Of a stretch of 64,000 nt of DNA, positions 1-64,000 are shown one piece after another. Source of the stretch: Tautonia marina (GTDB lineage: Bacteria > Planctomycetota > Planctomycetia > Isosphaerales > Isosphaeraceae); assembly GCF_009177065.1 (NCBI RefSeq), contig NZ_WEZF01000007.1, positions 124,001 through 188,000 on the forward strand, given 5' to 3'. Made by a program: the position numbers and the translations under genes. The stretch's first letter is position 1; every line of letters starts with the position of its first letter. Under the pieces are notes generated by a model, which worked only from the letters and a program-made list of their open reading frames with translations, was not told the DNA's origin and ran no database searches.

Positions 1-91
1 TGGTCCTCGCCTTACCGTGCAACGATACGGTCGGATCGCCCTTCCCACCCGATGCGACTTTCGAACCGAGCCAGATCGAGGCCCGACGCCC

Positions 92-1039
92 ATGGCCATG
101 GTCCGCTTCTTCAGCGACCCCCGGATGCTCGAACACGTTCCGCCCGTCGGCCACCCGGAGGCTCCGGAACGGCTCTCCGTTCTCCTCCGACACCTGGAAC
201 GGACGACCGTTCGGGCAGCCTGCGCCACGGGCACGGTCCGCGAGGCAACGGACGAGGAATTGCTCCGGATCCACGATCCCGAGTACCTGGAGACACTGTC
301 GCGGATGGCGTCGGAGGGTGGCGGACGGATCGAAGCCGATACGTGGCTTGGCAAGGGGTCGATCACTGCGGCTCGATTGGCGGCAGGAGCGGCGATCGAG
401 GCTGTCTCATCCGTCGTCCAGGGGCCGCAACGCGTGGCCTTCTGCGCGGTCCGGCCGCCGGGCCATCATGCCCGGCCGGCTCACGCGATGGGGTTCTGCC
501 TCTATGGCACTGTCTCGGCGGCCGCGTCCCATGCGGTCGAGGTGCTCGGGATGTCTCGCGTGCTGGTCATTGACTGGGACGTCCACCACGGCAACGGCAC
601 CCAGGAGATGTTTTACGAGGACGGCCGGGTCGGCTTCCTCTCCTTGCATCGGCATCCGTTTTACCCCGGCACCGGCATGAAGGATGAGACCGGCAGCGGC
701 CGAGGCCTGGGATGGATCAAGAATCTGCCGACCCCTTACGGAACGCCTCGGAAGCTGATCGTCGATCAGTTCACCACGGCACTGGAGGAACTGGCGGACA
801 GGACGCGGCCGGAGCTTGTGCTGATCAGTGCGGGCTTCGATGCCCACGCGAACGACCCGGTGGGCGACCTGGGGCTGGAGATCGAGGACTTCGAGATCAT
901 GACTCAGGCTGTCGAGCAGGTGGCCGACACCCACGCGAGCGGGCGGCTGGTGAGCGTCCTCGAAGGGGGTTACGATCCCGTGACGCTCGCCCAGTGTGTC
1001 GAGGCACATCTCCGAATCCTGGGAGCGGAAACTCCCTAA
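92..1039 (+). CDS. Histone deacetylase family protein (HdaH/acetoin-utilization type)
   Basis: A 315-residue protein of the arginase/deacetylase fold, expected to remove acetyl groups from protein lysine or small amines with a Zn2+ ion in the cytoplasm. All diagnostic blocks are present in order: the RPPGHHA double histidine, the DWDVHHGNGTQ metal block, SAGFDAH with the second metal aspartate, and the EGGYD tyrosine near the C-terminus. I start at the ATG at 92, with GAGG about 10 nt upstream; an ATG two codons later is equally possible. The frame stays open upstream, but those residues have no family resemblance. It lies 58 bp before the symporter gene on the same strand. The real substrate cannot be told from sequence. 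Confidence 0.9.
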   Translation: MAMVRFFSDPRMLEHVPPVGHPEAPERLSVLLRHLERTTVRAACATGTVREATDEELLRIHDPEYLETLSRMASEGGGRIEADTWLGKGSITAARLAAGAAIEAVSSVVQGPQRVAFCAVRPPGHHARPAHAMGFCLYGTVSAAASHAVEVLGMSRVLVIDWDVHHGNGTQEMFYEDGRVGFLSLHRHPFYPGTGMKDETGSGRGLGWIKNLPTPYGTPRKLIVDQFTTALEELADRTRPELVLISAGFDAHANDPVGDLGLEIEDFEIMTQAVEQVADTHASGRLVSVLEGGYDPVTLAQCVEAHLRILGAETP

Positions 1040-1097
1040 GCCGCGCGGGTCGGCCGCCAACCGCAAGACCGAACGACTGACTGACCGGATCGCCCTG

Positions 1098-2594
1098 ATG
1101 ACTTCCGATGCTCCTGCTCCTCGTCGCCGCGTCTCGTTCGTTGCTCGAATTCTTCTGGCTATGGTCGCCGGAGCGGTGCTTGGCCAGGTTGCCAACTGGG
1201 CGATTGGGCCTGAGGCAACGCTGGCCGACCATCTGACCTCTCGGCTGCCGGAGGGAGTCGGCCCGAGGGTGTTTGATGCCTGGCTGTCGATCGGGCGGTT
1301 CACGGTGACGCTGGGCTACCTTGGCGGCCTGGTGGTCGATTTGATCAAGGGACTGGCGGGGCCGCTGCTGTTTTTTGCCGTGATTGACGCGTTTCTCCGG
1401 ACCCGGATCCAGGCGAGGAACGCGGGCCTGATGCTGCTCATCTCAGCCACCAATGCGGCGATCGCCGTGGTGATCGGCCTGACGATCTCGAACACGATCG
1501 AGCCGGGACGGTATCTGAATCAGGACCTCACCGGTCCCGTCGCGGCGCAGAACGGGCAGGGGGCTGCTGAGGCCGAGGTCGACAGTGAGGAGCCTGCGGA
1601 TCTCGAACGATTCGCGGCCGGACGACGGCCGATCGACTTCGTCAGAGACCTGCTCGGCTTCGTGCCGACGAACCCGGTGCAACCGTTTTTGGAAAGCTCG
1701 ATTCTCTCGATCATCATTCTCGCCTTACTCGGGGGAGCTGCCCTGAGGAAGGTCAAGGATGAGCAACTCGCCGAGGGCCGGGCGGATTTCCAGGTGATCG
1801 AAACCGGGGTGGCGGTGATCTTCCGGGCGATTGAGGTGGCCCTGGCGTGGGTCATTGCGCTGGTGCCGCTGGCGGTCTTCGGGGTGGTGGCGAAAACGGT
1901 GGCCGAGCAAGGTTTCGCACCGTTCCTGGGGCTGATCGTGTACGTCGGGGTGGCGATGCTTGGCCTGGCGATCCAGGTGGCAGTCGTCTATCAAGCCTGG
2001 ATAGTGCTGGTCGCCCGGATGCCCTTGCGGACCTTCTGGAAGTACGCCAAGGAGCCGGTCGCCTACGCGATGGGGGCCAGCAGCAGTCTGGCCACGTTGC
2101 CGGTGACGCTGAAGAACCTCGATCGCATGGGGGTGTCGCCGACCGCCGCTCGGCTGTCGGCCTGCGTGGGGACGAATCTGAACAACGACGGCATCTTGCT
2201 GTACGAGGCGATGGCCGTGCTGTTCGTCGCCCAGGCGTACGGGATCGACCTGTCGATCACTCAGCAGTTGATCGTCGCGTTTTCGTGCGTGGTTGCGGGC
2301 ATCGGCATCGCGGGGGTACCGGAGGCGGGCCTGATTTCGCTGGCCCTGGTGCTGAGCACGGTGGGCTTACCGCTGGAGTTGCTGCCGCTCTTGCTGACGG
2401 TGGACTGGGTGCTCTCTCGGTGCCGGGCGATGACAAACGTAACGGCAGATTTCCTGGTGGCGGTCTTGCTCGACCGGCTCGGAGTGAGGGCCGAGGAGGC
2501 GGAGGATCTCGGGGAGTCGATGGCCCCGCACGATCCGGAAATGACATCGGGGCCACCCTTCGTCGAGTCAGACGAAGAGCAGCCCCGTATGTAA
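1098..2594 (+). CDS. Dicarboxylate/amino acid:cation symporter (DAACS family)
   Basis: A 498-residue inner-membrane protein of the glutamate/aspartate/C4-dicarboxylate:H+ or Na+ symporter family. Family signatures are the serine-rich re-entrant loop ASSSLATLPVT, the NNDGILLYEAMAVLFVAQ segment that corresponds to the NMDGT motif, and a C-terminal hairpin PEAGLISLALVL. Hydrophobic helices fill the sequence apart from a loop around residues 140-175 rich in Glu and Ala. NNDGI in place of NMDGT may alter ion or substrate preference. I chose the ATG at 1098; the frame stays open back to 996 but that extension overlaps the preceding gene and is polar. Substrate is not predictable. Confidence 0.9.
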   Translation: MTSDAPAPRRRVSFVARILLAMVAGAVLGQVANWAIGPEATLADHLTSRLPEGVGPRVFDAWLSIGRFTVTLGYLGGLVVDLIKGLAGPLLFFAVIDAFLRTRIQARNAGLMLLISATNAAIAVVIGLTISNTIEPGRYLNQDLTGPVAAQNGQGAAEAEVDSEEPADLERFAAGRRPIDFVRDLLGFVPTNPVQPFLESSILSIIILALLGGAALRKVKDEQLAEGRADFQVIETGVAVIFRAIEVALAWVIALVPLAVFGVVAKTVAEQGFAPFLGLIVYVGVAMLGLAIQVAVVYQAWIVLVARMPLRTFWKYAKEPVAYAMGASSSLATLPVTLKNLDRMGVSPTAARLSACVGTNLNNDGILLYEAMAVLFVAQAYGIDLSITQQLIVAFSCVVAGIGIAGVPEAGLISLALVLSTVGLPLELLPLLLTVDWVLSRCRAMTNVTADFLVAVLLDRLGVRAEEAEDLGESMAPHDPEMTSGPPFVESDEEQPRM

Positions 2595-2611
2595 CTGATC
2601 GGAATTGAAAG

Positions 2612-2683
2612 CGACCCCGACGGGACTCGAACCCGTGTTACAGGTGTGAAAGACCTGTGTCCTAACCACTAGACGACGGGGCC
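2612..2683 (-). tRNA. tRNA-Glu (anticodon UUC)
   Basis: On the minus strand a complete 72-nt cloverleaf can be folded: acceptor stem GGCCCCG/CGGGGTC with one G-U pair, anticodon stem CAGGT/ACCTG enclosing loop CTTTCAC (anticodon TTC), T-loop TTCGAGT, and discriminator G. CCA is not encoded. It sits between the symporter gene and the DJ-1-like gene, antisense to both. Confidence 0.95.
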
Positions 2684-2849
2684 GTCGTCGAACTGGGTTC
2701 TATTATGAAAAAATCTGGGCGGAGGTCAACCTCAACACGAGAAGAAGTGGTCGAGAACTGGAAGGTCAGAGGCTTGCACCGAGCGGGACGTGTGGGTTAA
2801 GGTCAGGAATCAGCTCGAAGGACCCCTGTGCCAAGGATCACGATTCGCG

Positions 2850-3401
2850 ATGAAATCAATCCTGATCCTGACCGGTGACGCCGGCGAATCGCAAGAGATC
2901 TACTACGCCAAGTACCGGCTTGAGGAAGAAGGTTGGCAGGTCCAGATCGCCGCTCCCGAGCGACGGACCTTTCTTTCGGTCGTCCATGACTTCGAGCCCG
3001 GATTCGATACGTACACGGAGAAGCCAGGCTACCGCGTGTCGGCAGATCTGGGCCTGGAGGAGTGCGACCCGAGCCGATTCGACGCGTTGGTACTCCCCGG
3101 AGGACGTGCGCCGGAGTATCTTCGGAACAAGCCGAAGGCGGTCGAAATTGTCCGGCACTTCCTTGAAACCGGCAAGCCGATCGCGGCCAATTGCCACGGC
3201 CCGCTGTTGCTCTTTGCCGCGGGATATGGCAAGGGGCAGACGATGACCTGCTTTCCCGACCTGGCTCCTGAGGTGCGGAGCGCGGGCGGGGAATTCGTCG
3301 ACCGAGACGTCGTCGTGTCGGGGCCGGTGGTCACGGTTCGAGGCTGGCCCGACAATGGACCGTGGATGCGCGAGTTTGTCCGACAACTCAAGGCGAAGTG
3401 A
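2850..3401 (+). CDS. DJ-1/PfpI family protein (class I glutamine amidotransferase-like)
   Basis: A 183-residue single-domain cytoplasmic protein of the DJ-1/PfpI superfamily. The nucleophile elbow is AANCHGP with Cys115 and an adjacent His116; the preceding strand-turn LVLPGGRAPEYLR is typical of PfpI-like members. Members act as glyoxalases, deglycases, chaperones or proteases, so the exact activity stays open. Length matches the family (about 170-190). I start at the ATG at 2850, which begins MKSILILTGD; twenty upstream in-frame residues are unlike the family. It is the last plus-strand gene before convergent csrA, with 26 bp between the stops. Confidence 0.88.
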   Translation: MKSILILTGDAGESQEIYYAKYRLEEEGWQVQIAAPERRTFLSVVHDFEPGFDTYTEKPGYRVSADLGLEECDPSRFDALVLPGGRAPEYLRNKPKAVEIVRHFLETGKPIAANCHGPLLLFAAGYGKGQTMTCFPDLAPEVRSAGGEFVDRDVVVSGPVVTVRGWPDNGPWMREFVRQLKAK

Positions 3402-3427
3402 ATCGGAGGCCCCGAGAGGGACGGGCC

Positions 3428-3640
3428 TCAATCATCTTCGTAGAGCCGCGCGCCACTCGGGTTCGTTTCGACCTGATTATGGATCGCATCGTAGACTTCG
3501 CGGCGATGAACCGAGATGTCCTTGGGCGCTTCGATGCCCAGACGGACCTTATCGCCTCGGATCTCGACCACCGTGACGACGATGTGGTCGTTGATAATGA
3601 TGCTCTCGTTCTTTTTCCGGGAAAGGACCAGCATCGCCAA
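3428..3640 (-). CDS. csrA: Carbon storage regulator CsrA/RsmA
   Basis: A 70-residue RNA-binding post-transcriptional regulator. The N-terminus [14 protein letters not shown], the central block with [13 protein letters not shown] and the VHRREVY segment match CsrA closely; the dimer binds GGA motifs in mRNA leaders and changes translation or stability. Two methionines (3640 and 3634) are possible starts; GAGGG lies just upstream of the first. In many bacteria csrA sits beside fliW and flagellin genes; no flagellar gene is visible here. It lies about 200 bp downstream of an ECF-type sigma factor gene on the same strand, so a shared transcript is possible but not shown. Confidence 0.95.
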
Positions 3641-3837
3641 CCCTCATTCTGGTGCCGCAACAAAGGGAGGTCATCATGGACCGGGTTGGGATGAGCCCAC
3701 GGCGCGGGCGAGAACACGTGCGTCCTGCCCGGAGAGGATGATCGAAACCCCTCTCTCCGTGCCAGCTACCCGTTAAACTCTAGATGGAGAGAAGGGAAAG
3801 GTCAAGGATTTGCGCCGATCTGGTCAACGACGTAAGC

Positions 3838-4560
3838 TTAGCGTTCTTCTTTCTTGCGATAGCGTTGGTAGAAGGCTCCCAGGCCCAGATCGTAAATTTC
3901 GGCCTCGATTTCGGTCTGAGACGGATGGGTGATCCCGTCGCGCAGCTCCTCGACAAGCAGTTCCACGAATTTTTCGCGGGCCCGTTGCAAAGTCTTGCGA
4001 AACGCTTCCGGACTGAGGTGTTCTCGGCTGCTCTGGGCGAGTTGCTCGGTCAGGTCCTCGATCGAAGCCTGGGGGTTTCGGATCCGAAGGTTGAGGACTC
4101 GGGCATAGCGGTTTTTGGGATTCTGGGCTTCGTACGTATCGAGCCGGGCGAGGACTCGCTTGATGACCGCTTCGCGCCAGACTCGGTCGTACTCGGCGTC
4201 GGGAACGGACGGATCGGGCAGTTCGCCGGGGGGGAGCGGCTGAAGTTTTCGACCTCGGAAGTGATCGATGATCAGGCGGTGAAGGACGGTGCGAAGGTAG
4301 TCTCGGAAGCGGCCCTTCGTGTTGTCGGCCCCGGCGAGTTTATGGTTCAGGAGCTTGATCCAGAACTCCTGAAGCACCTCGTCGGCGAGATTCGGATCGC
4401 GGAGCTTCAGGCGGAGGTAGCGTTCCACGGCATCGTGGTAGCGACCGATCAGATGGCGCATGGCTTCCCGACCTTCCGGGCCTTCCTCGTGGGCCGTTCG
4501 GACGAGGTGCCAGTCGGTCGGCAGTTCCGTCAGTCGCTCTGGGATCGCATCACTGGACAT
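3838..4560 (-). CDS. ECF-type RNA polymerase sigma factor
   Basis: A 240-residue sigma-70-family protein. Region 2 is seen in the segment LADEVLQEFWIKLL (region 2.2-like) followed by GRFRDYLRTVLHRLIIDHFR (region 2.3/2.4-like). The C-terminal part holds LTEQLAQSSREHLSPEAFRKTLQRAREKF, which resembles a region 4 helix-turn-helix, although it is divergent. No anti-sigma gene is adjacent. I start at the ATG at 4560; the frame stays open to 4746, but that extension covers a near-perfect palindrome and has no sigma similarity. Promoters recognised are unknown. It may be one of the planctomycete-specific ECF groups. Confidence 0.8.
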   Translation of the reverse strand: MSSDAIPERLTELPTDWHLVRTAHEEGPEGREAMRHLIGRYHDAVERYLRLKLRDPNLADEVLQEFWIKLLNHKLAGADNTKGRFRDYLRTVLHRLIIDHFRGRKLQPLPPGELPDPSVPDAEYDRVWREAVIKRVLARLDTYEAQNPKNRYARVLNLRIRNPQASIEDLTEQLAQSSREHLSPEAFRKTLQRAREKFVELLVEELRDGITHPSQTEIEAEIYDLGLGAFYQRYRKKEER

Positions 4561-4902
4561 CACGGAAGCGTCGTCCTTCCAGATCAAGAAACCGCCACGC
4601 TCCGGAGCGATCTGGCGGCCCGGAAGCGTTCGGAACTCCATCCTCGGCGTGAGTCGTCGCGGAAGCAGGGAGTCGGAAGACCGGCGGTGAAGGTCCTGAT
4701 CCTGCTCGGCCTGGTCAGGCGTGCCGGTTCCACGTGAAACGGGCACAGAGCGGCCGGCGGAACCGCGTCAGAAGATCAATCGACGCGCTCACTCAAGACC
4801 CTACGATACGATTGTACGAGCGGGTAGGGAAAAGACGGATTCCCAACCGACCTGATTCCCTCGCTCAATGCCGAACGTGAGCCCAGGAAGCCATAATTTT
4901 AG
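4561..4902. other. Intergenic region between sigma factor gene and tRNA-Arg
   Basis: About 340 bp without a supported gene. It holds the leader of the sigma-factor gene and a parS-like palindrome at 4721-4746 (separate entry). The minus-strand frame of the sigma gene remains open through the first 186 bp, so a longer N-terminus cannot be excluded. Nothing else recognised. Confidence 0.6.
4721..4746. promoter_or_regulatory. parS-like palindrome, site 1
   Basis: A 26-bp sequence in which 11 of 13 symmetric base pairs match. Its core GTTCCACGTGAAAC (4727-4740) differs at one position from the ParB-binding parS core GTTTCACGTGAAAC. It lies between the sigma factor gene and a tRNA gene. A second one-mismatch core occurs at 19039-19052. 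Binding by ParB or a relative is inference; no parAB gene is in the window. Confidence 0.45.
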
Positions 4903-4976
4903 CGCGCCCGGCAGGATTCGAACCTGCGACCAGCGGTTTAGAAGACCGCTGCTCTATCCAGCTGAGCTACGGGCGC
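4903..4976 (-). tRNA. tRNA-Arg (anticodon UCU)
   Basis: A 74-nt minus-strand cloverleaf: acceptor GCGCCCG/CGGGCGC fully Watson-Crick, D-arm GCTC...GAGC, anticodon stem GCGGT/ACCGC with loop CTTCTAA (anticodon TCT), T-arm GCAGG/CCTGC with TTCGAAT, discriminator G. CCA is not encoded. It lies 57 bp downstream of a second tRNA-Arg with an identical T-arm. Confidence 0.95.
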
Positions 4977-5033
4977 TCTCGTCGGGGAGTGGTCGACGGG
5001 GGTCGAGATCATTGAGTTTGGGATGATGGTCAG

Positions 5034-5107
5034 TACGCCCGGCAGGATTCGAACCTGCGGCCTGCGGTTTAGGAAACCGCCGCTCTATCCTCCTGAGCTA
5101 CGGGCGC
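5034..5107 (-). tRNA. tRNA-Arg (anticodon CCU)
   Basis: A 74-nt minus-strand cloverleaf with anticodon stem GCGGT/ACCGC and loop TTCCTAA (anticodon CCT). Acceptor and T arms nearly duplicate the tRNA-Arg(UCU) located 57 bp away. The first acceptor pair is G1-U72 rather than G-C, because the 3' strand reads CGGGCGT; the discriminator is A. CCA is not encoded. The pair reads AGG and AGA/AGG codons. Confidence 0.94.
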
Positions 5108-5309
5108 ATCGGCTTGTGCAATCAGACTCGATTCTCCGGCTTCGAGGATCGGCTGTCAACGGATCGGACACGTTCACGCAGGAAGGAGGTTCGGAAGCGG
5201 TCGGAACCCTTGACCGTCGCCGGGAAGCTCAGGATGCTTTTCGGTTGGGCCTCGGACCGAGGATGGCACGAAGCGCAATGGAGGGCCGGTCGTGGCCGGT
5301 CGGTTCTGA

Positions 5310-6089
5310 ATGATCGAGCATCGAGTGGCGGTCGTGACTGGAGGAGGGCGGGGAATTGGCCGGGGGATTGTCGAGGCATTGGCCGCCGCGGGGATGGCCG
5401 TGGTGGTCAACTACCGATCAGACGCCTCCTCGGCGCAGGCCGTCTGTCAATCGGCCGAGCAACTGGGATCGCCCCGAACCCTTGCGGTTCAGGCCGACGT
5501 GGCCGACCTGGAGCAGGGGCGAGCCTTGATCGACCAGACGCTCGAAACCTTCGGCCGGATCGATCTGCTGGTCAATAACGCGGGAGTCGCCCCCTTGCAA
5601 CGGGCCGACCTGCTGGAGACAACCCCCGAGAGCTGGGACCGTGTGCTCGGGATCAATCTTCGGGGGCCGTTCTTCCTGTCGCAATATGCCGCTCGGGCCA
5701 TGATCGGGCGTAAGGACACCTGGGGGCCGCTGGCTCCGACGATCGTGTTCGTGACCTCGGTTTCGAGTCGCTTTGCCAGTACCAACCGCGCGGAGTACTG
5801 CGTCTCGAAGGCTGGGGTGAGCATGGTCGCTCAACTCTTTGCCGTCGGCTTGGCGGAGCAGGGGATCCGGGTCTTCGAAGTGCGGCCGGGGATCATCGCC
5901 ACCGACATGACCGCAGGAGTCCGAGAGGCTTACGATCAGCGGATTGCCGAGGGGCTGAGCCCAATCCGGCGCTGGGGAACGCCCGAGGACGTCGGCCGAG
6001 CGGTGTCGGGGCTGGCCTCCGGGGCCTTCGAGTTCTCGACAGGCCAGATCCTCTGGGTCGATGGAGGGCTTCACCTCAATCGGCTCTGA
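5310..6089 (+). CDS. SDR-family NAD(P)-dependent oxidoreductase
   Basis: A 259-residue classical short-chain dehydrogenase of FabG type. The Rossmann motif TGGGRGIGRG is at residues 10-19, NNAG near 90, and the catalytic YCVSK (Tyr-x-x-x-Lys) near 165 with the preceding serines in TSVSS. Near the C-terminus is RPGIIATDMT, followed by GQILWVDGG, the usual SDR ending. NADP(H) use is suggested by an Arg in NYRSDASS after strand 2. It could reduce 3-oxoacyl-ACP or sugar-like ketones; the substrate is not predictable. The kinase gene follows 148 bp downstream on the same strand. Confidence 0.88.
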   Translation: MIEHRVAVVTGGGRGIGRGIVEALAAAGMAVVVNYRSDASSAQAVCQSAEQLGSPRTLAVQADVADLEQGRALIDQTLETFGRIDLLVNNAGVAPLQRADLLETTPESWDRVLGINLRGPFFLSQYAARAMIGRKDTWGPLAPTIVFVTSVSSRFASTNRAEYCVSKAGVSMVAQLFAVGLAEQGIRVFEVRPGIIATDMTAGVREAYDQRIAEGLSPIRRWGTPEDVGRAVSGLASGAFEFSTGQILWVDGGLHLNRL

Positions 6090-6237
6090 ACCTAGCCCGA
6101 AGTTTGCCGAGAAACGTTCGAACGCTAGAATAAAAGATGGTGAGGGCGACCCTGGGCGTTCTGACCGCGCGCGTCTCCAGGCTTTGGGGACAGGTCTGCT
6201 CCCCATTTCTCGCAATCGAGGACGGGACCGCGGCCTT

Positions 6238-7761
6238 ATGGATGAGCCACTCCCCACGTCGACGTCGACCCAGCCCGTCACCCGACTGGGCAGCTATCGA
6301 CTCGTCGCGCCGCTTGGCTCGGGGGGGATGAGTTCGGTCTTTCGAGCGGTTCACGACAGTAGCGGCTATGAGGTTGCGCTCAAGGTCCTGCCACGCTATC
6401 TGGCCAAGAACCCGACCCTCTTGCAGCGATTTTTGCGAGAAGCCCAGAGTGCCGAGGCTCTGGAACATCCGAACATCGTTTCGATCTACGATCGAGGCGC
6501 CGAGAACGGTCGGCACTATCTGGTCCTCGAATTCGTGGACGGCTCGGATCTGCACGATCTGGTCCGGCAGCATGGTCCGATGTCGGTCGTCGATGCGCTC
6601 CGAGTGATTCGAGAGGCCGCTCAGGGGCTCCGATACGCAGCGAGCAAAGGGGTCATCCACCGGGACATCAAGCCGGCGAACATTCTGATGGCTCGGGATG
6701 GGGCGGTGAAGCTCATCGACCTGGGCCTGGCCCTGCAGAGTGAGTCGGAAGATGAGCGCGTGACCCGGCACGGAACGACCGTCGGCACGGTCGATTACAT
6801 GTCTCCGGAGCAGGCCAGGGATAGCCGGGCTGCCAACGAGCAAAGTGATATCTATTCGCTCGGATGTACCCTGTACTACCTGCTGACCGGCTTCCCGCCA
6901 TTCGCCGGAGGACATATCGCCGACAAGCTCCGTCGCCACGCGACGCAGCCGCCGCCCGATGTCCGCCAGCTCCGGCCCGACGTGCCCCGGAGCGTGGCGA
7001 AGTTCATTCAGCGGATGATGGCGAAGCGGCCCAATGATCGCTACAAGTCGTACGAGGAATTGATCGCCGATCTTGACTTCCTCGACCTCAACGACAGCGA
7101 CTCCGGCAGCGGTTCCTTCGAGTTTGCCCTGATCGCCGAGGACGACGAGGAATCGGCCGACTTCGACCTGGGGGAAGGCATCGAGGCCATCGAGGCCCCA
7201 TCGACCCGTGATTTCTCCCCGGTTTCCGACCTGCCCCAGCGGTCTCCTGCGATCGGGCAAGAGATGGCTCAGGCCCGTCGTGTCGGAGAACCCGAGCTGA
7301 AGCTCGACGAGCTGGCGGCCTTGCTGAAGGATGACGACGACGAGCCGGCTCCCCGACGCGCGACGACTCCCGCGGCGACCCCGAACGAGCCGCTGCCACG
7401 TGGCCGATCGGCTCGACGGTCCGCCCCCCCGATTGAGCCGTTCGACCCCTTCGGTGACCTGGACGAGGACGAGGAGGTGGTCGCCCCGATGCCGCTCAGG
7501 GGTCGGCGATCGTACGGGCAGGATGCCTCGGTCAAGGCCTGGGCGATTGGGGGAGCGCTCGTCGGCCTGGTCATCGCCCTGCTCGGCTTTGCGATCATCA
7601 GCCTGATCCGGATGGACTGGTCGCGAGGACCAACCTTCCCACCGCAACCGTCCGATAGGCGGGAGGCTCCCGAGGACTCGCTCTTGCAGGGAAGCAATCC
7701 GAATTCATTCGGAGACGAGTCGAACCGTTTCGCGAACTCTGGTCGGATGATTCCAAGTTGA
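6238..7761 (+). CDS. Membrane-anchored serine/threonine protein kinase (PknB/Hanks type)
   Basis: A 507-residue protein with a complete Hanks-type kinase domain at about residues 20-280: glycine loop GSGGMSSV (27-34), ATP-anchoring Lys49 in VALK, catalytic HRDIKPAN (Asp143), a metal motif DLG (161-163) in place of DFG, and the activation-segment SPE (189-191). A long acidic, Pro-rich linker (about 285-430) leads to one transmembrane helix near residue 440, then a short 45-residue tail with no visible sensor domain. The start at 6238 puts MDEPLPTS before the kinase fold; upstream in-frame residues overlap the SDR gene and were rejected. Planctomycetes carry many such kinases; the target is unknown. 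Confidence 0.92.
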   Translation: MDEPLPTSTSTQPVTRLGSYRLVAPLGSGGMSSVFRAVHDSSGYEVALKVLPRYLAKNPTLLQRFLREAQSAEALEHPNIVSIYDRGAENGRHYLVLEFVDGSDLHDLVRQHGPMSVVDALRVIREAAQGLRYAASKGVIHRDIKPANILMARDGAVKLIDLGLALQSESEDERVTRHGTTVGTVDYMSPEQARDSRAANEQSDIYSLGCTLYYLLTGFPPFAGGHIADKLRRHATQPPPDVRQLRPDVPRSVAKFIQRMMAKRPNDRYKSYEELIADLDFLDLNDSDSGSGSFEFALIAEDDEESADFDLGEGIEAIEAPSTRDFSPVSDLPQRSPAIGQEMAQARRVGEPELKLDELAALLKDDDDEPAPRRATTPAATPNEPLPRGRSARRSAPPIEPFDPFGDLDEDEEVVAPMPLRGRRSYGQDASVKAWAIGGALVGLVIALLGFAIISLIRMDWSRGPTFPPQPSDRREAPEDSLLQGSNPNSFGDESNRFANSGRMIPS

Positions 7762-7884
7762 TCGACACGACTGAACCGGCCGGCGTTGTGTCGTGAATCC
7801 TGGCTGATCAGACCCGCAGCCTGGCCGCTGACTGAGCCCTTCTCCTGGCATTCCGCCCGACTCGAACCTGAAGAGCCGACCTCG

Positions 7885-8823
7885 ATGGCTGCACCCTCGC
7901 GCTACTATGCCGCTGCCTGCCAGACGGATCTCCCGTGCCCGACGACCCGAGCCGAGCTGCCCGAGCGGGTCGATCGACTCCTGGGAATGGTCGATGCGGC
8001 GGTCATCGGCTACCGGCCGTTCTTCGACATCAGGCTGGTGGTGTTCCCGGAATTCGCCCATGCTGCGCCGATCTACGAAACCTCGGAGGAGTTGCTCGAC
8101 CGCCTGGCCGTTCCTCTCCCGAACGAGCAGACCGATCGCTACGTCGCCAAAGCGAAGCAGCACGGGGTCTACATCCAGACGGGGACCTTCCTCGAATCGG
8201 ACCCGAAGTGGCCGGGGAAGGTGTTCAACACAACCTGCCTGATCGGTCCCGACGGCATCCTGTCGAAGTACCGAAAGGTCAACCCCTGGCTGCCGTGGGA
8301 GGTCCATTCCAGCCCTCACGACTTGCCCGGGTACGACGAGCCGATGTTTCCGGTCGCCGAGACGGAGATCGGACGGCTCGGGGCGGCGATCTGCTACGAC
8401 TGGCTCTTTCCGGAGGTCTTGCGGGCACTCGCGCTGGGAGGGGCGGAGGTCCTGATTCGGGTTTCGGCCTACATGGACCCCTGGGGAGCGACGCCGCCGA
8501 TGGACTGGTGGACGCTGTTCAACCGGGCCAGGGCGGTCGAGAACCTGGCGTTCGTGGTGGCGTCGAACCAGGGGGCGTCGTACCGGAACTACCCGCCGTT
8601 CTCGTGGCCGGGAGGGAGTATGATCGTCGACTTCGACGGCCGGATTCTCGCCCAGGCCGATCCGGGAGCAGGGGAGAAGATTGTGGTGGGACCGATCGAC
8701 CTGCCCGCCTTGCGAGAGGAACGGAAGCGAAGGCAAGGGCATGCGCTGCTGTCCCATCTTCGCACCGAGGCGTATACTGACCTCTACGCCCGGCCGATCT
8801 ACCGCCCGCCCGGTCGGAGCTGA
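7885..8823 (+). CDS. Nitrilase/carbon-nitrogen hydrolase family amidohydrolase
   Basis: A 312-residue member of the nitrilase superfamily, which hydrolyses amides or nitriles through a Glu-Lys-Cys triad. The triad is visible as Glu56 (VVFPEFAH), Lys131 (KYRKVNPW) and Cys170 (AAICYDWLFPE). The fold continues with RARAVENLAFVVASNQG and the SMIVDFDGRILA strand typical of the family. MDPWG and WWTLFNRARA recall the formamidase/aliphatic amidase branch, but the substrate remains open. The start ATG at 7885 precedes the first beta strand (YYAAACQTD). It is 98 bp before the lipoprotein gene on the same strand. Confidence 0.88.
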   Translation: MAAPSRYYAAACQTDLPCPTTRAELPERVDRLLGMVDAAVIGYRPFFDIRLVVFPEFAHAAPIYETSEELLDRLAVPLPNEQTDRYVAKAKQHGVYIQTGTFLESDPKWPGKVFNTTCLIGPDGILSKYRKVNPWLPWEVHSSPHDLPGYDEPMFPVAETEIGRLGAAICYDWLFPEVLRALALGGAEVLIRVSAYMDPWGATPPMDWWTLFNRARAVENLAFVVASNQGASYRNYPPFSWPGGSMIVDFDGRILAQADPGAGEKIVVGPIDLPALREERKRRQGHALLSHLRTEAYTDLYARPIYRPPGRS

Positions 8824-8921
8824 TCTCAACAGCGTCGTCCAGGGAACGGGACGATCTGGGTTTCTTGAGCGATCTCCGCCCCTCAACCTGCGCTGACCTC
8901 TCACCTCGGAGTCTCGTGGCG

Positions 8922-11900
8922 ATGCGGTATTCGATCCGCGATCGATCGACCCTGGTGGTCGTACTTCTGACAGTTGTTGGCGTTTCGGGGTGCGGCTGGT
9001 TCCGGGGTCAAGGCCCGGAGGCGGACGTAGCGATCGAGGGGATTCCGCCGTCCTCCGTTGAGGAGGTGCTCGACGCCCATTATGCCGGGCTTGGGCACAT
9101 GGAGCGGTACGAGTACGCCGACGCTGCCGAGCGATTCCGGGAGGTCCGCCGCGACGCCCCCGACTGGCAACCGGGCAAGATCAACCTGGCGATCGCGCTC
9201 CTGAACCAGACGGGCGAGGCGATTGCCGAGGAGAACGGCGGCGATTCCTCTGCCGAAGGGGGCCAGAGTCGCTTTGACGAGGCAATTGGACTGCTCGACG
9301 GGGTGCTTGCCGAAGACCCGGGCAACCTTCATGCGCACTATTGCAAAGGGATCATTCTCGAACAGGTCGGCCGATGGCAGGAAGCACATCGGGAGTTTTC
9401 GGCCGTCGTGGCGGGCGATCCGAACGATGCCCACGCCCTGTACTGGTCAGCGGTCACCATGCCCGATGACTCGGGCCAGGAGCGAGCCGCGCTGTACGAC
9501 CCCGAGAAGCTGGTGGAACCGCTCGAACGAGCGTTGGCGATCAACCCGTATCTCGTCCCGGCGCTCTACAACCTTTCTCGGGCGTATATTCGGCTCGGCC
9601 GTCGAGACGACTATGACCGCCTAACCGAGTTGAAGAACCGGCTCGACCCTCAGCGAAGCGAGCCCCCTCCTGGGATCGGAGACACCGCCGCCAAGGTCTA
9701 CGGTGAGATGGGTCAGTACGCCGATGTCGTCGGCCCGCCGTCTCGAAAGTCCTCGACCTCGGACGAAACCCCGCCGGAATTCGGTGCGTTTCAAGTCGTG
9801 GATGCGGCGTTGCCCGATGGCCACCGCTGGGCCTCGGCTGACGACTTCACCGGCCCGCTGGCGGTGGTCGGTCGGGCTCGGGCACGCTTCGGCGCCGGGG
9901 TCGCTGCGCTCGACGTGGACCGGGATGGAAAGATTGATCTCTACATCACGTCCGCCCTGGTCGGCCCGGATGGGGTGCGGGATGCTCTGCTCAGGAATCT
10001 CGGCGGTGGGAAATTCGAAGACGTCTCGGAAGCCTTCGGTATCCCGGCCGATCGCGCAAGCCTGGGAGTGGCGGCCGCTGACTTCGATGCCGACTTCTTC
10101 CCGGATCTCTACCTGACGGGCGTCGGGCCGAACCTATTGCTGCGCAACACCGGCGAAGGAGGATTCGAGGACATCACCGAGGCGACCGGAACCGACGGCG
10201 GCGACGCGCTGAGCATCACCGCACGATGGCTCGACCTGGATCTCGACGGCGACCTGGATCTGTTTGTCGTGAACCATTGTGACGCCTCACAGACCGACCT
10301 GGCGTTCACCGAGGAGGAGGTCAGCGGGGCCTTCACGGTCGCCTACCGGAACGATGGTCAGCCGGTTCCGCAGGAGACGGGAACGCCGCTTTCGTTCGCT
10401 CCACTGGCGGTCGAAGGGCCGAAGGCGAATGCGGTGGCCGGCCTGAAAATCGCCTTCTCGGAGTGGAGCGACGCGGTGGCCTTGCAGAATGCCGAGGTCC
10501 CGCATGTGAGCGTCGCGGCGCTGGATGTCGAGGGGGACCGTGATCTTGATCTGGTCCTTGCCGCGGACGGACAGCCGCTTCGGGTAATCCTGAACGATCG
10601 TCTCGGCCAGTTCCATGCGGTCGATCTGATCGTGGACACCAAGCCCCGGCGGTTGAGCGGATTACTGGTGACCGACCTCGATCAGGATGGGCGTCCGGAT
10701 CTGGTCGCGACCGGGGCCAACGGCCAGACGCTCGCCTGGCGGAATGCGACAGAGGGCAGGGGGGAGTCGCTTGCACTGACGTTCGAACCGTTTCCGATCA
10801 ACGGCGAGGGCTGGCGAGCCGCGAGCGTGGCCGACCTGGATCTCGATGGGAAGCCCGACCTGATCGCCACGTCGGTCGAGAGCGAGATGCCAACCTGGTC
10901 TCGGAACGAAGGGGACCGGCTCACGACCCGGCCCTTGCTCTCGATACCGGCCGGCGAGGAAGGGTCGGCGGCCATTTTGGGCGGTGTCTACGTGAACCTT
11001 CGGGATGACTCCCCGCTGCCCGGCCTGGTGCTGGTCAGAGACGGAATGCCTCCGATCATCGCCGGGAACAAGGGAAACGGGAATCGCTGGTTGGGGCTCG
11101 ACCTCGCCGGCCGGTGGAACATTTACCCGGAATTGATGAGGACCAATCCGCACGGCCTGGGAACGGCCCTCTCGCTCGAAGGGGCCAACCTTTCGGTCCA
11201 TTACCATCACACGACGACCGAGTCGGGCACGGGACAGTCGATTGCTCCGGTCGTGCTCGGCCTGGGAGATGCGGACCTGGTCCCCTTGATCCGCCTGCGA
11301 TGGCCCGACGGAGTGATGCAGACCGAGCTGAACCAGGCGGCCGACGTGACGATCACCCTGGCCGAGAAGAACCGGAAGACGGGCAGTTGCCCGGTGCTTT
11401 TCACGTGGAACGGTGAGCGGTTCGTCTGCATCGGCGACATTCTCGGCGGCGGGGGTATGGGGTATCTGATCGCGCCGGGGGTCTACAGCCAGCCCGATCG
11501 GGACGAGATGGTCCACATCACCGATGAGCAATTGACGGAGCAGGGGGGCGTGTATCGCATCTCGATCTCCGAGCCGATGGACGAGGTCGCGTATCTCGAT
11601 CACCTGGTGCTTGATGTGGTCGATCGGCCTCCAGGGGTCGAGGCGCATCCTGACGAGCGATTCGCTCCCGGTGGGAATCGCCCGAGCGGCGAGTTGTATG
11701 CCTGGCGGGAGACGATCGCCCCGGCATCAGCCTCGGACCTGAACGGCAACGACGTGACGGAACTGCTCGCCGCCAAGGATCGGCGAACCGTCGATACGTT
11801 CAAGCGGCATATCCGGTGGATCGGCTATGCCGAGGAGCACGGCGTGGTCCTCGATTTCGAGGACCGGCTGTCCGGGTTCGGGCCGGAGGATCGCCTGGTC

Positions 11901-12656
11901 CTGTGCATGAACGGCTGGGTCGAGTACCCGTACTCGCAGACGAACTACGCGGCTTCGACGGCCGGAGTCGATCTGCAACCGCCGGTCCTGGAGCGGCTCC
12001 GGGAGGATGGAACCTGGGAGGTCATCGAGCCTGACCCCGGCTACCCCGCGGGATTGCCCCGAATGACGACGCTCGACCTGACGGGCAAGCTGCTCGGCGA
12101 CCGCTGCGTCTTGCGGATCAGGACCAACATGGAGTGCTACTGGGATCAGGTCTTCATCGCCCTGCGCGATGCCGAGGCGGAGGAGCAACTGCGCGTCTCG
12201 TCGCTTCCCGTGTCGCGGGCGAAGCTCGGCCCGAGAGGTTACACCCGAGAGGTTTCGCCCGACGGCCGCTTGCCGCTTCTGTACGACTATGACTATGTGG
12301 ACCCCGCGCCGCTGGCTCCGTTTGCCGGTCTGCTGACGCGGTTCGGCAATGTGGTCGACTTGCTGACGGCGGATGATGACCTGCTCTGCCTCGTCGGTCC
12401 CGGGGATGAGGTGCGGGTCGAGTTCGACGCGACGGCTCCCGCGTTGCCGGAAGGATGGACGAGAAGCTACGTCCTTCGGTCGTACGGCTATTGCAAGGAT
12501 GCCGACCCCTTCACGGGAGGAAGCGATACGGTGGGCCCCTTGCCCTGGAAGGGAATGCCCGCGTATCCGTTCGAGGAGGGGGTGGAACGCCCGAACGATC
12601 CGGTCTATCAAGAGTATCTCGAACGTTACCAGACACGGATCGCGGGAGGGGATTGA
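8922..12656 (+). CDS. Large TPR/FG-GAP/ASPIC-domain lipoprotein (CRTAC1-like)
   Basis: A 1244-residue exported protein. The signal peptide ends in the lipobox VSGC with Cys24. Next come TPR-like helices (about 45-230), then a long series of FG-GAP/VCBS repeats (about 280-720) with Ca2+-binding loops such as DVDRDGKIDLY, DLDLDGDLDLF, DLDQDGRPDL and DLDLDGKPDL. An ASPIC/UnbV-like segment follows, with NRWLGLDL, GLGTALSL and IRLRWPDGVMQTE. The last 430 residues, beginning near TGSCPVLFTWNG, are rich in strands and unassigned. The repeats suggest a beta-propeller on the cell surface or in the periplasm that binds carbohydrate or protein. A hairpin follows 17 bp after the stop. Start chosen because it gives the signal peptide. 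Confidence 0.82.
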   Translation: MRYSIRDRSTLVVVLLTVVGVSGCGWFRGQGPEADVAIEGIPPSSVEEVLDAHYAGLGHMERYEYADAAERFREVRRDAPDWQPGKINLAIALLNQTGEAIAEENGGDSSAEGGQSRFDEAIGLLDGVLAEDPGNLHAHYCKGIILEQVGRWQEAHREFSAVVAGDPNDAHALYWSAVTMPDDSGQERAALYDPEKLVEPLERALAINPYLVPALYNLSRAYIRLGRRDDYDRLTELKNRLDPQRSEPPPGIGDTAAKVYGEMGQYADVVGPPSRKSSTSDETPPEFGAFQVVDAALPDGHRWASADDFTGPLAVVGRARARFGAGVAALDVDRDGKIDLYITSALVGPDGVRDALLRNLGGGKFEDVSEAFGIPADRASLGVAAADFDADFFPDLYLTGVGPNLLLRNTGEGGFEDITEATGTDGGDALSITARWLDLDLDGDLDLFVVNHCDASQTDLAFTEEEVSGAFTVAYRNDGQPVPQETGTPLSFAPLAVEGPKANAVAGLKIAFSEWSDAVALQNAEVPHVSVAALDVEGDRDLDLVLAADGQPLRVILNDRLGQFHAVDLIVDTKPRRLSGLLVTDLDQDGRPDLVATGANGQTLAWRNATEGRGESLALTFEPFPINGEGWRAASVADLDLDGKPDLIATSVESEMPTWSRNEGDRLTTRPLLSIPAGEEGSAAILGGVYVNLRDDSPLPGLVLVRDGMPPIIAGNKGNGNRWLGLDLAGRWNIYPELMRTNPHGLGTALSLEGANLSVHYHHTTTESGTGQSIAPVVLGLGDADLVPLIRLRWPDGVMQTELNQAADVTITLAEKNRKTGSCPVLFTWNGERFVCIGDILGGGGMGYLIAPGVYSQPDRDEMVHITDEQLTEQGGVYRISISEPMDEVAYLDHLVLDVVDRPPGVEAHPDERFAPGGNRPSGELYAWRETIAPASASDLNGNDVTELLAAKDRRTVDTFKRHIRWIGYAEEHGVVLDFEDRLSGFGPEDRLVLCMNGWVEYPYSQTNYAASTAGVDLQPPVLERLREDGTWEVIEPDPGYPAGLPRMTTLDLTGKLLGDRCVLRIRTNMECYWDQVFIALRDAEAEEQLRVSSLPVSRAKLGPRGYTREVSPDGRLPLLYDYDYVDPAPLAPFAGLLTRFGNVVDLLTADDDLLCLVGPGDEVRVEFDATAPALPEGWTRSYVLRSYGYCKDADPFTGGSDTVGPLPWKGMPAYPFEEGVERPNDPVYQEYLERYQTRIAGGD

Positions 12657-12673
12657 GCCTCCGAGTGAGACGG

Positions 12674-12707
12674 GGGGCGACCGGGAGCGGCCGTCTCCCG
12701 TTGCCCC
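12674..12707 (+). terminator. Possible rho-independent terminator after the lipoprotein gene
   Basis: Two-part stem GGGGC/GCCCC (12674-12678 with 12703-12707) and CGGGAG/CTCCCG (12682-12687 with 12695-12700), separated by a small internal loop, with loop CGGCCGT and TTT after the stem. It lies 17 bp after a stop codon and 34 bp before the next start. Confidence 0.45.
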
Positions 12708-12741
12708 TTTCCGGCGGATCGGATGGAGTGGAGGAAGACCG

Positions 12742-13224
12742 ATGGACGAAGCCGGTGGCTGCTGCGGACTGCTGGTGATCGTTGTCCTGATCGTTCTGGG
12801 GGTGGTCGTCTGGCGAGGGATGCGCAGCGAGCCGGAACCGGCTTCGGTCCCGATTGCCGATCGTGAGGAGAGGATTGAGCAGGCTCCTCCAGTCGAGGCA
12901 GAGGCGGGCCCCCCAGAGCAGGAGCGGCCGTTTCACCCAATCGTCGGGTGGTCGTTCACGCCTGGGGCCGTCTTGATTTTGCTGGGCGTGCTTTATGGGC
13001 TCGGTCTGTTCTTGATCCGACCGGCGGCCCAGCGGGCCAAGCGCGACGGCGCGAGCAACCAGCAAGCCGCCCTGACGGCGCTGACCCTCTTTGCGATGAG
13101 TCCGGTCGTCGTGCCCGTGAAAGGGGTCTGGTACGGGCTCGGTGCGCTGGGAGAGGCACTCACGAGGAACCCGAACGACACCTCGAAACCGCACAAGCCC
13201 CGAGGACTGGACGACCTCGACTGA
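12742..13224 (+). CDS. Small membrane protein, unknown function
   Basis: A 160-residue protein with two clear hydrophobic helices: one at residues 8-24 (CCGLLVIVVLIVLGVVVW) and one around 75-95 (GAVLILLGVLYGLGLFLI). The intervening loop (about 28-65) is rich in Glu and Pro. A third weaker hydrophobic part (TLFAMSPVVVPVKGVWYG) lies near 115-133. The tail is polar (NPNDTSKPHKPRGLDD). I chose the ATG at 12742 since it begins directly before the first helix; the frame is open far upstream inside the lipoprotein gene, which is coded in another frame. I do not recognise a family. It converges with the O-antigen ligase gene with only 18 bp between stops. Confidence 0.7.
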   Translation: MDEAGGCCGLLVIVVLIVLGVVVWRGMRSEPEPASVPIADREERIEQAPPVEAEAGPPEQERPFHPIVGWSFTPGAVLILLGVLYGLGLFLIRPAAQRAKRDGASNQQAALTALTLFAMSPVVVPVKGVWYGLGALGEALTRNPNDTSKPHKPRGLDDLD

Positions 13225-13242
13225 CGGATGGGTGGATCGCTC

Positions 13243-15675
13243 TTACGGAGCTGAGCCACCGGACTCGTCCAAGGGTTCCGGTGACTCGGCGTCCTCCGGG
13301 GATCGCCAGGAGGGGATCGAGGCGATCAGACGCTCTCGGGTGGCCTCGGGAAGTTTCTTGTCGAGGTGAGGAACTCGGGCGTCGAGGTCGAGGGCGATCT
13401 CGGCCTGATCCACGGCGCGATCGAACTGGCCGACCGCGGCGAGGGCCTCGGCGGCTCGGGCGCGATCGATCGGGCGGGTCGGCGAGAGGTCGGTGGCAAT
13501 CGTGTAGGAGGCATCAGCGATGATGGCCCGCAGTCGGTCACGAGCGGCCAGAGGAAGATCGGGCCGAGCCTGCAAGATCCGGCGGGCGGAATTGATTCGG
13601 GCCATGCGGGCGTCGAGCGATCTCGGGTCGCGCGGAGGGGTGCGGGCGGCTTCGAGCAGGCGCTCGATGCGGTTCCAGACGGCGTCCTCGGGCGGGGCTC
13701 CCCGACCGAGCCAGGCGATCAGCTCCAGCTCAGCGAGGGCGAGGTAGGGTCGGGAGGCGTAGAGATCGGCCGCGATGGCGCGGTCGAGCAGATCACCGAC
13801 CTGATCGAGATCTTCCTGACGCGGGGCAGTCGGACGCTGGGCGAGCAGGGCGTCGGCCTGGTTCATGAGGGTCTGCGATCGCCAGTACGGAGAGACGGTG
13901 CCGTAGAAGGTGCCAAGGATCGCCGCCAGCACCGCGGCGGCCGTGAACGGGAAGAACAGACCCGGCAACTCGCGGAGCCGACCGGCGGGGCGATCCTCTC
14001 GCAAGTTCAGTCCGAGCGCGGCCAGGCCCCAGAGCATCGAGGCGATCGGAGCGTAACCAATTCCTCCGGCGGCAAGGAGGTTGACAACCGTCGCCAGAAT
14101 CGCCGCGGCGAACGCGACCGGGGGAATCGAGACGCGGCTCCAGAGCGGCCCCGCCAGGGCAACGGCCAAGCCCCAGCCGAAGCCGAGGATCAGCCAGCGA
14201 ATCAAACCCTCGTTGTCGTCGCTGAAGATGACCAGATCGCCGAGCAGGAGAACGCCGATCCAGCCCCCGAGTCCTGCCCAGAGGAGGATTGATCGCGGAC
14301 CTTGAAGACCGACTGGGTTCGGCTCGGACCCGACCGGATCCTTCGAAGGCAACTTCGCCGGCGATTCCGATCGCGCGGGTCCGAACAGATTCCAGAGGAC
14401 CAGGGCTAGCCCAAGTCCGAGACAGATCACGGCGAACAGTCCAGCGGTGGCCCAGACTTCGAGGATGAGGTTGTGCGGGTCGACGATGTCCTCGCTCGCC
14501 TCGACGAGTTTGTGGACCCGGTACTCGGGGCGGAAGTTTCCAGGGCCAAGGCCGGTGAGCCAGGTGTTGCCGTCGGTCAGCACACGCCAGGTGCCGATCC
14601 AGTACTCGACCCGGTAGCGCAGCGAGAGGGTGGACTGAGTGATGACTTCCCAGTCGAGCAGGCCGAGTTGCCAGAGTCCGACCGAGGCCAGGATACCGAC
14701 GACGATCAGCCCAAGGGTGCCGCCAATCACGGTACGACGCCCAAGCCGCGGAGCCATCCAGACGGCAAGGATCGCGACGCCGACGACCAGGCCCGCGAAG
14801 GCGCTCCGGCTCTTGGTCAGGAGCAACACGACGAGGATTGCCAGTACCGGAAGGGCGGCCATGAGGAGGGAAAGAAGGGGCGGCCTCTGGGTCGAGGGAG
14901 AGTCGCCCTGGCGCCCCCGGTTTCCGATCCCGACCATCAGCAGGCCGATACCCAGCACGAGAGGGCCGACGATGTAACCGGCCAGCGAGTTGGCCAGGGC
15001 GAAGGTGGCGTAGGGCTCTCGGGAAAAGAGGACACGGTTGACGAACTGCTCGTACTCGGGGGAGCCGGGGGCGGCGTTGATACCGAGCATCGCCAACATC
15101 CGCGCGGGGTTTTGCTCGAACTGGGCGCGGAAGGCGGGTAGCTCGACACCGACCTGATAGAGTGCATAGGCTGACACCGCCGCGGCCGTCGCAGCAAGGA
15201 CACCGGCCAGGCTTCGGGATTCGTCTCGGGTCCTCGGCAGGCTGCGGAACAGAACATACACGAAGCCGACGCCGACCCACTGCCAGGCCAGGTTGATGGC
15301 GACGCGGCGATCGAGCGCTCCGGAAGCACTGACACCGACGGAGGCGATCAGGGCGAGGATGGCCAGGTCGGCCCAAACGAACCGGAAGCGAAGGGTGCGC
15401 TCCATCATCGCCCCGACCACCGCCAGGGCCGCGACCGCGAGGAGGGCGAAGGTCCAGGACAATTGCGCGCCGGTCTCGATCTCGGTAGTCCCCTCGGAAG
15501 GCCAGTAGGCCCGAGCGACGACGAGCGCCGCCGTCAGCCCGAGGGCAAGCCGCCGAAGGTGTTCGCCGAATCGGGAGGCATCGTCCGGAACCGCCGCCGA
15601 GGGGCGGAGGGTGTCCGGGGGTGTCTTCGATCGTTTCCGAGTTTTTCCGGATCGCCCCGCCATAGGAGGAGTCAT
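13243..15675 (-). CDS. O-antigen ligase/polymerase-like membrane protein with C-terminal TPR-like region
   Basis: An 810-residue polytopic protein of the O-antigen ligase/Wzy_C superfamily. After a basic N-terminus (about 1-35) there are roughly a dozen transmembrane helices to residue about 600. A large periplasmic loop in the middle holds YRVEYWIGTWRVLTDGNTWLTGLGPGNF, the region with conserved Arg and GxGPGNF typical of Wzy_C, and DPHNLILEVWATAGLFAV follows. The C-terminal 190 residues are Ala/Leu/Arg-rich helices resembling tetratricopeptides. It probably joins or polymerises surface glycans at the periplasmic face. Its start ATG overlaps the stop of the WecA-like gene by 4 bp (ATGA), so translation is likely coupled. 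Confidence 0.85.
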   Translation of the reverse strand: MTPPMAGRSGKTRKRSKTPPDTLRPSAAVPDDASRFGEHLRRLALGLTAALVVARAYWPSEGTTEIETGAQLSWTFALLAVAALAVVGAMMERTLRFRFVWADLAILALIASVGVSASGALDRRVAINLAWQWVGVGFVYVLFRSLPRTRDESRSLAGVLAATAAAVSAYALYQVGVELPAFRAQFEQNPARMLAMLGINAAPGSPEYEQFVNRVLFSREPYATFALANSLAGYIVGPLVLGIGLLMVGIGNRGRQGDSPSTQRPPLLSLLMAALPVLAILVVLLLTKSRSAFAGLVVGVAILAVWMAPRLGRRTVIGGTLGLIVVGILASVGLWQLGLLDWEVITQSTLSLRYRVEYWIGTWRVLTDGNTWLTGLGPGNFRPEYRVHKLVEASEDIVDPHNLILEVWATAGLFAVICLGLGLALVLWNLFGPARSESPAKLPSKDPVGSEPNPVGLQGPRSILLWAGLGGWIGVLLLGDLVIFSDDNEGLIRWLILGFGWGLAVALAGPLWSRVSIPPVAFAAAILATVVNLLAAGGIGYAPIASMLWGLAALGLNLREDRPAGRLRELPGLFFPFTAAAVLAAILGTFYGTVSPYWRSQTLMNQADALLAQRPTAPRQEDLDQVGDLLDRAIAADLYASRPYLALAELELIAWLGRGAPPEDAVWNRIERLLEAARTPPRDPRSLDARMARINSARRILQARPDLPLAARDRLRAIIADASYTIATDLSPTRPIDRARAAEALAAVGQFDRAVDQAEIALDLDARVPHLDKKLPEATRERLIASIPSWRSPEDAESPEPLDESGGSAP

Positions 15676-16808
15676 CCCGTTGGGGTCGAGCGGGCCGGGT
15701 CAGGAGAGTCGGTGGGATCTCCCGATCGCTTCGGCCGCGAAAGTTCCAGGATCGCCACGACCCCGAGGACGCAGAGCGTTTGCGAGGCGACCACCGAGGC
15801 CCCCCAGCCATCAAGGCGATGCAGCAAGAGCGCACCAAGCCCCCCGGCAAGCGTGACCAGATAAATCGTCCGCACGGCCCAGGGCGGGGTCAACCCGCGC
15901 TCGACCAGGCGATGTGAGAAATGACTCCGATCGGCCTGAAAGGGGCTGCGGCCTTCCCGAATGCGAATGATGATGACCGAGACGGTGTCGTAAAGTGGCA
16001 CGGCCATCACGAGCAATGGGGCCAGAGCGCCGAAGGGGGAGAAGTCGGAGTCGGGGTTGTCTCGCGTGAAGGTGCCGACGACGGTCAATGCTCCGAGCAA
16101 AAAGCCGAGGAAATTACTCCCGGCGTCTCCCATGAACAGCTTCGCCGGCGCGGAGTTGTGCACGAGGAACCCGGCCAGGGCTCCGGCCAGAACGAGCAGG
16201 ACCGCAGGCACAAAGAGAGCGCCAACGGCGATCTGAGCCCCGACGAACAGCAAGGCGACAATCAGACCGACCCCTGCGGACAGCCCGTCCATGTTGTCGA
16301 GGAAGTTGAACGAATTGGTCAGGCCGACGACCCAGAGCAAGGTGACGGCCCATCGCACGGGAGCCCAGCCGAATGGCCCGAACAGGGTAATCTGCGCCCC
16401 GGCCGCAATCAGCCCGACCGCCGCGAGGACCTGGAGCGCGAGCCTCGGCTTCCAGTCGATCCGGAAGCGATCGTCCGCGAGGCCGACGAGCATCATTCCC
16501 GTGGCCAGGCCGACGATCATCCAGAGCTGCCCGACACGAAGCAATGACCCTGAGGCGTAGTCGGCGACGCTTCGGGGCACTGGCAGGTTCCAGGCAACCC
16601 AGGCCGAGCCCAGGCCGAGCACCAGCACGACCGATCCCCAAATGGCCACACCGCCGCCGAGCGGGGTCGGGGCCTTGTGAGCCTTGCGGCCTCCGGGCGA
16701 GTCGATCAGGCCGACCTTCGGCGCGGCCCATCGCACGACCCAGCAGAGCAGATAGCAAAGCAATCCGCCCACGCCAAACAAACCCAGACCGGCCAGCGCC
16801 TCGGTCAC
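15672..16808 (-). CDS. Polyprenyl-phosphate sugar-1-phosphate transferase (WecA/MraY-like)
   Basis: A 378-residue inner-membrane enzyme of the glycosyltransferase 4 family, which transfers a sugar-1-phosphate (GlcNAc-1-P in WecA, MurNAc-pentapeptide-P in MraY) onto undecaprenyl phosphate. Landmarks: IDSPGGRKAHKAPTPLGGG at about 35-55, the Asp pair in LADDRF, NFLDNMDGLSAG, and FMGDAGSNFLGFLLG. RKAHKAPTPLGGG fits WecA/TagO more than MraY. The start is a GTG at 16808 with GGAGG 7 nt upstream (16816-16820); this GTGA overlaps the stop of the preceding small gene. It probably starts assembly of a lipid-linked glycan finished by the ligase-like protein next to it. Confidence 0.9.
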   Translation of the reverse strand: MTEALAGLGLFGVGGLLCYLLCWVVRWAAPKVGLIDSPGGRKAHKAPTPLGGGVAIWGSVVLVLGLGSAWVAWNLPVPRSVADYASGSLLRVGQLWMIVGLATGMMLVGLADDRFRIDWKPRLALQVLAAVGLIAAGAQITLFGPFGWAPVRWAVTLLWVVGLTNSFNFLDNMDGLSAGVGLIVALLFVGAQIAVGALFVPAVLLVLAGALAGFLVHNSAPAKLFMGDAGSNFLGFLLGALTVVGTFTRDNPDSDFSPFGALAPLLVMAVPLYDTVSVIIIRIREGRSPFQADRSHFSHRLVERGLTPPWAVRTIYLVTLAGGLGALLLHRLDGWGASVVASQTLCVLGVVAILELSRPKRSGDPTDSPDPARSTPTG

Positions 16809-17134
16809 GGTCGGACCTCCGGGCGGTCCGGGGTCGAGTCGGTGGGGGCGGATTTCGGTTCGGAGGTCGATGGGGTCGCATCTCGGCGACTTTGCCGCAG
16901 CGTCAGACTTGCATCGAGGATGCAGGAGGCCATGAGCAGCACGAAGCCGATCGTGACGATCCCGAAGGTCCACCACTCGACGGGTCGGTCGGGGGGCCAG
17001 CCGGGCCGATCTCCGCCTCGACCGACCAGGACGATGGCCATCGGCCCGCCGAAGGTCATCATCGTGAGGAGGATGAACAGGAGCATCGGCCGCAAGCGAG
17101 GAGGCAAGGCGGGGCCGGTCTTCGAAGGGCTCAT
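16805..17134 (-). CDS. Small two-helix membrane protein, unknown function
   Basis: A 109-residue protein with two hydrophobic helices, LLFILLTMMTFGGPMAIVLV at about 18-37 and WWTFGIVTIGFVLLMASCIL at about 54-74, and a polar Ser/Pro/Thr-rich tail. I do not recognise the family. It is translationally coupled on both sides: its ATG (17132-17134) overlaps the proS stop as ATGA with GAGGA upstream, and its stop overlaps the GTG of the WecA-like gene. The position suggests a partner of glycan-lipid assembly, but that is inference only. Confidence 0.78.
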   Translation of the reverse strand: MSPSKTGPALPPRLRPMLLFILLTMMTFGGPMAIVLVGRGGDRPGWPPDRPVEWWTFGIVTIGFVLLMASCILDASLTLRQSRRDATPSTSEPKSAPTDSTPDRPEVRP

Positions 17135-18912
17135 CCGGCAGTTCCTCGACGCGAGGCCCGCTGCTCGGCGCGCTCATCCACACGTTGCTGCTCGGCCTGC
17201 CGGGCAGTGATGATGTGGTTGACGACCTCCTGGGGAGCGTTATCGGCCGAGACGGTGAAGGCCTGTCCCTCGTGCCGCCACTTGAGCTCGATCTTGCTTT
17301 CCTTCAGGCCCCGCTCCCCGATGACGACCCGAAGCGGAATGCCGATCAGGTCGGCGTCCTTGAACTTCGGTCCCGGGCGCTGGTCACGGTCGTCGATCAG
17401 AACATCGACCCCGGCGAACTTGAGGGCACCGGCGACCTCGTGGGTCAATTTCATCACCTCGCCGTCGGGATCGACCTGCAACGGAACGATCAGCACTTCG
17501 TAAGGCGCGAGGCTCAGGGGCCAGATGATGCCGTTGGCGTCGTGGCCGGCCTCAACCGCCGCGGCGACGATCCGGTTCACGCCGATCCCATAACAGCCCA
17601 TGATCAGGGAGCCGGTCTTCCCCTCGGCATCCTGGAACTGAGCACCCATCGCGTCGGAGTACTTGGTGCCGAGCTTGAAGACGTGGCCAATCTCAATGCC
17701 GTTGCCGACCTTCAGCGGATCGCCACAGCGGGGGCAGGGGTCGTCGGCCTCGGCATTGCGGAGGTCCACGACGCGGTCGATCGAGAAGTCGCGGCCGGGG
17801 ACCACATTCGTGAGGTGGACGTCTTCGGTGTTGCCGCCGACGACGACGCGGGGCATGATCGCGACCGAAGGGTCAACCGCCATCGGGATTTTCAGATCGA
17901 CCGGGCCGAGGAATCCCATCGGCGCTCCGGTCGCCTTTTCGACGGTTTGCGGGTCGGCCGGTTCGAGCGTGACGGCGTTGAAGGCGCGTCGGACCTTCCC
18001 CTCGTTCGCCTCGTGATCGCCCCGGATGAGGGCGGCGACCGGCTTGCCGTCGGCGAGGAAGACGAGCAGCTTGGCCGTCTCCTTCGGCTTGACCTTGAGG
18101 AAGGAGGCGACCTCCTCAATGGTCCGCTTCCCGGGGGTCTCGACGGGAGAGGCCGGCGGGACATCGTTCGAGGCAGGGGGGTGACCGTCCTTGGCACCGA
18201 TCTCGGCCTTCTCGACATTCGCCGCGTAGCCGCACGATTCGCAGTGGATGAGCAGGTCTTCTCCCGACGGCGAGGGGACCATGAACTCGTGCGAGGCGTC
18301 GCCGCCGATCGGGCCACTCTCGGCCTCGACGGCAACGTAGGGGAAGCCGCAGCGGTCGAAGATGCGACAGTAGGCCTCGTACATGCGGTCGTAGCTGGCG
18401 TTCAGGTGATCGAGGTTTGCACCGAAGCTGTAGGCATCCTTCATCAAGAACTCGCGGGTCCGGACGATGCCGAACCGGGGCCTCGGCTCGTTACGAAACT
18501 TCGTCTGAATCTGATAGGCCGTGACGGGAAGCTGGCGGTAGGAGGTGATGAAGGCCCGGGCGATGTCGGTGATGACTTCCTCGTGCGTCGGGCCGAGGCA
18601 GACCTTCTTGTCGGCCCCCAGGTCGAACTTGATGAGCACCTCGCCCATCGTGCCAACGCGGCCAGTTTCCTCCCAGAGTTCGATCGGGTGGAGCGCGGGC
18701 ATCAGCAGTTCGAGCGCTCCGGCCTCGTCCATCTCTTGCCGGACGATCTGCTCGGCCTTCTTCAGAACTCGGAGTCCGAGCGGCAGGTAGGAGTACGTCC
18801 CCGCCCCGAGCTGACGGATCATTCCGGCTCGCAGCAGCAAGACGTGGCTCGGGGCCACGGCGTCGGCCGGAGACTCCTTCTGGGTCGGGATCAGGGCGTT
18901 CGACCAGAGCAC
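17131..18912 (-). CDS. proS: Prolyl-tRNA synthetase (bacterial type, with editing domain)
   Basis: A 593-residue class II aminoacyl-tRNA synthetase charging tRNA-Pro in the cytoplasm. Motif 1 lies in SYLPLGLRVLKKAEQIVRQEM, motif 2 in TKFRNEPRPRFGIVRTREFLMKD, and motif 3 in GCYGIGVNRIVAAAVE. The inserted editing (YbaK-like) domain occupies about residues 230-400 (EEVASFLKVKPKETAKLLVF). The C-terminal anticodon-binding domain carries VDVLIDDRDQRPGPKFKDADLIGIP. I start at a GTG at 18912, with GGGAG about 8 nt upstream, since VLWSNALIPT aligns with the usual M-x-WS-x-x-x-IPT beginning; a GTG 9 nt earlier is possible. It is the first gene of a unit with three envelope genes. Confidence 0.96.
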   Translation of the reverse strand: MLWSNALIPTQKESPADAVAPSHVLLLRAGMIRQLGAGTYSYLPLGLRVLKKAEQIVRQEMDEAGALELLMPALHPIELWEETGRVGTMGEVLIKFDLGADKKVCLGPTHEEVITDIARAFITSYRQLPVTAYQIQTKFRNEPRPRFGIVRTREFLMKDAYSFGANLDHLNASYDRMYEAYCRIFDRCGFPYVAVEAESGPIGGDASHEFMVPSPSGEDLLIHCESCGYAANVEKAEIGAKDGHPPASNDVPPASPVETPGKRTIEEVASFLKVKPKETAKLLVFLADGKPVAALIRGDHEANEGKVRRAFNAVTLEPADPQTVEKATGAPMGFLGPVDLKIPMAVDPSVAIMPRVVVGGNTEDVHLTNVVPGRDFSIDRVVDLRNAEADDPCPRCGDPLKVGNGIEIGHVFKLGTKYSDAMGAQFQDAEGKTGSLIMGCYGIGVNRIVAAAVEAGHDANGIIWPLSLAPYEVLIVPLQVDPDGEVMKLTHEVAGALKFAGVDVLIDDRDQRPGPKFKDADLIGIPLRVVIGERGLKESKIELKWRHEGQAFTVSADNAPQEVVNHIITARQAEQQRVDERAEQRASRRGTAG

Positions 18913-19256
18913 GGTTTCCACTCCCGGTGCAATTCCGATGCGATGCGTTGCAAAGCGAAGTGAGGCGAGCGTGAGCGGGTTCGAGGCAGGAGTTGCAGCG
19001 ATCTCGACAACGTTCCTGGCGCGACCCGAATTCCCGGTGTTTCCCGTGAAACGGAATCGAGCGAGTCGTCCGAACCCTTCGAACGAACCCCAAGCCCTGT
19101 CGCAACGGCTCGGGCTCGGGGTGCTGAGTTTACCAGAAGTCCCCCTTCCGGAAGAAGATGTCGACGCCCCCAGACCAAACCGATAGACTCGAGACTTCAT
19201 CTCAATTCCGCGATACGCCCTTGTCGATCTCGAATCGCTCGGGAGCCCTCTCCGCC
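18913..19256. other. Divergent intergenic region between proS and the multiheme cytochrome gene
   Basis: About 340 bp that must hold the promoters of both divergent units. I cannot define -35/-10 boxes with confidence. The one notable element is a parS-like palindrome at 19039-19052 (separate entry). In-frame extensions of both genes run into this region but lack family similarity. Confidence 0.6.
19039..19052. promoter_or_regulatory. parS-like palindrome, site 2
   Basis: GTTTCCCGTGAAAC differs at one position from the parS core GTTTCACGTGAAAC; six of seven symmetric pairs match. It is also close to the Noc-binding type ATTTCCCGGGAAAT. Like site 1 (4727-4740) it lies between genes. Function is inference. 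Confidence 0.4.
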
Positions 19257-20507
19257 ATGACATCGAACGATCCCGGTTCGGAGGCTTCGTCGCCGGCTCC
19301 CGATGTCGGAGCCAGGGTCCGGGAAGCGGGTGTGGTGTTGCTGGTCTGTGTGATCGGGCTTGGCGGTCTGCTCTGGGGCCTGAACCGGAAGCCCGCCGCA
19401 GTGGACGATCCAGGCCGAGGCGCCTCGGCAATCCATCCGGCCGGAATCGCTCGGGAAGACTTCATCGGCGACAGCGCCTGTGCCGAGTGTCATCCGTCGA
19501 TCGCCTTCTATCACGATCAGAATGGCCACAGTCGGACGTTTCGCCGGGCGGCCGATCGATCACTTGCCGATCGGCTGGATGGTCGGGTGGTGGCGGACCC
19601 GGAACGGCCGGGAGTTTCCTGGGAGTTTCTGCTAAAGGATGAACGATTCTCGGTTGAGCGTCGGCATGGAAATCGAGTGGATCGCTTGCCGATCGAGTTC
19701 GCCCTTGGCTCGGGCTACCACGCCACCACCTTCGTGAGCCGGATCGAGGGGGACGACGAGGAGGCCGAGGGCAGGGGGGATCTGACCCTCCGCGAGCATC
19801 GTCTGACCTATTATCACGACGACTCGATCCGGCTGACTCCCGGCCAGAAGAAGGCAACCGCCCTGCCAGGGACCGACGCGCTGGGTCGGATCGTTCGAGG
19901 GGACGAGGCGTTCGACTGCCTCTCCTGCCATGTGACGTTGACCTCGGGAACCGACGCGGACCTCTTTGACGACGAGACGATGATCCCGAACGTCACCTGC
20001 GAGCGCTGTCACGGGCCCGGTCGATCGCACCTTGAGGACGCCCGACGAGGTGTCGACCCCGATGCCCTGGTGATGCCCTTTGGGCCGACTCGGAATTCGA
20101 CCGAGGACCAAATGCGACTCTGTGGCGCCTGCCATCGGCACCCGGCCGACGCACCGCCCAATACCATTCGACCCGACAACTTCGAGTTGATCCGCTATCA
20201 GCCCGTCGGCCTCATGCAATCGGCCTGCTACACCCAGAGCAACGGCGCCCTGAGCTGCACCACCTGCCACGATCCGCACCGCCGCCCCAGCACCGACCCG
20301 GCCTTTTACACCGCCGCCTGTCTCTCATGCCACACGCCGACACAGCCCGAACAGGTTCCGTGTCCGGTGTCTCCCTCACAGGATTGCACGTCGTGCCACA
20401 TGCCCCGGCTCGACTCGGGGCAGGGGATCTTTTTCTCGGACCACTGGATTCGCGTGCGGGACGAATTGTCTCCTAAGCCTGAGAATCACCCGAACGAAAC
20501 CGAGTGA
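19257..20507 (+). CDS. Membrane-anchored seven-heme c-type cytochrome (cytochrome c554-like)
   Basis: A 416-residue protein with seven CxxCH heme motifs: CAECH (Cys75), CLSCH, CERCH, CGACH, CTTCH, CLSCH and CTSCH (Cys377). One transmembrane helix (about 25-42, GVVLLVCVIGLGGLLWGL) anchors it with the hemes outside. The first motif region, GDSACAECHPS...HDQNGHSRTF, is typical of the cytochrome c554/multiheme domain that transfers electrons in the periplasm. Start at 19257 places a short polar cytoplasmic tail before the helix. Its TGA is directly followed by the stop of the convergent gene. Redox partner unknown; some planctomycete relatives co-occur with TPR proteins. Confidence 0.88.
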   Translation: MTSNDPGSEASSPAPDVGARVREAGVVLLVCVIGLGGLLWGLNRKPAAVDDPGRGASAIHPAGIAREDFIGDSACAECHPSIAFYHDQNGHSRTFRRAADRSLADRLDGRVVADPERPGVSWEFLLKDERFSVERRHGNRVDRLPIEFALGSGYHATTFVSRIEGDDEEAEGRGDLTLREHRLTYYHDDSIRLTPGQKKATALPGTDALGRIVRGDEAFDCLSCHVTLTSGTDADLFDDETMIPNVTCERCHGPGRSHLEDARRGVDPDALVMPFGPTRNSTEDQMRLCGACHRHPADAPPNTIRPDNFELIRYQPVGLMQSACYTQSNGALSCTTCHDPHRRPSTDPAFYTAACLSCHTPTQPEQVPCPVSPSQDCTSCHMPRLDSGQGIFFSDHWIRVRDELSPKPENHPNETE

Positions 20508-21596
20508 TCAGGGCGTGGTCGATCCCGATGCGTGTTCGACGGGTTCGCCCTCGCCGATCGCTCCGGCAAGCGGAGCCTTCTCCGCAGCCAATGCTTCCGA
20601 GAGCGCCGTCACCGCCCAGCAGGTCCCAGAGACGGAGATGAACGAGGACTCGCCATGCGGGTCTCCGTTGTCGAACATCGTCTGGAACGGTCGGGCGCGG
20701 GTCTGGACGAACCAGGAGCCGTCATCGCACTGGGAGTCGATCAGGAAGGCGAGGCCGCGCCGGTAGGCAGGGTCGGACGTCGAGAAGCCGGTGCGGGCGA
20801 GCAGGGCAAGGGCCTGCCCGGTGGCGTAGGCGTCGCTTTGGCTCTCGGAGTCGTCGAGCTGCGACCAGCCGCCGTCGTCGCGCTGGGCCTTGAGGATGGC
20901 GGATCGGGCGGCGTCGATCGCCTCGGGATCGGCGTCGAGCAGCCAGAGCCCCCAAAGCTTCGCCGCGCGGTCCTCGGCATCGGCGGGCTCGACCTGGAGG
21001 AGCCAGTCCTTCGCCTTCTGCTCGGCACGGTTGGCGAGGGCGCGATAGGGCCGGGGAGCAAACTGCTGGATTCCGTAGGCGGCCAGGGTGGAGCACATGA
21101 TGTGCGAGCCTTCGAGCGGAGGACGCCCGCTGTTGCTCTTCCATCGCCCCGAGGACTCCTGATTCTTCAAGAGGAAACCGACCATCGCGTCCGACAGCTC
21201 GTCGCGCGGCCGGTCTCCTTCCAGAAAGGCCCAGAGGCCGTAGCCGACGGTCATCGACGAGCCGCCGATGCCTGTTCCTTTTTCAAGCTGTTCGAAGCGC
21301 GTCTCGAACGAATCGGCCGAGAAGGCGACGATTTCGGCGAGGAGGTCCCGATCGACCTCGACCCCCGCCCGATCGGCGGCGACCATCGCCATCGCAGGCA
21401 GCGTTTGATGGTGACAGGTGAAGCAGTCGCGGTGATTCGGGTAGTTCCTCGCGGCCGCCTCGACGCGGACGAGGCCGCGCTCGATGCGCTCCCGAATCGC
21501 CTCGGTGTTCGGCCCGTCGTCCGCTCGGGCAAGACCGGCGGCACTCAAGGGGAGGAGGAGCAACACGGCCAAGCATTGCGTGCAATCAATCATCAT
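20508..21596 (-). CDS. Secreted terpene-cyclase/prenyltransferase-fold protein with one heme motif
   Basis: A 362-residue exported protein; residues 1-25 are a signal peptide (CLAVLLLLPLSAAGLARA). It carries one CxxCH motif at Cys58 (DCFTCHHQ), then repeats of the squalene-cyclase/prenyltransferase alpha-alpha barrel type: VGFLLKNQESSGRW, ILKAQRDDGGWSQLDDS and FLIDSQCDDGSWFVQTR. The catalytic DxDD acid motif of squalene-hopene cyclase is not seen, so terpene cyclisation is unlikely; a binding or oxidoreductase role linked to the heme is more plausible. It converges with the seven-heme cytochrome, the two stops forming TGATCA. It diverges from the PVC heme gene. Confidence 0.75.
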   Translation of the reverse strand: MMIDCTQCLAVLLLLPLSAAGLARADDGPNTEAIRERIERGLVRVEAAARNYPNHRDCFTCHHQTLPAMAMVAADRAGVEVDRDLLAEIVAFSADSFETRFEQLEKGTGIGGSSMTVGYGLWAFLEGDRPRDELSDAMVGFLLKNQESSGRWKSNSGRPPLEGSHIMCSTLAAYGIQQFAPRPYRALANRAEQKAKDWLLQVEPADAEDRAAKLWGLWLLDADPEAIDAARSAILKAQRDDGGWSQLDDSESQSDAYATGQALALLARTGFSTSDPAYRRGLAFLIDSQCDDGSWFVQTRARPFQTMFDNGDPHGESSFISVSGTCWAVTALSEALAAEKAPLAGAIGEGEPVEHASGSTTP

Positions 21597-21771
21597 TCAT
21601 GGCTCCCTGTGTGCGAGGCGGGGATGTCCTTGCTTGATTGTCCGCCTCATGCGGGAGGGGGGCAAGCCACCGAATTGAGCGGCGGGGCGATCACTGGTAT
21701 GGTGATCCATCATGCCCGGACGCACGCGGGGTCTCGCCCTCTCCCCTGTGACCTGCGAAACGAGACGCGCC

Positions 21772-24700
21772 ATGACGTGTTCACGACTCGGTTTTCCGTT
21801 GATTTGCGCGGTGCTTGCCGGCGTGCTGCCGGCCTTGCCGGTGATGGCGCAGGAGGAGGCGAAGCCCCTCGGCGGCGTGGTGCCGAGCGACGCCGACGGC
21901 CGACCCCTGAATCTTGGCTTCGAGACCGGCACGCTCGATGACTGGATCGCCGAGGGGGACGCCTTCCGCGACCAGCCGATCGAGGGGGACACCGTCTCCG
22001 CCCGCCGGTCGGACATGGTGAGCAACCACGCGGGCCGCTTCTGGGTCGGCACGTTCGAGCGATCCGGGGATGAGCCGAAGGGGACGCTTACGTCGGTTCC
22101 CTTTGTCGTCTCGCAGCCATTTGCCAGCTTCCTGCTCGGGGGAGGGGCGCACCGGGGGACTCGGGTGGAGCTTCGGCTAGCCGACTCGGAACGGGTCATC
22201 GCCGAGGCCACGGGCGAGAATGCCGAGGACATGAGCCGGGTGGTGGTGGACCTGTCGAAGCATCAGGGGGAACGCATTCAGATTCGCCTCGTCGATGACG
22301 TGTCCGGCGGCTGGGGTCACCTGAACTTCGATGACTTTCGCTTGCACGAGGAGCGCCCGAACGTCCCCGCGCGGGACCCGCTTCCTCCGCAGGACCAGAT
22401 TGCCCACGCCGGTCTGACTCCCGAGGAATCGGCCGCGGCGATGACGGTCCCGGAAGGCTTCCGCGTCACGCTCGCCGCGGGAGAGCCGGATGTGGTGCGG
22501 CCGATCGCGCTGGCGATTGACGATCGGGGGCGTGTGTGGGTCCTCGAAAATCACACGTATCCGTTCAAGGCTCCGGAAGGGGAGGGGAAGGACCGCATCC
22601 TCATCTTCGAGGACGAAGACGGCGACGGGCGGTTCGATTCGCGGAAGGTCTTCCATGAAGGCCTGAACATGGCGACCGGCCTGGAACTGGGCTTCGGTGG
22701 CGTGTGGGTCGGGGCTGCTCCGGAGTTGCTGTTCATTCCCGACCGGAACGGCGACGACGTGCCCGACGGTGAGCCGGTCGTCCTGCTCGACGGCTGGGGC
22801 TTGCAGGACACGCACGAGACGCTCAACAGCTTCACCTGGGGCCCCGACGGCTGGCTCTACGGCTGCCACGGCGTGTTCACGCATTCAAAGGTCGGCAAGC
22901 CGGGAACTCCTGATGAGGAACGCATCCCGATCAACGCCGGTGTCTGGCGTTACCACCCGACGAAGCACGAGTTCGAGGTTTTCGCCCACGGCACGAGCAA
23001 CCCCTGGGGGGTCGACTTCGACCAGTATGGCAATTGCTTCATCACCGCCTGCGTGATTCCTCACCTCTACCACATGATCCCCGGCGGGCGTTATCAGCGG
23101 CAGGCGGGGCAGCACTTCAACCCGTACACGTACGACGACATCAAGACGATCGGCGATCATGTCCACTACCTCGGCCGCACGCCGCACTCCGGCAACGACC
23201 GGTCTGACGCCGCCGGCGGCGGCCACGCCCATTCCGGCCTTCTCATCTATCAGGGGGACGCCTGGCCCGAGGAGTACCGCGGCTCGCTCCTGATGAACAA
23301 TATCCACGGCGCCCGACTGAACCGCGACCTCGCCGAGCCCTCTGGCTCCGGGTTCATCGGCCGCCACGCCCCCGACTTCCTCCTGGCCAACGACCGCGCC
23401 TCTCAGATCCTCGCGTTCAAGCAAGGGCCGGACGGGAACGTCTGGATGATCGACTGGTACGACCTCCAGCAGTGCCACGTCCCAAACGCGAGTGTTCATG
23501 ACAGGAGCAAGGGACGAATCTTCAAGGTCTCGTATGGCGATCAGGCACCGGCTGAGGCCGTCGATCTCCGCGCCCTGGGAGAGGTCGAGCTGTCCTCCCA
23601 CGCGCTCCAGGTCCGGCCGATCGTCAAAAATGGGGCGTGGTCGTTTACCGAGCACCTGAGCAATCCCTGGGCATTCACACACGCTCGCCGCCTCCTGCAA
23701 GAGCGGGGCATGTCGCCCGCGTTGAAGGAAGAGCTGCCACCCGGGGTACTTGAAGGCATTGGTGGTGGCGTCAAGCATGCGCAGATCTTCCATCAGCTCG
23801 CCGAGTCGGTCCGCCTCCGGTGTCTCTGGCTGCTGCACACGACTGGCGGACTAGACGAAGCTCATATTCGTCGAGGCCTCACGGATGAGGGTCCCCACGT
23901 TCGCTCCTGGACGATCCGCCTTACGATGGAGGACAGGGCCCCCTCGGATGCAACCCTCGCCACCTTCGTTGAGTTGGCGAAGTCAGATCCCTCCCCTGTC
24001 GTCCGCCTCGAACTCGCCTCGGCCCTCCAGCGGATGCCCGTCGATTTGCCTGCCCGCTGGGACATCCTTGAAGCGCTGACAACCCACGCCGAGGACGCCG
24101 ACGACCACAACATCCCGCTCATGCTCTGGTACGCCCTCGAACCGGCGGCGGCGAGCGATCCGGGCCGGGCCCTGAGCCTGGCGTCCCGCTCGCCGATCCC
24201 GAGACTCCTGGAGTTCACGGTTCGGCGGATCGGAGCCATCGGGACGAATGAGGCGATTGCGATGCTCGTCGACGGCCTGGCCTCGGCCGAGTCGATGGGA
24301 GCAAGGAAGACGATCCTGGGCGGAATCAACGAGGCACTGAGAGGTCGGCGTCAGGTGCCGATGCCCGAGCGATGGCCAGCAGTCTTCCGAACACTGCTCG
24401 ACGAGGGAGACGCCGACCTCCGATCGCAGGGGACCGCCCTGGCCCTGACCTTCGGCGATGCGTCGGCGCGGGATGTCCTACTCGACCTGGTGACGGATCG
24501 GGCGGCCGATCCGGACCTCCGGCGCGAGGCGCTTGAGGCCCTCCGACGTGCCCGAGCACCGGGCCTGGCGGGACAGCTTCGCCACCTGATTGGGGACCCG
24601 GCGGTGAGGGGGCCGGCGCTGCGAGCGCTGGCGGACTTCGACGATGTGGAGACGCCCGAGTCGGTCCTGGAGGTGTATCCTGACTTGCCGCTCGCCGAGA

Positions 24701-25905
24701 AGCGAGACGCTTTGAACACGCTTGCCTCGCGGCCGTTCTACGCCCGAGCGTTGCTCGACGCGGTGGGGCAGGGGACCGTGGCCGGGAGTGACCTGTCGGC
24801 CGATCTGGTGCGCCAGCTCCGCAACCTCGACGATGAGGCCGTGACCGCAAAGATCGCCGAGGTCTGGGGCACCGTCCGCGACACCCCCGCCGACCGGGCC
24901 GAACGGATCGCTACGTTCAAGGGGATGCTCACCTCCTCGCCCGAACATGAGCCGGATGTGGCCCTCGGCCGCGCTGTGTTTGTGAAGACGTGCGCACAAT
25001 GTCACGTGCTGTTCGAGCAGGGGGGGAATGTTGGTCCCGAGCTGACAGGATCGAACCGGGCAGATCTCGATTACATCCTTTCGAACGTGCTCGACCCCTC
25101 GGCCCTGATCGGCAAGGATTATCAAGCCCATCTGGTGGCCACGAGCGATGGGCGCATCCTCACGGGCATCATCAAAGGTGAGAGTGAGGATGCCATCACG
25201 CTCTTGACCGCGAATGAGACGATCACGATACCCCAGGACGAGGTCGAGGAGCGCCAGCTCAGCGACCTGTCGATGATGCCCGATGACCTCTGGGCGAACG
25301 TCTCGAATCACGAGATCCGATCGCTCGTGGCCTATCTGGCCAGTCCCTCGCAGGTGCCGGTCCTGCTCACGCAAGACACGGCGCAAATGATTTTCAATGG
25401 TGAGGATCTGACCGGCTGGGTCGGCAATCCAGCGTTGTGGAGCGTCGAGAACGGCGAAATCGTCGGCAAGACCGATGGCTTGAGGCGCAATGAGTTTCTC
25501 AGGAGCGAACTGGTCGCGGGGGATTTCCGACTCACCTTGGAGGTCAAGCTCACCCCGAACGCCGAGAACAGCGGCATTCAGTTCCGAAGCGAACCCCTGC
25601 CCGAAGGAGAAGTGAAGGGCTACCAGGCCGACATCGGCGCTGGCTGGTGGGGCAAGCTGTACGAGGAGCACGGTCGAGGCTTGCTCTGGGACACACCGGG
25701 AGATGCTCACGTGAAGCTCGGCGAGTGGAATACGTACGAGATCATCGCCCGAGGATCGAAGATCACAACCTCGATCAACGGCAAGCCATGCGTTGACCTC
25801 GATGATCCTGAAGGAAGCCGCCGGGGCATCTTTGCGCTGCAATTGCACTCGGGAGGGCCGATGGAGGTCCGATTCCGCAACCTGGTCCTTGAGCCGCTCG
25901 ATTAA
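21772..25905 (+). CDS. PVC-type heme-binding CxxCH protein with C-terminal DUF1080 domain
   Basis: A 1377-residue secreted protein with a signal peptide ending near Ala25 (LPVMAQEE). Order: an N-terminal beta-sandwich-like part (about 40-195, [13 protein letters not shown]), a beta-propeller-like membrane-bound-dehydrogenase domain (about 225-600; [29 protein letters not shown]), a helical HEAT-like region (about 690-1050), a cytochrome c domain with CAQCH near residue 1075 ([23 protein letters not shown]), and a DUF1080/3-keto-disaccharide hydrolase domain (about 1200-1377; [26 protein letters not shown]). It probably acts in periplasmic oxidative sugar breakdown, electrons leaving via heme. 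The start at 21772 gives the signal peptide. The GlcN6P-isomerase-like gene follows 49 bp later. Confidence 0.88.
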
Positions 25906-25954
25906 TTTGATCCAAGAATCCGATTCCTCCCTTTTTGATGGAGCCCGCCCGCGC

Positions 25955-26905
25955 ATGAACCTACTGACCACCCTTGCCGGATCGATGATGGAAGGGTTCC
26001 TCCCTTCCGGCTGGGACCTCGCGAAGATTGACGCCTGTTGCTCGCATCCCGCGGCCTCGGTCACGGAACGCCAGGCGTTCTGGAACGAGCGCTTCGAACC
26101 GATCCCCTGCAAAACGGTCGAAGACTTCGACGTGATGATGGGTCACGAGATCGCCAAGAAAATCAGGGACGCCCGCACGCAGGGGCGAGAGCTGGCCATG
26201 ATCCTCCCCGTCGGCCCGATGGGGATGTATCGCTGGGCCGTCTACTTCCTGAAGGAGTGGGGCGTCTCGGCCGATCACGTCCACGGATTCAACATGGACG
26301 AATGGTCGGATGCCTCCGGCAACACGCTGCCGGGCAACGATCCCGGCGCGTTCACGAACGCGATGGAGGCCGCCTTCTACGGCCCGCTCGGTTCGGCGAG
26401 CGTGCCGAAGGAGCATCGCTGGTTTGCCACGGCGGACCGGCTCCCTGAGTACGGCGACCGGATCGCCGACCTGAAGAAAGGGGGGGCGGAGCTGGTCGTG
26501 ATTTTCGGCATCGGCCGCGTCTGCCACATTGCGTTCTGGGAACCGCATTTCGCTTGCGAGTATCCCGACGTCGAGACCTGGAAGGCCCAGACGCACCGGA
26601 TCGGTGCGCGGCTCCACCCGCTCACGATCGAGCAAAACGCCCTGACCAGCTTCAAGAGCCGGACGACGCTGGTACCGGCCTTCGCCAATACGATCGGCCC
26701 GGGTCTGTTCCTCCAGGCCGACCACATCATCGGTGGCTGCGACGGCATCCTCGGCCGGGGGATGCAGTGGCAGGGGATGAGCCTCTGGATGACCCTGCGC
26801 TACGGCCCCGACCCCTGGATTCCCAGCTCGTTCATGCCCACCCTGCCGGGCCGCCTGTTCTTCCTTCAAGAACTCGCCGGGCCGCTGGAACCGGAAATGA
26901 ACTGA
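25955..26905 (+). CDS. Glucosamine-6-phosphate isomerase/6-phosphogluconolactonase-like protein
   Basis: A 316-residue cytoplasmic protein of the sugar-isomerase/NagB fold. The phosphate-binding loop is [11 protein letters not shown]; the aldose region carries FNMDEWSD near residue 110, the counterpart of the NagB acid FNMDEY. Later [18 protein letters not shown] corresponds to GxGxDGHIAFNEP but with VCHIAF, so the usual Asp of DGHIAF is Val-Cys; catalytic chemistry may differ. Near the end [14 protein letters not shown]. Start ATG at 25955; no plausible start further upstream. It is 49 bp downstream of the PVC heme/DUF1080 gene and probably cotranscribed, which fits a sugar-catabolism unit. 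Closed by a strong hairpin. Confidence 0.82.
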
Positions 26906-26926
26906 TCACCCATCAGGTGACACCTG

Positions 26927-26970
26927 GCCTTGTGAGTCGGGAGGCAGCAGTGCCTCCCGACTCACAAGGC
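26927..26970. terminator. Perfect 20-bp hairpin, bidirectional terminator candidate
   Basis: Arms 26927-26946 and 26951-26970 are exact reverse complements with the 4-nt loop GCAG. It lies 21 bp after the plus-strand isomerase-like gene and 21 bp after the stop of the minus-strand small gene, so it can serve both directions. No long U-tract follows on either side. Confidence 0.75.
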
Positions 26971-26991
26971 ACTTGATCCGAAGATCTGCGA

Positions 26992-27456
26992 TCACTCCTG
27001 AGTGTCCGAGTGCGGGGCCGGAGCCTCGTTCGGGGCACTCGGGGTCGCTTCATCCTCAAGGGACGGGGACTCGGGCCCTTTCGGAGTGTCCGGCGTGGCG
27101 ACAGAGGTGGATGCGCGGAGCAAGGCCCCCCGGCTCACACTCCCCTTGCAGCAGTCGAGCAACGGCGCATCGGTGGCGGGGACCGTCGCATGATCTGGCG
27201 TGGTCTCGCCACCGGGCATTACGCAGGCATCGGCTTCCTCGTCGACGAGGAGCAAGGGGCACGGAGCGGCCGGCATGGTGTCGGAGCAAGGCAAGGAGCC
27301 AGACGCGCTGCACAATGGCTGACCGGCTCCTCCTCCAAGGAAGCGATCGAGCCCCTCGGGATCGAGGTAGGCATAGCCGGTCGAAAGGCCAAGGAAGGTT
27401 ACGGCAAAGAGGCTTGTTCCTGCGATCGAACTTCGGGGGCGAGACGGCATTCCCAT
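26992..27456 (-). CDS. Hypothetical exported acidic protein
   Basis: A 154-residue protein of unknown function. A hydrophobic segment at about 13-28 (GTSLFAVTFLGLSTGYAYL) looks like a signal anchor. The middle has several Cys residues (PLCSASGSLPCSD, PAAPCPLL, DACVMPGG, LLDCCKG), and the last 45 residues are Pro/Ser/Glu-rich and probably disordered. GGAG lies 10 nt before the ATG at 27456. It follows the redoxin gene by 92 bp on the same strand. I do not recognise a family; the reading frame has normal G/C third positions, which supports coding. Confidence 0.6.
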   Translation of the reverse strand: MGMPSRPRSSIAGTSLFAVTFLGLSTGYAYLDPEGLDRFLGGGAGQPLCSASGSLPCSDTMPAAPCPLLLVDEEADACVMPGGETTPDHATVPATDAPLLDCCKGSVSRGALLRASTSVATPDTPKGPESPSLEDEATPSAPNEAPAPHSDTQE

Positions 27457-27548
27457 CGTATCGGGGCTCCGATTGGTTGGAGAAACGCTGGAGGAAGGTC
27501 GGAAGGGATTCGCTCACTCGGGAAATCGGACAGGGCTCCGTCCGGGGC

Positions 27549-28181
27549 TTACGACGAGTCCTCGCCGAAGTCAGGCAAGGTACAGCCGATGGCTTCGGTA
27601 CGGGGTGTTCGCACCGGATCACCGGCCAGGACGGCGGCAATCGCGTCGAGCAGGTCTTCCGAGCGGACGACCTGCCTGCGTCGTCCAAGATCGTAGAACT
27701 GGTCGTTGATTCGTCCCTGATATCGGACGGCTCCTTGATCATCGAGGACGACGGCCGAAGGGACCGTCTCGACCCCCAGTTCCCGGGCGAGGCGGCCCGC
27801 ACCGAGGCGGCCGATTGGGAATTTCAGGGCGAACTCCTTCGCATGGGTATCGACCTGGGCATCAGTGAGGTCGGCATCGACGAATAGGCCGATGAACCGC
27901 ACGCGATCGGAGTCGATTTGCGCGGCGATCCGGTTGAGCGTTGGACTGTACTGGTTCGAGTTTGGACAAGGGGTCCAGAGGAAGACCACCGCCAGGACTC
28001 CACCGTCCGGAGCGTGCAGACTCAGGGGAGTTCCGTCCAGTCCCCGGACCTCGGTCGCAAGAGTTCGGGGTGCTTGTGATTCGTGAACGGCGGAACCCGC
28101 AACGCCGCACGCCGTCAGCATCACTCCCAGGAGACCTACGGCCTCAAGGGTTCGTCGATGTTTTTCCAATCGTCCAGTCAT
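27549..28181 (-). CDS. Redoxin-domain lipoprotein (thioredoxin-like fold)
   Basis: A 210-residue exported protein. The signal peptide ends in the lipobox LTAC (Cys25). A thioredoxin-like domain spans about 40-180: VLAVVFLWTPCPNSNQYSP carries Cys72 in a CPNSN context, that is one cysteine and no CxxC, then VRFIGLFVDADLTDAQVDTHAKEF and the cis-Pro strand VETVPSAVVLDDQGAVRYQGRINDQ. Planctomycete relatives read DCPIAN at this site and often sit with cytochromes. A peroxiredoxin-like or electron-carrier role is possible. I start at the ATG at 28181 with GGAGG about 11 nt upstream; further upstream residues have no signal peptide. Confidence 0.8.
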   Translation of the reverse strand: MTGRLEKHRRTLEAVGLLGVMLTACGVAGSAVHESQAPRTLATEVRGLDGTPLSLHAPDGGVLAVVFLWTPCPNSNQYSPTLNRIAAQIDSDRVRFIGLFVDADLTDAQVDTHAKEFALKFPIGRLGAGRLARELGVETVPSAVVLDDQGAVRYQGRINDQFYDLGRRRQVVRSEDLLDAIAAVLAGDPVRTPRTEAIGCTLPDFGEDSS

Positions 28182-28380
28182 GAGCGAGGGTCCCTCCTTT
28201 GGCTGAGGGTACTCCAGAATCTCATTCCAGGTTTCGAGGTCGGGGTCTCTCGCCGGGCTCAGCATTCGGGGTGAAGGGAATCGAGTGTATCGCAATCCCT
28301 CGCGGTTCGCTCAGAAAACCCCATGAAAACTCTCAAGACCTGGGAGGGAAGCCCCGATCACTGGACGACGCGACGAAGGG

Positions 28381-29268
28381 TCAGGAACCCTCTGCCTGAA
28401 TGGCGTGATCGTGAGTGTCGTGATCATTCGCCGAGTGGGCATGCTCCGACTCGCCGAACGACGACAGGAACATCAGCCCCAGGCCGAGCAGAAAGGCGAC
28501 GGAGAGCTTCGTACGGTCGTGCGAGTGAAAATGCAGTTCGGGCAGCAGGTCGCTCAGGGCAATGCACAGAAAGGTTCCGGCCGAGAAGGCCAGGGCAGAC
28601 GCGGTCACGATCCCCGACCTTGGTGCATCGAGCAGCAAGACGCCGATCAGGAACAAGGCCACGCCAATCGGAATCATCAGAGAGAAGCCGAAGTTCACCA
28701 GATGGGCCATCGCCGGAGTGGTGCGGGCCCGGAGCATCAGGCTGATGACCGTCAGTGCATCGGCGGGTTTATGAACGATCGTCGCCAGCAAGACTCCCCA
28801 ACTTGCTGCGCCGAAGGCTCCTTTCGTCTCAAAATCGGCCACGACCGCACTGGCCAGGGCGACCCCACCGATCAGGCTATGAACGGCCAGGCCGATGACC
28901 GCCGCCGCCCAGTTCAGGGTTGGCGATTCGAACCGACCGTGATTTGAATCACGGCCAGGCTCGTGATCGTGTGGATGCCCGCACGAATCGGTCGCGTCGG
29001 GAGCCTCATGCTGGTGGAACGAGAAGAAGCGTTCGAGCAGGAACAGGGCGGTCAGCCCCGCGGCGGCCCATCGGAGCGTTCCCGCCGATCCGAGCGCGAC
29101 GGCCTCGGGCATCATGTGAAAAAAGGCCGCGCCGAGCATCGTCCCGGCGGCGAAGCTCAGATAGAGTTGAAGCCGCGTATGCGTCAGCGTCGCGATGAGC
29201 GGGAGCAATCCGCCGAGCAGACTGACAACGACAATCGCAAGGCAAGAGAGGGCCAGAGCCAGGGTCAT
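28381..29268 (-). CDS. ZIP-family divalent metal transporter
   Basis: A 295-residue inner-membrane protein with about eight hydrophobic helices, expected to carry Zn2+ or other divalent metals. Metal-coordinating helices are visible but altered: helix 4 has HSLIGG (His130) where HNxxEG or HNxxDG is usual, and helix 5 has HKPADA (His166) in place of HExPxE. His-rich stretches occur in the loop at about 85-112 (HQHEAP, CGHPHDHEP) and at the C-terminus (ESEHAHSANDHDTHDH), typical of metal sensing or delivery. It is divergently oriented from the carbinolamine dehydratase gene. Substrate ion is not predictable. Confidence 0.85.
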   Translation of the reverse strand: MTLALALSCLAIVVVSLLGGLLPLIATLTHTRLQLYLSFAAGTMLGAAFFHMMPEAVALGSAGTLRWAAAGLTALFLLERFFSFHQHEAPDATDSCGHPHDHEPGRDSNHGRFESPTLNWAAAVIGLAVHSLIGGVALASAVVADFETKGAFGAASWGVLLATIVHKPADALTVISLMLRARTTPAMAHLVNFGFSLMIPIGVALFLIGVLLLDAPRSGIVTASALAFSAGTFLCIALSDLLPELHFHSHDRTKLSVAFLLGLGLMFLSSFGESEHAHSANDHDTHDHAIQAEGS

Positions 29269-29573
29269 GCGACGGCCCTCCCGGGGCCGATCAGGGCGGA
29301 TTCGGGGTTGCAGGAGACAGCGATCCGCGCCCGAACACAGCCCGCTGAAGATTGAGGGATGGCCCAGCGAATCGCTTCTGGGGGAGTGTCGATGATGCCT
29401 GGATTTCGCCCGGATCCTCCGCAGCTTCGAGGGAGGCCCAAGAGGGGCCCCTTGCCCTCTCTGCCAGCGCGGGGGATAATCAGGATTCGATCGATTTGGA
29501 CCGGAATCCCGCCGAGTTTAGGCTCGTCGGGAGCATCGCAATCGCTCCGAATCCGATCCGCGAGGGGCGAGCC
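29269..29573. other. Divergent intergenic region between ZIP transporter and phhB
   Basis: About 305 bp with the leaders of two divergent genes. A sigma-70-like promoter candidate for phhB lies at 29452-29480 (separate entry). I see no obvious Zur or Fur palindrome. Confidence 0.55.
29452..29480 (+). promoter_or_regulatory. Sigma-70-like promoter candidate for phhB
   Basis: TTGCCC (29452-29457), a 17-nt spacer, then GATAAT (29475-29480). This predicts a leader of about 85 nt before the ATG at 29574. Based on pattern only. Confidence 0.35.
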
Positions 29574-29861
29574 ATGAAGAAGCTCCACGACGACGAGATC
29601 CAGGTTCGGATCGCAACGATTCCGGGCTGGGAGCATGTCGGCGACATGCTCGTCCGCACCTGGCAGTTTGCATCAGGCCGACGCGGGCTCGACTTCACCA
29701 ACCAGGCCTGGGCCGTGGCGGATCGGCTCAAGCATTACCCGGAGATCGTGCTCAGCTATCGCACGGTACGGATCGAGGTCAACAGCCGAGACGAGGGCGG
29801 GCTGACCGATCGAGACTTTCAACTCGCCAGCGAGTTAAATGCCTTGCCGGACGATCGCTAA
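29574..29861 (+). CDS. phhB: Pterin-4a-carbinolamine dehydratase
   Basis: A 95-residue cytoplasmic enzyme that dehydrates 4a-hydroxytetrahydrobiopterin in the recycling of the pterin cofactor of aromatic amino acid hydroxylases. The family signature is the helix-strand segment WAVADRLKHYPEIVLSYRTVRIEVNS, the counterpart of the conserved [A]exxxHHPxxxxxYxxVxxxxxTH, followed by GLTDRDFQLASELN. Here the first histidine of the usual HHP is Lys-His-Tyr-Pro (KHYP), a common variant. Length fits the family (95-110). A longer in-frame start exists at 29352 but lacks similarity. No phenylalanine hydroxylase gene is in the window. Confidence 0.88.
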   Translation: MKKLHDDEIQVRIATIPGWEHVGDMLVRTWQFASGRRGLDFTNQAWAVADRLKHYPEIVLSYRTVRIEVNSRDEGGLTDRDFQLASELNALPDDR

Positions 29862-29896
29862 GCACAGATTCGAGACGCGTCAGCGGAGAGACGGGT

Positions 29897-29915
29897 TGAG
29901 GGAACTCCTCCCTCA
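29897..29915. terminator. Short hairpin between convergent genes
   Basis: TGAGGGA (29897-29903) and TCCCTCA (29909-29915) form a 7-bp stem with loop ACTCC. It overlaps the stop codon of the small basic protein gene and lies 36 bp after the phhB stop. Weak candidate for a bidirectional terminator. Confidence 0.3.
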
Positions 29916-30116
29916 GTCCTGACCGCTTTCCGGTCGCTTCGGCCCCGACTGACCGGCGGCCAGATCGCGGTGGCGTGTCTTCGGAAGTCCGTAGACCGGG
30001 TGATCGTGGTCCCAACGGCCGTCTTCCTGGAGGATCGCCAGTCGCTCGGCTCGGGTTTGCACGTTACGCTGACGGGAAAGGCCGCTGGCCTTCTTCAAGC
30101 TTTTGTCCATCGACAT
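29913..30116 (-). CDS. Small basic protein (PVC-group family, TIGR04137-like)
   Basis: A 67-residue, strongly basic protein beginning MSMDKSLKKASGLSRQRNV, with QTRAERLAILQEDGRW and VYGLPKTRHRD following. This pattern matches the short basic protein found in Planctomycetes, Verrucomicrobia and Chlamydiae, which by its charge and size may bind RNA or ribosomes; its role is not established. The ATG at 30116 has GGGAG 8 nt upstream. A TTG five codons earlier is in frame but less likely. It is flanked by convergent phhB and a divergent PLD-like gene. Confidence 0.82.
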   Translation of the reverse strand: MSMDKSLKKASGLSRQRNVQTRAERLAILQEDGRWDHDHPVYGLPKTRHRDLAAGQSGPKRPESGQD

Positions 30117-30249
30117 CGGAACAACTCCCAACCCCCTTCCTCCCGAGGTCGGGGGGCACGATATTGGTTCTGAGGCGCCTTCGATCCGGGCCGGAACGAG
30201 GCATCATAACACCCCCGACCGGCCCACTGCAAGCCGACGAGCCGCACCG

Positions 30250-30945
30250 ATGCCCAATGCCGATCGCATCGACGCCCTGCTGGGCCAGACCCTCGACGAT
30301 TTCCGGCTCTCCCGATCCGAGCGACAGGCGATTGACAAACTGCTCGACGAGCAGAATGCCGATCCCGCCGACGAAGCCTTCTGGCGAAGTCGAGCGTTCG
30401 CCCTGGCCCGCCGCGCCCAATCAGACGGCGGAGGTCCGGAGATTCTCGACTGGCTGGAAGGGATCGAGAAGCTGCTGGCCCACCGAGCCGCGTCAGCACG
30501 CGATGCCCCGGCGGAATCGGCCGCCTACTTTACCCCCGGTGACTCCGGCCCTCGGGCCATCGCCGGTCTGTTCAACCGAGCCCGGCATTCGGTAGACGTT
30601 TGCGTCTTCACGATCACCGACGACCGGATCGCGTCGGCCATGCTCGACGCCCACCGGCGAGGGGTCTCCCTGCGGGTCATCAGTGATGATGAGAAGGCAC
30701 ACGACACCGGCTCAGACATCCGGGAACTGCGCCGCGCCGGAATCTCACTGCACACCGACCGTGACCCGAACCACATGCACCACAAGTTCGCCGTCTTCGA
30801 CCGAACGACCTTGTTAACCGGAAGCTACAACTGGACTCGGGGGGCGGCCGAACATAACTTCGAGAACTTCATCATCACCAACGAAGCCGGGCTCGTCACC
30901 TCCTTTGTCCGCGAGTTCGAGCGACTTTGGGGTCTGCTCCGGTGA
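30250..30945 (+). CDS. Phospholipase D-like domain protein (single HKD motif)
   Basis: A 231-residue protein with one HKD motif, HHKFAVFDRTTLLTGSYNWTRGA near residues 180-200 (His-x-Lys-x4-Asp), plus the strand GLFNRARHSVDVCVFTITDDRIASAML and the helix RRGVSLRVISDDEKAHDTG. The N-terminal 90 residues are helical and not assigned. With a single HKD the enzyme would work as a dimer, as in Nuc-like endonucleases and mitoPLD-type proteins. It could act on nucleic acids or phospholipids. No signal peptide is seen. I start at the ATG at 30250 (MPNADRIDALLG); the frame extends upstream through Pro/Arg-rich sequence. Confidence 0.82.
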   Translation: MPNADRIDALLGQTLDDFRLSRSERQAIDKLLDEQNADPADEAFWRSRAFALARRAQSDGGGPEILDWLEGIEKLLAHRAASARDAPAESAAYFTPGDSGPRAIAGLFNRARHSVDVCVFTITDDRIASAMLDAHRRGVSLRVISDDEKAHDTGSDIRELRRAGISLHTDRDPNHMHHKFAVFDRTTLLTGSYNWTRGAAEHNFENFIITNEAGLVTSFVREFERLWGLLR

Positions 30946-31175
30946 TTGCTCCAAGCGATCGAAGATCGGTTCTCCCCTGGCCGTTTGGAAAGAGCCCGAG
31001 TGACAGGGGGTTCTTTATCTTGAAAGGTCTCGGATTGGATTTCGTTCCGGGGCACTGAGAGAGCGCACCGTCAGGACAGGGTCGACGAGAACGGGACGCA
31101 ACCCGTAGGATAATTCCGATCAACACGATTGCTCGGGGTTGATTCTTCACCCCATTCTCGGAGCTCCTCGACACC

Positions 31176-32558
31176 ATGATCCGGTTCGCCCCATCCCTCG
31201 GCCGAGCGTTGGCCTTGACCGCTCCGACGATTGTCTGCGCGGCCCTGACCGGTTGCGAACGTGCCGAGCCCTCGGTTGTTGAGACCGGGCCTCCGGTTGT
31301 CTCGGTCAGCCGACCTTTGGTTCAGCCCGTGGTTGACTACGACACGTACACCGGACGGACGCGAGCGGTTTCGACGGTCGAGATCCGGGCTCGCGTCCAG
31401 GGCTATCTGAAAGAGATCCGCTTCGAGGCTGGCGATCTGGTCGAGGCAGGCCAGGTTTTGTTTGTGATTGATCCGCGAGAGTATGAAGACGCCGTCGCCC
31501 TGGCCGAGGCCAGAGTCGAACAGGCCAAGGCCCGCACTCGACTGGCCGCCGTAGAGCGTGATCGTTACCGAACACTTGCCCAGCGCGACGTCGGCAGTCG
31601 CCAGGATTTCGACCGCGCTGCCGCCGCCTACGACGTGGCCGTGGCCGAGGCCAAAGGGGCCGAGGCGGAGCTCCGCCGTGCCCGACTCGACCTGAGCTTC
31701 ACGGAGGTCACCTCTCCCATCACAGGGCAAACCGGAGCGCACATGGTTGATGTCGGCAACCTGATCACCGTCGGCAAGACCGACGACAACCTGCTGACAA
31801 CGATTGTCTCGGTTGATCCCATGTTCGTCGACTTCGACGTGGATGAGCGAGCCTTGCTTCGATACCGGAAAAACGCCTCAGAGCGCCGGGGAGAGGAACT
31901 CGACGCCACCCGCATTCGGGAAGCGATGGTTCCGGTCGAGATGGGCCTGGCCGTCGAACCAGGCTACCCGCACGTCGGGATTCTCGACTTTGCCGACAAC
32001 CGAATCGATCCGAATACCGGCACCCTTCGAGCCCGGGGGGTCTTCCCCAACCCGAACCAACTGCTCTCTCCGGGGCTGTTCGCAAGGGTTCGGATTCCCC
32101 TCGGCAAGCCCGAGGACGCCATCCTGATTGCCGAGTCGGCACTCGGCTCGGATCAGGGAATTCGCTTTGCCTATGTGGTGGATGACGAGAATCGGGTCGA
32201 GCGTCGGCTGGTTGGGCTCGGCCCGGTCGTCAGCGGGATGGCCGTCGTGACCGAGGGACTTACGGCCGATGACCGCGTGATCGTGACCGGCATCCAGCGA
32301 GTCCGCGAGGGGATCGTCGTCGAACCCCGAGACGTTCCCATGCCCATGCCTCCCGGAACCGAGGAAGCCCTGGCCGTGGCCTCAGAGGAATCGGCCGATC
32401 TCGAAGTCCCCAACCTGCCCACCATCGGCATCACCGAGGCTGCGGGAATGGATGAGCCGGAGTTGCCCCCCACAACCGACGAGACCGATACCAGCACCAG
32501 CCCCAACGCTGAGGTCGATCCCGCGTCCGAATCGACTCCCGATCCTGACGCCCCTTGA
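31176..32558 (+). CDS. RND efflux periplasmic adaptor subunit (MexA/AcrA-like lipoprotein)
   Basis: A 460-residue membrane-fusion protein. The signal peptide ends in the lipobox LTGC (Cys27). After the N-terminal barrel strand (VEIRARVQGYLKEIRFEAGDLVEAGQVLFVID, the lipoyl half) comes a helical hairpin with EQAKARTRLAAVERDRYRTLAQRDVGS, then the second lipoyl half (ARLDLSFTEVTSPITGQTG) and the beta-barrel (FADNRIDPNTGTLRARGVFPNPNQLLSPGLFARVRI). The C-terminus has a Pro/Glu/Thr-rich tail of about 90 residues absent from AcrA. The permease gene begins 12 bp after its stop, so they form one operon. No outer-membrane TolC-like gene follows. Confidence 0.92.
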   Translation: MIRFAPSLGRALALTAPTIVCAALTGCERAEPSVVETGPPVVSVSRPLVQPVVDYDTYTGRTRAVSTVEIRARVQGYLKEIRFEAGDLVEAGQVLFVIDPREYEDAVALAEARVEQAKARTRLAAVERDRYRTLAQRDVGSRQDFDRAAAAYDVAVAEAKGAEAELRRARLDLSFTEVTSPITGQTGAHMVDVGNLITVGKTDDNLLTTIVSVDPMFVDFDVDERALLRYRKNASERRGEELDATRIREAMVPVEMGLAVEPGYPHVGILDFADNRIDPNTGTLRARGVFPNPNQLLSPGLFARVRIPLGKPEDAILIAESALGSDQGIRFAYVVDDENRVERRLVGLGPVVSGMAVVTEGLTADDRVIVTGIQRVREGIVVEPRDVPMPMPPGTEEALAVASEESADLEVPNLPTIGITEAAGMDEPELPPTTDETDTSTSPNAEVDPASESTPDPDAP

Positions 32559-32570
32559 GGACTGCCGCAC

Positions 32571-35500
32571 GTGTTTACCGAGTTTTTTATCAAGCGGCCC
32601 ATTGCCGCGGCAGTCATTTCAATCCTCACGGTGCTGTTCGGCGGAATCGCCCTGATTGGTTTGCCCATCGCTCAGTATCCGGAGATCACGCCACCGACCG
32701 TCTCCGTCACGGCGAGTTTTCCGGGAGCCAATGCGCAAACGGTGGCCGATACCGTCGCCTCGGAGATCGAGAAAGAGGTCAACGGCGTGGAAGACATGCT
32801 CTACATGTCCTCCACTTCGACCTCCGATGGTCAGTACCTTTTGAACGTCACGTTCGAGGTTGGCACGGATCTGGATACCGCTCAGGTTTTGACTCAGAAC
32901 CGCGTCAGCACGGCCGAGGCCAAGCTGCCGGAGGAAGTCAAGCGGATCGGCGTGACGACCAAGAAGAAGTCACCGTCGATCACCCTTTGCGTCAACCTCA
33001 TCTCTCCCGATGCGCGGTACGACCAGCTTTACCTCAGCAACTTCGCCTCGCTTCAGATCCGAGACGAGCTGGCCCGGCTTCCCGGGGTCGGCGACGTGGC
33101 CTTCCTCGGCGAGCGGGAATACAGCATGCGAGTCTGGCTCGATCCCGACCGCCTCGCCTCGCTTGACCTGACCGCCTCAGACGTGGCCAACGCGATCCGG
33201 GAGCAGAACGTCCAGGTCGCCGCCGGTCGCCTCGGCCAGCAGCCCGCCCCGGCCGATATCGGCTTTCAGTACACCCTCAGTACCCAGGGACGACTGCTCG
33301 AAGCCGAGGAGTTCGGACAGATCATCGTCAAGACCGGCGATGATGGCCGCGTGTCGCGGCTGCGAGACGTGGCCCGGATTGAGCTGGGGGCTCGCAGCTA
33401 CGATGTGAACACCTATCTTGATGGCACACCAACCATCACCCTGGCCGTCTTCCAGCTTCCCGGCTCGAACGCAGTCGAGACGACGCAGGGAATCTACGAT
33501 CGAATGGCCGAGCTGCAGAACTCCATTTTCCCCCCCGGCCTGGAATACCGGATCGTCTACGACACGACTCAGTTCATCGAGGAGTCCATCACAAGTGTCG
33601 TCCACACCCTCTTTGAAGCCTTCGCCCTGGTCTTCCTGGTCGTCCTGATCTTCTTGCAAAACTGGCGGGCGACGATCATTCCCTTGATCGCCGTGCCGGT
33701 GTCCTTGATCGGCACGTTCATGTTCATGGCCTTGTTCGGATTTTCACTCAATAACCTGTCACTATTCGGACTGGTGCTGGCGATCGGCATTGTGGTGGAC
33801 GATGCCATCGTCGTTGTCGAAAACGTCGAGCGCAACCTGGCGCTCGGCCTGAAGCCTCGTGATGCCACCTCAAAGGCGATGCGCGAGGTGATTGGCCCGA
33901 TCATCGCCACGACGTTCGTCATGCTCGCCGTCTTCGTGCCGGTGGCGTTTATCAGCGGGATCTCGGGACGATTCTACCAGCAGTTTGCCCTGACGATCGC
34001 GGTTTCGACCGTCATCTCGTCGATCAACTCGCTGACGCTCAGCCCGGCGCTGTGTGCCATCCTGCTCAAGCCGCATGACCACGGACCGACCACCGAACGA
34101 TCCTGGGCCTTACCCCGCCTCGCCTATGTCGTCGCCTTCGCATTTCTCGCCGATGTGATGCTCGGGGCGGGGATTGCCTCGGCCCTGGGCCTGGAGGAGT
34201 CGAGGGAGTGGATCGCCCGAAGCGCCGCCGCGCTGGGCGGGGCGGTTGGAGGGTGGTTCCTTGGGCTTGTGATCGACCGCCTGTTAGCCCTTTTCTTTGC
34301 CGGGTTCAACACGGTCTTTGATGTCGCCACAACGATCTACGGCCGACTGGTTTCGGGGTTGATTCGCGTCTCGGTGATCGTCCTGATCGCCTACGTCGGA
34401 TTGCTTGGCCTGACCTTCGCCGGATTCCGGACCGTGCCGGTCGGCTTCATCCCGTCGCAAGACAAGGGGTATCTTGTCGTCAACGCGCAACTTCCCGATG
34501 CCAGTTCGCTTGAGCGTACCGAGGCGGTGATCCAGCGTCTCTCAGAGATCGCCCGGAACATTCCCGGCGTCGCTCACACGATCGACATGGTCGGTTACTC
34601 TGCCTTGAACGGCACGAATGCCTCGAACATCGGCTCGATGTTCGTGGTTCTCGAACCCTTCGAGGAGCGAGCCGGTCGCGAGGAACTCGGAGCCAACGCC
34701 GTCCTGCGCACCTTTGCCGTGAAGTCGAGCGAGGAACAGGAGGCGATCGTCAGCGTCTTCGGTGCTCCTCCGGTCGATGGCCTGGGCAGTGTCGGCGGAT
34801 TCAAGCTCATGGTGCAGGACCGCGCCGACCTTGGCTCCGACATGCTTCAGGGGACGGTCGCGAACCTGATCGACACCGGAAAGGCCCAGCCGATGATCGG
34901 GGGTCTGTTCTCCAGCTACCGGGCCGATGTGCCGCAGTATTTTATCGACATCGACCGCGACATGGCCCGGTCGATGGGCGTCCCGCTCAACAGCATCTTC
35001 GAGACGCTTCAGATTCAGCTCGGATCGCTTTACGTGAATCAGTTCACGCGATTCGGCCGGAACTGGCAGGTGAACATCCAGGCTGATTCTCCCTACCGAC
35101 TGCGGCCCGATCAGATCGCCCAGCTCAAGACCCGAGGGGCCGACGGCCGGATGGTTCCCCTGGGCGCGGTGGTGTCGGTTCGGGAGATCGGCGCCCCGAC
35201 GATCATCGAGCGCTACAACATGTTCCCGTCGGCTTCGGTGGTCGGGGCTCCCGCTCCGGGAGCCAGCTCGGGCCAGGTGGTCTCCTTGATGGAACAGCTT
35301 GCCGAAAAGGAGCTGCCCCGAGGCATGAGCACGGAATGGACCGAGTTGACCTTGCTTCAGAAGCTCGAAGGTAACACGGCGCTCTTTGTCTTCCCGTTCT
35401 GCGTGCTCTGCGTGTTTCTTGTACTGGCCTTCCAGTACGAGAGCTGGAGCTTGCCGATGTCGATCATCCTGATCGTGCCCATGTGCTTGCTCTGCGCCAT

Positions 35501-35942
35501 CGCGGGAATTTTTCTGAGAGGGATGGACAACAACATTTTTACGCAAATCGGCTTCGTCGTACTCGTTGCTCTTGCATGCAAGAATGCCATTCTGATCGTT
35601 GAATTTGCGCGCGAGAAGGAGCAGGAGGGCCATCCTCGGCGCGAGGCGGCGGTGCTGGCCTCAGTCTTGCGGCTTCGGCCGATCCTGATGACTTCGTTCG
35701 CCTTCATTCTCGGCGTGGTTCCCCTGGTCCGGGCCGAGGGAGCAGGGGCAGAGATGCGACAGGCGCTTGGCACAGCCGTCTTCTCGGGGATGTTGGGCGT
35801 GACGGTCTTCGGGGTTCTGTTGACGCCCGTCTTCTACGTGGTGATCCGATCGATCAGCAGTGGCAGATCTGCCAAGATGGCCGATGCACCGAGCCATGCC
35901 CGTGAGTCGGCTGAGACAACTCCGGCCGCGACGACGGATTAA
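32571..35942 (+). CDS. RND multidrug efflux permease (HAE1, AcrB/MexB-like) with extra membrane insert
   Basis: A 1123-residue proton-driven drug exporter. The start is a GTG at 32571 with GAGGA 9 nt upstream. The N-terminus FFIKRPIAAAVISILTVLFGGI and the HAE1 sign ATFVMLAVFVPVAFISGISGRFY are typical. The proton relay is present: Asp410 and Asp411 in VVDDAIVVVENVE and Lys1004 in ACKNAILIVEFA. Against AcrB, the sequence between the end of the first permease half and the second (about residues 506-590) is longer by roughly 80 residues and contains two to three added hydrophobic helices (AYVVAFAFLADVMLGAGIA; AALGGAVGGWFLGLVIDRL). Its adaptor is encoded just upstream. Confidence 0.93.
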   Translation: MFTEFFIKRPIAAAVISILTVLFGGIALIGLPIAQYPEITPPTVSVTASFPGANAQTVADTVASEIEKEVNGVEDMLYMSSTSTSDGQYLLNVTFEVGTDLDTAQVLTQNRVSTAEAKLPEEVKRIGVTTKKKSPSITLCVNLISPDARYDQLYLSNFASLQIRDELARLPGVGDVAFLGEREYSMRVWLDPDRLASLDLTASDVANAIREQNVQVAAGRLGQQPAPADIGFQYTLSTQGRLLEAEEFGQIIVKTGDDGRVSRLRDVARIELGARSYDVNTYLDGTPTITLAVFQLPGSNAVETTQGIYDRMAELQNSIFPPGLEYRIVYDTTQFIEESITSVVHTLFEAFALVFLVVLIFLQNWRATIIPLIAVPVSLIGTFMFMALFGFSLNNLSLFGLVLAIGIVVDDAIVVVENVERNLALGLKPRDATSKAMREVIGPIIATTFVMLAVFVPVAFISGISGRFYQQFALTIAVSTVISSINSLTLSPALCAILLKPHDHGPTTERSWALPRLAYVVAFAFLADVMLGAGIASALGLEESREWIARSAAALGGAVGGWFLGLVIDRLLALFFAGFNTVFDVATTIYGRLVSGLIRVSVIVLIAYVGLLGLTFAGFRTVPVGFIPSQDKGYLVVNAQLPDASSLERTEAVIQRLSEIARNIPGVAHTIDMVGYSALNGTNASNIGSMFVVLEPFEERAGREELGANAVLRTFAVKSSEEQEAIVSVFGAPPVDGLGSVGGFKLMVQDRADLGSDMLQGTVANLIDTGKAQPMIGGLFSSYRADVPQYFIDIDRDMARSMGVPLNSIFETLQIQLGSLYVNQFTRFGRNWQVNIQADSPYRLRPDQIAQLKTRGADGRMVPLGAVVSVREIGAPTIIERYNMFPSASVVGAPAPGASSGQVVSLMEQLAEKELPRGMSTEWTELTLLQKLEGNTALFVFPFCVLCVFLVLAFQYESWSLPMSIILIVPMCLLCAIAGIFLRGMDNNIFTQIGFVVLVALACKNAILIVEFAREKEQEGHPRREAAVLASVLRLRPILMTSFAFILGVVPLVRAEGAGAEMRQALGTAVFSGMLGVTVFGVLLTPVFYVVIRSISSGRSAKMADAPSHARESAETTPAATTD

Positions 35943-36087
35943 CGCTTTCTTCTTGCAACCATTCCGGTTCGCGTCGGAACCTTACTGCGGATCGGAGAAT
36001 TCCGCTTCCGAGAGTCTGGCACCTCGACCCGAATCATCGGCCTGATTGCCAGCCCTGCACTCGAACGATGGACTGAGGACTTTCCTG

Positions 36088-37479
36088 ATGCGCGTACTGC
36101 CTCGGATTCGATCGGCCTCGGCAATGGTCGCGGCCTTGCTTCTCGTGACCGCGGCCGAATCGGCCGACGACCCCGACCCGGCCGTTTCTCCAGGGGCCGC
36201 AAGAGTCCATGCCGAGGCGATCCTGATCGATGGCCATAACGACCTGCCCTGGCGGCTTCGAGGCGACGGCGACGTGGGCTTCGATCGGCTCGACATCGGC
36301 CGACGGCTCGACTCGGGTCATACCGACATCCCTCGCCTGCGTGAAGGGGGAGTCGATGCACAGTTCTGGTCGGTCTACATTCCGAGCGAGCAGCCAAACC
36401 CATCGCAAACGGTCTTGCAACAGATCGACATCGTCTACCGAATGATCGAACGCTACCCCGACGCGTTTGAACTCGCCCGGACGGCGGACGATGTGGAGCG
36501 GATTGTGGCCTCGGGGCGGATAGCTTCGTTGCTCGGGATCGAAGGGGGAGTTGCGATCGAGGAAGACCTTTCCCTCTTGCGAAACTTCGCCCGGCTCGGG
36601 GTTCGTTACATGACCCTGACGCACAATTCCAGCCTCTCCTGGGCCGACGCGGCCACCGATGAGCCGATTAGCGGCGGCCTCTCCGAGTTTGGCGAGCGGG
36701 TCGTCCGTGAGATGAACCGTCTGGGGATGCTGGTCGATATCTCGCATGTCTCCGAGGCAACGATGGACGATTGCCTCCGCGTCTCGGCCGCGCCGATCAT
36801 CGCCAGTCACTCCAGCGCTTACGCCATCGCCCCCCACCCGAGGAATGTCCCCGACACGATCCTGCGACGGATCCCTGAGAATGGCGGTGTGATCATGGTC
36901 AACTTCTACCCCGGCTTCCTCGTGCCGAACGCCTCGGAGCGTCTGGCTGAGGCACGATCGCGGTTCCGTAACGCATTCCCGGACGATGACGACGCCTATC
37001 GGAACGCGTTCCGCGAGTGGCTCGACGAGCACGAGGACGAACTGCGCGGTGATGTGGGACTCGTGGCCGACCACATTGACCATATTGTCAAGGTCGCCGG
37101 GATCGACCATGTGGGCATCGGCGGCGACTACGACGGCATCAACCGCGTCCCGATCGGCCTGGAAGACGTTTCCACCTACCCGAAGCTGACCGAGGAACTC
37201 CTGCGCAGGGGATATTCGGCCGAAGACGTTGGCAAAATTCTCGGTGGCAATGCCCTCCGAGCCCTTCGTGACGCCGAGATCGTGGCCGATCGGCTGCGGA
37301 AGGAAACCTCGCCCGACGTCCAGCAGCCGGAACACCGACGGCAGACGGATCGATCAAGGCGATCCGCGACCATCTGTTCGTTGTGGCTCGTTGAATCTGG
37401 CCCCTCACCCGGCCTGGCGGCCACCCTCTCCCCCAGGGGGGGGAGAGGGTTGGGAGCAGTACGATCGGGCGGTCAATGA
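36088..37479 (+). CDS. Membrane dipeptidase (peptidase family M19)
   Basis: A 463-residue secreted zinc dipeptidase; a signal peptide (SAMVAALLLVTAAESA) covers residues 1-26. Family landmarks: the metal pair IDGHNDLPW, the bridging Glu in GIEGG, VRYMTLTHNSSLSWADAA, the His in VDISHVSE, IASHSSAYA with the RNVPD element, and the Asp in HVGIGGDYDG. The last normal family part ends near residue 410 (ALRALRDAEIVADRLRKE). The remaining 50 residues look like read-through: they include ATLSPRGGRGLG, coded by a G/C-rich hairpin element at 37399-37455. The enzyme may turn over peptides of the periplasm. Start at 36088 gives the signal peptide. Confidence 0.9.
   Translation: MRVLPRIRSASAMVAALLLVTAAESADDPDPAVSPGAARVHAEAILIDGHNDLPWRLRGDGDVGFDRLDIGRRLDSGHTDIPRLREGGVDAQFWSVYIPSEQPNPSQTVLQQIDIVYRMIERYPDAFELARTADDVERIVASGRIASLLGIEGGVAIEEDLSLLRNFARLGVRYMTLTHNSSLSWADAATDEPISGGLSEFGERVVREMNRLGMLVDISHVSEATMDDCLRVSAAPIIASHSSAYAIAPHPRNVPDTILRRIPENGGVIMVNFYPGFLVPNASERLAEARSRFRNAFPDDDDAYRNAFREWLDEHEDELRGDVGLVADHIDHIVKVAGIDHVGIGGDYDGINRVPIGLEDVSTYPKLTEELLRRGYSAEDVGKILGGNALRALRDAEIVADRLRKETSPDVQQPEHRRQTDRSRRSATICSLWLVESGPSPGLAATLSPRGGRGLGAVRSGGQ
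37399..37455. repeat. REP-like G/C-rich hairpin inside the dipeptidase 3' end
   Basis: CCCCTCACCCGGCCTGGCGG at 37401-37420 is followed by CCCTCTCCCCC (37424-37434) and GGGGGAGAGGG (37439-37449), an 11-bp stem. The CCCTCACCC...CCCTCTCCCC...GGGGAGAGGG pattern is widespread as an interspersed element in many bacterial genomes; only one copy is seen here. It overlaps the C-terminal codons of the dipeptidase and could also end transcription. Confidence 0.5.
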
Positions 37480-37512
37480 TCACCCGATCGTCGAGGCGGG
37501 ATCGGGGAGTAA

Positions 37513-38880
37513 TCAAAGGGTCTTGAGATACTCGATGACGGCCCGACGTTCGCTGGGGCTGAGCCCATCGCCGAAGGTGTGCCCCTGATTGCCAAGGCCG
37601 TAGCGGGATGCGTCGAAAATGGAGCGGTCCTGGTCGCGGTTGGCCGCTTCGGGAGAGACGGGATCGAGAACTTCGACGCGCCAGCCCACGCGATCGGTGT
37701 CGTAGTGCTTGAAATCGGTCGAGGGCGGACGTCGGAAGCGATCGGGACGGGAGGAGGAGTCGAGCAGGTGGTCCAGGGTCGGAACCGACCCGTTGTGCAA
37801 ATAAGGGGCAGTCGCCCAGACGCCTTCGAGCGGAGGGGCCTGGTAGCCCGTCATGACCTCATCGACGGGAGATTCCTCGCCGAACCATGTCGAGTTGTAG
37901 TGCGAAACCAGGAGGTCGGAGGGGGCGAGGGCGCGGGCCGGATCGGTGCCGATGCGATCGAGTTCGATGATCAGGTTCGGGTAGGAAGGCTCATCGCCGT
38001 ACGAGCCGTGGCACTTGGCGCATTGGTTCTGAAAGATTGAGCGGCCTCTCGAGGCCAGTTCGGAATCAATCGGGAAGGGATATTCTGGGGCCTCGATGCT
38101 ATTGAGATAGGCCAGGATGTCGGCGAAAGTCGGCTCGAGTTCCTCGAACTGCTCGCGAGTCTTCTCGCCGAGCATGAACTGCATGTTCGACCGGACCGAT
38201 CGGGCATCGGTGCGGCCGTCGTAGTAGGTCGTGTCCTTGTACTTGATGTTCCACCAGGCGGGCACGTCGGTTTCGGGGAACTTCGAGCCGTGGAGAACCG
38301 GAAACAGCCGCCGCGAGAGGTCGGGCTTGCGCAGACTGATCAGGACGGCGGCCATCTGCCCGGCGTTGACCGCCCCTCGCACCGTATTGACGGTGAAGCC
38401 GGTGAAGAAGATCGGCCGCCCGTCAGCTTGAAAGAAGTCCTGGTACAGACCAATCATGTCAAGCTGAGAATTTCCCAGGCCCACAAAGCTCTGGCCGCCG
38501 ATTGATCCGCCGTGGCAGACCAGGCAATCGACCTGCAACCCCTGGCGGCCGGTGCTCGGGTCGGTCGAACGCTTCAAGCCCATCGGCAGGTTGTCATTGG
38601 GGAAGGGGGCCGGGTGAAGTCCGTAGCGCCGAGCAAACGCCAGAGCATAGCCTTCGGGGTCGGCTTCGGGATCGGGGGCGTCCTCTCCCCAAAGCTCAGC
38701 GACCTTCTCGTAAATCTCGAGACTCCATTCGGGCTTTAAAAAACTCCGGGAGGTCAACGCCTGTCGGCCTCGATCGACCGCAGAAGGTTTGTCCGCGTCG
38801 GAGTCTGCATGGGCAAACGGAGAGCCGAGGACGACCCACAGCGAAAAAACGCCCACTTTAGAAAGGGTCCGAAGATTCAC
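37513..38880 (-). CDS. Secreted diheme c-type cytochrome
   Basis: A 455-residue periplasmic protein with a signal peptide to about residue 26 (VGVFSLWVVLGSPFAHADS). Two CxxCH motifs: CLVCH near residue 118 (VDCLVCHGGSIGG) and CAKCH near 285 (NQCAKCHGSYGDEPSYP). The second domain shows features of the cytochrome c peroxidase/MauG-like superfamily: APPLEGVWATAPYLHNGSVPTLDHLLDS. The start is a GTG at 38880 with AAGGA 8 nt upstream. It may act as an electron carrier or peroxidase; I see no partner gene next to it. It converges with the dipeptidase gene (33 bp). Confidence 0.85.
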   Translation of the reverse strand: MNLRTLSKVGVFSLWVVLGSPFAHADSDADKPSAVDRGRQALTSRSFLKPEWSLEIYEKVAELWGEDAPDPEADPEGYALAFARRYGLHPAPFPNDNLPMGLKRSTDPSTGRQGLQVDCLVCHGGSIGGQSFVGLGNSQLDMIGLYQDFFQADGRPIFFTGFTVNTVRGAVNAGQMAAVLISLRKPDLSRRLFPVLHGSKFPETDVPAWWNIKYKDTTYYDGRTDARSVRSNMQFMLGEKTREQFEELEPTFADILAYLNSIEAPEYPFPIDSELASRGRSIFQNQCAKCHGSYGDEPSYPNLIIELDRIGTDPARALAPSDLLVSHYNSTWFGEESPVDEVMTGYQAPPLEGVWATAPYLHNGSVPTLDHLLDSSSRPDRFRRPPSTDFKHYDTDRVGWRVEVLDPVSPEAANRDQDRSIFDASRYGLGNQGHTFGDGLSPSERRAVIEYLKTL

Positions 38881-39320
38881 AGGTGTGTTCCTTCTCTCTA
38901 GCCGAGCGGAGATTCTGTTCTATAACCCTTATAGACACCCCCGGGACCGGCGGAAATAGCTGCCGAAAACCGGAGTGGGTTCTCGAAGTTGCCTCGATTG
39001 AGCGATTGTTGTACAATCGGTCCACCCTGCCATCCGGTCACAAGAAGCGGTCAAACCTGCAGCATCGCTTTTGCCGATGGTAATGAGGTCTTGCAAACTC
39101 TTCTGTGTTATTGGTCTCAACCTTGCACCAATGACACGGCTCCCTCGATTCTCCCCCCTGTGGTGGTCAACAACGGGATGATCCGCTCGACTGCTGGTTC
39201 GGTGTCGAAGCTGATCCGAACGCCCTCCTGACTGCCTGCCTTCCCCTCAGCGCCGAAACCTCTCGGGCTGACGACGACAAGCCTTCCCGCCTCCCCCCTG
39301 CTTGAATGAGGAACGATCCC
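38881..39320. other. Divergent intergenic region between diheme cytochrome and HlyD-type gene
   Basis: About 440 bp without a supported gene, AT-richer in its first half than the flanks. It has two small inverted repeats: TCTATA/TATAGA (38919-38935) and CGATTGT/ACAATCG (39003-39019). No RNA gene recognised; the second half shows nothing. Confidence 0.6.
39003..39019. promoter_or_regulatory. Operator-like inverted repeat
   Basis: CGATTGT (39003-39009), spacer TGT, ACAATCG (39013-39019): an exact 7-bp inverted repeat with 3-nt spacing, the size of a typical dimeric repressor site. It lies 123 bp before the cytochrome start and about 300 bp before the HlyD-type start. The cognate protein is unknown. 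Confidence 0.35.
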
Positions 39321-40829
39321 ATGAAAACCCGAACGTCGAAGCGAGGACTCTCCTGGCTCGCCGCAACGCTGGTGATGGCCGGCGCAGCCGCGAGTGCGGC
39401 GGTCCTGCTCCCCTCGGCCTCCTGGTCGAGCGACGCTCGGGCGATCCCTGAAGGGATCACCCGGGTCCCCGTGGTACGCAAGGACCTCTCGGTGACCGTG
39501 GTCGCCAACGGCGAGTTGAATAGCTCGGAAAATACCCTGATTGAATGCGAGTTGGAGCGATTCAGTGAGCGAAACGCTGGGGGAAGCCGTATCTCCACCA
39601 GTGGACGATCCGTTCTCACCGAAGTTGTTCCCGAAGGCTCGGTGGTAAAGAAGGGGGATGTGCTCTGCCGGATTGATGGATCTGAGTACGAGGAGTTGAT
39701 CCGCCAGAAGGAGATCGAGGTCCAAAAGTCGGCCGCAGAGCTGCAACAAGTTGAATTGGACCTGCAAACCGCTCAGATCTCGCTGACAGAGTATGTCGAC
39801 GGCCTTCGGGTTCAGGAGATTCAAGACTACGAGGGTCAGGTCAAGCTTGCGGAAGCACAATTCAAACGGCAGCAAGACCGGCTCGCCTGGTCAGAGAAAA
39901 TGTTGCCTCTTGGGTACATCTCTCAATCCCGTCACGAGCAAGAGAAGCAACTCTTTCTGAGCGACCAGATCGCCCTGGACCGGGTTCGGATGGCCTATGC
40001 GAACTATCTGAAATACACCGTTCCCAAAATGACGCAGACGCTGGAAACCCAGATCGATCGACGGCTTTCGACCGCTGTTTACTATCGTCGGCGACACGAG
40101 CGACAACTGGAACGGCTTGCTCAATACAAAGAACAACTTGCCAATTGCACCATTCGAGCTCCCCACGACGGATATGTCATCTACGCGACGGATCGCGATC
40201 GATCTGAGCCACTGGCACCCGGTGTGGAAGTTCACCGGAACATGGACCTCTTCCTCCTGCCGAATCTCGATGCGATGCAAGTCGAGGTCATGCTGAATGA
40301 AACGATCGTCGAGCGTGTTCGGAAGGACATGCCGGCTTCGGTTCGGGTCACTGCATTCCCGGATGTGCAATTGCCGGGGCGGGTGATCAAGGTGGAGCGA
40401 CTGCCGGTTACCACTCGGCTCAGCCGTATCAAGGACGACGTGAAGGATTACAAGGCGATCATCGAGGTCGCCTCCATGCCCGGCATCATGCCCAAGATGG
40501 AAGCCGAGGTGGAGATCGAAACCGATCGCCGTGATGATGCTCTTGTCGTTCCGGCCGAGGCACTTGCCTTCGACAAGGGAAATTCCTTCTGCTACGTGGC
40601 CAGCCCCAATGGGTTGGAGCGACGATCCGTCGAGGTGCGTCCCGGAACGATCGACATGCTTCAAATTACTGGCGGACTGGACGAAGGGGAAGAGGTGGTG
40701 CTCAATCCGACCCAGCTTGATCTGGAGGATTTGATCATCGAGTCACGCAATCCGGAACCGCTCGTGACGACCGATCCAAAGGATATCAGCGAATCGCACG
40801 CAGCTCTGGGATCCGGACCTCTGTACTGA
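39321..40829 (+). CDS. HlyD-family efflux adaptor-like protein (orphan)
   Basis: A 502-residue membrane-fusion-type protein with an N-terminal signal-anchor (LSWLAATLVMAGAAASAAVLL, about 9-30). The lipoyl halves are seen in LTEVVPEGSVVKKGDVLCRID and LANCTIRAPHDGYVIYAT, with a long coiled hairpin between them (about 125-270, for example KEIEVQKSAAELQQVELDLQTAQ). The beta-barrel follows (VEVMLNETIVERVRKDMPASVRVTAFP). The AcrA-like ending is a KVERLPVTT strand and VVLNPTQL. No ABC or RND gene adjoins it. The start at 39321 has GAGGA 9 nt upstream. Possible partner elsewhere in the genome. Confidence 0.85.
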   Translation: MKTRTSKRGLSWLAATLVMAGAAASAAVLLPSASWSSDARAIPEGITRVPVVRKDLSVTVVANGELNSSENTLIECELERFSERNAGGSRISTSGRSVLTEVVPEGSVVKKGDVLCRIDGSEYEELIRQKEIEVQKSAAELQQVELDLQTAQISLTEYVDGLRVQEIQDYEGQVKLAEAQFKRQQDRLAWSEKMLPLGYISQSRHEQEKQLFLSDQIALDRVRMAYANYLKYTVPKMTQTLETQIDRRLSTAVYYRRRHERQLERLAQYKEQLANCTIRAPHDGYVIYATDRDRSEPLAPGVEVHRNMDLFLLPNLDAMQVEVMLNETIVERVRKDMPASVRVTAFPDVQLPGRVIKVERLPVTTRLSRIKDDVKDYKAIIEVASMPGIMPKMEAEVEIETDRRDDALVVPAEALAFDKGNSFCYVASPNGLERRSVEVRPGTIDMLQITGGLDEGEEVVLNPTQLDLEDLIIESRNPEPLVTTDPKDISESHAALGSGPLY

Positions 40830-40992
40830 CCGGCGCAATCCAACATCGATCCGGGTCGGGCTGGCTCATGATCGTCCGGCCCGGAAACCGATGGGAAGGA
40901 TCGAGCCGCGGCGCGTGCCGGAACGGGTCGGCGCCCGCACTCGAGCCGCGACGATCCGACGCCGGCCTTCCCTCGTTCTCTGGGTTCTTTCG

Positions 40993-41532
40993 ATGCCCTC
41001 GAAACGCGCCGCCTCGCGGAATTCCGCGTCCACCGCTTCCGTGTCGTCGACCCAGGGCACAGCATCTCCAGTACTTAACGCGACCCTGGTACTGCTCGCG
41101 ATCGGCTATGGCCTGATGTTGCTGGTCGATCGTCACGAACTTTCCTGGCCACCCCGCGAGTTGCTCGCGAGCCTCTCAACGCTTGCAGGCTGTCTGGCAA
41201 TGGTTGGTCCGTTCCTCCTCTGGCGCCGAGGCTTGGAGGACGGGACGGTTGGTGAATTGACCTGGATCGTTGGAGGCCTGCTGCTCTGGGCGTTCGATGT
41301 CTCGGCGCTCATTCAGGGGAACGTGCGAGAACTCGACTGGGCTGCCCCGATCGGCCCAGAGATCCTGGGTCCCATCATCCTCTCCGTGATGATCGGGGGT
41401 TGGCGAACGGGTCGGCTCGCCTGGAGCTGGACCTGGACAAGCGTGACGGGCTGGTTGCTCGGTTTGATTTGGATCGGCATTTGGATCGTGTCCATGATCC
41501 CGCAGCGAACCAACCCATTCAATCTGTCGTAA
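40993..41532 (+). CDS. Hypothetical four-helix membrane protein
   Basis: A 179-residue protein with about four hydrophobic helices: LNATLVLLAIGYGLMLLV (about 28-45), LLASLSTLAGCLAMVGPFLLW (about 57-77), LTWIVGGLLLWAFDVSALI (about 88-106) and SVTGWLLGLIWIGIWIVSMI (about 150-170). The N-terminal 25 residues are polar (Ser/Thr/Ala). I do not recognise a family. I start at the ATG at 40993; an upstream in-frame extension is Arg-rich and unlikely. It lies 164 bp after the HlyD-type gene and 220 bp before the DUF4190-like gene, on the same strand. Confidence 0.65.
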   Translation: MPSKRAASRNSASTASVSSTQGTASPVLNATLVLLAIGYGLMLLVDRHELSWPPRELLASLSTLAGCLAMVGPFLLWRRGLEDGTVGELTWIVGGLLLWAFDVSALIQGNVRELDWAAPIGPEILGPIILSVMIGGWRTGRLAWSWTWTSVTGWLLGLIWIGIWIVSMIPQRTNPFNLS

Positions 41533-41739
41533 CAGCCACGGAACGCTCGCGGAGGGTACGGGACGAGTTTCCAGCGCTTGACGCAATCATGATTCGGCGA
41601 TTAGCTTGGTTAATCAGCTCACCTGACTGATCGCGCGAATTAGAATGAGTTCCGTGATCCGTGTTCGTTCTTCTTCTTCGTTGCTTTATCGGCCCGCCCT
41701 CGCACCCGGCCCGCCCCTCGGGCAGGCGATCGCATTCGC

Positions 41740-41744
41740 AGGAG
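41740..41744 (+). promoter_or_regulatory. Ribosome-binding site that fixes a GTG start
   Basis: AGGAG followed by 8 nt and GTG at 41753. An upstream in-frame ATG at 41645 overlaps a TAGAAT promoter-like hexamer (41641-41646) and has no such site, so the GTG is preferred. Confidence 0.6.
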
Positions 41745-41752
41745 CCCTCGAC

Positions 41753-42547
41753 GTGGCCACCGAACCGCAAGCCGCTTCCTCGACGGCCCCATCGTGGTCC
41801 GACTCACCCATTGAGAACGAGTTGCCCACGTACCGGGCAATCAGCAGTTGGGCTGTTGCCAGCCTTGTACTCGGAATGATTTCGCTGGTGAGCTTCGCCA
41901 GCCTGAGCTTCGTGATCGCCTCGGTCGCCGCCATTGGCTGCGGCGCAGCCGCCCAACGGGCAATTCGGCGCTATCCCGATCTTGTCACGGGAACCGGATT
42001 GGCGAATCTCGGCATTACCCTGGGGCTGGTTTCCGGACTCGCTGCTCCGACGCTCTCCGCCGTGCAGCACTCGATCATTTCTCGGCAGGCCCGCGAGTAT
42101 TCCACTCAGCTGGTCGCGGCTCTGGAATCCAAGGGAATGGCCGATGCGTATTGGTTAGGCCAGCATCCTGAGATTCGAGCACAGATGACTCCTCAGGGTT
42201 TGATGACTGACATCGAGAACACTCCCGAGCAGGAGATGGCCGGCCCAGACACTCGGCTCTCGACCTTCCGCACCATCAGTCAGCGACTGGCGAGCGGCGA
42301 TCAGCATATCCACTTTGACGAGATCGAAGGTCGAGGCTTTTCGGGAACCACACCGTTCGCCTACGTCCGTGTCATGCTCGACGGCCCAGAAAGCGAAGAG
42401 TTTCCAGCCGTCCAGTACGCCCTGTTCCGTGTCGAGGGAGCGGATTTTGAGGGCCAACGCCAATGGTACATCAAGGACATTGTGTTCCCTTACGAAGCCG
42501 GTACCCGAGCGAATGTCGTCGAGTCCGCTCACGGTCACGAACATTGA
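41753..42547 (+). CDS. DUF4190-like membrane protein, planctomycete type
   Basis: A 264-residue protein with two adjacent hydrophobic helices at about 32-82 (SWAVASLVLGMISLVSFASLSFVIASVAAIGCGAAA) and a third near 95-115 (GLANLGITLGLVSGLAA); the arrangement, with AIRRYPDLVTGTGLANLG after it, fits DUF4190-like proteins, with a glycine-rich turn. The 140-residue C-terminal part is soluble and ends HGHEH. I start at GTG 41753 on the strength of its ribosome-binding site. Function is unknown. It ends 110 bp before convergent queD, with a hairpin between them. Confidence 0.65.
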   Translation: MATEPQAASSTAPSWSDSPIENELPTYRAISSWAVASLVLGMISLVSFASLSFVIASVAAIGCGAAAQRAIRRYPDLVTGTGLANLGITLGLVSGLAAPTLSAVQHSIISRQAREYSTQLVAALESKGMADAYWLGQHPEIRAQMTPQGLMTDIENTPEQEMAGPDTRLSTFRTISQRLASGDQHIHFDEIEGRGFSGTTPFAYVRVMLDGPESEEFPAVQYALFRVEGADFEGQRQWYIKDIVFPYEAGTRANVVESAHGHEH

Positions 42548-42622
42548 TCATTGATCGTTGCTCGACGCCGGAGAGCTGGGCAATTTTCTTGAGCTGAGAT
42601 CATCTCGACGGATGAGCTGCTC

Positions 42623-42649
42623 GGGCCGCCTTCGCAAGGAAGGCGGCCC
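42623..42649. terminator. Bidirectional terminator between convergent genes
   Basis: GGGCCGCCTT (42623-42632) and AAGGCGGCCC (42640-42649) form an exact 10-bp stem with loop CGCAAGG, followed on the plus strand by CGTTTGCGTTT. It lies between the DUF4190-like gene and queD, whose stop is 9 bp away. Confidence 0.75.
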
Positions 42650-42657
42650 GTTTGCGT

Positions 42658-43059
42658 TTAATCGCCATAAGTGGCGTGACAACGGGGGGTCTCCCAGAGG
42701 GTCACCTCGACCACTGGCAATCCGGCTTCCTTTGCCTTGTCAAAGATCAGCCGGGCGATGTTTTCGGCCGTCGGGTTGTCGTCCATGACAAAGAACCGTT
42801 CACCTCGCTCATGAAGCACTGGGACGATGGGATCGTCTCGGTGAAGGAGCATCGTGTGATCGAGGTGATCGTCAATCCAGCGCTGAACATGCTGCTTGAT
42901 GTCGCTGAAATCGACGAGCATTCCTCGATGGTCGAGCGTCTCCGATTCCAGGATGATCACGGCCTTGCCGTTATGACCATGGAGATGGCGGCACTTGCCC
43001 TCGTAATTGAGCAAGCGGTGGCCGTAGCAAAAGTCGATTTCTCGGGCAACGCGATACAT
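42658..43059 (-). CDS. queD: 6-carboxy-5,6,7,8-tetrahydropterin synthase / 6-pyruvoyl-tetrahydropterin synthase family (QueD-like)
   Basis: A 133-residue cytoplasmic zinc enzyme that converts dihydroneopterin triphosphate to a 6-substituted tetrahydropterin, the second step toward queuosine in QueD. The zinc histidines are His14, His27 and His29, and Cys23 forms the CxxxHGH motif (CRHLHGH) typical of QueD. NPTAEN (residues 95-100) and the Glu123-containing strand VEVTLWETP complete the fold. Its small size fits. The upstream leader has GGGAGGG 10 nt from the ATG. QueC, QueE and QueF genes are not in the window. It follows a DUF1501 gene by 100 bp, in the same direction. Confidence 0.92.
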   Translation of the reverse strand: MYRVAREIDFCYGHRLLNYEGKCRHLHGHNGKAVIILESETLDHRGMLVDFSDIKQHVQRWIDDHLDHTMLLHRDDPIVPVLHERGERFFVMDDNPTAENIARLIFDKAKEAGLPVVEVTLWETPRCHATYGD

Positions 43060-43159
43060 GGACTTCGTCCCTCCCTTGATGGGGGGATTCTAGGCCGAGG
43101 CTCCTCCTCTCGGCAAGGATTAGGCGAAGATCGATTCCTCGTTCACACGTGAGGTCCGA

Positions 43160-44626
43160 TCAGCCCAATCGGCCGGACAGAGCGGCAGACGTGTCGATCA
43201 GGTCACGAACAACGTGCCCATGCACATCGGTCAAACGCTGGTCTCGTCCACCGTGGCGGAAGGACAGTTGCTCATGGTCGAGCCCAAGTTGGTGGAGGAC
43301 CGTGGCGTGAATGTCGTGGATCGTCAGCGGGTGCTCGACCACTCGGTTGCCGAAGTCATCCGTCTGGCCAAAGGCAAACCCGCCCCGGAAACCGCCACCT
43401 GCCAGGAAGATCGAGTAGCCATCCACGTGATGATCGCGTCCTGCTCGCTCGGAAATGGCCGGGGTATGCGGGGTTCGTCCCATCTCACCGGCCCAGACGA
43501 CGATCGTCGAATCGAGTAACCCTCGGCGTTTCAAGTCAACGATCAACGCCGCAATCGGCTGATCAGAGATCAACGCATTCTCGGTGTGGTACTTCTTAAG
43601 TTCGCCATGCTGATCCCAGGGTGAATTGTTCGGATGAGTCAGCGGGCAGGTGATCTCGACGAACCGCACGCCTCGCTCGACAAGCCGACGGGCCCGGAGG
43701 CATTGCAAGGCGTAAAACCGCTGGTGGTCGTCCGGTCGATCCAGCCCGTAAAGCCGCCGGGTTTCCTCCGATTCTCCCGAGACGTCGGCCACTTCGGGGA
43801 CCGAGGTCTGCATCCGAAACGCGGTTTCGTAGTTCATGATCGCCGATTCAATCACGTCGCCATCCGTCGAGAGACGGGCGAAGGTGTCATCTTGCTCGGC
43901 GAGCAAATCGAGCTTGCGGCGCTGGATGGGAACCGGATCGCTCGGTTCGATCCCATCCACGGGGACGCCGCGAGATCGGATCATCGTTGCTCCATGAGAG
44001 GCCGGCAAATAGGCCGGGGCGAAATTCTCGAAACCGCCATTCGGAATCCAGTCATTATTCAGAAGCACATAACCTGGTAAGTCGGAGCGTTCCGAGGCCA
44101 GACCATAAGAAACCCAAGAGCCGAAACTCGGAGCCTGACCCGTGACTCGCCCGGTGTGCAAGAGAAGACTCTGCTGGCCGTGCAATGGTTGCTCGCCTTC
44201 GAGCGATCGGACCACGCACAGCTCGTCGGCACATTCGGCGAGGTAGGGTAGCAGATCACTGACCCACAAGCCCGCTTCGCCGCGCCGCCGGAATCGCCAC
44301 GGGCTTCCCATCCAGACACGCGACGCAGCCGATTGCGACTTCTTTGAAACGGCTTGCTCGCCAATCGCCTGCCCTTGATAACGGGCCAGCGCGGGCTTCA
44401 GGTCAAAGGTATCGACGTGGCTCGGGCCACCGTCCATGAAACAAAAGATAACGCTCCGTGCCCTGGCCGTTGAGCCGGTGTCTCCTCCCTGCGATTGTTC
44501 GGAGAGCAGTCCCGAGAGGGCCAGCATGCCGAATCCGCACGACGAGGTCCGCAGCCAATCGCGTCGGCTCGGCAAGGGAAGACGAGACGCAAGGTCCTGG
44601 GATTCCCGTCGTCCTCGGATAGTCAT
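43160..44626 (-). CDS. DUF1501 family protein (sulfatase-like), first pair
   Basis: A 488-residue exported protein. The N-terminus SRRDWLRTSSCGFGMLALSGLL is a Tat-type signal (RRDWL). DUF1501 has an alkaline-phosphatase/sulfatase-like fold: FCFMDGGPSHVDTFDLKP (metal site near residue 65), the block EMGRTPHTP near 395 and GRDHHVDGYSIFLAGGGFRGGFAFG after it; the HDIHATVLHQLGLDHEQL ending is usual. Its gene starts 31 bp after the stop of the PSD1 gene that precedes it, the common planctomycete pairing. Role in polymer or sulfated-glycan breakdown is a standing hypothesis, not a proven one. Confidence 0.92.
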   Translation of the reverse strand: MTIRGRRESQDLASRLPLPSRRDWLRTSSCGFGMLALSGLLSEQSQGGDTGSTARARSVIFCFMDGGPSHVDTFDLKPALARYQGQAIGEQAVSKKSQSAASRVWMGSPWRFRRRGEAGLWVSDLLPYLAECADELCVVRSLEGEQPLHGQQSLLLHTGRVTGQAPSFGSWVSYGLASERSDLPGYVLLNNDWIPNGGFENFAPAYLPASHGATMIRSRGVPVDGIEPSDPVPIQRRKLDLLAEQDDTFARLSTDGDVIESAIMNYETAFRMQTSVPEVADVSGESEETRRLYGLDRPDDHQRFYALQCLRARRLVERGVRFVEITCPLTHPNNSPWDQHGELKKYHTENALISDQPIAALIVDLKRRGLLDSTIVVWAGEMGRTPHTPAISERAGRDHHVDGYSIFLAGGGFRGGFAFGQTDDFGNRVVEHPLTIHDIHATVLHQLGLDHEQLSFRHGGRDQRLTDVHGHVVRDLIDTSAALSGRLG

Positions 44627-44656
44627 GGCAAGGGTCTCGGCTCGGGTCGCGACGGG

Positions 44657-47600
44657 TCAACGAAGGTAAAGGAATTCCTTGGTATTGAACAAGGTATGGG
44701 CGACATCTGCCCAGATCTCTGGCGCGGTGAGGACGTCTTCCGGCGCGATCGACCGTTCGGCGGCGAGGTCGTTGACCAGGCTCGACCAGCGGTCCTGTTC
44801 GGCCGGGTTCGGGCCTCGTCCCAGGGCCCCCTGAAACATCGTCGTCAGCTGATCCGCGACTGAATCTGCCGGGGAAGCTGCGACCCGAGCCCCCCACGAC
44901 GACGCCTGATCCGTAACAAACGGATCGTTCAGCAGCGCAAGTGCCTGGGTGGGGATGTTCGTTACGTCTCGCCTGCCGGTCGGAATTTTCGGGGGAGGCT
45001 GATTGAACAGCGCCAGGAATCGAGGCGGTTCCATCACGGTCAACTTCGTATAAAACGATCGGCGATTGTCGCCATCGACCGGACCTGAAAACAAGCGTTT
45101 CGAGGGATCTTCACTTGAGCGATGCGGATTGATCGGTGGTCCGTACAACCGGGGATCCAGCCGGCCGGACGCGGCAAGGATCGCATCTCGGATCGACTCT
45201 GCATCGAGCCTTCGAAGCGGATAATGAGCAAGAAGGCGGTTGTCGGGGTCGATCTCGGCAGCCTCCGGGATGGCCATGCTGCCCTGCCGGAAAGTCGCGC
45301 TCAGGACCAGTTCGCGAACCATCCGCTTGGTTGACCATCCCTCGTCCACCAGGCGGACTGCGAGCCAATCGAGCAATTCCGGATGCGAGGGGGGGGCGCC
45401 AAGCTTGCCAAAATCATCCGGGGATCCGACCAGACCAGCCCCGAAGGCCCATTGCCAGAGCCGGTTCACATAGACTCTCGCCGTGAGCGGATTGTCTGGC
45501 GAGGCGACCCTCTCGGCAAGCTCGCGGCGACCGCTTGCAACCGAGCGGAAGGCCGCATCCTCCGCATCGGCGGAAAGCACTTCCAGAAAACCTCTGGGCA
45601 CGGGAGGGCCAAGGTCTGCATAATTTCCGCGAATGTTGATTCGATCGTCGATTCCCTCGTCGAGATCCACCATCCCGTTGATGGTCTGCGGTTCCCGGAT
45701 TTTGCGCTCGGTCGTTCGATACGCATCGACTAGGGCTTGGAGGGCCGGGGGGGAGGTGTCGTAAAGGTGGTTGGGCAACAGTTCGTGATCGAGAAGCCAG
45801 TTCAGGAGGATGGTATCGTCGTCGTTGGCCTCATCAGCGGCCCAGCGATCGAGTGCAGCTCTGAACCATTGCTGATACGCCTCTGCGACAGCGGCCAGCG
45901 AGTCCGGCGAAGGACCATCGAACAACGAAACGAACCGGCCAAGTTCATCCTGAGGGATTCCGGCCTGCTCGCTCACCACGGCCCGTGTCACACCGAACCA
46001 GCTTCTCGGATCGGCGGCCTGTTCCTCGGAGCAAGCGCCGCCCAAACCGACTCGGGGAGGGAAGTTCGGGTTGCTGGTTTTCGTGGCCAGCTCGCGATAG
46101 ACCCGACGCCCCGTGAACTCGGGCAAGGCAGGGTAGCCCGACCATGCGGGAGCCTTACGGGCCAGGTACGTCTGTCGCTCGGTGAGGAAGGCGTTATCGA
46201 CCACCGTTCGCTCGGCCGAAAACTCACCGCCGCACACCTCCCAGTTCAACCAGGGTGAAGGCAACGCGTTAAGCATCGGCGACCGCAACGCACCGTTCAA
46301 TCGCGGAGAAAGTGCATGTGTGAATAAACCGGCCGGCAAGATAGCATCGAGAATTGCGTCTCCTTCGATCGCTACGGCAAAGTCTCCCGATCGGACGGGG
46401 CCATCACGGAGTCCTTCTCCTTCGGCCGACCATCCGGGCGGAACGCCGTTCGAAAAGTCGGCGACCACGGTGAACGACGCGGCATTCTGCTGAAGTCGTT
46501 GTTCTCGCTCCTGCGTATAGCCTGACGCAAGTTCGTCCCAGGTCGAGGCCAGGTCGGACCCCTCACGCTCCGCCTTAAGCATCGTCACCCAGGCGAACAG
46601 GGGATGCTCACGGGTCGGCTCCTCACCCGCACTCTGTACCGCTGCCGCCCAGAGATTCGAGGGGTCCGAGGAATCGGCCGAGGCGATCAGGGCATCGCCC
46701 CATCTAGCCGATTCCGGTCGCCACCAATCGGCCAGGGCATCGCGTAAGGAAGGCTTCAGCTCGCGAAGTTCGGTCAGGACCTCGGCATTGCGGTCACGAG
46801 TGTCAAGGGTCCGGGAAACCCATCGAGGGCTCATGAACACACCGGCCAGGGCGTGATAATCGCGCTGAGAGATGGCGTCGAGCTTGTGATCGTGGCAGCG
46901 GGCGCAGCCGACGGTCAGACCGAGAAACGCCTTGGAAAAGGCGTCGATCTTGTTATTAAGCATTTCCTGATGAATGCCGTCAAACTCGGCACTGTCGCCA
47001 TGCCGCTTCTCGCCGAGCTGGAAAAACATCGGTCCGGCAAGCGACTCAACGATCCCTTCGACCGGGTCGATCCGGGGATGCTCCAGCAAGTCGCCGGCGA
47101 TCTGCTCCCGGACGAGTTGATCAAACGGCACATCGGCGTTGAAGGCTCGCACGAGATAATCACGGTAGCGCCACGCCCCTTTGGCAGGGATGTCCCACTC
47201 GTAGCCGTAGGTGTCGCCGTATCGGACAACGTCCATCCAGTGCCTCGCCCAGCGCTCGCCGAAGTGAGGCGAATTGAGCAAGCGATCGACGAGCCGTTCA
47301 TAGGAGGAGGGCGAAGGGTCATCGAGGAACTCGTCCAGCGAGGTTTCGTCCAGCGGCAGACCCGTCAGGACAAACGCCAGGCGACGGGCCAGGACGGCGG
47401 GCTCAGCCGGCTCGGCCGGTCGGAGTCCTTCGCGGAGCAGGCGATCGAGGATGAAGCGGTCGACCGGACCTTGAGCCCATGTTGCGCCGTCGGGCTCGGG
47501 AACCGAAGGGCTGACGACGGGCTGAAGGCTCCACCAGGTGCGCCGCTCGGCCAGCTTGATCGACCACTCGTCCTGGGCGGATTCCTCGGGAGAGGGAAGC

Positions 47601-48031
47601 GAGACTCTCGGGTCGTACGCCCCGTCGAGAATCCAGGAGCGGAAGTCGCGGAGAATCTCGTCGGAAAGCTTCGGGGCCTTTCTCGGCATTTCGAGGCCCG
47701 GCTCGGCGTGCTCCATGACGAGCACGAGCAAACTCTCGTCGGGATTGCCCGGCTCGATCGCTGGACCAGAGTGGCCGCCTTCGAGTAATCCCTCGCGCCA
47801 GTCGACCCGGAGGCCACCCGCCTGTTTGGCCGCGCCGTGGCATTCCGCGCAGTGGAGGATGAGCGCAGGGCGAATCCTCTCCTCGAAGAACGCGTTTCGG
47901 GTCACATCGTCGCGGGCGTCGACGTGGGTGCCGAGCGCAAGTGACACAAGGGAGACCAGGGCCAGAAGTCTGGCCCATCGCCTCCCTCGTCGAATTCTGG
48001 CCGACACGCGATCCGGACCGGCTGGCAGCAT
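44657..48031 (-). CDS. PSD1 and planctomycete cytochrome C domain protein, first pair
   Basis: A 1124-residue secreted protein with a signal peptide to about residue 40. Order: a cytochrome c-like PSCyt1 region with the heme motif CAECH (Cys61), DUF1549/PSCyt2 (about 185-400; RWARHWMDVVRYGDTYGYE and VGCARCHDHKLDAISQRDYHAL, the latter a second CxxCH), a variable middle with a beta-sandwich look, and DUF1553/PSD1 (about 815-1110; NPLTARVYVNRLWQWAFGAGLVGSPDDFGKLGAPPSHPELLDWLA). GGGGGAG lies 9 nt before the ATG. The DUF1501 partner follows directly. Presumed periplasmic redox and glycan-degradation function. Confidence 0.93.
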   Translation of the reverse strand: MLPAGPDRVSARIRRGRRWARLLALVSLVSLALGTHVDARDDVTRNAFFEERIRPALILHCAECHGAAKQAGGLRVDWREGLLEGGHSGPAIEPGNPDESLLVLVMEHAEPGLEMPRKAPKLSDEILRDFRSWILDGAYDPRVSLPSPEESAQDEWSIKLAERRTWWSLQPVVSPSVPEPDGATWAQGPVDRFILDRLLREGLRPAEPAEPAVLARRLAFVLTGLPLDETSLDEFLDDPSPSSYERLVDRLLNSPHFGERWARHWMDVVRYGDTYGYEWDIPAKGAWRYRDYLVRAFNADVPFDQLVREQIAGDLLEHPRIDPVEGIVESLAGPMFFQLGEKRHGDSAEFDGIHQEMLNNKIDAFSKAFLGLTVGCARCHDHKLDAISQRDYHALAGVFMSPRWVSRTLDTRDRNAEVLTELRELKPSLRDALADWWRPESARWGDALIASADSSDPSNLWAAAVQSAGEEPTREHPLFAWVTMLKAEREGSDLASTWDELASGYTQEREQRLQQNAASFTVVADFSNGVPPGWSAEGEGLRDGPVRSGDFAVAIEGDAILDAILPAGLFTHALSPRLNGALRSPMLNALPSPWLNWEVCGGEFSAERTVVDNAFLTERQTYLARKAPAWSGYPALPEFTGRRVYRELATKTSNPNFPPRVGLGGACSEEQAADPRSWFGVTRAVVSEQAGIPQDELGRFVSLFDGPSPDSLAAVAEAYQQWFRAALDRWAADEANDDDTILLNWLLDHELLPNHLYDTSPPALQALVDAYRTTERKIREPQTINGMVDLDEGIDDRINIRGNYADLGPPVPRGFLEVLSADAEDAAFRSVASGRRELAERVASPDNPLTARVYVNRLWQWAFGAGLVGSPDDFGKLGAPPSHPELLDWLAVRLVDEGWSTKRMVRELVLSATFRQGSMAIPEAAEIDPDNRLLAHYPLRRLDAESIRDAILAASGRLDPRLYGPPINPHRSSEDPSKRLFSGPVDGDNRRSFYTKLTVMEPPRFLALFNQPPPKIPTGRRDVTNIPTQALALLNDPFVTDQASSWGARVAASPADSVADQLTTMFQGALGRGPNPAEQDRWSSLVNDLAAERSIAPEDVLTAPEIWADVAHTLFNTKEFLYLR

Positions 48032-48129
48032 TGCGAGACGCTCCCCCGAGGGCCAGGATGTTCAACACACGATGAACACACATCCTAGCGAATGAGCGGA
48101 ACGCGGTCCACGGCGGACAACCGCAGCGC

Positions 48130-49317
48130 TCAGACCTCGGGATTCGTCAGGCGACCGAGAAAGAGGATGCTGCCGGTGTGCGTGTCTCGGATCAGGAACA
48201 GGAACGGATGATCGGCGCGGAAGACCTTGGGCTCGCTCGGCAGGGCGGATCGCACACCCACGACAATGCCGGTGGCCGCGGCGGCCTCGGTTCCTTCCTC
48301 GTTCACATCGACAAAAGCCTTGTGAATGGCGGCCGTGATGTACAGCTCTCGGCTGCCGTCCATGCCAGAGAAATCTGCCTGGCCCGGTTGGAACGGCAAC
48401 GACATTCCGAGCTTGCTCAGTGCCTGATTCAGGGTGAATTGCGAGCTAAGCGAGAAGCGGGGCAATGCCACCGCGACCTCCTGACGCCGAAGCCCGGCGA
48501 TCCAGTGGTCAAGCTGCTCGGCGTTGAGCTTCGCCTCCAGGGCTCCGAGGCCATCCCTCGTGTCGGGCAAGAGGACGACCATGGACAGATCACCCTTCCC
48601 ATAAGGGAGTTCAAGGATCTTCAGATCCTCTCCCTCACCATAACGGTAGGAACCGCGACGGTTCATCAAGGGGACCATGACTTCGTCCTCACCAGGGAGG
48701 AAAAAGGGGGCGTCGCGGGTCGCCTGATCAAGGAAGGGAGCCGCCCAGTCTCCCTTGAAGTGGATGGCGTTGGTGAGGACAAGGCGGGTCAGCGAATCCA
48801 ACACACCGGGAGGGATGAGGTTCTGGATCTTACCCTTCGTCTGGTCTTCGACCCATGAGTTGATCTCGTCACGGGCCTCCTCGGTGGCCCGGGCGAAATC
48901 GACGGTCTGTAACTCGGCGTCATACGCATCTCGGGTCAGTGCGAGGTAGCCAGGGACGAAGCCGTAGCCCTGCTGGCCCCAGAGGCGGTTGGCGACGTCG
49001 AGTTGATACCCTGTGTCGTCCTTCGTTTCGAGCAATCGGGTATTGAGCGCGCCAAAGGCAGGATGCAATTCGTCCGAAGGCAGTGTGAGATGCAAGACGT
49101 CAGCCATTTGCTCGGCCGTCTCGCCTGCGGCACCACCCAGGGTCATCGCCAGGGCCGACGAGATGCTGTAGGGCGAGAAGAACAGGTTGCCCGGCTCCTG
49201 GGCAAGCTGACCGTAGAGGTCGAGCGCGAACTGTGAGTTCCCTCGGACGACCGCATCCATCGGCTCGTCCTCCGGTTCCAAACCGCAGACGATTGCCAGG
49301 AAGAAGCACCCAAGCAT
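48130..49317 (-). CDS. Serpin-family protease inhibitor
   Basis: A 395-residue serpin, a suicide inhibitor of serine (or cysteine) proteases. Family blocks: NLFFSPYSISSALAMTLGGAAGETAEQM, LVLTNAIHFKGDWAAPF, ILELPYGKGDLSMVVLLPD, and the C-terminal FRADHPFLFLIRDTHTGSILFLGRLTNPEV. The reactive loop has an inhibitory hinge EEGTEAAAATG; counted from P15 Gly, P1 is Arg356 and P1' is Ser357 (GVRSALP), as in inhibitors of trypsin-like enzymes. I start at the ATG at 49317 because AGGAGG (49324-49329) sits 6 nt upstream. A GTG 15 nt earlier would add MRRSV, a better signal-peptide head. Bacterial serpins are uncommon. It lies between two PSD1/DUF1501 pairs. Confidence 0.93.
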   Translation of the reverse strand: MLGCFFLAIVCGLEPEDEPMDAVVRGNSQFALDLYGQLAQEPGNLFFSPYSISSALAMTLGGAAGETAEQMADVLHLTLPSDELHPAFGALNTRLLETKDDTGYQLDVANRLWGQQGYGFVPGYLALTRDAYDAELQTVDFARATEEARDEINSWVEDQTKGKIQNLIPPGVLDSLTRLVLTNAIHFKGDWAAPFLDQATRDAPFFLPGEDEVMVPLMNRRGSYRYGEGEDLKILELPYGKGDLSMVVLLPDTRDGLGALEAKLNAEQLDHWIAGLRRQEVAVALPRFSLSSQFTLNQALSKLGMSLPFQPGQADFSGMDGSRELYITAAIHKAFVDVNEEGTEAAAATGIVVGVRSALPSEPKVFRADHPFLFLIRDTHTGSILFLGRLTNPEV

Positions 49318-49323
49318 GACAGA

Positions 49324-49329
49324 CCTCCT
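49324..49329 (-). promoter_or_regulatory. Ribosome-binding site of the serpin gene
   Basis: AGGAGG on the minus strand with a 6-nt spacer to the ATG at 49315-49317. It lies inside the alternative GTG-initiated reading and so decides the start, unless the GTG at 49332 is used with a leader that has no visible ribosome site. Confidence 0.6.
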
Positions 49330-49412
49330 CACGAATCGAGTTGGGATTGGTTCTTCCCTGGATTACGTTCGGAAGCGGGGTTTCTTAGGTCGATTGCGAG
49401 CGTTGGAAGCGA

Positions 49413-50891
49413 TTAGGCGAGAATCGGCGTGATCAGGTTGCCATGAACGTCGGTCAGGCGGCGCTCGATGCCGTTGTGGTAGTAGGTCAACCGGGTGTGG
49501 TCGAGCCCGAGCAGGTGCAGAATGGTGGCGTGGAAGTCGTGAACGGTCGTCACGTTTTGCTCGGCCTTGAAGCCGAAGGGGTCGGTTTCACCGTAAGTGA
49601 ACGGAGCATGCACCCCAGCCCCGGCGAGCCAGCAAGTGAAGCCGAAGGGGTTATGGTCGCGGCCGTAGGTGCCGAGCTGGAACATCGGCATGCGTCCGAA
49701 CTCGGTGCAGAACACAACGAGGGTTGATTCGAGCAAGCCCCGTTGTTTCAGGTCGCGGATCAGGCCGGCGACCGGCTGATCAAGGATTGCACCGTGTCGA
49801 TCATATTGTTCCTTGAGCTGGCTGTGCCCGTCCCAGTTCAAGTTCCCCCCTGACGCATACGCACCATTGAACAACTGAATGAAACGGACCCCTCGCTCGA
49901 CCAGGCGACGGGCCAGGATACAGTTGCGAGCGAAAGCAGCCTTGATCGGCTCGGGATCGTCGGCACCGTAGAGGCGAAGGATGTGGTCCGGCTCGTTCTC
50001 GATCGCGGTCGTCTCGGGCACCGATAGCTGCATGCGGGCGGCCAGCTCGTAACTGGCGATGCGGGCGGCAAGCGACTCGTCGCCGGGGTACTGCTGGGCG
50101 TGGTCGCGGTTCAGGGCAAGCAGGGCATCACGCGCGGCGGTATCGGTCTCGACCGAGAGATCAGCCGGGCGAGCGAGGTGGCTGACCGGCTTGGTCGTGC
50201 TGAAGGGGGTTCCCTGAAACGCTGCAGGCAGGAAGCCGTTGGCCCAGTTGTTCGGGCCGGCCTGCGGCATCCCGCGCGGGTCTTCGATGGCGACGAAGGA
50301 GGGAAGCTCCTGGTTCTCGCTGCCCAGGGCATAGGTGAGCCACGAGCCCATCGACGGGAAGCCTTCGGTCGTGAAGCCGGTGGACATGACGTTCTCGCCC
50401 GGCCCGTGCGTGTTCGACTTCGTGGTCAGGGCGTGGAGGAAACAAAGGTCGTCCGCCAGCTCGCCCAGGTGCGGCAAGAGGTCGGAGGTCATCTTGCCCG
50501 ACTGTCCCCGAGGCCGGAATTTCCAGAGCGGCGCAGCCAGATTCCCGTTCTCTCCCTGGAAGGAGACGAGCCGCTCATTGCCCGGCATCGGTTTGCCGTC
50601 GTACCGGATCAAATCCGGCTTGTAGTCAAACGTATCGACATGGCTCAGTGCTCCTGCCACAAACACGACGATGACGTTCTTCGCCTTCGGCTCGAAGTGC
50701 GGAGGGCGAGGGGCGTGGGGGCGTTTCGGGTCGATCTGGGGGCGGTCGGACACCTCACTGGCCGCAAGTAAACGCTCCTGGGCGAGCATGGAGGCCATGG
50801 CGATGCCGCTCAGCCCGTCGAATGTTCTGGAGAGAAAGCCGCGGCGATCGAGCAAGCGGAGACCGCTGAGTGACGGCCGGGGTCCGGGCAT
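49413..50891 (-). CDS. DUF1501 family protein (sulfatase-like), second pair
   Basis: A 492-residue exported protein with a Tat-like start [22 protein letters not shown]. It shares the DUF1501 fold with the first copy: [20 protein letters not shown] near residue 70, [43 protein letters not shown] near 400-440, and [34 protein letters not shown] at the end. I start at the ATG at 50891 with GGGAG 7 nt upstream; an earlier ATG at 50921 has a poorer site. Forty bp separate it from the stop of the upstream PSD1 gene. The two DUF1501 proteins are clearly different in sequence, so this is not a recent duplication. Confidence 0.91.
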
Positions 50892-50931
50892 GGCGACGCT
50901 CCCGAAAGGCAAGACGCTCATCCTGCTGAAA

Positions 50932-53748
<2,817 letters not shown>

Positions 53749-53970
53749 GGCGGCGTTCTCCCCATCGCAAAACGGATGGTTGAGCAGCGTCCCGATCACA
53801 AGACTCGAGCCCATCGCGGAGACTCACCGCAGGCATCGGGCGAGTCTTTGGGAAACGTTCCCATGTCAAACCCGAGTTTAACCGTGATGGGCGTTGGGGA
53901 GCAACGCGGCAGGACATCGGAGCGGCGGAGATCACACCAGCGAATCCACCGCTCCGGTCGAGCCAAAGGG

Positions 53971-56900
53971 TCACGCTTCCCACCCCTTGAGGCGTTCGAC
54001 GACCTCCATCACCTCTCGCCTCCGCTTCTCGAACAGGGCGAAGGCCGCGAGGATGAGAATCCCGGCCACGATCCCGCTGGCGGCCCAGATCCAGGTCTGA
54101 CGCAGATCAACCGCGGCGTACCAGATCATGGCAAAGATTGATAATCCCAAAAACGCCAGGCCCAGGAACAGGAACCCCCGCACCCGAAGCGCAATGCCCG
54201 CGAAGATGCCGAGCAACGACAGACCGCCCAGCACCAGGGGAAGCCACGGGTCCTGCGCCACGCCGTTGAGGATCAGGTCGGCCGTCGAGGACAGATACAC
54301 GGCCCCCGCCGCCACGTGGCGCACCGAGGCCGATTGCGCTGCGCTGAGGCGATCGCGGCTCAAATACGCCCCGACCAGCACACAGAGGGCCGGCGGGACG
54401 ACCCAGAACTGCGGATGCTCCATCAGGCCAAACCCCTCGCGACGGCCGAGGACCGTCCAGAGCCCCGCGTTGAACGCCAGGGCCGCCACGGCTCCGAAGC
54501 CGATCGACGACCGCAAGAGGGCGAGCGTCGCATACACGCCACCGGCCAGGACGAAGAAGACCGTGTCCTCTCCCGGCGTCGGCTCCAGCCAGAAGGCCCC
54601 AAGCAACGGCAAGACGGGCAAGACGGCACCGGTGCGCTCCAGGGGGTCGGCCAGCACAAGCCTCCCCTGGCGCCGGAACAGCTCTCCCAGGCCCACCCCC
54701 GTAAACGCCAGGCCAATCACGATCAACGGCCAGTAGCGGGCAAAGATGCCCGTGAACAGCCAGGGCATCGTCAGTCCCAGGTGCAAGGCCAGCAGGGCAA
54801 GCAGCCCTTCCGCCCCGTAAACGTAGACCGTTCTCCGAGACTCGGGAAGCCCCAGGGGATCGCGACCGGGGACGATCGCCGCGAAGAGACTCGCGACCAC
54901 CGCTCCCAGCAGCGTCACCGCGACGGCCACGAGCCCCGGGGCCGAGATCGCCACGGCCGATCCCTCAATTTTCGCAAACAGCTCGCCGCCAATCACCACA
55001 ACCAGGGCCACCGCCGCCAGGCCCAGCAAGGGCGGCACCAGTCGCCGGGCGGCTCGGGCCCAGTGGACGGCCCGAGGGGCGATCTTGACCAGTCCGACTC
55101 CGTATCCGGCGGCCGATGCCAGCAGGGCGACCATCACGGCGACGCCTCGATCGAGCACGACCGTGGCCGAACTCGGATCGATCCAGGCCCATCCCCAGGC
55201 CACCGCCCCCGCCGAACCGAACCCGAGCGCCGTGGCTCGGACGATCGATCGCCGTTCTCCCCTCGCCAGCAAACCGACTGCCAACGCCGTCGCCAACGCC
55301 GCCTTGCCTGCGGAGAAGCGCGGCACGAGATCCGGATGGGTTGACACGACCCCGAAGGCCAGTCCCACCACCACCGCCGAGAGCATGATGTTCGCCGGGA
55401 TCAGCCAGCCAAGGCCGACATCCGGGTTGTCAGTGTCGGTCGATCGCGGCATTCTCAAGCGGTCGCCCAGGCGTCGGAACCCAGTCCGGGCGCTCCAGAG
55501 GGCTCCGGCAATCACCGCGTAGACCGCCAGCACCACCGCACCGATCCAGGCGAGCATCGATCCGGGCAGATCAAACCCGGCCACGAACCAACCCGCCGCA
55601 CCAAGCCCGAGAAGGTAAAGGCCGGCCACCTCGGACCGCGACCGCTCATCCCAGAACCCGGCCGACAGGGCAATCCCCACCGCGCCGATCGTCACCGGCC
55701 AGGCCAGGCCGAGCGTCGGCCCATCCCAGCCTCCTGCCGCATCACCGAGCACCCAGAACATCACCATCACAACGAGCGACAGCACGGCTCCCCAGGCTGC
55801 AACTCGATGGAAGGGGACCGCTCCAGGGCGCAAATCGAGCGATCGAGCCGGTCGGATCACCCACAGTTCAATGACGAGCCAGAGCGGTACGGGCACAGCC
55901 AGGGCGATCATATTTATGATCATAAACCCATCAAAGGTCTCCCCAAGCCACGCATTCGAATCCCCGAACCACCAGAGCGTGGTTCCCAGGTTCTGCAAGA
56001 TCCCGGCCGCATACAGGAATCCTCTCCCCGCCGACCACCCCGCCAGGGCCGTCGAGAGTACGACCGAGGCCGCCAGGCCCCCGACCGTCCACCAGAGCGG
56101 ATCGTGCGGGTCGCTCTCATACGCTCGCAGGGCGAATAGAACAATCACTCCGGTGGTGATCGCGGCCCATCGGGTCACGCCCTTGCCGCGCCCTTCGCGT
56201 GGCACCGCCGCCCGCAACCCGCGCCGATTCCAGGCGACCAGCAGCAGTCCGCACGCCGTCACGGCCTGAACGATCATCATCGCATGGTAGGTCAGCCAGT
56301 TCCCCGCATCGCTCCGGGCCGTCCCAAAGGCCAGCAGCGCACCGATCGCCAGCGTCCACGGAGCGAGCATGTCGATCGAGAACGAGCGGGCAGCCCCCTT
56401 CGCCTTGCCGAGCACCGCGCCGAGGGTCAAGATCACGGCGAGCCAGCCGACAGGATCGGCAATCGCCTCCCGCGCAGGCATCGGCAACGGATCGACGAGC
56501 AACCCAAACCCGCCGACCAGCACCACGAGCCCCACAAACGCGACCGGCAAGGCCACCTGCACCGCCATCGCGGCCCCTCCCGGCGAGAGCTTCTCCACCT
56601 CCCACCGTCGCCGACCGACCTCAACGACTCCCATCCAGCCGATCGCATACGCTGAACCGACAATCGCATTGAGCTGCGCCAGCCGGAGCCAGAGCATCGG
56701 ATCGTCCGGTACGGTCGGCACCCTTCCCGAGAGCAACAGCCCGACCGTCGCGCCGAAGCTCAACAGCAGGCCCCCGGCCAGGGCAAACCCCGACGATCGC
56801 TCCCGGATCGCGTAGCCAACCAGCGTCAGGGCGACCAGCAGGATCGGCGGCGCGTACGACGCCGCCAGGCCAATCCGACCGAAGAACGACCCCGGCGACG

Positions 56901-59900
56901 GCCCCAGAATCGGATCGCCCCTCAACACCGAGCCGACCACCAGGGCCGACACCGCCACCAGAGCCAGCGCCCCCATCGCAATCATCAGACCGCCGGCCAC
57001 TCGCATGACGCCCGATCGGCCTGATTTCTCGCCCGTCTCCCACATCCTGGCAACCGCGAGGGCCACAGTCCCAAGCAGGGCCAGCACGATGAACACCAGA
57101 CCGACCAACTCCCACAGATCCGACAGGTCCGGATCGATCGGATGCACCCAGAGGGCCGCGCTGGCGACAAACGACGCCATCGCCATCACAGGCAGGGCGG
57201 CGATCGCCACCACCAGGCCGATCGCCATTGGCCCGAGCCCGCCCAGCCGCTCGGGTTCGATCCGCCAGCCGATCCGATCGGCCACCGAGCCCAGCCATCC
57301 CCGAGCCCAGATCGGCACCGAGAGCGCCAGCAAGGCCAATGCTCCTCCCCATCGCAGGGCCGAGGCCACTGCCACATCCCCTTCCCATCGACCGGCCGCC
57401 AGAGGGACGACCATCGAAGCCACCAGCATCGCTCCCAGCAGGTCGAGCCTCCGGAACCGCTCCCACTGCCCGAGCACGAGCGTCAGCAGGACCGATCCGA
57501 GCAAGAGCCACGATCCCAGGCCAAGCGCCGCGTCATGGGCGATCCCAGGAATTTCGAATGCCCGGGCCGCCGGCACAAGCCGTCCCTCGATCGTCTCGTA
57601 CCCTCCTTGAAATGCTGCGAGGTCAGCAAACACTCGTGGGGAAAGTTCCTGAGCCACCCCCGGCACCACGCCGTACACGGCCAGGCCGACCAGCACCACC
57701 ACGGCACTCCAGAGCGTCAGCCGGTCAAACGTCGGCCAGGAGGGCTCCATCAGCCGTCGGGCCGTCACCCGGCGATCCGGCTTCTGCCCACGCTCGGCCA
57801 CCGCTCGAATCCCGATCCGCACGCCCACCCAGCCCAGGGCGAACAGGGCCAGGGCAATCCCCTCGGCCTGAAGGGTGCGCGGATCGAGCCAGAGCGTCGT
57901 CTCATCAACGAGCCAGGCACGTTGATCGACGAACCACGGACGCCCTTCGATCCACGACGCCACCGCGAAGCCCACCGATCCGGCCATCGCCGCCTGGAAC
58001 GCCCAGAACATCCCCGGCGACACGAACCGCCAGGCGAGCACACCCCAGACGCCCGAGAGCCATAGCAGATGCACCGCCAGATCCATCGGCGCGGCCGTCG
58101 GCACGAGCCAGACCAGGCGAACCGCCGCCGCCACCGAGGTCAGGAAGGCGGAGAGAACCAGGGCCCGCCCGATCGGGCCAAAGTCGCCGGAACCTCGCCA
58201 TCGGCTCCCGAGCATCATCGGGACGAGCGCGGCGATCGTCGCGTGTCCGAGCAGGCTCGACGACCAGGGCAACGCCAGGCCCCACGCCTCGCCATACCGG
58301 AAGACGAACCCCTGAACCAGGGCCGCGAGCAGCAATACCGAGGCAACCCAGCCCAGGGCACCCGGCTCCGCAGACCGGCCCATGCCGCCCGCCGCAGGCA
58401 TCCGGGACGCCACGACCGCCCCGAGCATCGCCCCGATCGCCAGGGCACCATAGGCCCACGTCGCGCCGGTCGGATCGCCCGGTATCCCCAGGCCGTGCCA
58501 TGTCACCAGGCCCAGCCCGAGCAAACCGGCCAGGACCGAAACCAGGGCAATGGCCCGGGCTTCCAGCGTCCGACCGAGCCGAACGCTCCCCGCCACCATC
58601 GCCTCGAGGAACAGGGCAATCCCCACCAGCGCCGAACCGCTTCCGGCAGAGGTCAGCGCCGCCGTCATTTCCGCCGATTCGCCTCCGGTCCATGGCAAAT
58701 CGCCGGAGATCACCTGCGTCACCACCACCGCCGCCAGGGCGAGCGACGCCCCCCCCAGTGCCAGGGCGGCGGGCAAAGCGAAGGCCAGGGCGATGGCCAC
58801 CAGTACCGCGGCATTCACGGCCGCCACCACGGTCATTCCGGCCGGTTCGGGCCAGGCTAGGGCCACGCCGCCGAGCATCACCAGCGCCCCGGCCGCGGCG
58901 ATCGACCCGCCCGCGATCCGATGCACGACCATCGACGACGAGGCCTGTCTCCATCCCATCAGGCCCGCCGCCAAGCTCGGCATGCCGGCCAGCGGAGCCA
59001 GTACGGCCAGTTGACGCAGCACGCTCACCGTCGATCCAGTCCGTTGCAACAAGGCACCGATCGCCACCGCCGCGGCGAAGGCCGTCAGCCCGAGCGTTCG
59101 AAAGAGCCGATCCGCCGCCGCCTCATCGAATTCCAGGGTGCGACGCTCCGCGAGCATCGCGCCGAGGGTCGCCCCCGCATGGGCCAACAAGGGCAGGGCA
59201 CCGATCGCCAGCAGCGCCGCCCCTTCCAGGCCCGATCGCCCCCACCATCCGACCGCCAGAATCGCCGCCGATGGCATGACCACTCCCATCGCCGTCGCCC
59301 AGGGGACCGAAGCCCGGATCGCCTGCGACCCCTTGCCGATCAACACTGCGAACCCCGTCAGCGTGATCAGCTCCCCGACCAGGAGCGGGATACCGACCCC
59401 TTCCGTTCCTCGGGCCAGCACAACCGTCAGCACGCTGAGCGGCACGAGCAAGGTTGCGATCCCGAGGAGCCCTCCCGCAGTCGTCGCCAGCCCCCAACGC
59501 CGATCGGCATGACGACCGACCCCGAAGAACGCCGCCACCACCCCATTCGCCAGCGCGAACCGGAGGATCGGCCGCTCGGCAATCCGGTCCCAGTAGCCGA
59601 TGACCAGGGCCAGCGAGCAGCCGACGATCAAGAGGCCCCCGACCAGCTCTCCCCAACGGATGTTCCGCTCCTCCATGAACGCCGCGAGCAGGCCGCCAAG
59701 GCTCGTCTTGCGTCCCGTCGCTGCGGGCTCCTCGGATGCGGGAACGGAAACGGGTTCCGGCTCCGCCTGCTTCGCCTCGCGGTAGGCACGGACACGGGCG
59801 GCCACATCCAGTCGGGGGGTGATCGCCTCCTGAGGCGTTCCCTCCACCCCTGGAAATTCCGGCTCGGTCGGCGAGATCGGAGCAGAGACGGGCTCGGGCT

Positions 59901-60342
59901 GCTCGATCGGAGCTGGAGCAATCGGCCGGGGCGTCCTCGGGGCCGATGGTTCCTTCGCACGAACGGCCGATGGCCCTGAGAGCTGTTCCCACTCGGCAAT
60001 CAACCCCTGCGCGATGCGATCCGAGTCCTCGACCGAGAGCAAACCGACCTCTCGGTAGCGACGGAGCCGCTTCAACAACTGTCCGACTAATGCTCGGGTC
60101 TGTCGGGAATCGTCCGGCCTCGGAGGGTCCGGCCAGTGGCAGACAAGACAGCCGCGTCCGTTCGGCCGCACCTCCCAGACTTCTCCGCATTGGGGGCAAA
60201 GCGCAGTCGTGACCGGCTGAAGCGGTTCCGAACCGATCGCCCTCCTGATCGCCCGAATCGTGGCCCAAAACGCCACCCAGATCCCGTGCCCCACCAGAAC
60301 GACGATCACCAGCACGATCAGGAACCAGATCAGCTCATCCAT
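53971..60342 (-). CDS. Giant polytopic membrane protein (2123 residues) with N-terminal zinc ribbon
   Basis: A single open frame of 2123 residues. It begins with a membrane helix (about 5-27, IWFLIVLVIVVLVGHGIWVAF), then a four-Cys zinc ribbon at Cys49, Cys52, Cys65 and Cys68 (CPQC...CLVC), a Pro/Glu-rich linker (about 130-210), and from residue 228 (NIRWGELVGGLLIVGCSLALVIGYWDRI) an almost unbroken series of hydrophobic helices to the C-terminus, probably more than 50. The end, FEKRRREVMEVVERLKGW, and the ERNIRWGELVGG opening resemble DUF2157/DUF2339-type membrane proteins, which are much shorter. No enzymatic motif recognised. I start at the ATG at 60342; the extension upstream is Arg-rich. 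Its amidohydrolase neighbour is 419 bp upstream. Confidence 0.8.
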   Translation of the reverse strand: MDELIWFLIVLVIVVLVGHGIWVAFWATIRAIRRAIGSEPLQPVTTALCPQCGEVWEVRPNGRGCLVCHWPDPPRPDDSRQTRALVGQLLKRLRRYREVGLLSVEDSDRIAQGLIAEWEQLSGPSAVRAKEPSAPRTPRPIAPAPIEQPEPVSAPISPTEPEFPGVEGTPQEAITPRLDVAARVRAYREAKQAEPEPVSVPASEEPAATGRKTSLGGLLAAFMEERNIRWGELVGGLLIVGCSLALVIGYWDRIAERPILRFALANGVVAAFFGVGRHADRRWGLATTAGGLLGIATLLVPLSVLTVVLARGTEGVGIPLLVGELITLTGFAVLIGKGSQAIRASVPWATAMGVVMPSAAILAVGWWGRSGLEGAALLAIGALPLLAHAGATLGAMLAERRTLEFDEAAADRLFRTLGLTAFAAAVAIGALLQRTGSTVSVLRQLAVLAPLAGMPSLAAGLMGWRQASSSMVVHRIAGGSIAAAGALVMLGGVALAWPEPAGMTVVAAVNAAVLVAIALAFALPAALALGGASLALAAVVVTQVISGDLPWTGGESAEMTAALTSAGSGSALVGIALFLEAMVAGSVRLGRTLEARAIALVSVLAGLLGLGLVTWHGLGIPGDPTGATWAYGALAIGAMLGAVVASRMPAAGGMGRSAEPGALGWVASVLLLAALVQGFVFRYGEAWGLALPWSSSLLGHATIAALVPMMLGSRWRGSGDFGPIGRALVLSAFLTSVAAAVRLVWLVPTAAPMDLAVHLLWLSGVWGVLAWRFVSPGMFWAFQAAMAGSVGFAVASWIEGRPWFVDQRAWLVDETTLWLDPRTLQAEGIALALFALGWVGVRIGIRAVAERGQKPDRRVTARRLMEPSWPTFDRLTLWSAVVVLVGLAVYGVVPGVAQELSPRVFADLAAFQGGYETIEGRLVPAARAFEIPGIAHDAALGLGSWLLLGSVLLTLVLGQWERFRRLDLLGAMLVASMVVPLAAGRWEGDVAVASALRWGGALALLALSVPIWARGWLGSVADRIGWRIEPERLGGLGPMAIGLVVAIAALPVMAMASFVASAALWVHPIDPDLSDLWELVGLVFIVLALLGTVALAVARMWETGEKSGRSGVMRVAGGLMIAMGALALVAVSALVVGSVLRGDPILGPSPGSFFGRIGLAASYAPPILLVALTLVGYAIRERSSGFALAGGLLLSFGATVGLLLSGRVPTVPDDPMLWLRLAQLNAIVGSAYAIGWMGVVEVGRRRWEVEKLSPGGAAMAVQVALPVAFVGLVVLVGGFGLLVDPLPMPAREAIADPVGWLAVILTLGAVLGKAKGAARSFSIDMLAPWTLAIGALLAFGTARSDAGNWLTYHAMMIVQAVTACGLLLVAWNRRGLRAAVPREGRGKGVTRWAAITTGVIVLFALRAYESDPHDPLWWTVGGLAASVVLSTALAGWSAGRGFLYAAGILQNLGTTLWWFGDSNAWLGETFDGFMIINMIALAVPVPLWLVIELWVIRPARSLDLRPGAVPFHRVAAWGAVLSLVVMVMFWVLGDAAGGWDGPTLGLAWPVTIGAVGIALSAGFWDERSRSEVAGLYLLGLGAAGWFVAGFDLPGSMLAWIGAVVLAVYAVIAGALWSARTGFRRLGDRLRMPRSTDTDNPDVGLGWLIPANIMLSAVVVGLAFGVVSTHPDLVPRFSAGKAALATALAVGLLARGERRSIVRATALGFGSAGAVAWGWAWIDPSSATVVLDRGVAVMVALLASAAGYGVGLVKIAPRAVHWARAARRLVPPLLGLAAVALVVVIGGELFAKIEGSAVAISAPGLVAVAVTLLGAVVASLFAAIVPGRDPLGLPESRRTVYVYGAEGLLALLALHLGLTMPWLFTGIFARYWPLIVIGLAFTGVGLGELFRRQGRLVLADPLERTGAVLPVLPLLGAFWLEPTPGEDTVFFVLAGGVYATLALLRSSIGFGAVAALAFNAGLWTVLGRREGFGLMEHPQFWVVPPALCVLVGAYLSRDRLSAAQSASVRHVAAGAVYLSSTADLILNGVAQDPWLPLVLGGLSLLGIFAGIALRVRGFLFLGLAFLGLSIFAMIWYAAVDLRQTWIWAASGIVAGILILAAFALFEKRRREVMEVVERLKGWEA

Positions 60343-60761
60343 CGCTCGTCTCCCACTCGTGCGGTTCGACCTCTTGATCGGAGCCAGGTCGCCGGCCGAT
60401 GCTGTCACGCTCAAGATTCGGAAACGGTGCTCGGGGGCCTCGTTCCCATGCCCCTCGCGCACAACGACGCCCGACGCGGGCCGCCCTCCTCCTCCCCTCC
60501 TGACAATCGGGCGACCGGTCGTGCCACGACCGAGCATCTCGGCCGGAGTCGATTCCGACGGGCAACCGCTCCGTCCTCTCCGTCGGGAACGGATTCGAGC
60601 ACCGTTCCCGAGTCAGGTCCGCAGTGACCGATCACTCGGTAACATCGGGAATTCGGTCCGCACTGCGACCCCGACTCCCGTCCAAAATCGGGGCCAATCG
60701 GGATGGCGCTCGCCCATCACCACGAGCGAGCCCCCGCGCCCCCGACGCCCGCCCCGTCCCA
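60343..60761. other. Intergenic region upstream of the giant membrane protein gene
   Basis: About 420 bp, very G/C-rich. A minus-strand frame stays open from the giant protein gene to 60537, and several plus-strand frames are open, none with family similarity. It holds the leader of the giant protein gene. Nothing else recognised. Confidence 0.5.
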
Positions 60762-61736
60762 TCAATCGGCCAGACGATAAACGCGCATCGCGTTGTCGTG
60801 GAACAACTTCTTGCGATTGACAAGGCTGCGGTCGGCGACCACCACCTTCAGCGCCTCGGTCCACTGGCGAAGGCTGGCGGCTCGGGTGCAGACAGGCCAG
60901 TCTCCCCCGAAGACCACGCGATCGGGGCCGAAGCAATCGAGGACGTGGGTGATGATCGGGGCCAGGTCGTCCGGAGTCCAGGTCTCCGGGTTGGCCGAGG
61001 CGACAATCCCCGAAACCTTGCAGACCAGATTCTCTCGCTCGGCCAGCCGCGCCAGATCGTCTCGCCAGGCGGAATGGTCGGCCGCCTGGACGTTCGGATT
61101 CCCGCAGTGGTCGAGAATAAAGAACGTGTCCGGACAGGCATCCACGAGCCGGGCGCCATCGCGCAGCTCTCCGGGTCGCATGCAGAGGTCGAAGCTCAGG
61201 CCCCGCTCCCCGAGCAGCCGGATGCCTCGGATGAACTCCGGCTCCAGGCACGTTCCCGGCGGCGTGCCCCCACCATGCAGCACCTGACGGACCCCTTTGA
61301 CCTCTGGGCTGTCCCTGAAGCGATCGAGATAGGTTCCGAAGGCGTCGGACGCCGGCCTTCCGCCAATGACGGCACCGACCAGGGGCTCGACCCCTCGACG
61401 GCAGAGATCGACCACGAACTCGGCCTCAGCCACATGCTGCGCCGGGTCGACATCTACCTCCATGTAGACCCCTCTGACCACGTTCAACCCTTCGGCGGCC
61501 TCCCGGTAATCGTCGGGCAGGTAATGCCGGGCCAGGGGTCCGCCTCCCTCCAGCCAGGGCAACCGAAAGCGATCGAGATCCCAGAGATGCACATGCGTAT
61601 CAATGATCGGCACGTCCCCCTCGCTCTGGCGAGCCGCCGGCCCCTCATCGCCCGAGGCCTCGACCCGTCTTCCCATCCGCGTGCCGCAGGCGGCCAGGAA
61701 CGCCGCACTTCCCAGGAATCGCCGTCGGTTTGTCAT
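60762..61736 (-). CDS. Amidohydrolase family protein (L-fuconolactonase-like, amidohydrolase 2)
   Basis: A 324-residue TIM-barrel hydrolase exported by a Tat-type signal with RRRFLGSAAFLAAC (residues 4-17). The metal site begins with IDTHVHLWD near residue 48. Further blocks: FILDHCGNPNVQ with the His/Asn, KVSGIVASANPETW, and FGGDWPVCTRAAS with the catalytic Asp near residue 285. This order is that of the amidohydrolase 2 group (lactonases and decarboxylases acting on sugars or aromatic acids). The ATG at 61736 has GGAG 9 nt upstream; an earlier in-frame ATG at 61787 is less well placed. Its substrate is unknown. Confidence 0.87.
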   Translation of the reverse strand: MTNRRRFLGSAAFLAACGTRMGRRVEASGDEGPAARQSEGDVPIIDTHVHLWDLDRFRLPWLEGGGPLARHYLPDDYREAAEGLNVVRGVYMEVDVDPAQHVAEAEFVVDLCRRGVEPLVGAVIGGRPASDAFGTYLDRFRDSPEVKGVRQVLHGGGTPPGTCLEPEFIRGIRLLGERGLSFDLCMRPGELRDGARLVDACPDTFFILDHCGNPNVQAADHSAWRDDLARLAERENLVCKVSGIVASANPETWTPDDLAPIITHVLDCFGPDRVVFGGDWPVCTRAASLRQWTEALKVVVADRSLVNRKKLFHDNAMRVYRLAD

Positions 61737-61931
61737 CGTCCGCCGCTCCCCGATCGTCGCCGGTCGGGCCGAAAAAGGAGAGACCACGCCTCGCCACTGG
61801 TGGCCGACCCGGGCCGAGGGCTTCCGCCCTCTCGATCGCTCATCCTACCACCGGCTCGACCGACTTCCGAGGACTCACAATTCCCAGGAGAAGACGGAGA
61901 ACGATGACGAACTTTCGCTTCGGAACGCCGA

Positions 61932-62393
61932 TCAGGTCGCCTCCACCACTTCCGGACAGGCCGATTCCCGCCGGCCTCGCATCCCTTCCTGATACGCGCC
62001 CCACAAGATCAAGGCGAAGGGAATCCACCAGACCAGGTCGTTCGAGAGCAAGATCGCCCCAAACTTCAAAGGGAGCGATCCCTGCCACAACGCCTGAGCA
62101 AAACCGATCGGCCCGAAGATCTTGCCCAGGAACCCGACCAGCACGATCGGCCAGTGTCGATACGGATCAAACGCCGCGATGGCATAGCCGATGCCGTACA
62201 CCCCCACGATCATCCCGATGCACTGCCACAACTCCGGATAATTCGGAGCCTCCATCCCGGCCCAGGTAAAGAGGGCACTCGGGAAGACCACCGCCCAGGC
62301 CCCGAACACCAGGTTGTACGCCGCCGCCGCCAGCAGCCATCCCTTCATCCAGGCGGCTCCCGACCTCGGTCCCCTGTTCTCAGGTCTGATCAT
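61932..62393 (-). CDS. Four-helix membrane protein, coupled to a DoxX-like gene
   Basis: A 153-residue protein with four hydrophobic helices: WLLAAAAYNLVFGAWAVVF (about 18-36), WQCIGMIVGVYGIGYAIAA (about 56-74), WPIVLVGFLGKIFGPIGFA (about 81-99) and LLSNDLVWWIPFALILWGAY (about 115-134). Its fold resembles that of small DoxX/SURF-like membrane proteins, but I do not recognise a family. GGAGGAG lies just before the ATG at 62393, which overlaps the stop of the upstream DoxX-like gene by 4 bp (ATGA), so translation is probably coupled. Confidence 0.75.
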   Translation of the reverse strand: MIRPENRGPRSGAAWMKGWLLAAAAYNLVFGAWAVVFPSALFTWAGMEAPNYPELWQCIGMIVGVYGIGYAIAAFDPYRHWPIVLVGFLGKIFGPIGFAQALWQGSLPLKFGAILLSNDLVWWIPFALILWGAYQEGMRGRRESACPEVVEAT

Positions 62394-62764
62394 CGCTGCT
62401 CCTCCTTCCAGGTCAGTCGGTATGCCGCGGCCACGAAGACCGCCTGAAAGACCAGGCGGCCCCAGAGCAGGACAGGATCACGAATCCCGAACATTTCGAT
62501 CCCATTCCAGGCCACATGCACATGGGCCGGCAAAATCGCCACAAAATAGGCCACCAGGCACCACGCCGTGAGTCTTCTCAGCCGAGGCACCCACAGCCCC
62601 AACGCCGCCGCCAGTTCCAGCACCCCCGTCACATAAATGATCGTCAGATGCCAAGGCAGATACGGCGGCATCGCCGGCATGAAGACGTTCGGAGCAATCA
62701 AATGCACCACCCCGGCCACCGCCAGAATGCCGCTCATCACCCCTCGGATCCGCTGCTCCATCAT
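62390..62764 (-). CDS. DoxX-family membrane protein
   Basis: A 124-residue protein with four helices in the DoxX order: VMSGILAVAGVVHLIAPNVF (about 9-28), LTIIYVTGVLELAAALGLW (about 40-58), LTAWCLVAYFVAILPAHVHVA (about 65-85) and LLWGRLVFQAVFVAAAYRL (about 99-117). The GVLELAAALGLWVPRLRRLTAW stretch is typical of the family. DoxX proteins act in the membrane, often with quinone or thiol chemistry. The gene is followed with 4-bp overlap by the four-helix gene. The start of the frame has no clear ribosome site; an ATG one codon later is an alternative. Confidence 0.82.
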   Translation of the reverse strand: MMEQRIRGVMSGILAVAGVVHLIAPNVFMPAMPPYLPWHLTIIYVTGVLELAAALGLWVPRLRRLTAWCLVAYFVAILPAHVHVAWNGIEMFGIRDPVLLWGRLVFQAVFVAAAYRLTWKEEQR

Positions 62765-63178
62765 CCCCCCCCAACCGTCATCGAAATTCCCCCTCCTTCG
62801 TTATGCACCTCCCGTCCAGTCCCCCCCCAATCCCCCCCTGATCTCGCCGAGATCGCCTGGGCTTGGCCGACTCTGCCCGAAGCCGTGAAGGCTGGCATCC
62901 TGGCGATGGTCCGCGCCTCCTCGGGTGGAAAGGAGATGCGATGAGCCGTGCTCGATCCCGAGCGCGTGCGTCTTCTCCTCGAAGCGCTTCGAGCCGACAC
63001 ATACATCGGGACCGCTTGCCAAGCGACCGGGATCAGCCGAAGCACGCTGCACCGATGGCTGGAGTGGGGACGATCAAGATCCCCTCGATCGAGCGTTTCG
63101 ACGGGAGTACCGGGACGCATCTGGCTGGCCGGGGAGTGACCGTGACCGGCCGGGCGGCGGCCGAGGACGGCGGCCTGC
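62765..63178. other. Intergenic region with a decayed HTH fragment
   Basis: About 410 bp between the DoxX gene and the RND permease end. The part at 62948-63118 encodes a remnant HTH protein (separate entry). The rest has several open frames without similarity. Confidence 0.55.
62948..63118 (+). pseudogene. Frameshifted remnant of a small helix-turn-helix protein
   Basis: From a GTG at 62948 the frame encodes ERVRLLLEALRADTYIGTACQATGISRSTLHRWLEWG, a helix-turn-helix of the type found in small phage or transposon-related proteins (helix, TACQATGISRSTLHRWL turn). After Gly-Arg at about 63070 the frame becomes low-complexity; one base out of frame the sequence reads DQDPLDRAFRREYRDA, which is the expected continuation with a charged helix. 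This suggests a small indel. The rest of the protein is absent. The identification is pattern-based. Confidence 0.35.
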
Positions 63179-64000
63179 TCAGGAGGACAGGACCGGTTCT
63201 GACCGATCCGCCTCGAGGCTCGACTCCTCGGACCGGGCCGGGGCCGGTCGACGACGGAACAGCCCGCTGAGGTCATCCAGGTAGGAATAGATGACCGGGA
63301 CGGCCAGCAGGGTGAGCAGCAGCGACATCATCTGGCCGCCGACGGTCAGCACGGCGATCGACCGTCGTTCCTCGGCCCCCGGCCCCGTGGCGATGAGCAG
63401 CGGCAGCAGGCCCGCCACGAAGGCGACGGTGGTCATCAGGATCGGCCGCAGGCGGTCCCGGTTGGCCCGGATGATCGCATCGTACCGATCGAGACTCTGA
63501 GCCCGGAGCACGTTCATGTGATCGACTTGCAGGATTGCCGCCTTCTTCACCACACCGAAGAGGACGAGGATCCCCAGCGCCGAGTAGACGTTCAGCGTCT
63601 CCCCGCCCCAGGCCAGGCTGAGCAGGCCGAAGGGGATGGCCAGCGGCAGCGAGAGGAGGATGGTGAAGGGGTGGATCAGGTGCTCGTACTGCGCGGCGAG
63701 CACAATATACATAAAAACGAATGAGAGGACGAAGGTCCATCGGAAGTCGTCGAAGGTGCGCTCCAGTTCCCGGCCGCCGCCGAGGACTCGGGTCTCCATC
63801 TCGGGGGGGATGCCCATCTCGACAGCGGCGGCCTGGAGAGCCTCAATCCGGCCGCCGAGCGAGTAGCCGGGGGCGACGTTGGCCCGGACGGCGACCATCC
63901 GCTGGCGGTCGAGGCGGTCGATCCGGGCGGCGGCGTTGCCGATCCGGAAGGAGACGACGTTGTCGATCCGGGTCAGGACCGGTTCGGTAGGAGCCTCCCG
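63179..64000 (-). CDS. RND efflux permease, C-terminal part (runs off the window)
   Basis: The last 273 codons of an RND permease; the frame stays open at the window edge, so the gene starts beyond 64000. It contains the end of the second porter domain (MVAVRANVAPGYSLGGRIEAL), then helices WTFVLSFVFMYIVLAAQYE and ILLSLPLAIPFGLLSLAWGGETLNVYSALGILVLFGVVKKAAILQVDHMNVL, where Lys-Lys matches the proton-relay lysine region, and RLRPILMTTVAFVAGLLPLLIATGPGAEERRSIAVLTVGGQMMSLLLTLLAVPVIYSYLDDL. This ending is typical of HAE1/NolG-type transporters. It is a different gene from the complete RND permease at 32.6-35.9 kb. Confidence 0.9.
   Translation of the reverse strand, partial: REAPTEPVLTRIDNVVSFRIGNAAARIDRLDRQRMVAVRANVAPGYSLGGRIEALQAAAVEMGIPPEMETRVLGGGRELERTFDDFRWTFVLSFVFMYIVLAAQYEHLIHPFTILLSLPLAIPFGLLSLAWGGETLNVYSALGILVLFGVVKKAAILQVDHMNVLRAQSLDRYDAIIRANRDRLRPILMTTVAFVAGLLPLLIATGPGAEERRSIAVLTVGGQMMSLLLTLLAVPVIYSYLDDLSGLFRRRPAPARSEESSLEADRSEPVLSS

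Follow-up and report, generated by a model that had tools for sequence, protein, structure and literature searches.

How a single bacterial chain of more than 2,000 residues can be built almost entirely of membrane helices, and what it might do, is the question raised by one gene of Tautonia marina. The window analysed here is a stretch of 64,000 nucleotides (contig NZ_WEZF01000007.1, positions 124,001 to 188,000), which on its minus strand carries a coding sequence of 2123 codons (53971..60342) with no interruption; we refer to its product as P0001. A sequence-only reading of the locus had suggested that the product may be a chain of repeated membrane modules behind a zinc ribbon. In our models P0001 seems to have about 59 membrane crossings, and it is very probably a giant membrane protein made mostly of repeated four-helix units, with conserved end modules that distantly resemble DUF2157.

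The gene and its family

The coding sequence, defined by ORF translation, codon signal and dN/dS, runs open for 2123 codons from 60342 downward to 53971. The mechanically called ORF has an alternative upstream start at 60537, giving 2188 residues; the ortholog L022, 89% identical to P0001, begins at the matching MDELIW position. The GC contents of the three codon positions are 0.71, 0.53 and 0.81, similar to those of three neighbouring genes, and are uniform along the gene except for the short last block. Purifying selection acts on P0001 and is strongest in the C-terminal cap, with a dN/dS against L022 of 0.173 overall and 0.024 over residues 1821-2123. The extreme length, together with five related loci split across two frames (L086, L094, L123, L125 and L126), might point to fused genes, a frameshift or a mis-assembly, but the chance of such an artefact is next to nil and we rejected it because family length is conserved in full-length open frames of comparable size from independent genomes and selection is seen, and the coding signal is uniform along the gene. 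The single uninterrupted 6.4-kb frame reported earlier therefore stands. Promoter and terminator scans predicted five terminators, close to the 4.6 expected from shuffling, and one promoter-like site within the gene, against 0.2 expected.

The P0001 family is genuine, widespread and strongly conserved in planctomycetes. It comprises 67 full-length rows, P0001 counted, of 1746-2666 residues (median 2059), mostly from Planctomycetota. These were drawn from 110 family frames in 105 loci as frames longer than 1700 residues that match from model position 140 or earlier to position 2018 or later, with start codons assigned by rule; L075, L080, L082, L153 and L154 were dropped as duplicates, whereas L088 passed the filter although it abuts a contig end. 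At 90% identity the rows form 63 clusters, L114 and L155 being identical. A family match occurs in 93 of 248 sampled Planctomycetia genomes, own genome included, and the isolates Aquisphaera insulae JC669 and Aeoliella straminimaris ICT_H6.2 both have the gene. Common as the family is, P0001 matched no Pfam or NCBIfam model near its cut-off, nor any PHROGs or PADLOC entry at an E-value of 0.1, and the titles and abstract openings listed from one open-access collection included none naming the family.

All-versus-all comparison of neighbouring ORFs at 89 loci, with flanks of up to about 8 kb, yielded no widely recurring neighbour group. Among the 25 largest groups, the largest reached 10 of the 89 loci, and by eye these groups were common families or were confined to closely similar loci.

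Membrane topology

The final topology model of P0001 has 59 transmembrane helices. Hydropathy of the single sequence gave 58, 54, 43 and 28 helices at thresholds of 1.0, 1.3, 1.6 and 1.9, respectively, and a family-averaged scan run at six increasingly strict thresholds gave 59, 58, 57, 53, 48 and 32, in agreement with the dozens of helices foreseen from the sequence. To our knowledge, about 59 helices would rank among the highest counts proposed for a single chain. Inside loops carry on average 3.08 lysine and arginine residues versus 0.97 in outside loops (30 loops each), and the charge alternates at 55 of 58 counted steps, a pattern reached in 0 of 20000 permutations. This permutation result is not independent of helices 690-708 and 2009-2027, because both were added after the flip in charge alternation was seen; both are helical in the AlphaFold2 models described below.

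The first helix, TM1 (residues 3-25; 60268..60336, minus strand), placed by hydropathy and topology, is a predicted N-terminal anchor with its N end outside, and lies beyond the structure models. The ribbon head and the C-terminal tail are modelled in the cytoplasm. The longest outer loop spans residues 898-941 (57520..57651, minus strand) and contains two short predicted strands (915-918 and 921-924) by topology and the structure model; no sizeable soluble domain follows residue 228, as had been supposed.

Four-helix repeats and predicted structure

Self-comparison, topology and structure models divide most of the chain into two membrane arrays, both on the minus strand: an N-half array (residues 311-1098, TM5-TM27; 57049..59412) and a C-half array (residues 1099-1819, TM28 to most of TM49; 54886..57048), the latter with the clearest repeats. 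The repeat unit is four helices of 107-143 residues in all, with a single two-helix phase slip. In the internal repeat search, 16 of 351 unit pairs scored above the best of 108 reversed controls. In the tallied groups, in-register matches of at least 25 all kept the phase, four of four within the C half and five of five across the halves, the two-helix slip included; the repeats are less well supported in the N half than in the C half. Some self-matches seen by eye fall out of the four-helix phase (1002-1157 versus 948-1081, and 1179-1317 versus 223-340). The earlier idea of a chain of repeated membrane modules thus gains a defined unit, drawn from self-comparison, topology and models together.

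Two AlphaFold2 models, with mean pLDDT of 87.1 and 86.3, span TM2-TM59. All 58 of these helices are at least 70% helical in the models, which hold two extra helix pieces (1091-1107 and 1485-1500), and the predicted shape is solenoid-like. Structural similarity search against the PDB using Foldseek gave no match reaching an E-value of 0.001 for either model. By title, the top matches listed are mostly solenoid or designed repeat proteins. Superposition on 8ga7 gave Z-scores of 10.8 (RMSD of 6.2 over 323 residues) and 9.5 (RMSD of 7.2 over 340 residues), and Z-scores below about 13 in helical repeats may reflect a common arrangement. With the N-half model, membrane pyrophosphatases made up 10 of the best 50 matches at probabilities of 0.06-0.13; among the matches listed, the only further membrane pump or transporter of note was QacA, across 53 residues. 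By sequence, neither P0001 nor one DUF2339 protein matched a solved structure at an E-value of 1, and profile A2 gave 13 matches to solved chains at E-values of 0.18-0.99, all within its first 195 positions, which cover the head and linker.

The N-terminal head and the C-terminal cap

The N-terminal region of P0001 consists of three parts, all on the minus strand. The four-cysteine ribbon (residues 49-68; 60139..60198), identified from the sequence, the family rows and the topology, has the two knuckles CPQC (49-52) and CLVC (65-68), as first noticed, and is predicted to be cytoplasmic. Curated ribbon models score it below their cut-offs, Desulfoferrod_N of Pfam at 8.4 versus 23 bits and TIGR00319 of NCBIfam at 10 versus 36 bits. 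It is present in 39 of the 67 full-length rows and absent from 28, so the suggestion that it forms a necessary regulatory head has less support. It is followed by a poorly conserved, putatively cytoplasmic helical stretch with a proline-rich linker (residues 85-215; 59698..60090), delimited by sequence and family conservation, and by a conserved N-terminal membrane module (residues 216-310; 59413..59697) with N227, W230, E232, W283, T288 and P301, which is DUF2157-like according to conservation and profile-profile comparison.

The C-terminal cap (residues 1820-2110, TM50-TM59; 54013..54885, minus strand) is the most conserved long part of the protein by conservation, dN/dS and profiles, and its end is DUF2157-like. 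Conserved residues lie at mid-membrane positions (H1854, Y1937, N1958, Y2016 and S2019) and in loops (Q1978 and E2105). S2019 is kept in 67 of 67 rows and H1854 in 66 of 67, both at a similar membrane depth. Distant members deviate: L033 has threonine at 1854 and leucine at 2019, and L034 has proline at 2019.

Relation to DUF2157 and DUF2339

The ends of P0001 had been compared with DUF2157 and DUF2339, and the two likenesses fared differently. Neither curated model matches P0001 itself: PF09925 (DUF2157; cut-off 32.4 bits) gave no match, and PF10101 (DUF2339; cut-off 33.6 bits) gave none at E-values up to 10, in a search whose HMMER filters drop most weak matches. The shorter relative L034 matched PF09925 below the cut-off, at 31.0 bits in the genome search and 25.9 bits (E-value 8.8e-6) in the protein search.

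Profile comparisons in both directions point to DUF2157-like ends, firmly at the C end and modestly at the N end. The C end aligned with probabilities of 75 (whole profile), 86.5, 85 (family side) and 49-64 (DUF2157 side), and the N end with 1.8 (whole profile), 27.6 (N module alone), 50 (family side) and 38.5 (DUF2157 side); the best reversed control had a probability of 4.9, at a P-value of 0.008. The DUF2157 set consisted of the 16 of 20 loci left by a length filter (331-671 residues, against 2123 in P0001), and for DUF2157 and DUF2339 alike the frame chosen at each match was the one of highest hydrophobicity. The first windows from the DUF2157 side ended before its C end, which a later comparison covered. 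DUF2157 positions 2-40 align weakly with P0001 80-118 (probability 18.5), 52-155 with 233-337 (38.5) and 361-439 with 2036-2117 (49-64), and the three stretches occur in the same order in P0001. In addition, DUF2157 and several members of the P0001 family have in common an end of the form Gly...E+.RR.

The link to DUF2339 is weaker, and homology is not secure. The whole profile matched the N end with a probability of 89, against 32 over 9 columns for the reversed control; this match was set aside because it fell to 0.3 with the N module alone. At the C end, where both have a Gly-containing last helix and a basic tail, the probability was 27-38, with reversed controls at or below 4.2. PF10101 matched one of 23 family members (E-value 1.6e-5) and 0 of 10 members scanned singly; it had no match in the own genome, in a search whose control matched in 2 of 14. 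HMM searches with the N and C modules against the collected DUF2339 and DUF2157 proteins gave nothing, the sole row (E-value 0.58) being a reversed control. Locally built models of both families gave weak single-sequence matches to L088 (E-value 6e-4), L151 and L149 (E-values of about 0.003), and the Pfam scan found no DUF2339 in L088 and no DUF2157 in L151 or L149.

DUF2339 proteins likewise have very many transmembrane helices and an internal repeat, of about 128 residues (P-value 3e-8, reversed control 2e-3), compared with the units of 107-143 residues in P0001. Strong family members, defined by an E-value of 2.9e-47 or better (the next match is at 6.7e-26), occur together with DUF2339 in 7 genomes versus 17.5 expected (p = 5e-4). 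This avoidance fades at the genus level (8 versus 12.5 expected, p = 0.10), and with all matches counted 15 of 248 genomes hold both.

Putative function

Arc3A, a DUF2339 protein, has 35 predicted transmembrane helices, against about 59 in P0001; it gives protection from Tle3 and keeps lysophospholipids from accumulating (PMC8926400; PMC12663445). According to the authors of PMC8926400, how Arc3A-type proteins protect membranes is still unknown. We tentatively propose, by analogy, that P0001 might be an envelope-protecting membrane scaffold that works like Arc3A and has a conserved polar site in its cap; we consider this possible rather than probable, and hold the function so assigned with low confidence. 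A long membrane-embedded wall would retain or turn over harmful amphiphiles, lysophospholipids among them, and in this way shield the envelope. The four-helix repeats would serve as the scaffold, and specific handling of lipids would fall to the cap with its mid-membrane polar residues; the ribbon would be a lineage-specific cytoplasmic docking head. The proposal draws on the conservation of the family and its size, selection on the cap, the 59-helix topology and its agreement with the structure models, the repeats and their counterpart in DUF2339 proteins, the ordered DUF2157-like stretches, the reported role of Arc3A, the avoidance of DUF2339 and the mid-membrane polar residues. P0001 may be a very large and remote relative of a bacterial protein that protects membranes. 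Against the proposal stand the insecure homology to DUF2339 and the fading of the avoidance at the genus level. Arc3B (DUF3999) had no match in the own genome, and the control for that model also matched nowhere; as none of the 25 largest neighbour groups recurs widely, nothing ties the gene to lipid repair. Moreover, the strength of conservation at the cap site would fit catalysis or a role in transport equally well.

A bolder form of the Arc3A-like proposal, which we regard as rather doubtful, would make P0001 a transmembrane solenoid of about 14 four-helix units and 59 helices, grown by repeats from a DUF2157-like ancestor into a curved bilayer wall with one conserved C-terminal intramembrane polar site for lipid binding or processing, and hence a new class of giant machine. 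If true, this solenoid would independently parallel the PIEZO blades in architecture and Arc3A in role.

In a further, unlikely reading, the array senses membrane stress or tension and relays bilayer condition either to the cytoplasmic head or to the conserved cap, as is thought for the PIEZO blades and the transmembrane domain of LiaF. The PIEZO blades consist of nine four-helix units, with 38 transmembrane helices per chain (PMC10275567), and such an array of units within one giant chain is analogous to that of P0001. The LiaI-LiaF-TM domain, set beside P0001 by description only, has four transmembrane helices, and the LiaF part has been called DUF2157 in PMC11237479, in keeping with the DUF2157-like ends; the predicted cytoplasmic position of the ribbon head would also suit a sensor. 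However, PIEZO is a eukaryotic ion channel, whereas P0001 is bacterial; PIEZO is absent among the fold matches listed, which does not rule that fold out, P0001 matches no solved chain by sequence, and profile A2 reaches solved chains only through the head and linker, at E-values of at least 0.18. The head is moreover missing from 28 of 67 rows, and no candidate regulator recurs widely in the largest neighbour groups of the 89 loci.

Somewhat less probable is a transporter, flippase or pump for lipids or polysaccharides, with the cap as transport core and the array as extended support. The many helices, the polar mid-membrane residues of the cap and the pyrophosphatases among the best N-half matches, at their low probabilities, are consistent with it, but neither P0001 nor, at an E-value of 0.01, any of 22 other members matched a family of transporters, the solenoid and designed repeat titles dominate the top matches listed, and no partner gene recurs widely in the largest neighbour groups.

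An intramembrane enzyme, for example for acyl transfer or lipid hydrolysis, seems highly doubtful. The near-invariant H1854 and S2019, alongside Y1937, N1958 and Y2016, would form its candidate site, and the low dN/dS of the cap fits it, but neither H1854 nor S2019 is invariant in the distant members, as the substitutions in L033 and L034 show.

For the Arc3A-like proposal, the repeat found in DUF2339 as well suggests that Arc3A-type proteins are built in the same way, and thereby offers a concrete structural hypothesis for how they protect membranes.

A genuine gene of 2123 codons with 59 predicted transmembrane helices

The open reading frame of the membrane protein P0001 (minus strand of the window, 53971-60342) is a genuine gene. 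Its 2123 codons run without interruption, its codon-position GC resembles that of three neighbouring genes, and its start lies at the corresponding position in the ortholog L022, which is 89% identical. The dN/dS against L022 is 0.173 for the whole protein, 0.247 for the first 200 residues and 0.024 for residues 1821-2123. Thus the uninterrupted 6.4-kb frame noticed in the sequence-only reading stands.

When hydrophobicity was averaged over the family, the chosen threshold yielded 57 helices; other thresholds yielded 59, 58, 53, 48 and 32. Two weak helices were added to the model because the pattern of Lys and Arg residues switched sides at both places. With these two included, the 59-helix model has a mean of 3.08 Lys plus Arg in the inside loops versus 0.97 in the outside loops (30 each), with alternation in 55 of 58 counted steps. 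It predicts that both the ribbon (CPQC, residues 49-52, and CLVC, residues 65-68) and the C-terminal tail are cytoplasmic. Two AlphaFold2 models, each from a 57-sequence alignment, cover residues 195-1190 (N half; mean pLDDT 86.3, pTM 0.76) and 1090-2123 (C half; mean pLDDT 87.1, pTM 0.69). Each of the 58 helices from TM2 to TM59, both added ones among them, is helical over 70% or more of its length in a model, in agreement with the dozens of transmembrane helices first proposed. The longest outer loop (residues 898-941, window 57520-57651) contains two short predicted strands.

Foldseek search against the PDB yielded no match at an E-value of 0.001 for either model. Judging by title, we take the top rows to be mostly α-solenoids or designed helical repeats; for the N half, the best 50 rows include 10 membrane pyrophosphatases (prob 0.06-0.13). 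Structural comparison aligned the C half with 7rdr_A (373 residues at rmsd 17.0, Z 10.9) and 8ga7 (323 residues at rmsd 6.2, Z 10.8), and the N half with separase (508 residues at rmsd 20.9, Z 10.1) and 8ga7 (340 residues at rmsd 7.2, Z 9.5). As such scores for helical repeats may, according to the tool's own caution, reflect merely a common arrangement, we describe the predicted fold as solenoid-like, not more.

Four-helix repeats

Windowed profile self-comparison aligned residues 1164-1309 with 1420-1558 (P 3.8e-6, score 53.5, versus 30.5 for the best reversed control), in addition to other matches. In the C half, basic inside loops return every four helices, at spacings of 143, 129, 122, 129, 129, 135, 107 and 112 residues. 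When four-helix units were compared, 16 of 351 pairs scored above 24.1, the highest value among 108 reversed controls, in support of the suggested chain of repeated membrane modules. In-register alignments scoring at least 25 within the C half fall at multiples of four (four, versus none at half phase); across the halves, none fall at multiples of four and five at half phase, as expected from a single two-helix slip near TM25-TM27. No in-register pair within the N half alone reached 25, so the evidence for a repeat in that half comes from its matches to the C half. Of the self-comparison matches, two are off the four-helix phase (1002-1157 with 948-1081, and 1179-1317 with 223-340). DUF2339 proteins (loci L035-L054) have similar profile-level repeats, spaced ~128 or ~250 residues apart (P 3e-8, versus 2e-3 for the reversed control), and Arc3A-type proteins may therefore be four-helix arrays too.

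A putative distant relationship to DUF2157 and DUF2339

The best E-values of P0001 were 1.9 against Pfam and 0.54 against NCBIfam. Among 23 diverse members of its family, one matched PF09925 (DUF2157; L034, E 8.8e-6) and one PF10101 (DUF2339; E 1.6e-5), the latter not among the ten members scanned singly. In profile-profile comparison, DUF2157 matches the giant family over three stretches that keep the same order: 2-40 with 80-118 (prob 18.5), 52-155 with 233-337 (prob 38.5) and 361-439 with 2036-2117 (prob 49-64), compared to 4.9 at best for reversed controls. When the comparison started from the giant family, its C end matched DUF2157 with prob 85 and its N end with prob 50; the N end is the weaker, at 27.6 for the module alone and 1.8 in a whole-profile run. 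Support for DUF2339 is weaker than for DUF2157, with a C-end prob of 27-38 and an unstable N-end match (89 in one run, 0.3 in another). The proposed resemblance of the ends thus holds in part, for DUF2157 and best at the C end, and is less secure for DUF2339. Altogether, these profile matches and Pfam misses suggest that P0001 is distantly related to the DUF2157/DUF2339 group, as a giant outside both Pfam families.

A CxxC...CxxC head occurs in 39 of the 67 full-length rows (66 kept from 110 family frames in 105 loci, plus P0001). The DUF2339 protein L038 carries a CPNC knuckle in its N-terminal part; ribbon-like heads may have joined the group more than once.

Distribution and size of the family

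P0001 matched 14 of 59 genomes, its own included, three of them weakly. A profile built from 11 members (A1) found 119 relatives in 133 pattern matches on genome contigs, with 78 loci retained. These relatives belong mainly to several orders of Planctomycetota, in addition to records labelled Blastocatellia, Pyrinomonadaceae, Deltaproteobacteria and Verrucomicrobia. Across Planctomycetes, where gene presence had been proposed as a check, A1 matched 18 of 294 genomes sampled from the phylum, and 93 of 248 from the class, the Tautonia marina genome included. The 67 full-length rows form 63 clusters at 90% identity, span 1746-2666 residues (median 2059) and have 47-67 helices each (median 54) by single-sequence hydropathy at a threshold of 1.3. 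Distant relatives of ~1230 residues, such as L034, are shorter with still recognisable ends. A further distant relative, L033 (5824-11943, 2039 residues), has an N-terminal TPR stretch (PF14559, E 4.4e-6, residues 165-224). Five relatives (L086, L094, L123, L125 and L126) are split across two frames, which may be draft-genome assembly errors or true breaks.

A conserved C-terminal cap and a proposed role

The C-terminal cap (residues 1820-2110, TM50-TM59) is the most constrained part of P0001. Five residues, S2019 (67/67), H1854 (66/67), Y2016 (66/67), Y1937 (65/67) and N1958 (61/67), lie near mid-helix on four different helices of the 59-helix model, and the loop residues Q1978 and E2105 are each present in 67/67. 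S2019 and H1854 are not retained in all distant members.

The closest analogue found is Arc3A of Pseudomonas aeruginosa, which P0001 resembles in its many helices, its repeats and a membrane part without a large soluble domain. Arc3A is a DUF2339 protein of 35 predicted helices that is reported to protect against a phospholipase toxin and to keep lysophospholipids from accumulating; its authors call the mechanism unknown and suggest sequestration (PMC8926400). A later study describes protection against lipase effectors (PMC12663445). Beyond the observed architecture and constraint, we infer that P0001 would act as a membrane scaffold with a specific lipid-handling site. In open-access literature on DUF2339, DUF2157 and Arc3A, and on membrane proteins of giant size or with many helices, no title or abstract opening found names the giant family.

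Genomic context

The P0001 gene is flanked by an amidohydrolase gene upstream and a DUF1549/DUF1553 plus DUF1501 pair downstream. None of the 25 largest neighbour groups occurs in more than 10 of 89 loci. Neither DUF2339 nor DUF3999 (Arc3B) was found in the Tautonia marina genome, though the control for the DUF3999 model also matched nowhere. DUF2339 exceeds the cut-off in 63 of the 248 class genomes. It shares 15 genomes with the giant family versus 23.6 expected (all 93 matches, p 0.010), or seven versus 17.5 for the 69 strong matches (E 2.9e-47 or better, p 5e-4). Counted at genus level, 8 of 130 are shared versus 12.5 expected (p 0.10). This deficit may point to one family replacing the other, a signal confounded by kinship.

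Elsewhere in the window, a serpin gene (48130-49332, minus strand; PF00079, E 5.7e-123) is flanked by DUF1549/DUF1553 plus DUF1501 pairs at 49413-53814 and 43160-48031. In what may be a polysaccharide locus (13243-17183, minus strand), a Wzy_C (O-antigen ligase) gene adjoins a glycosyl transferase family 4 gene.
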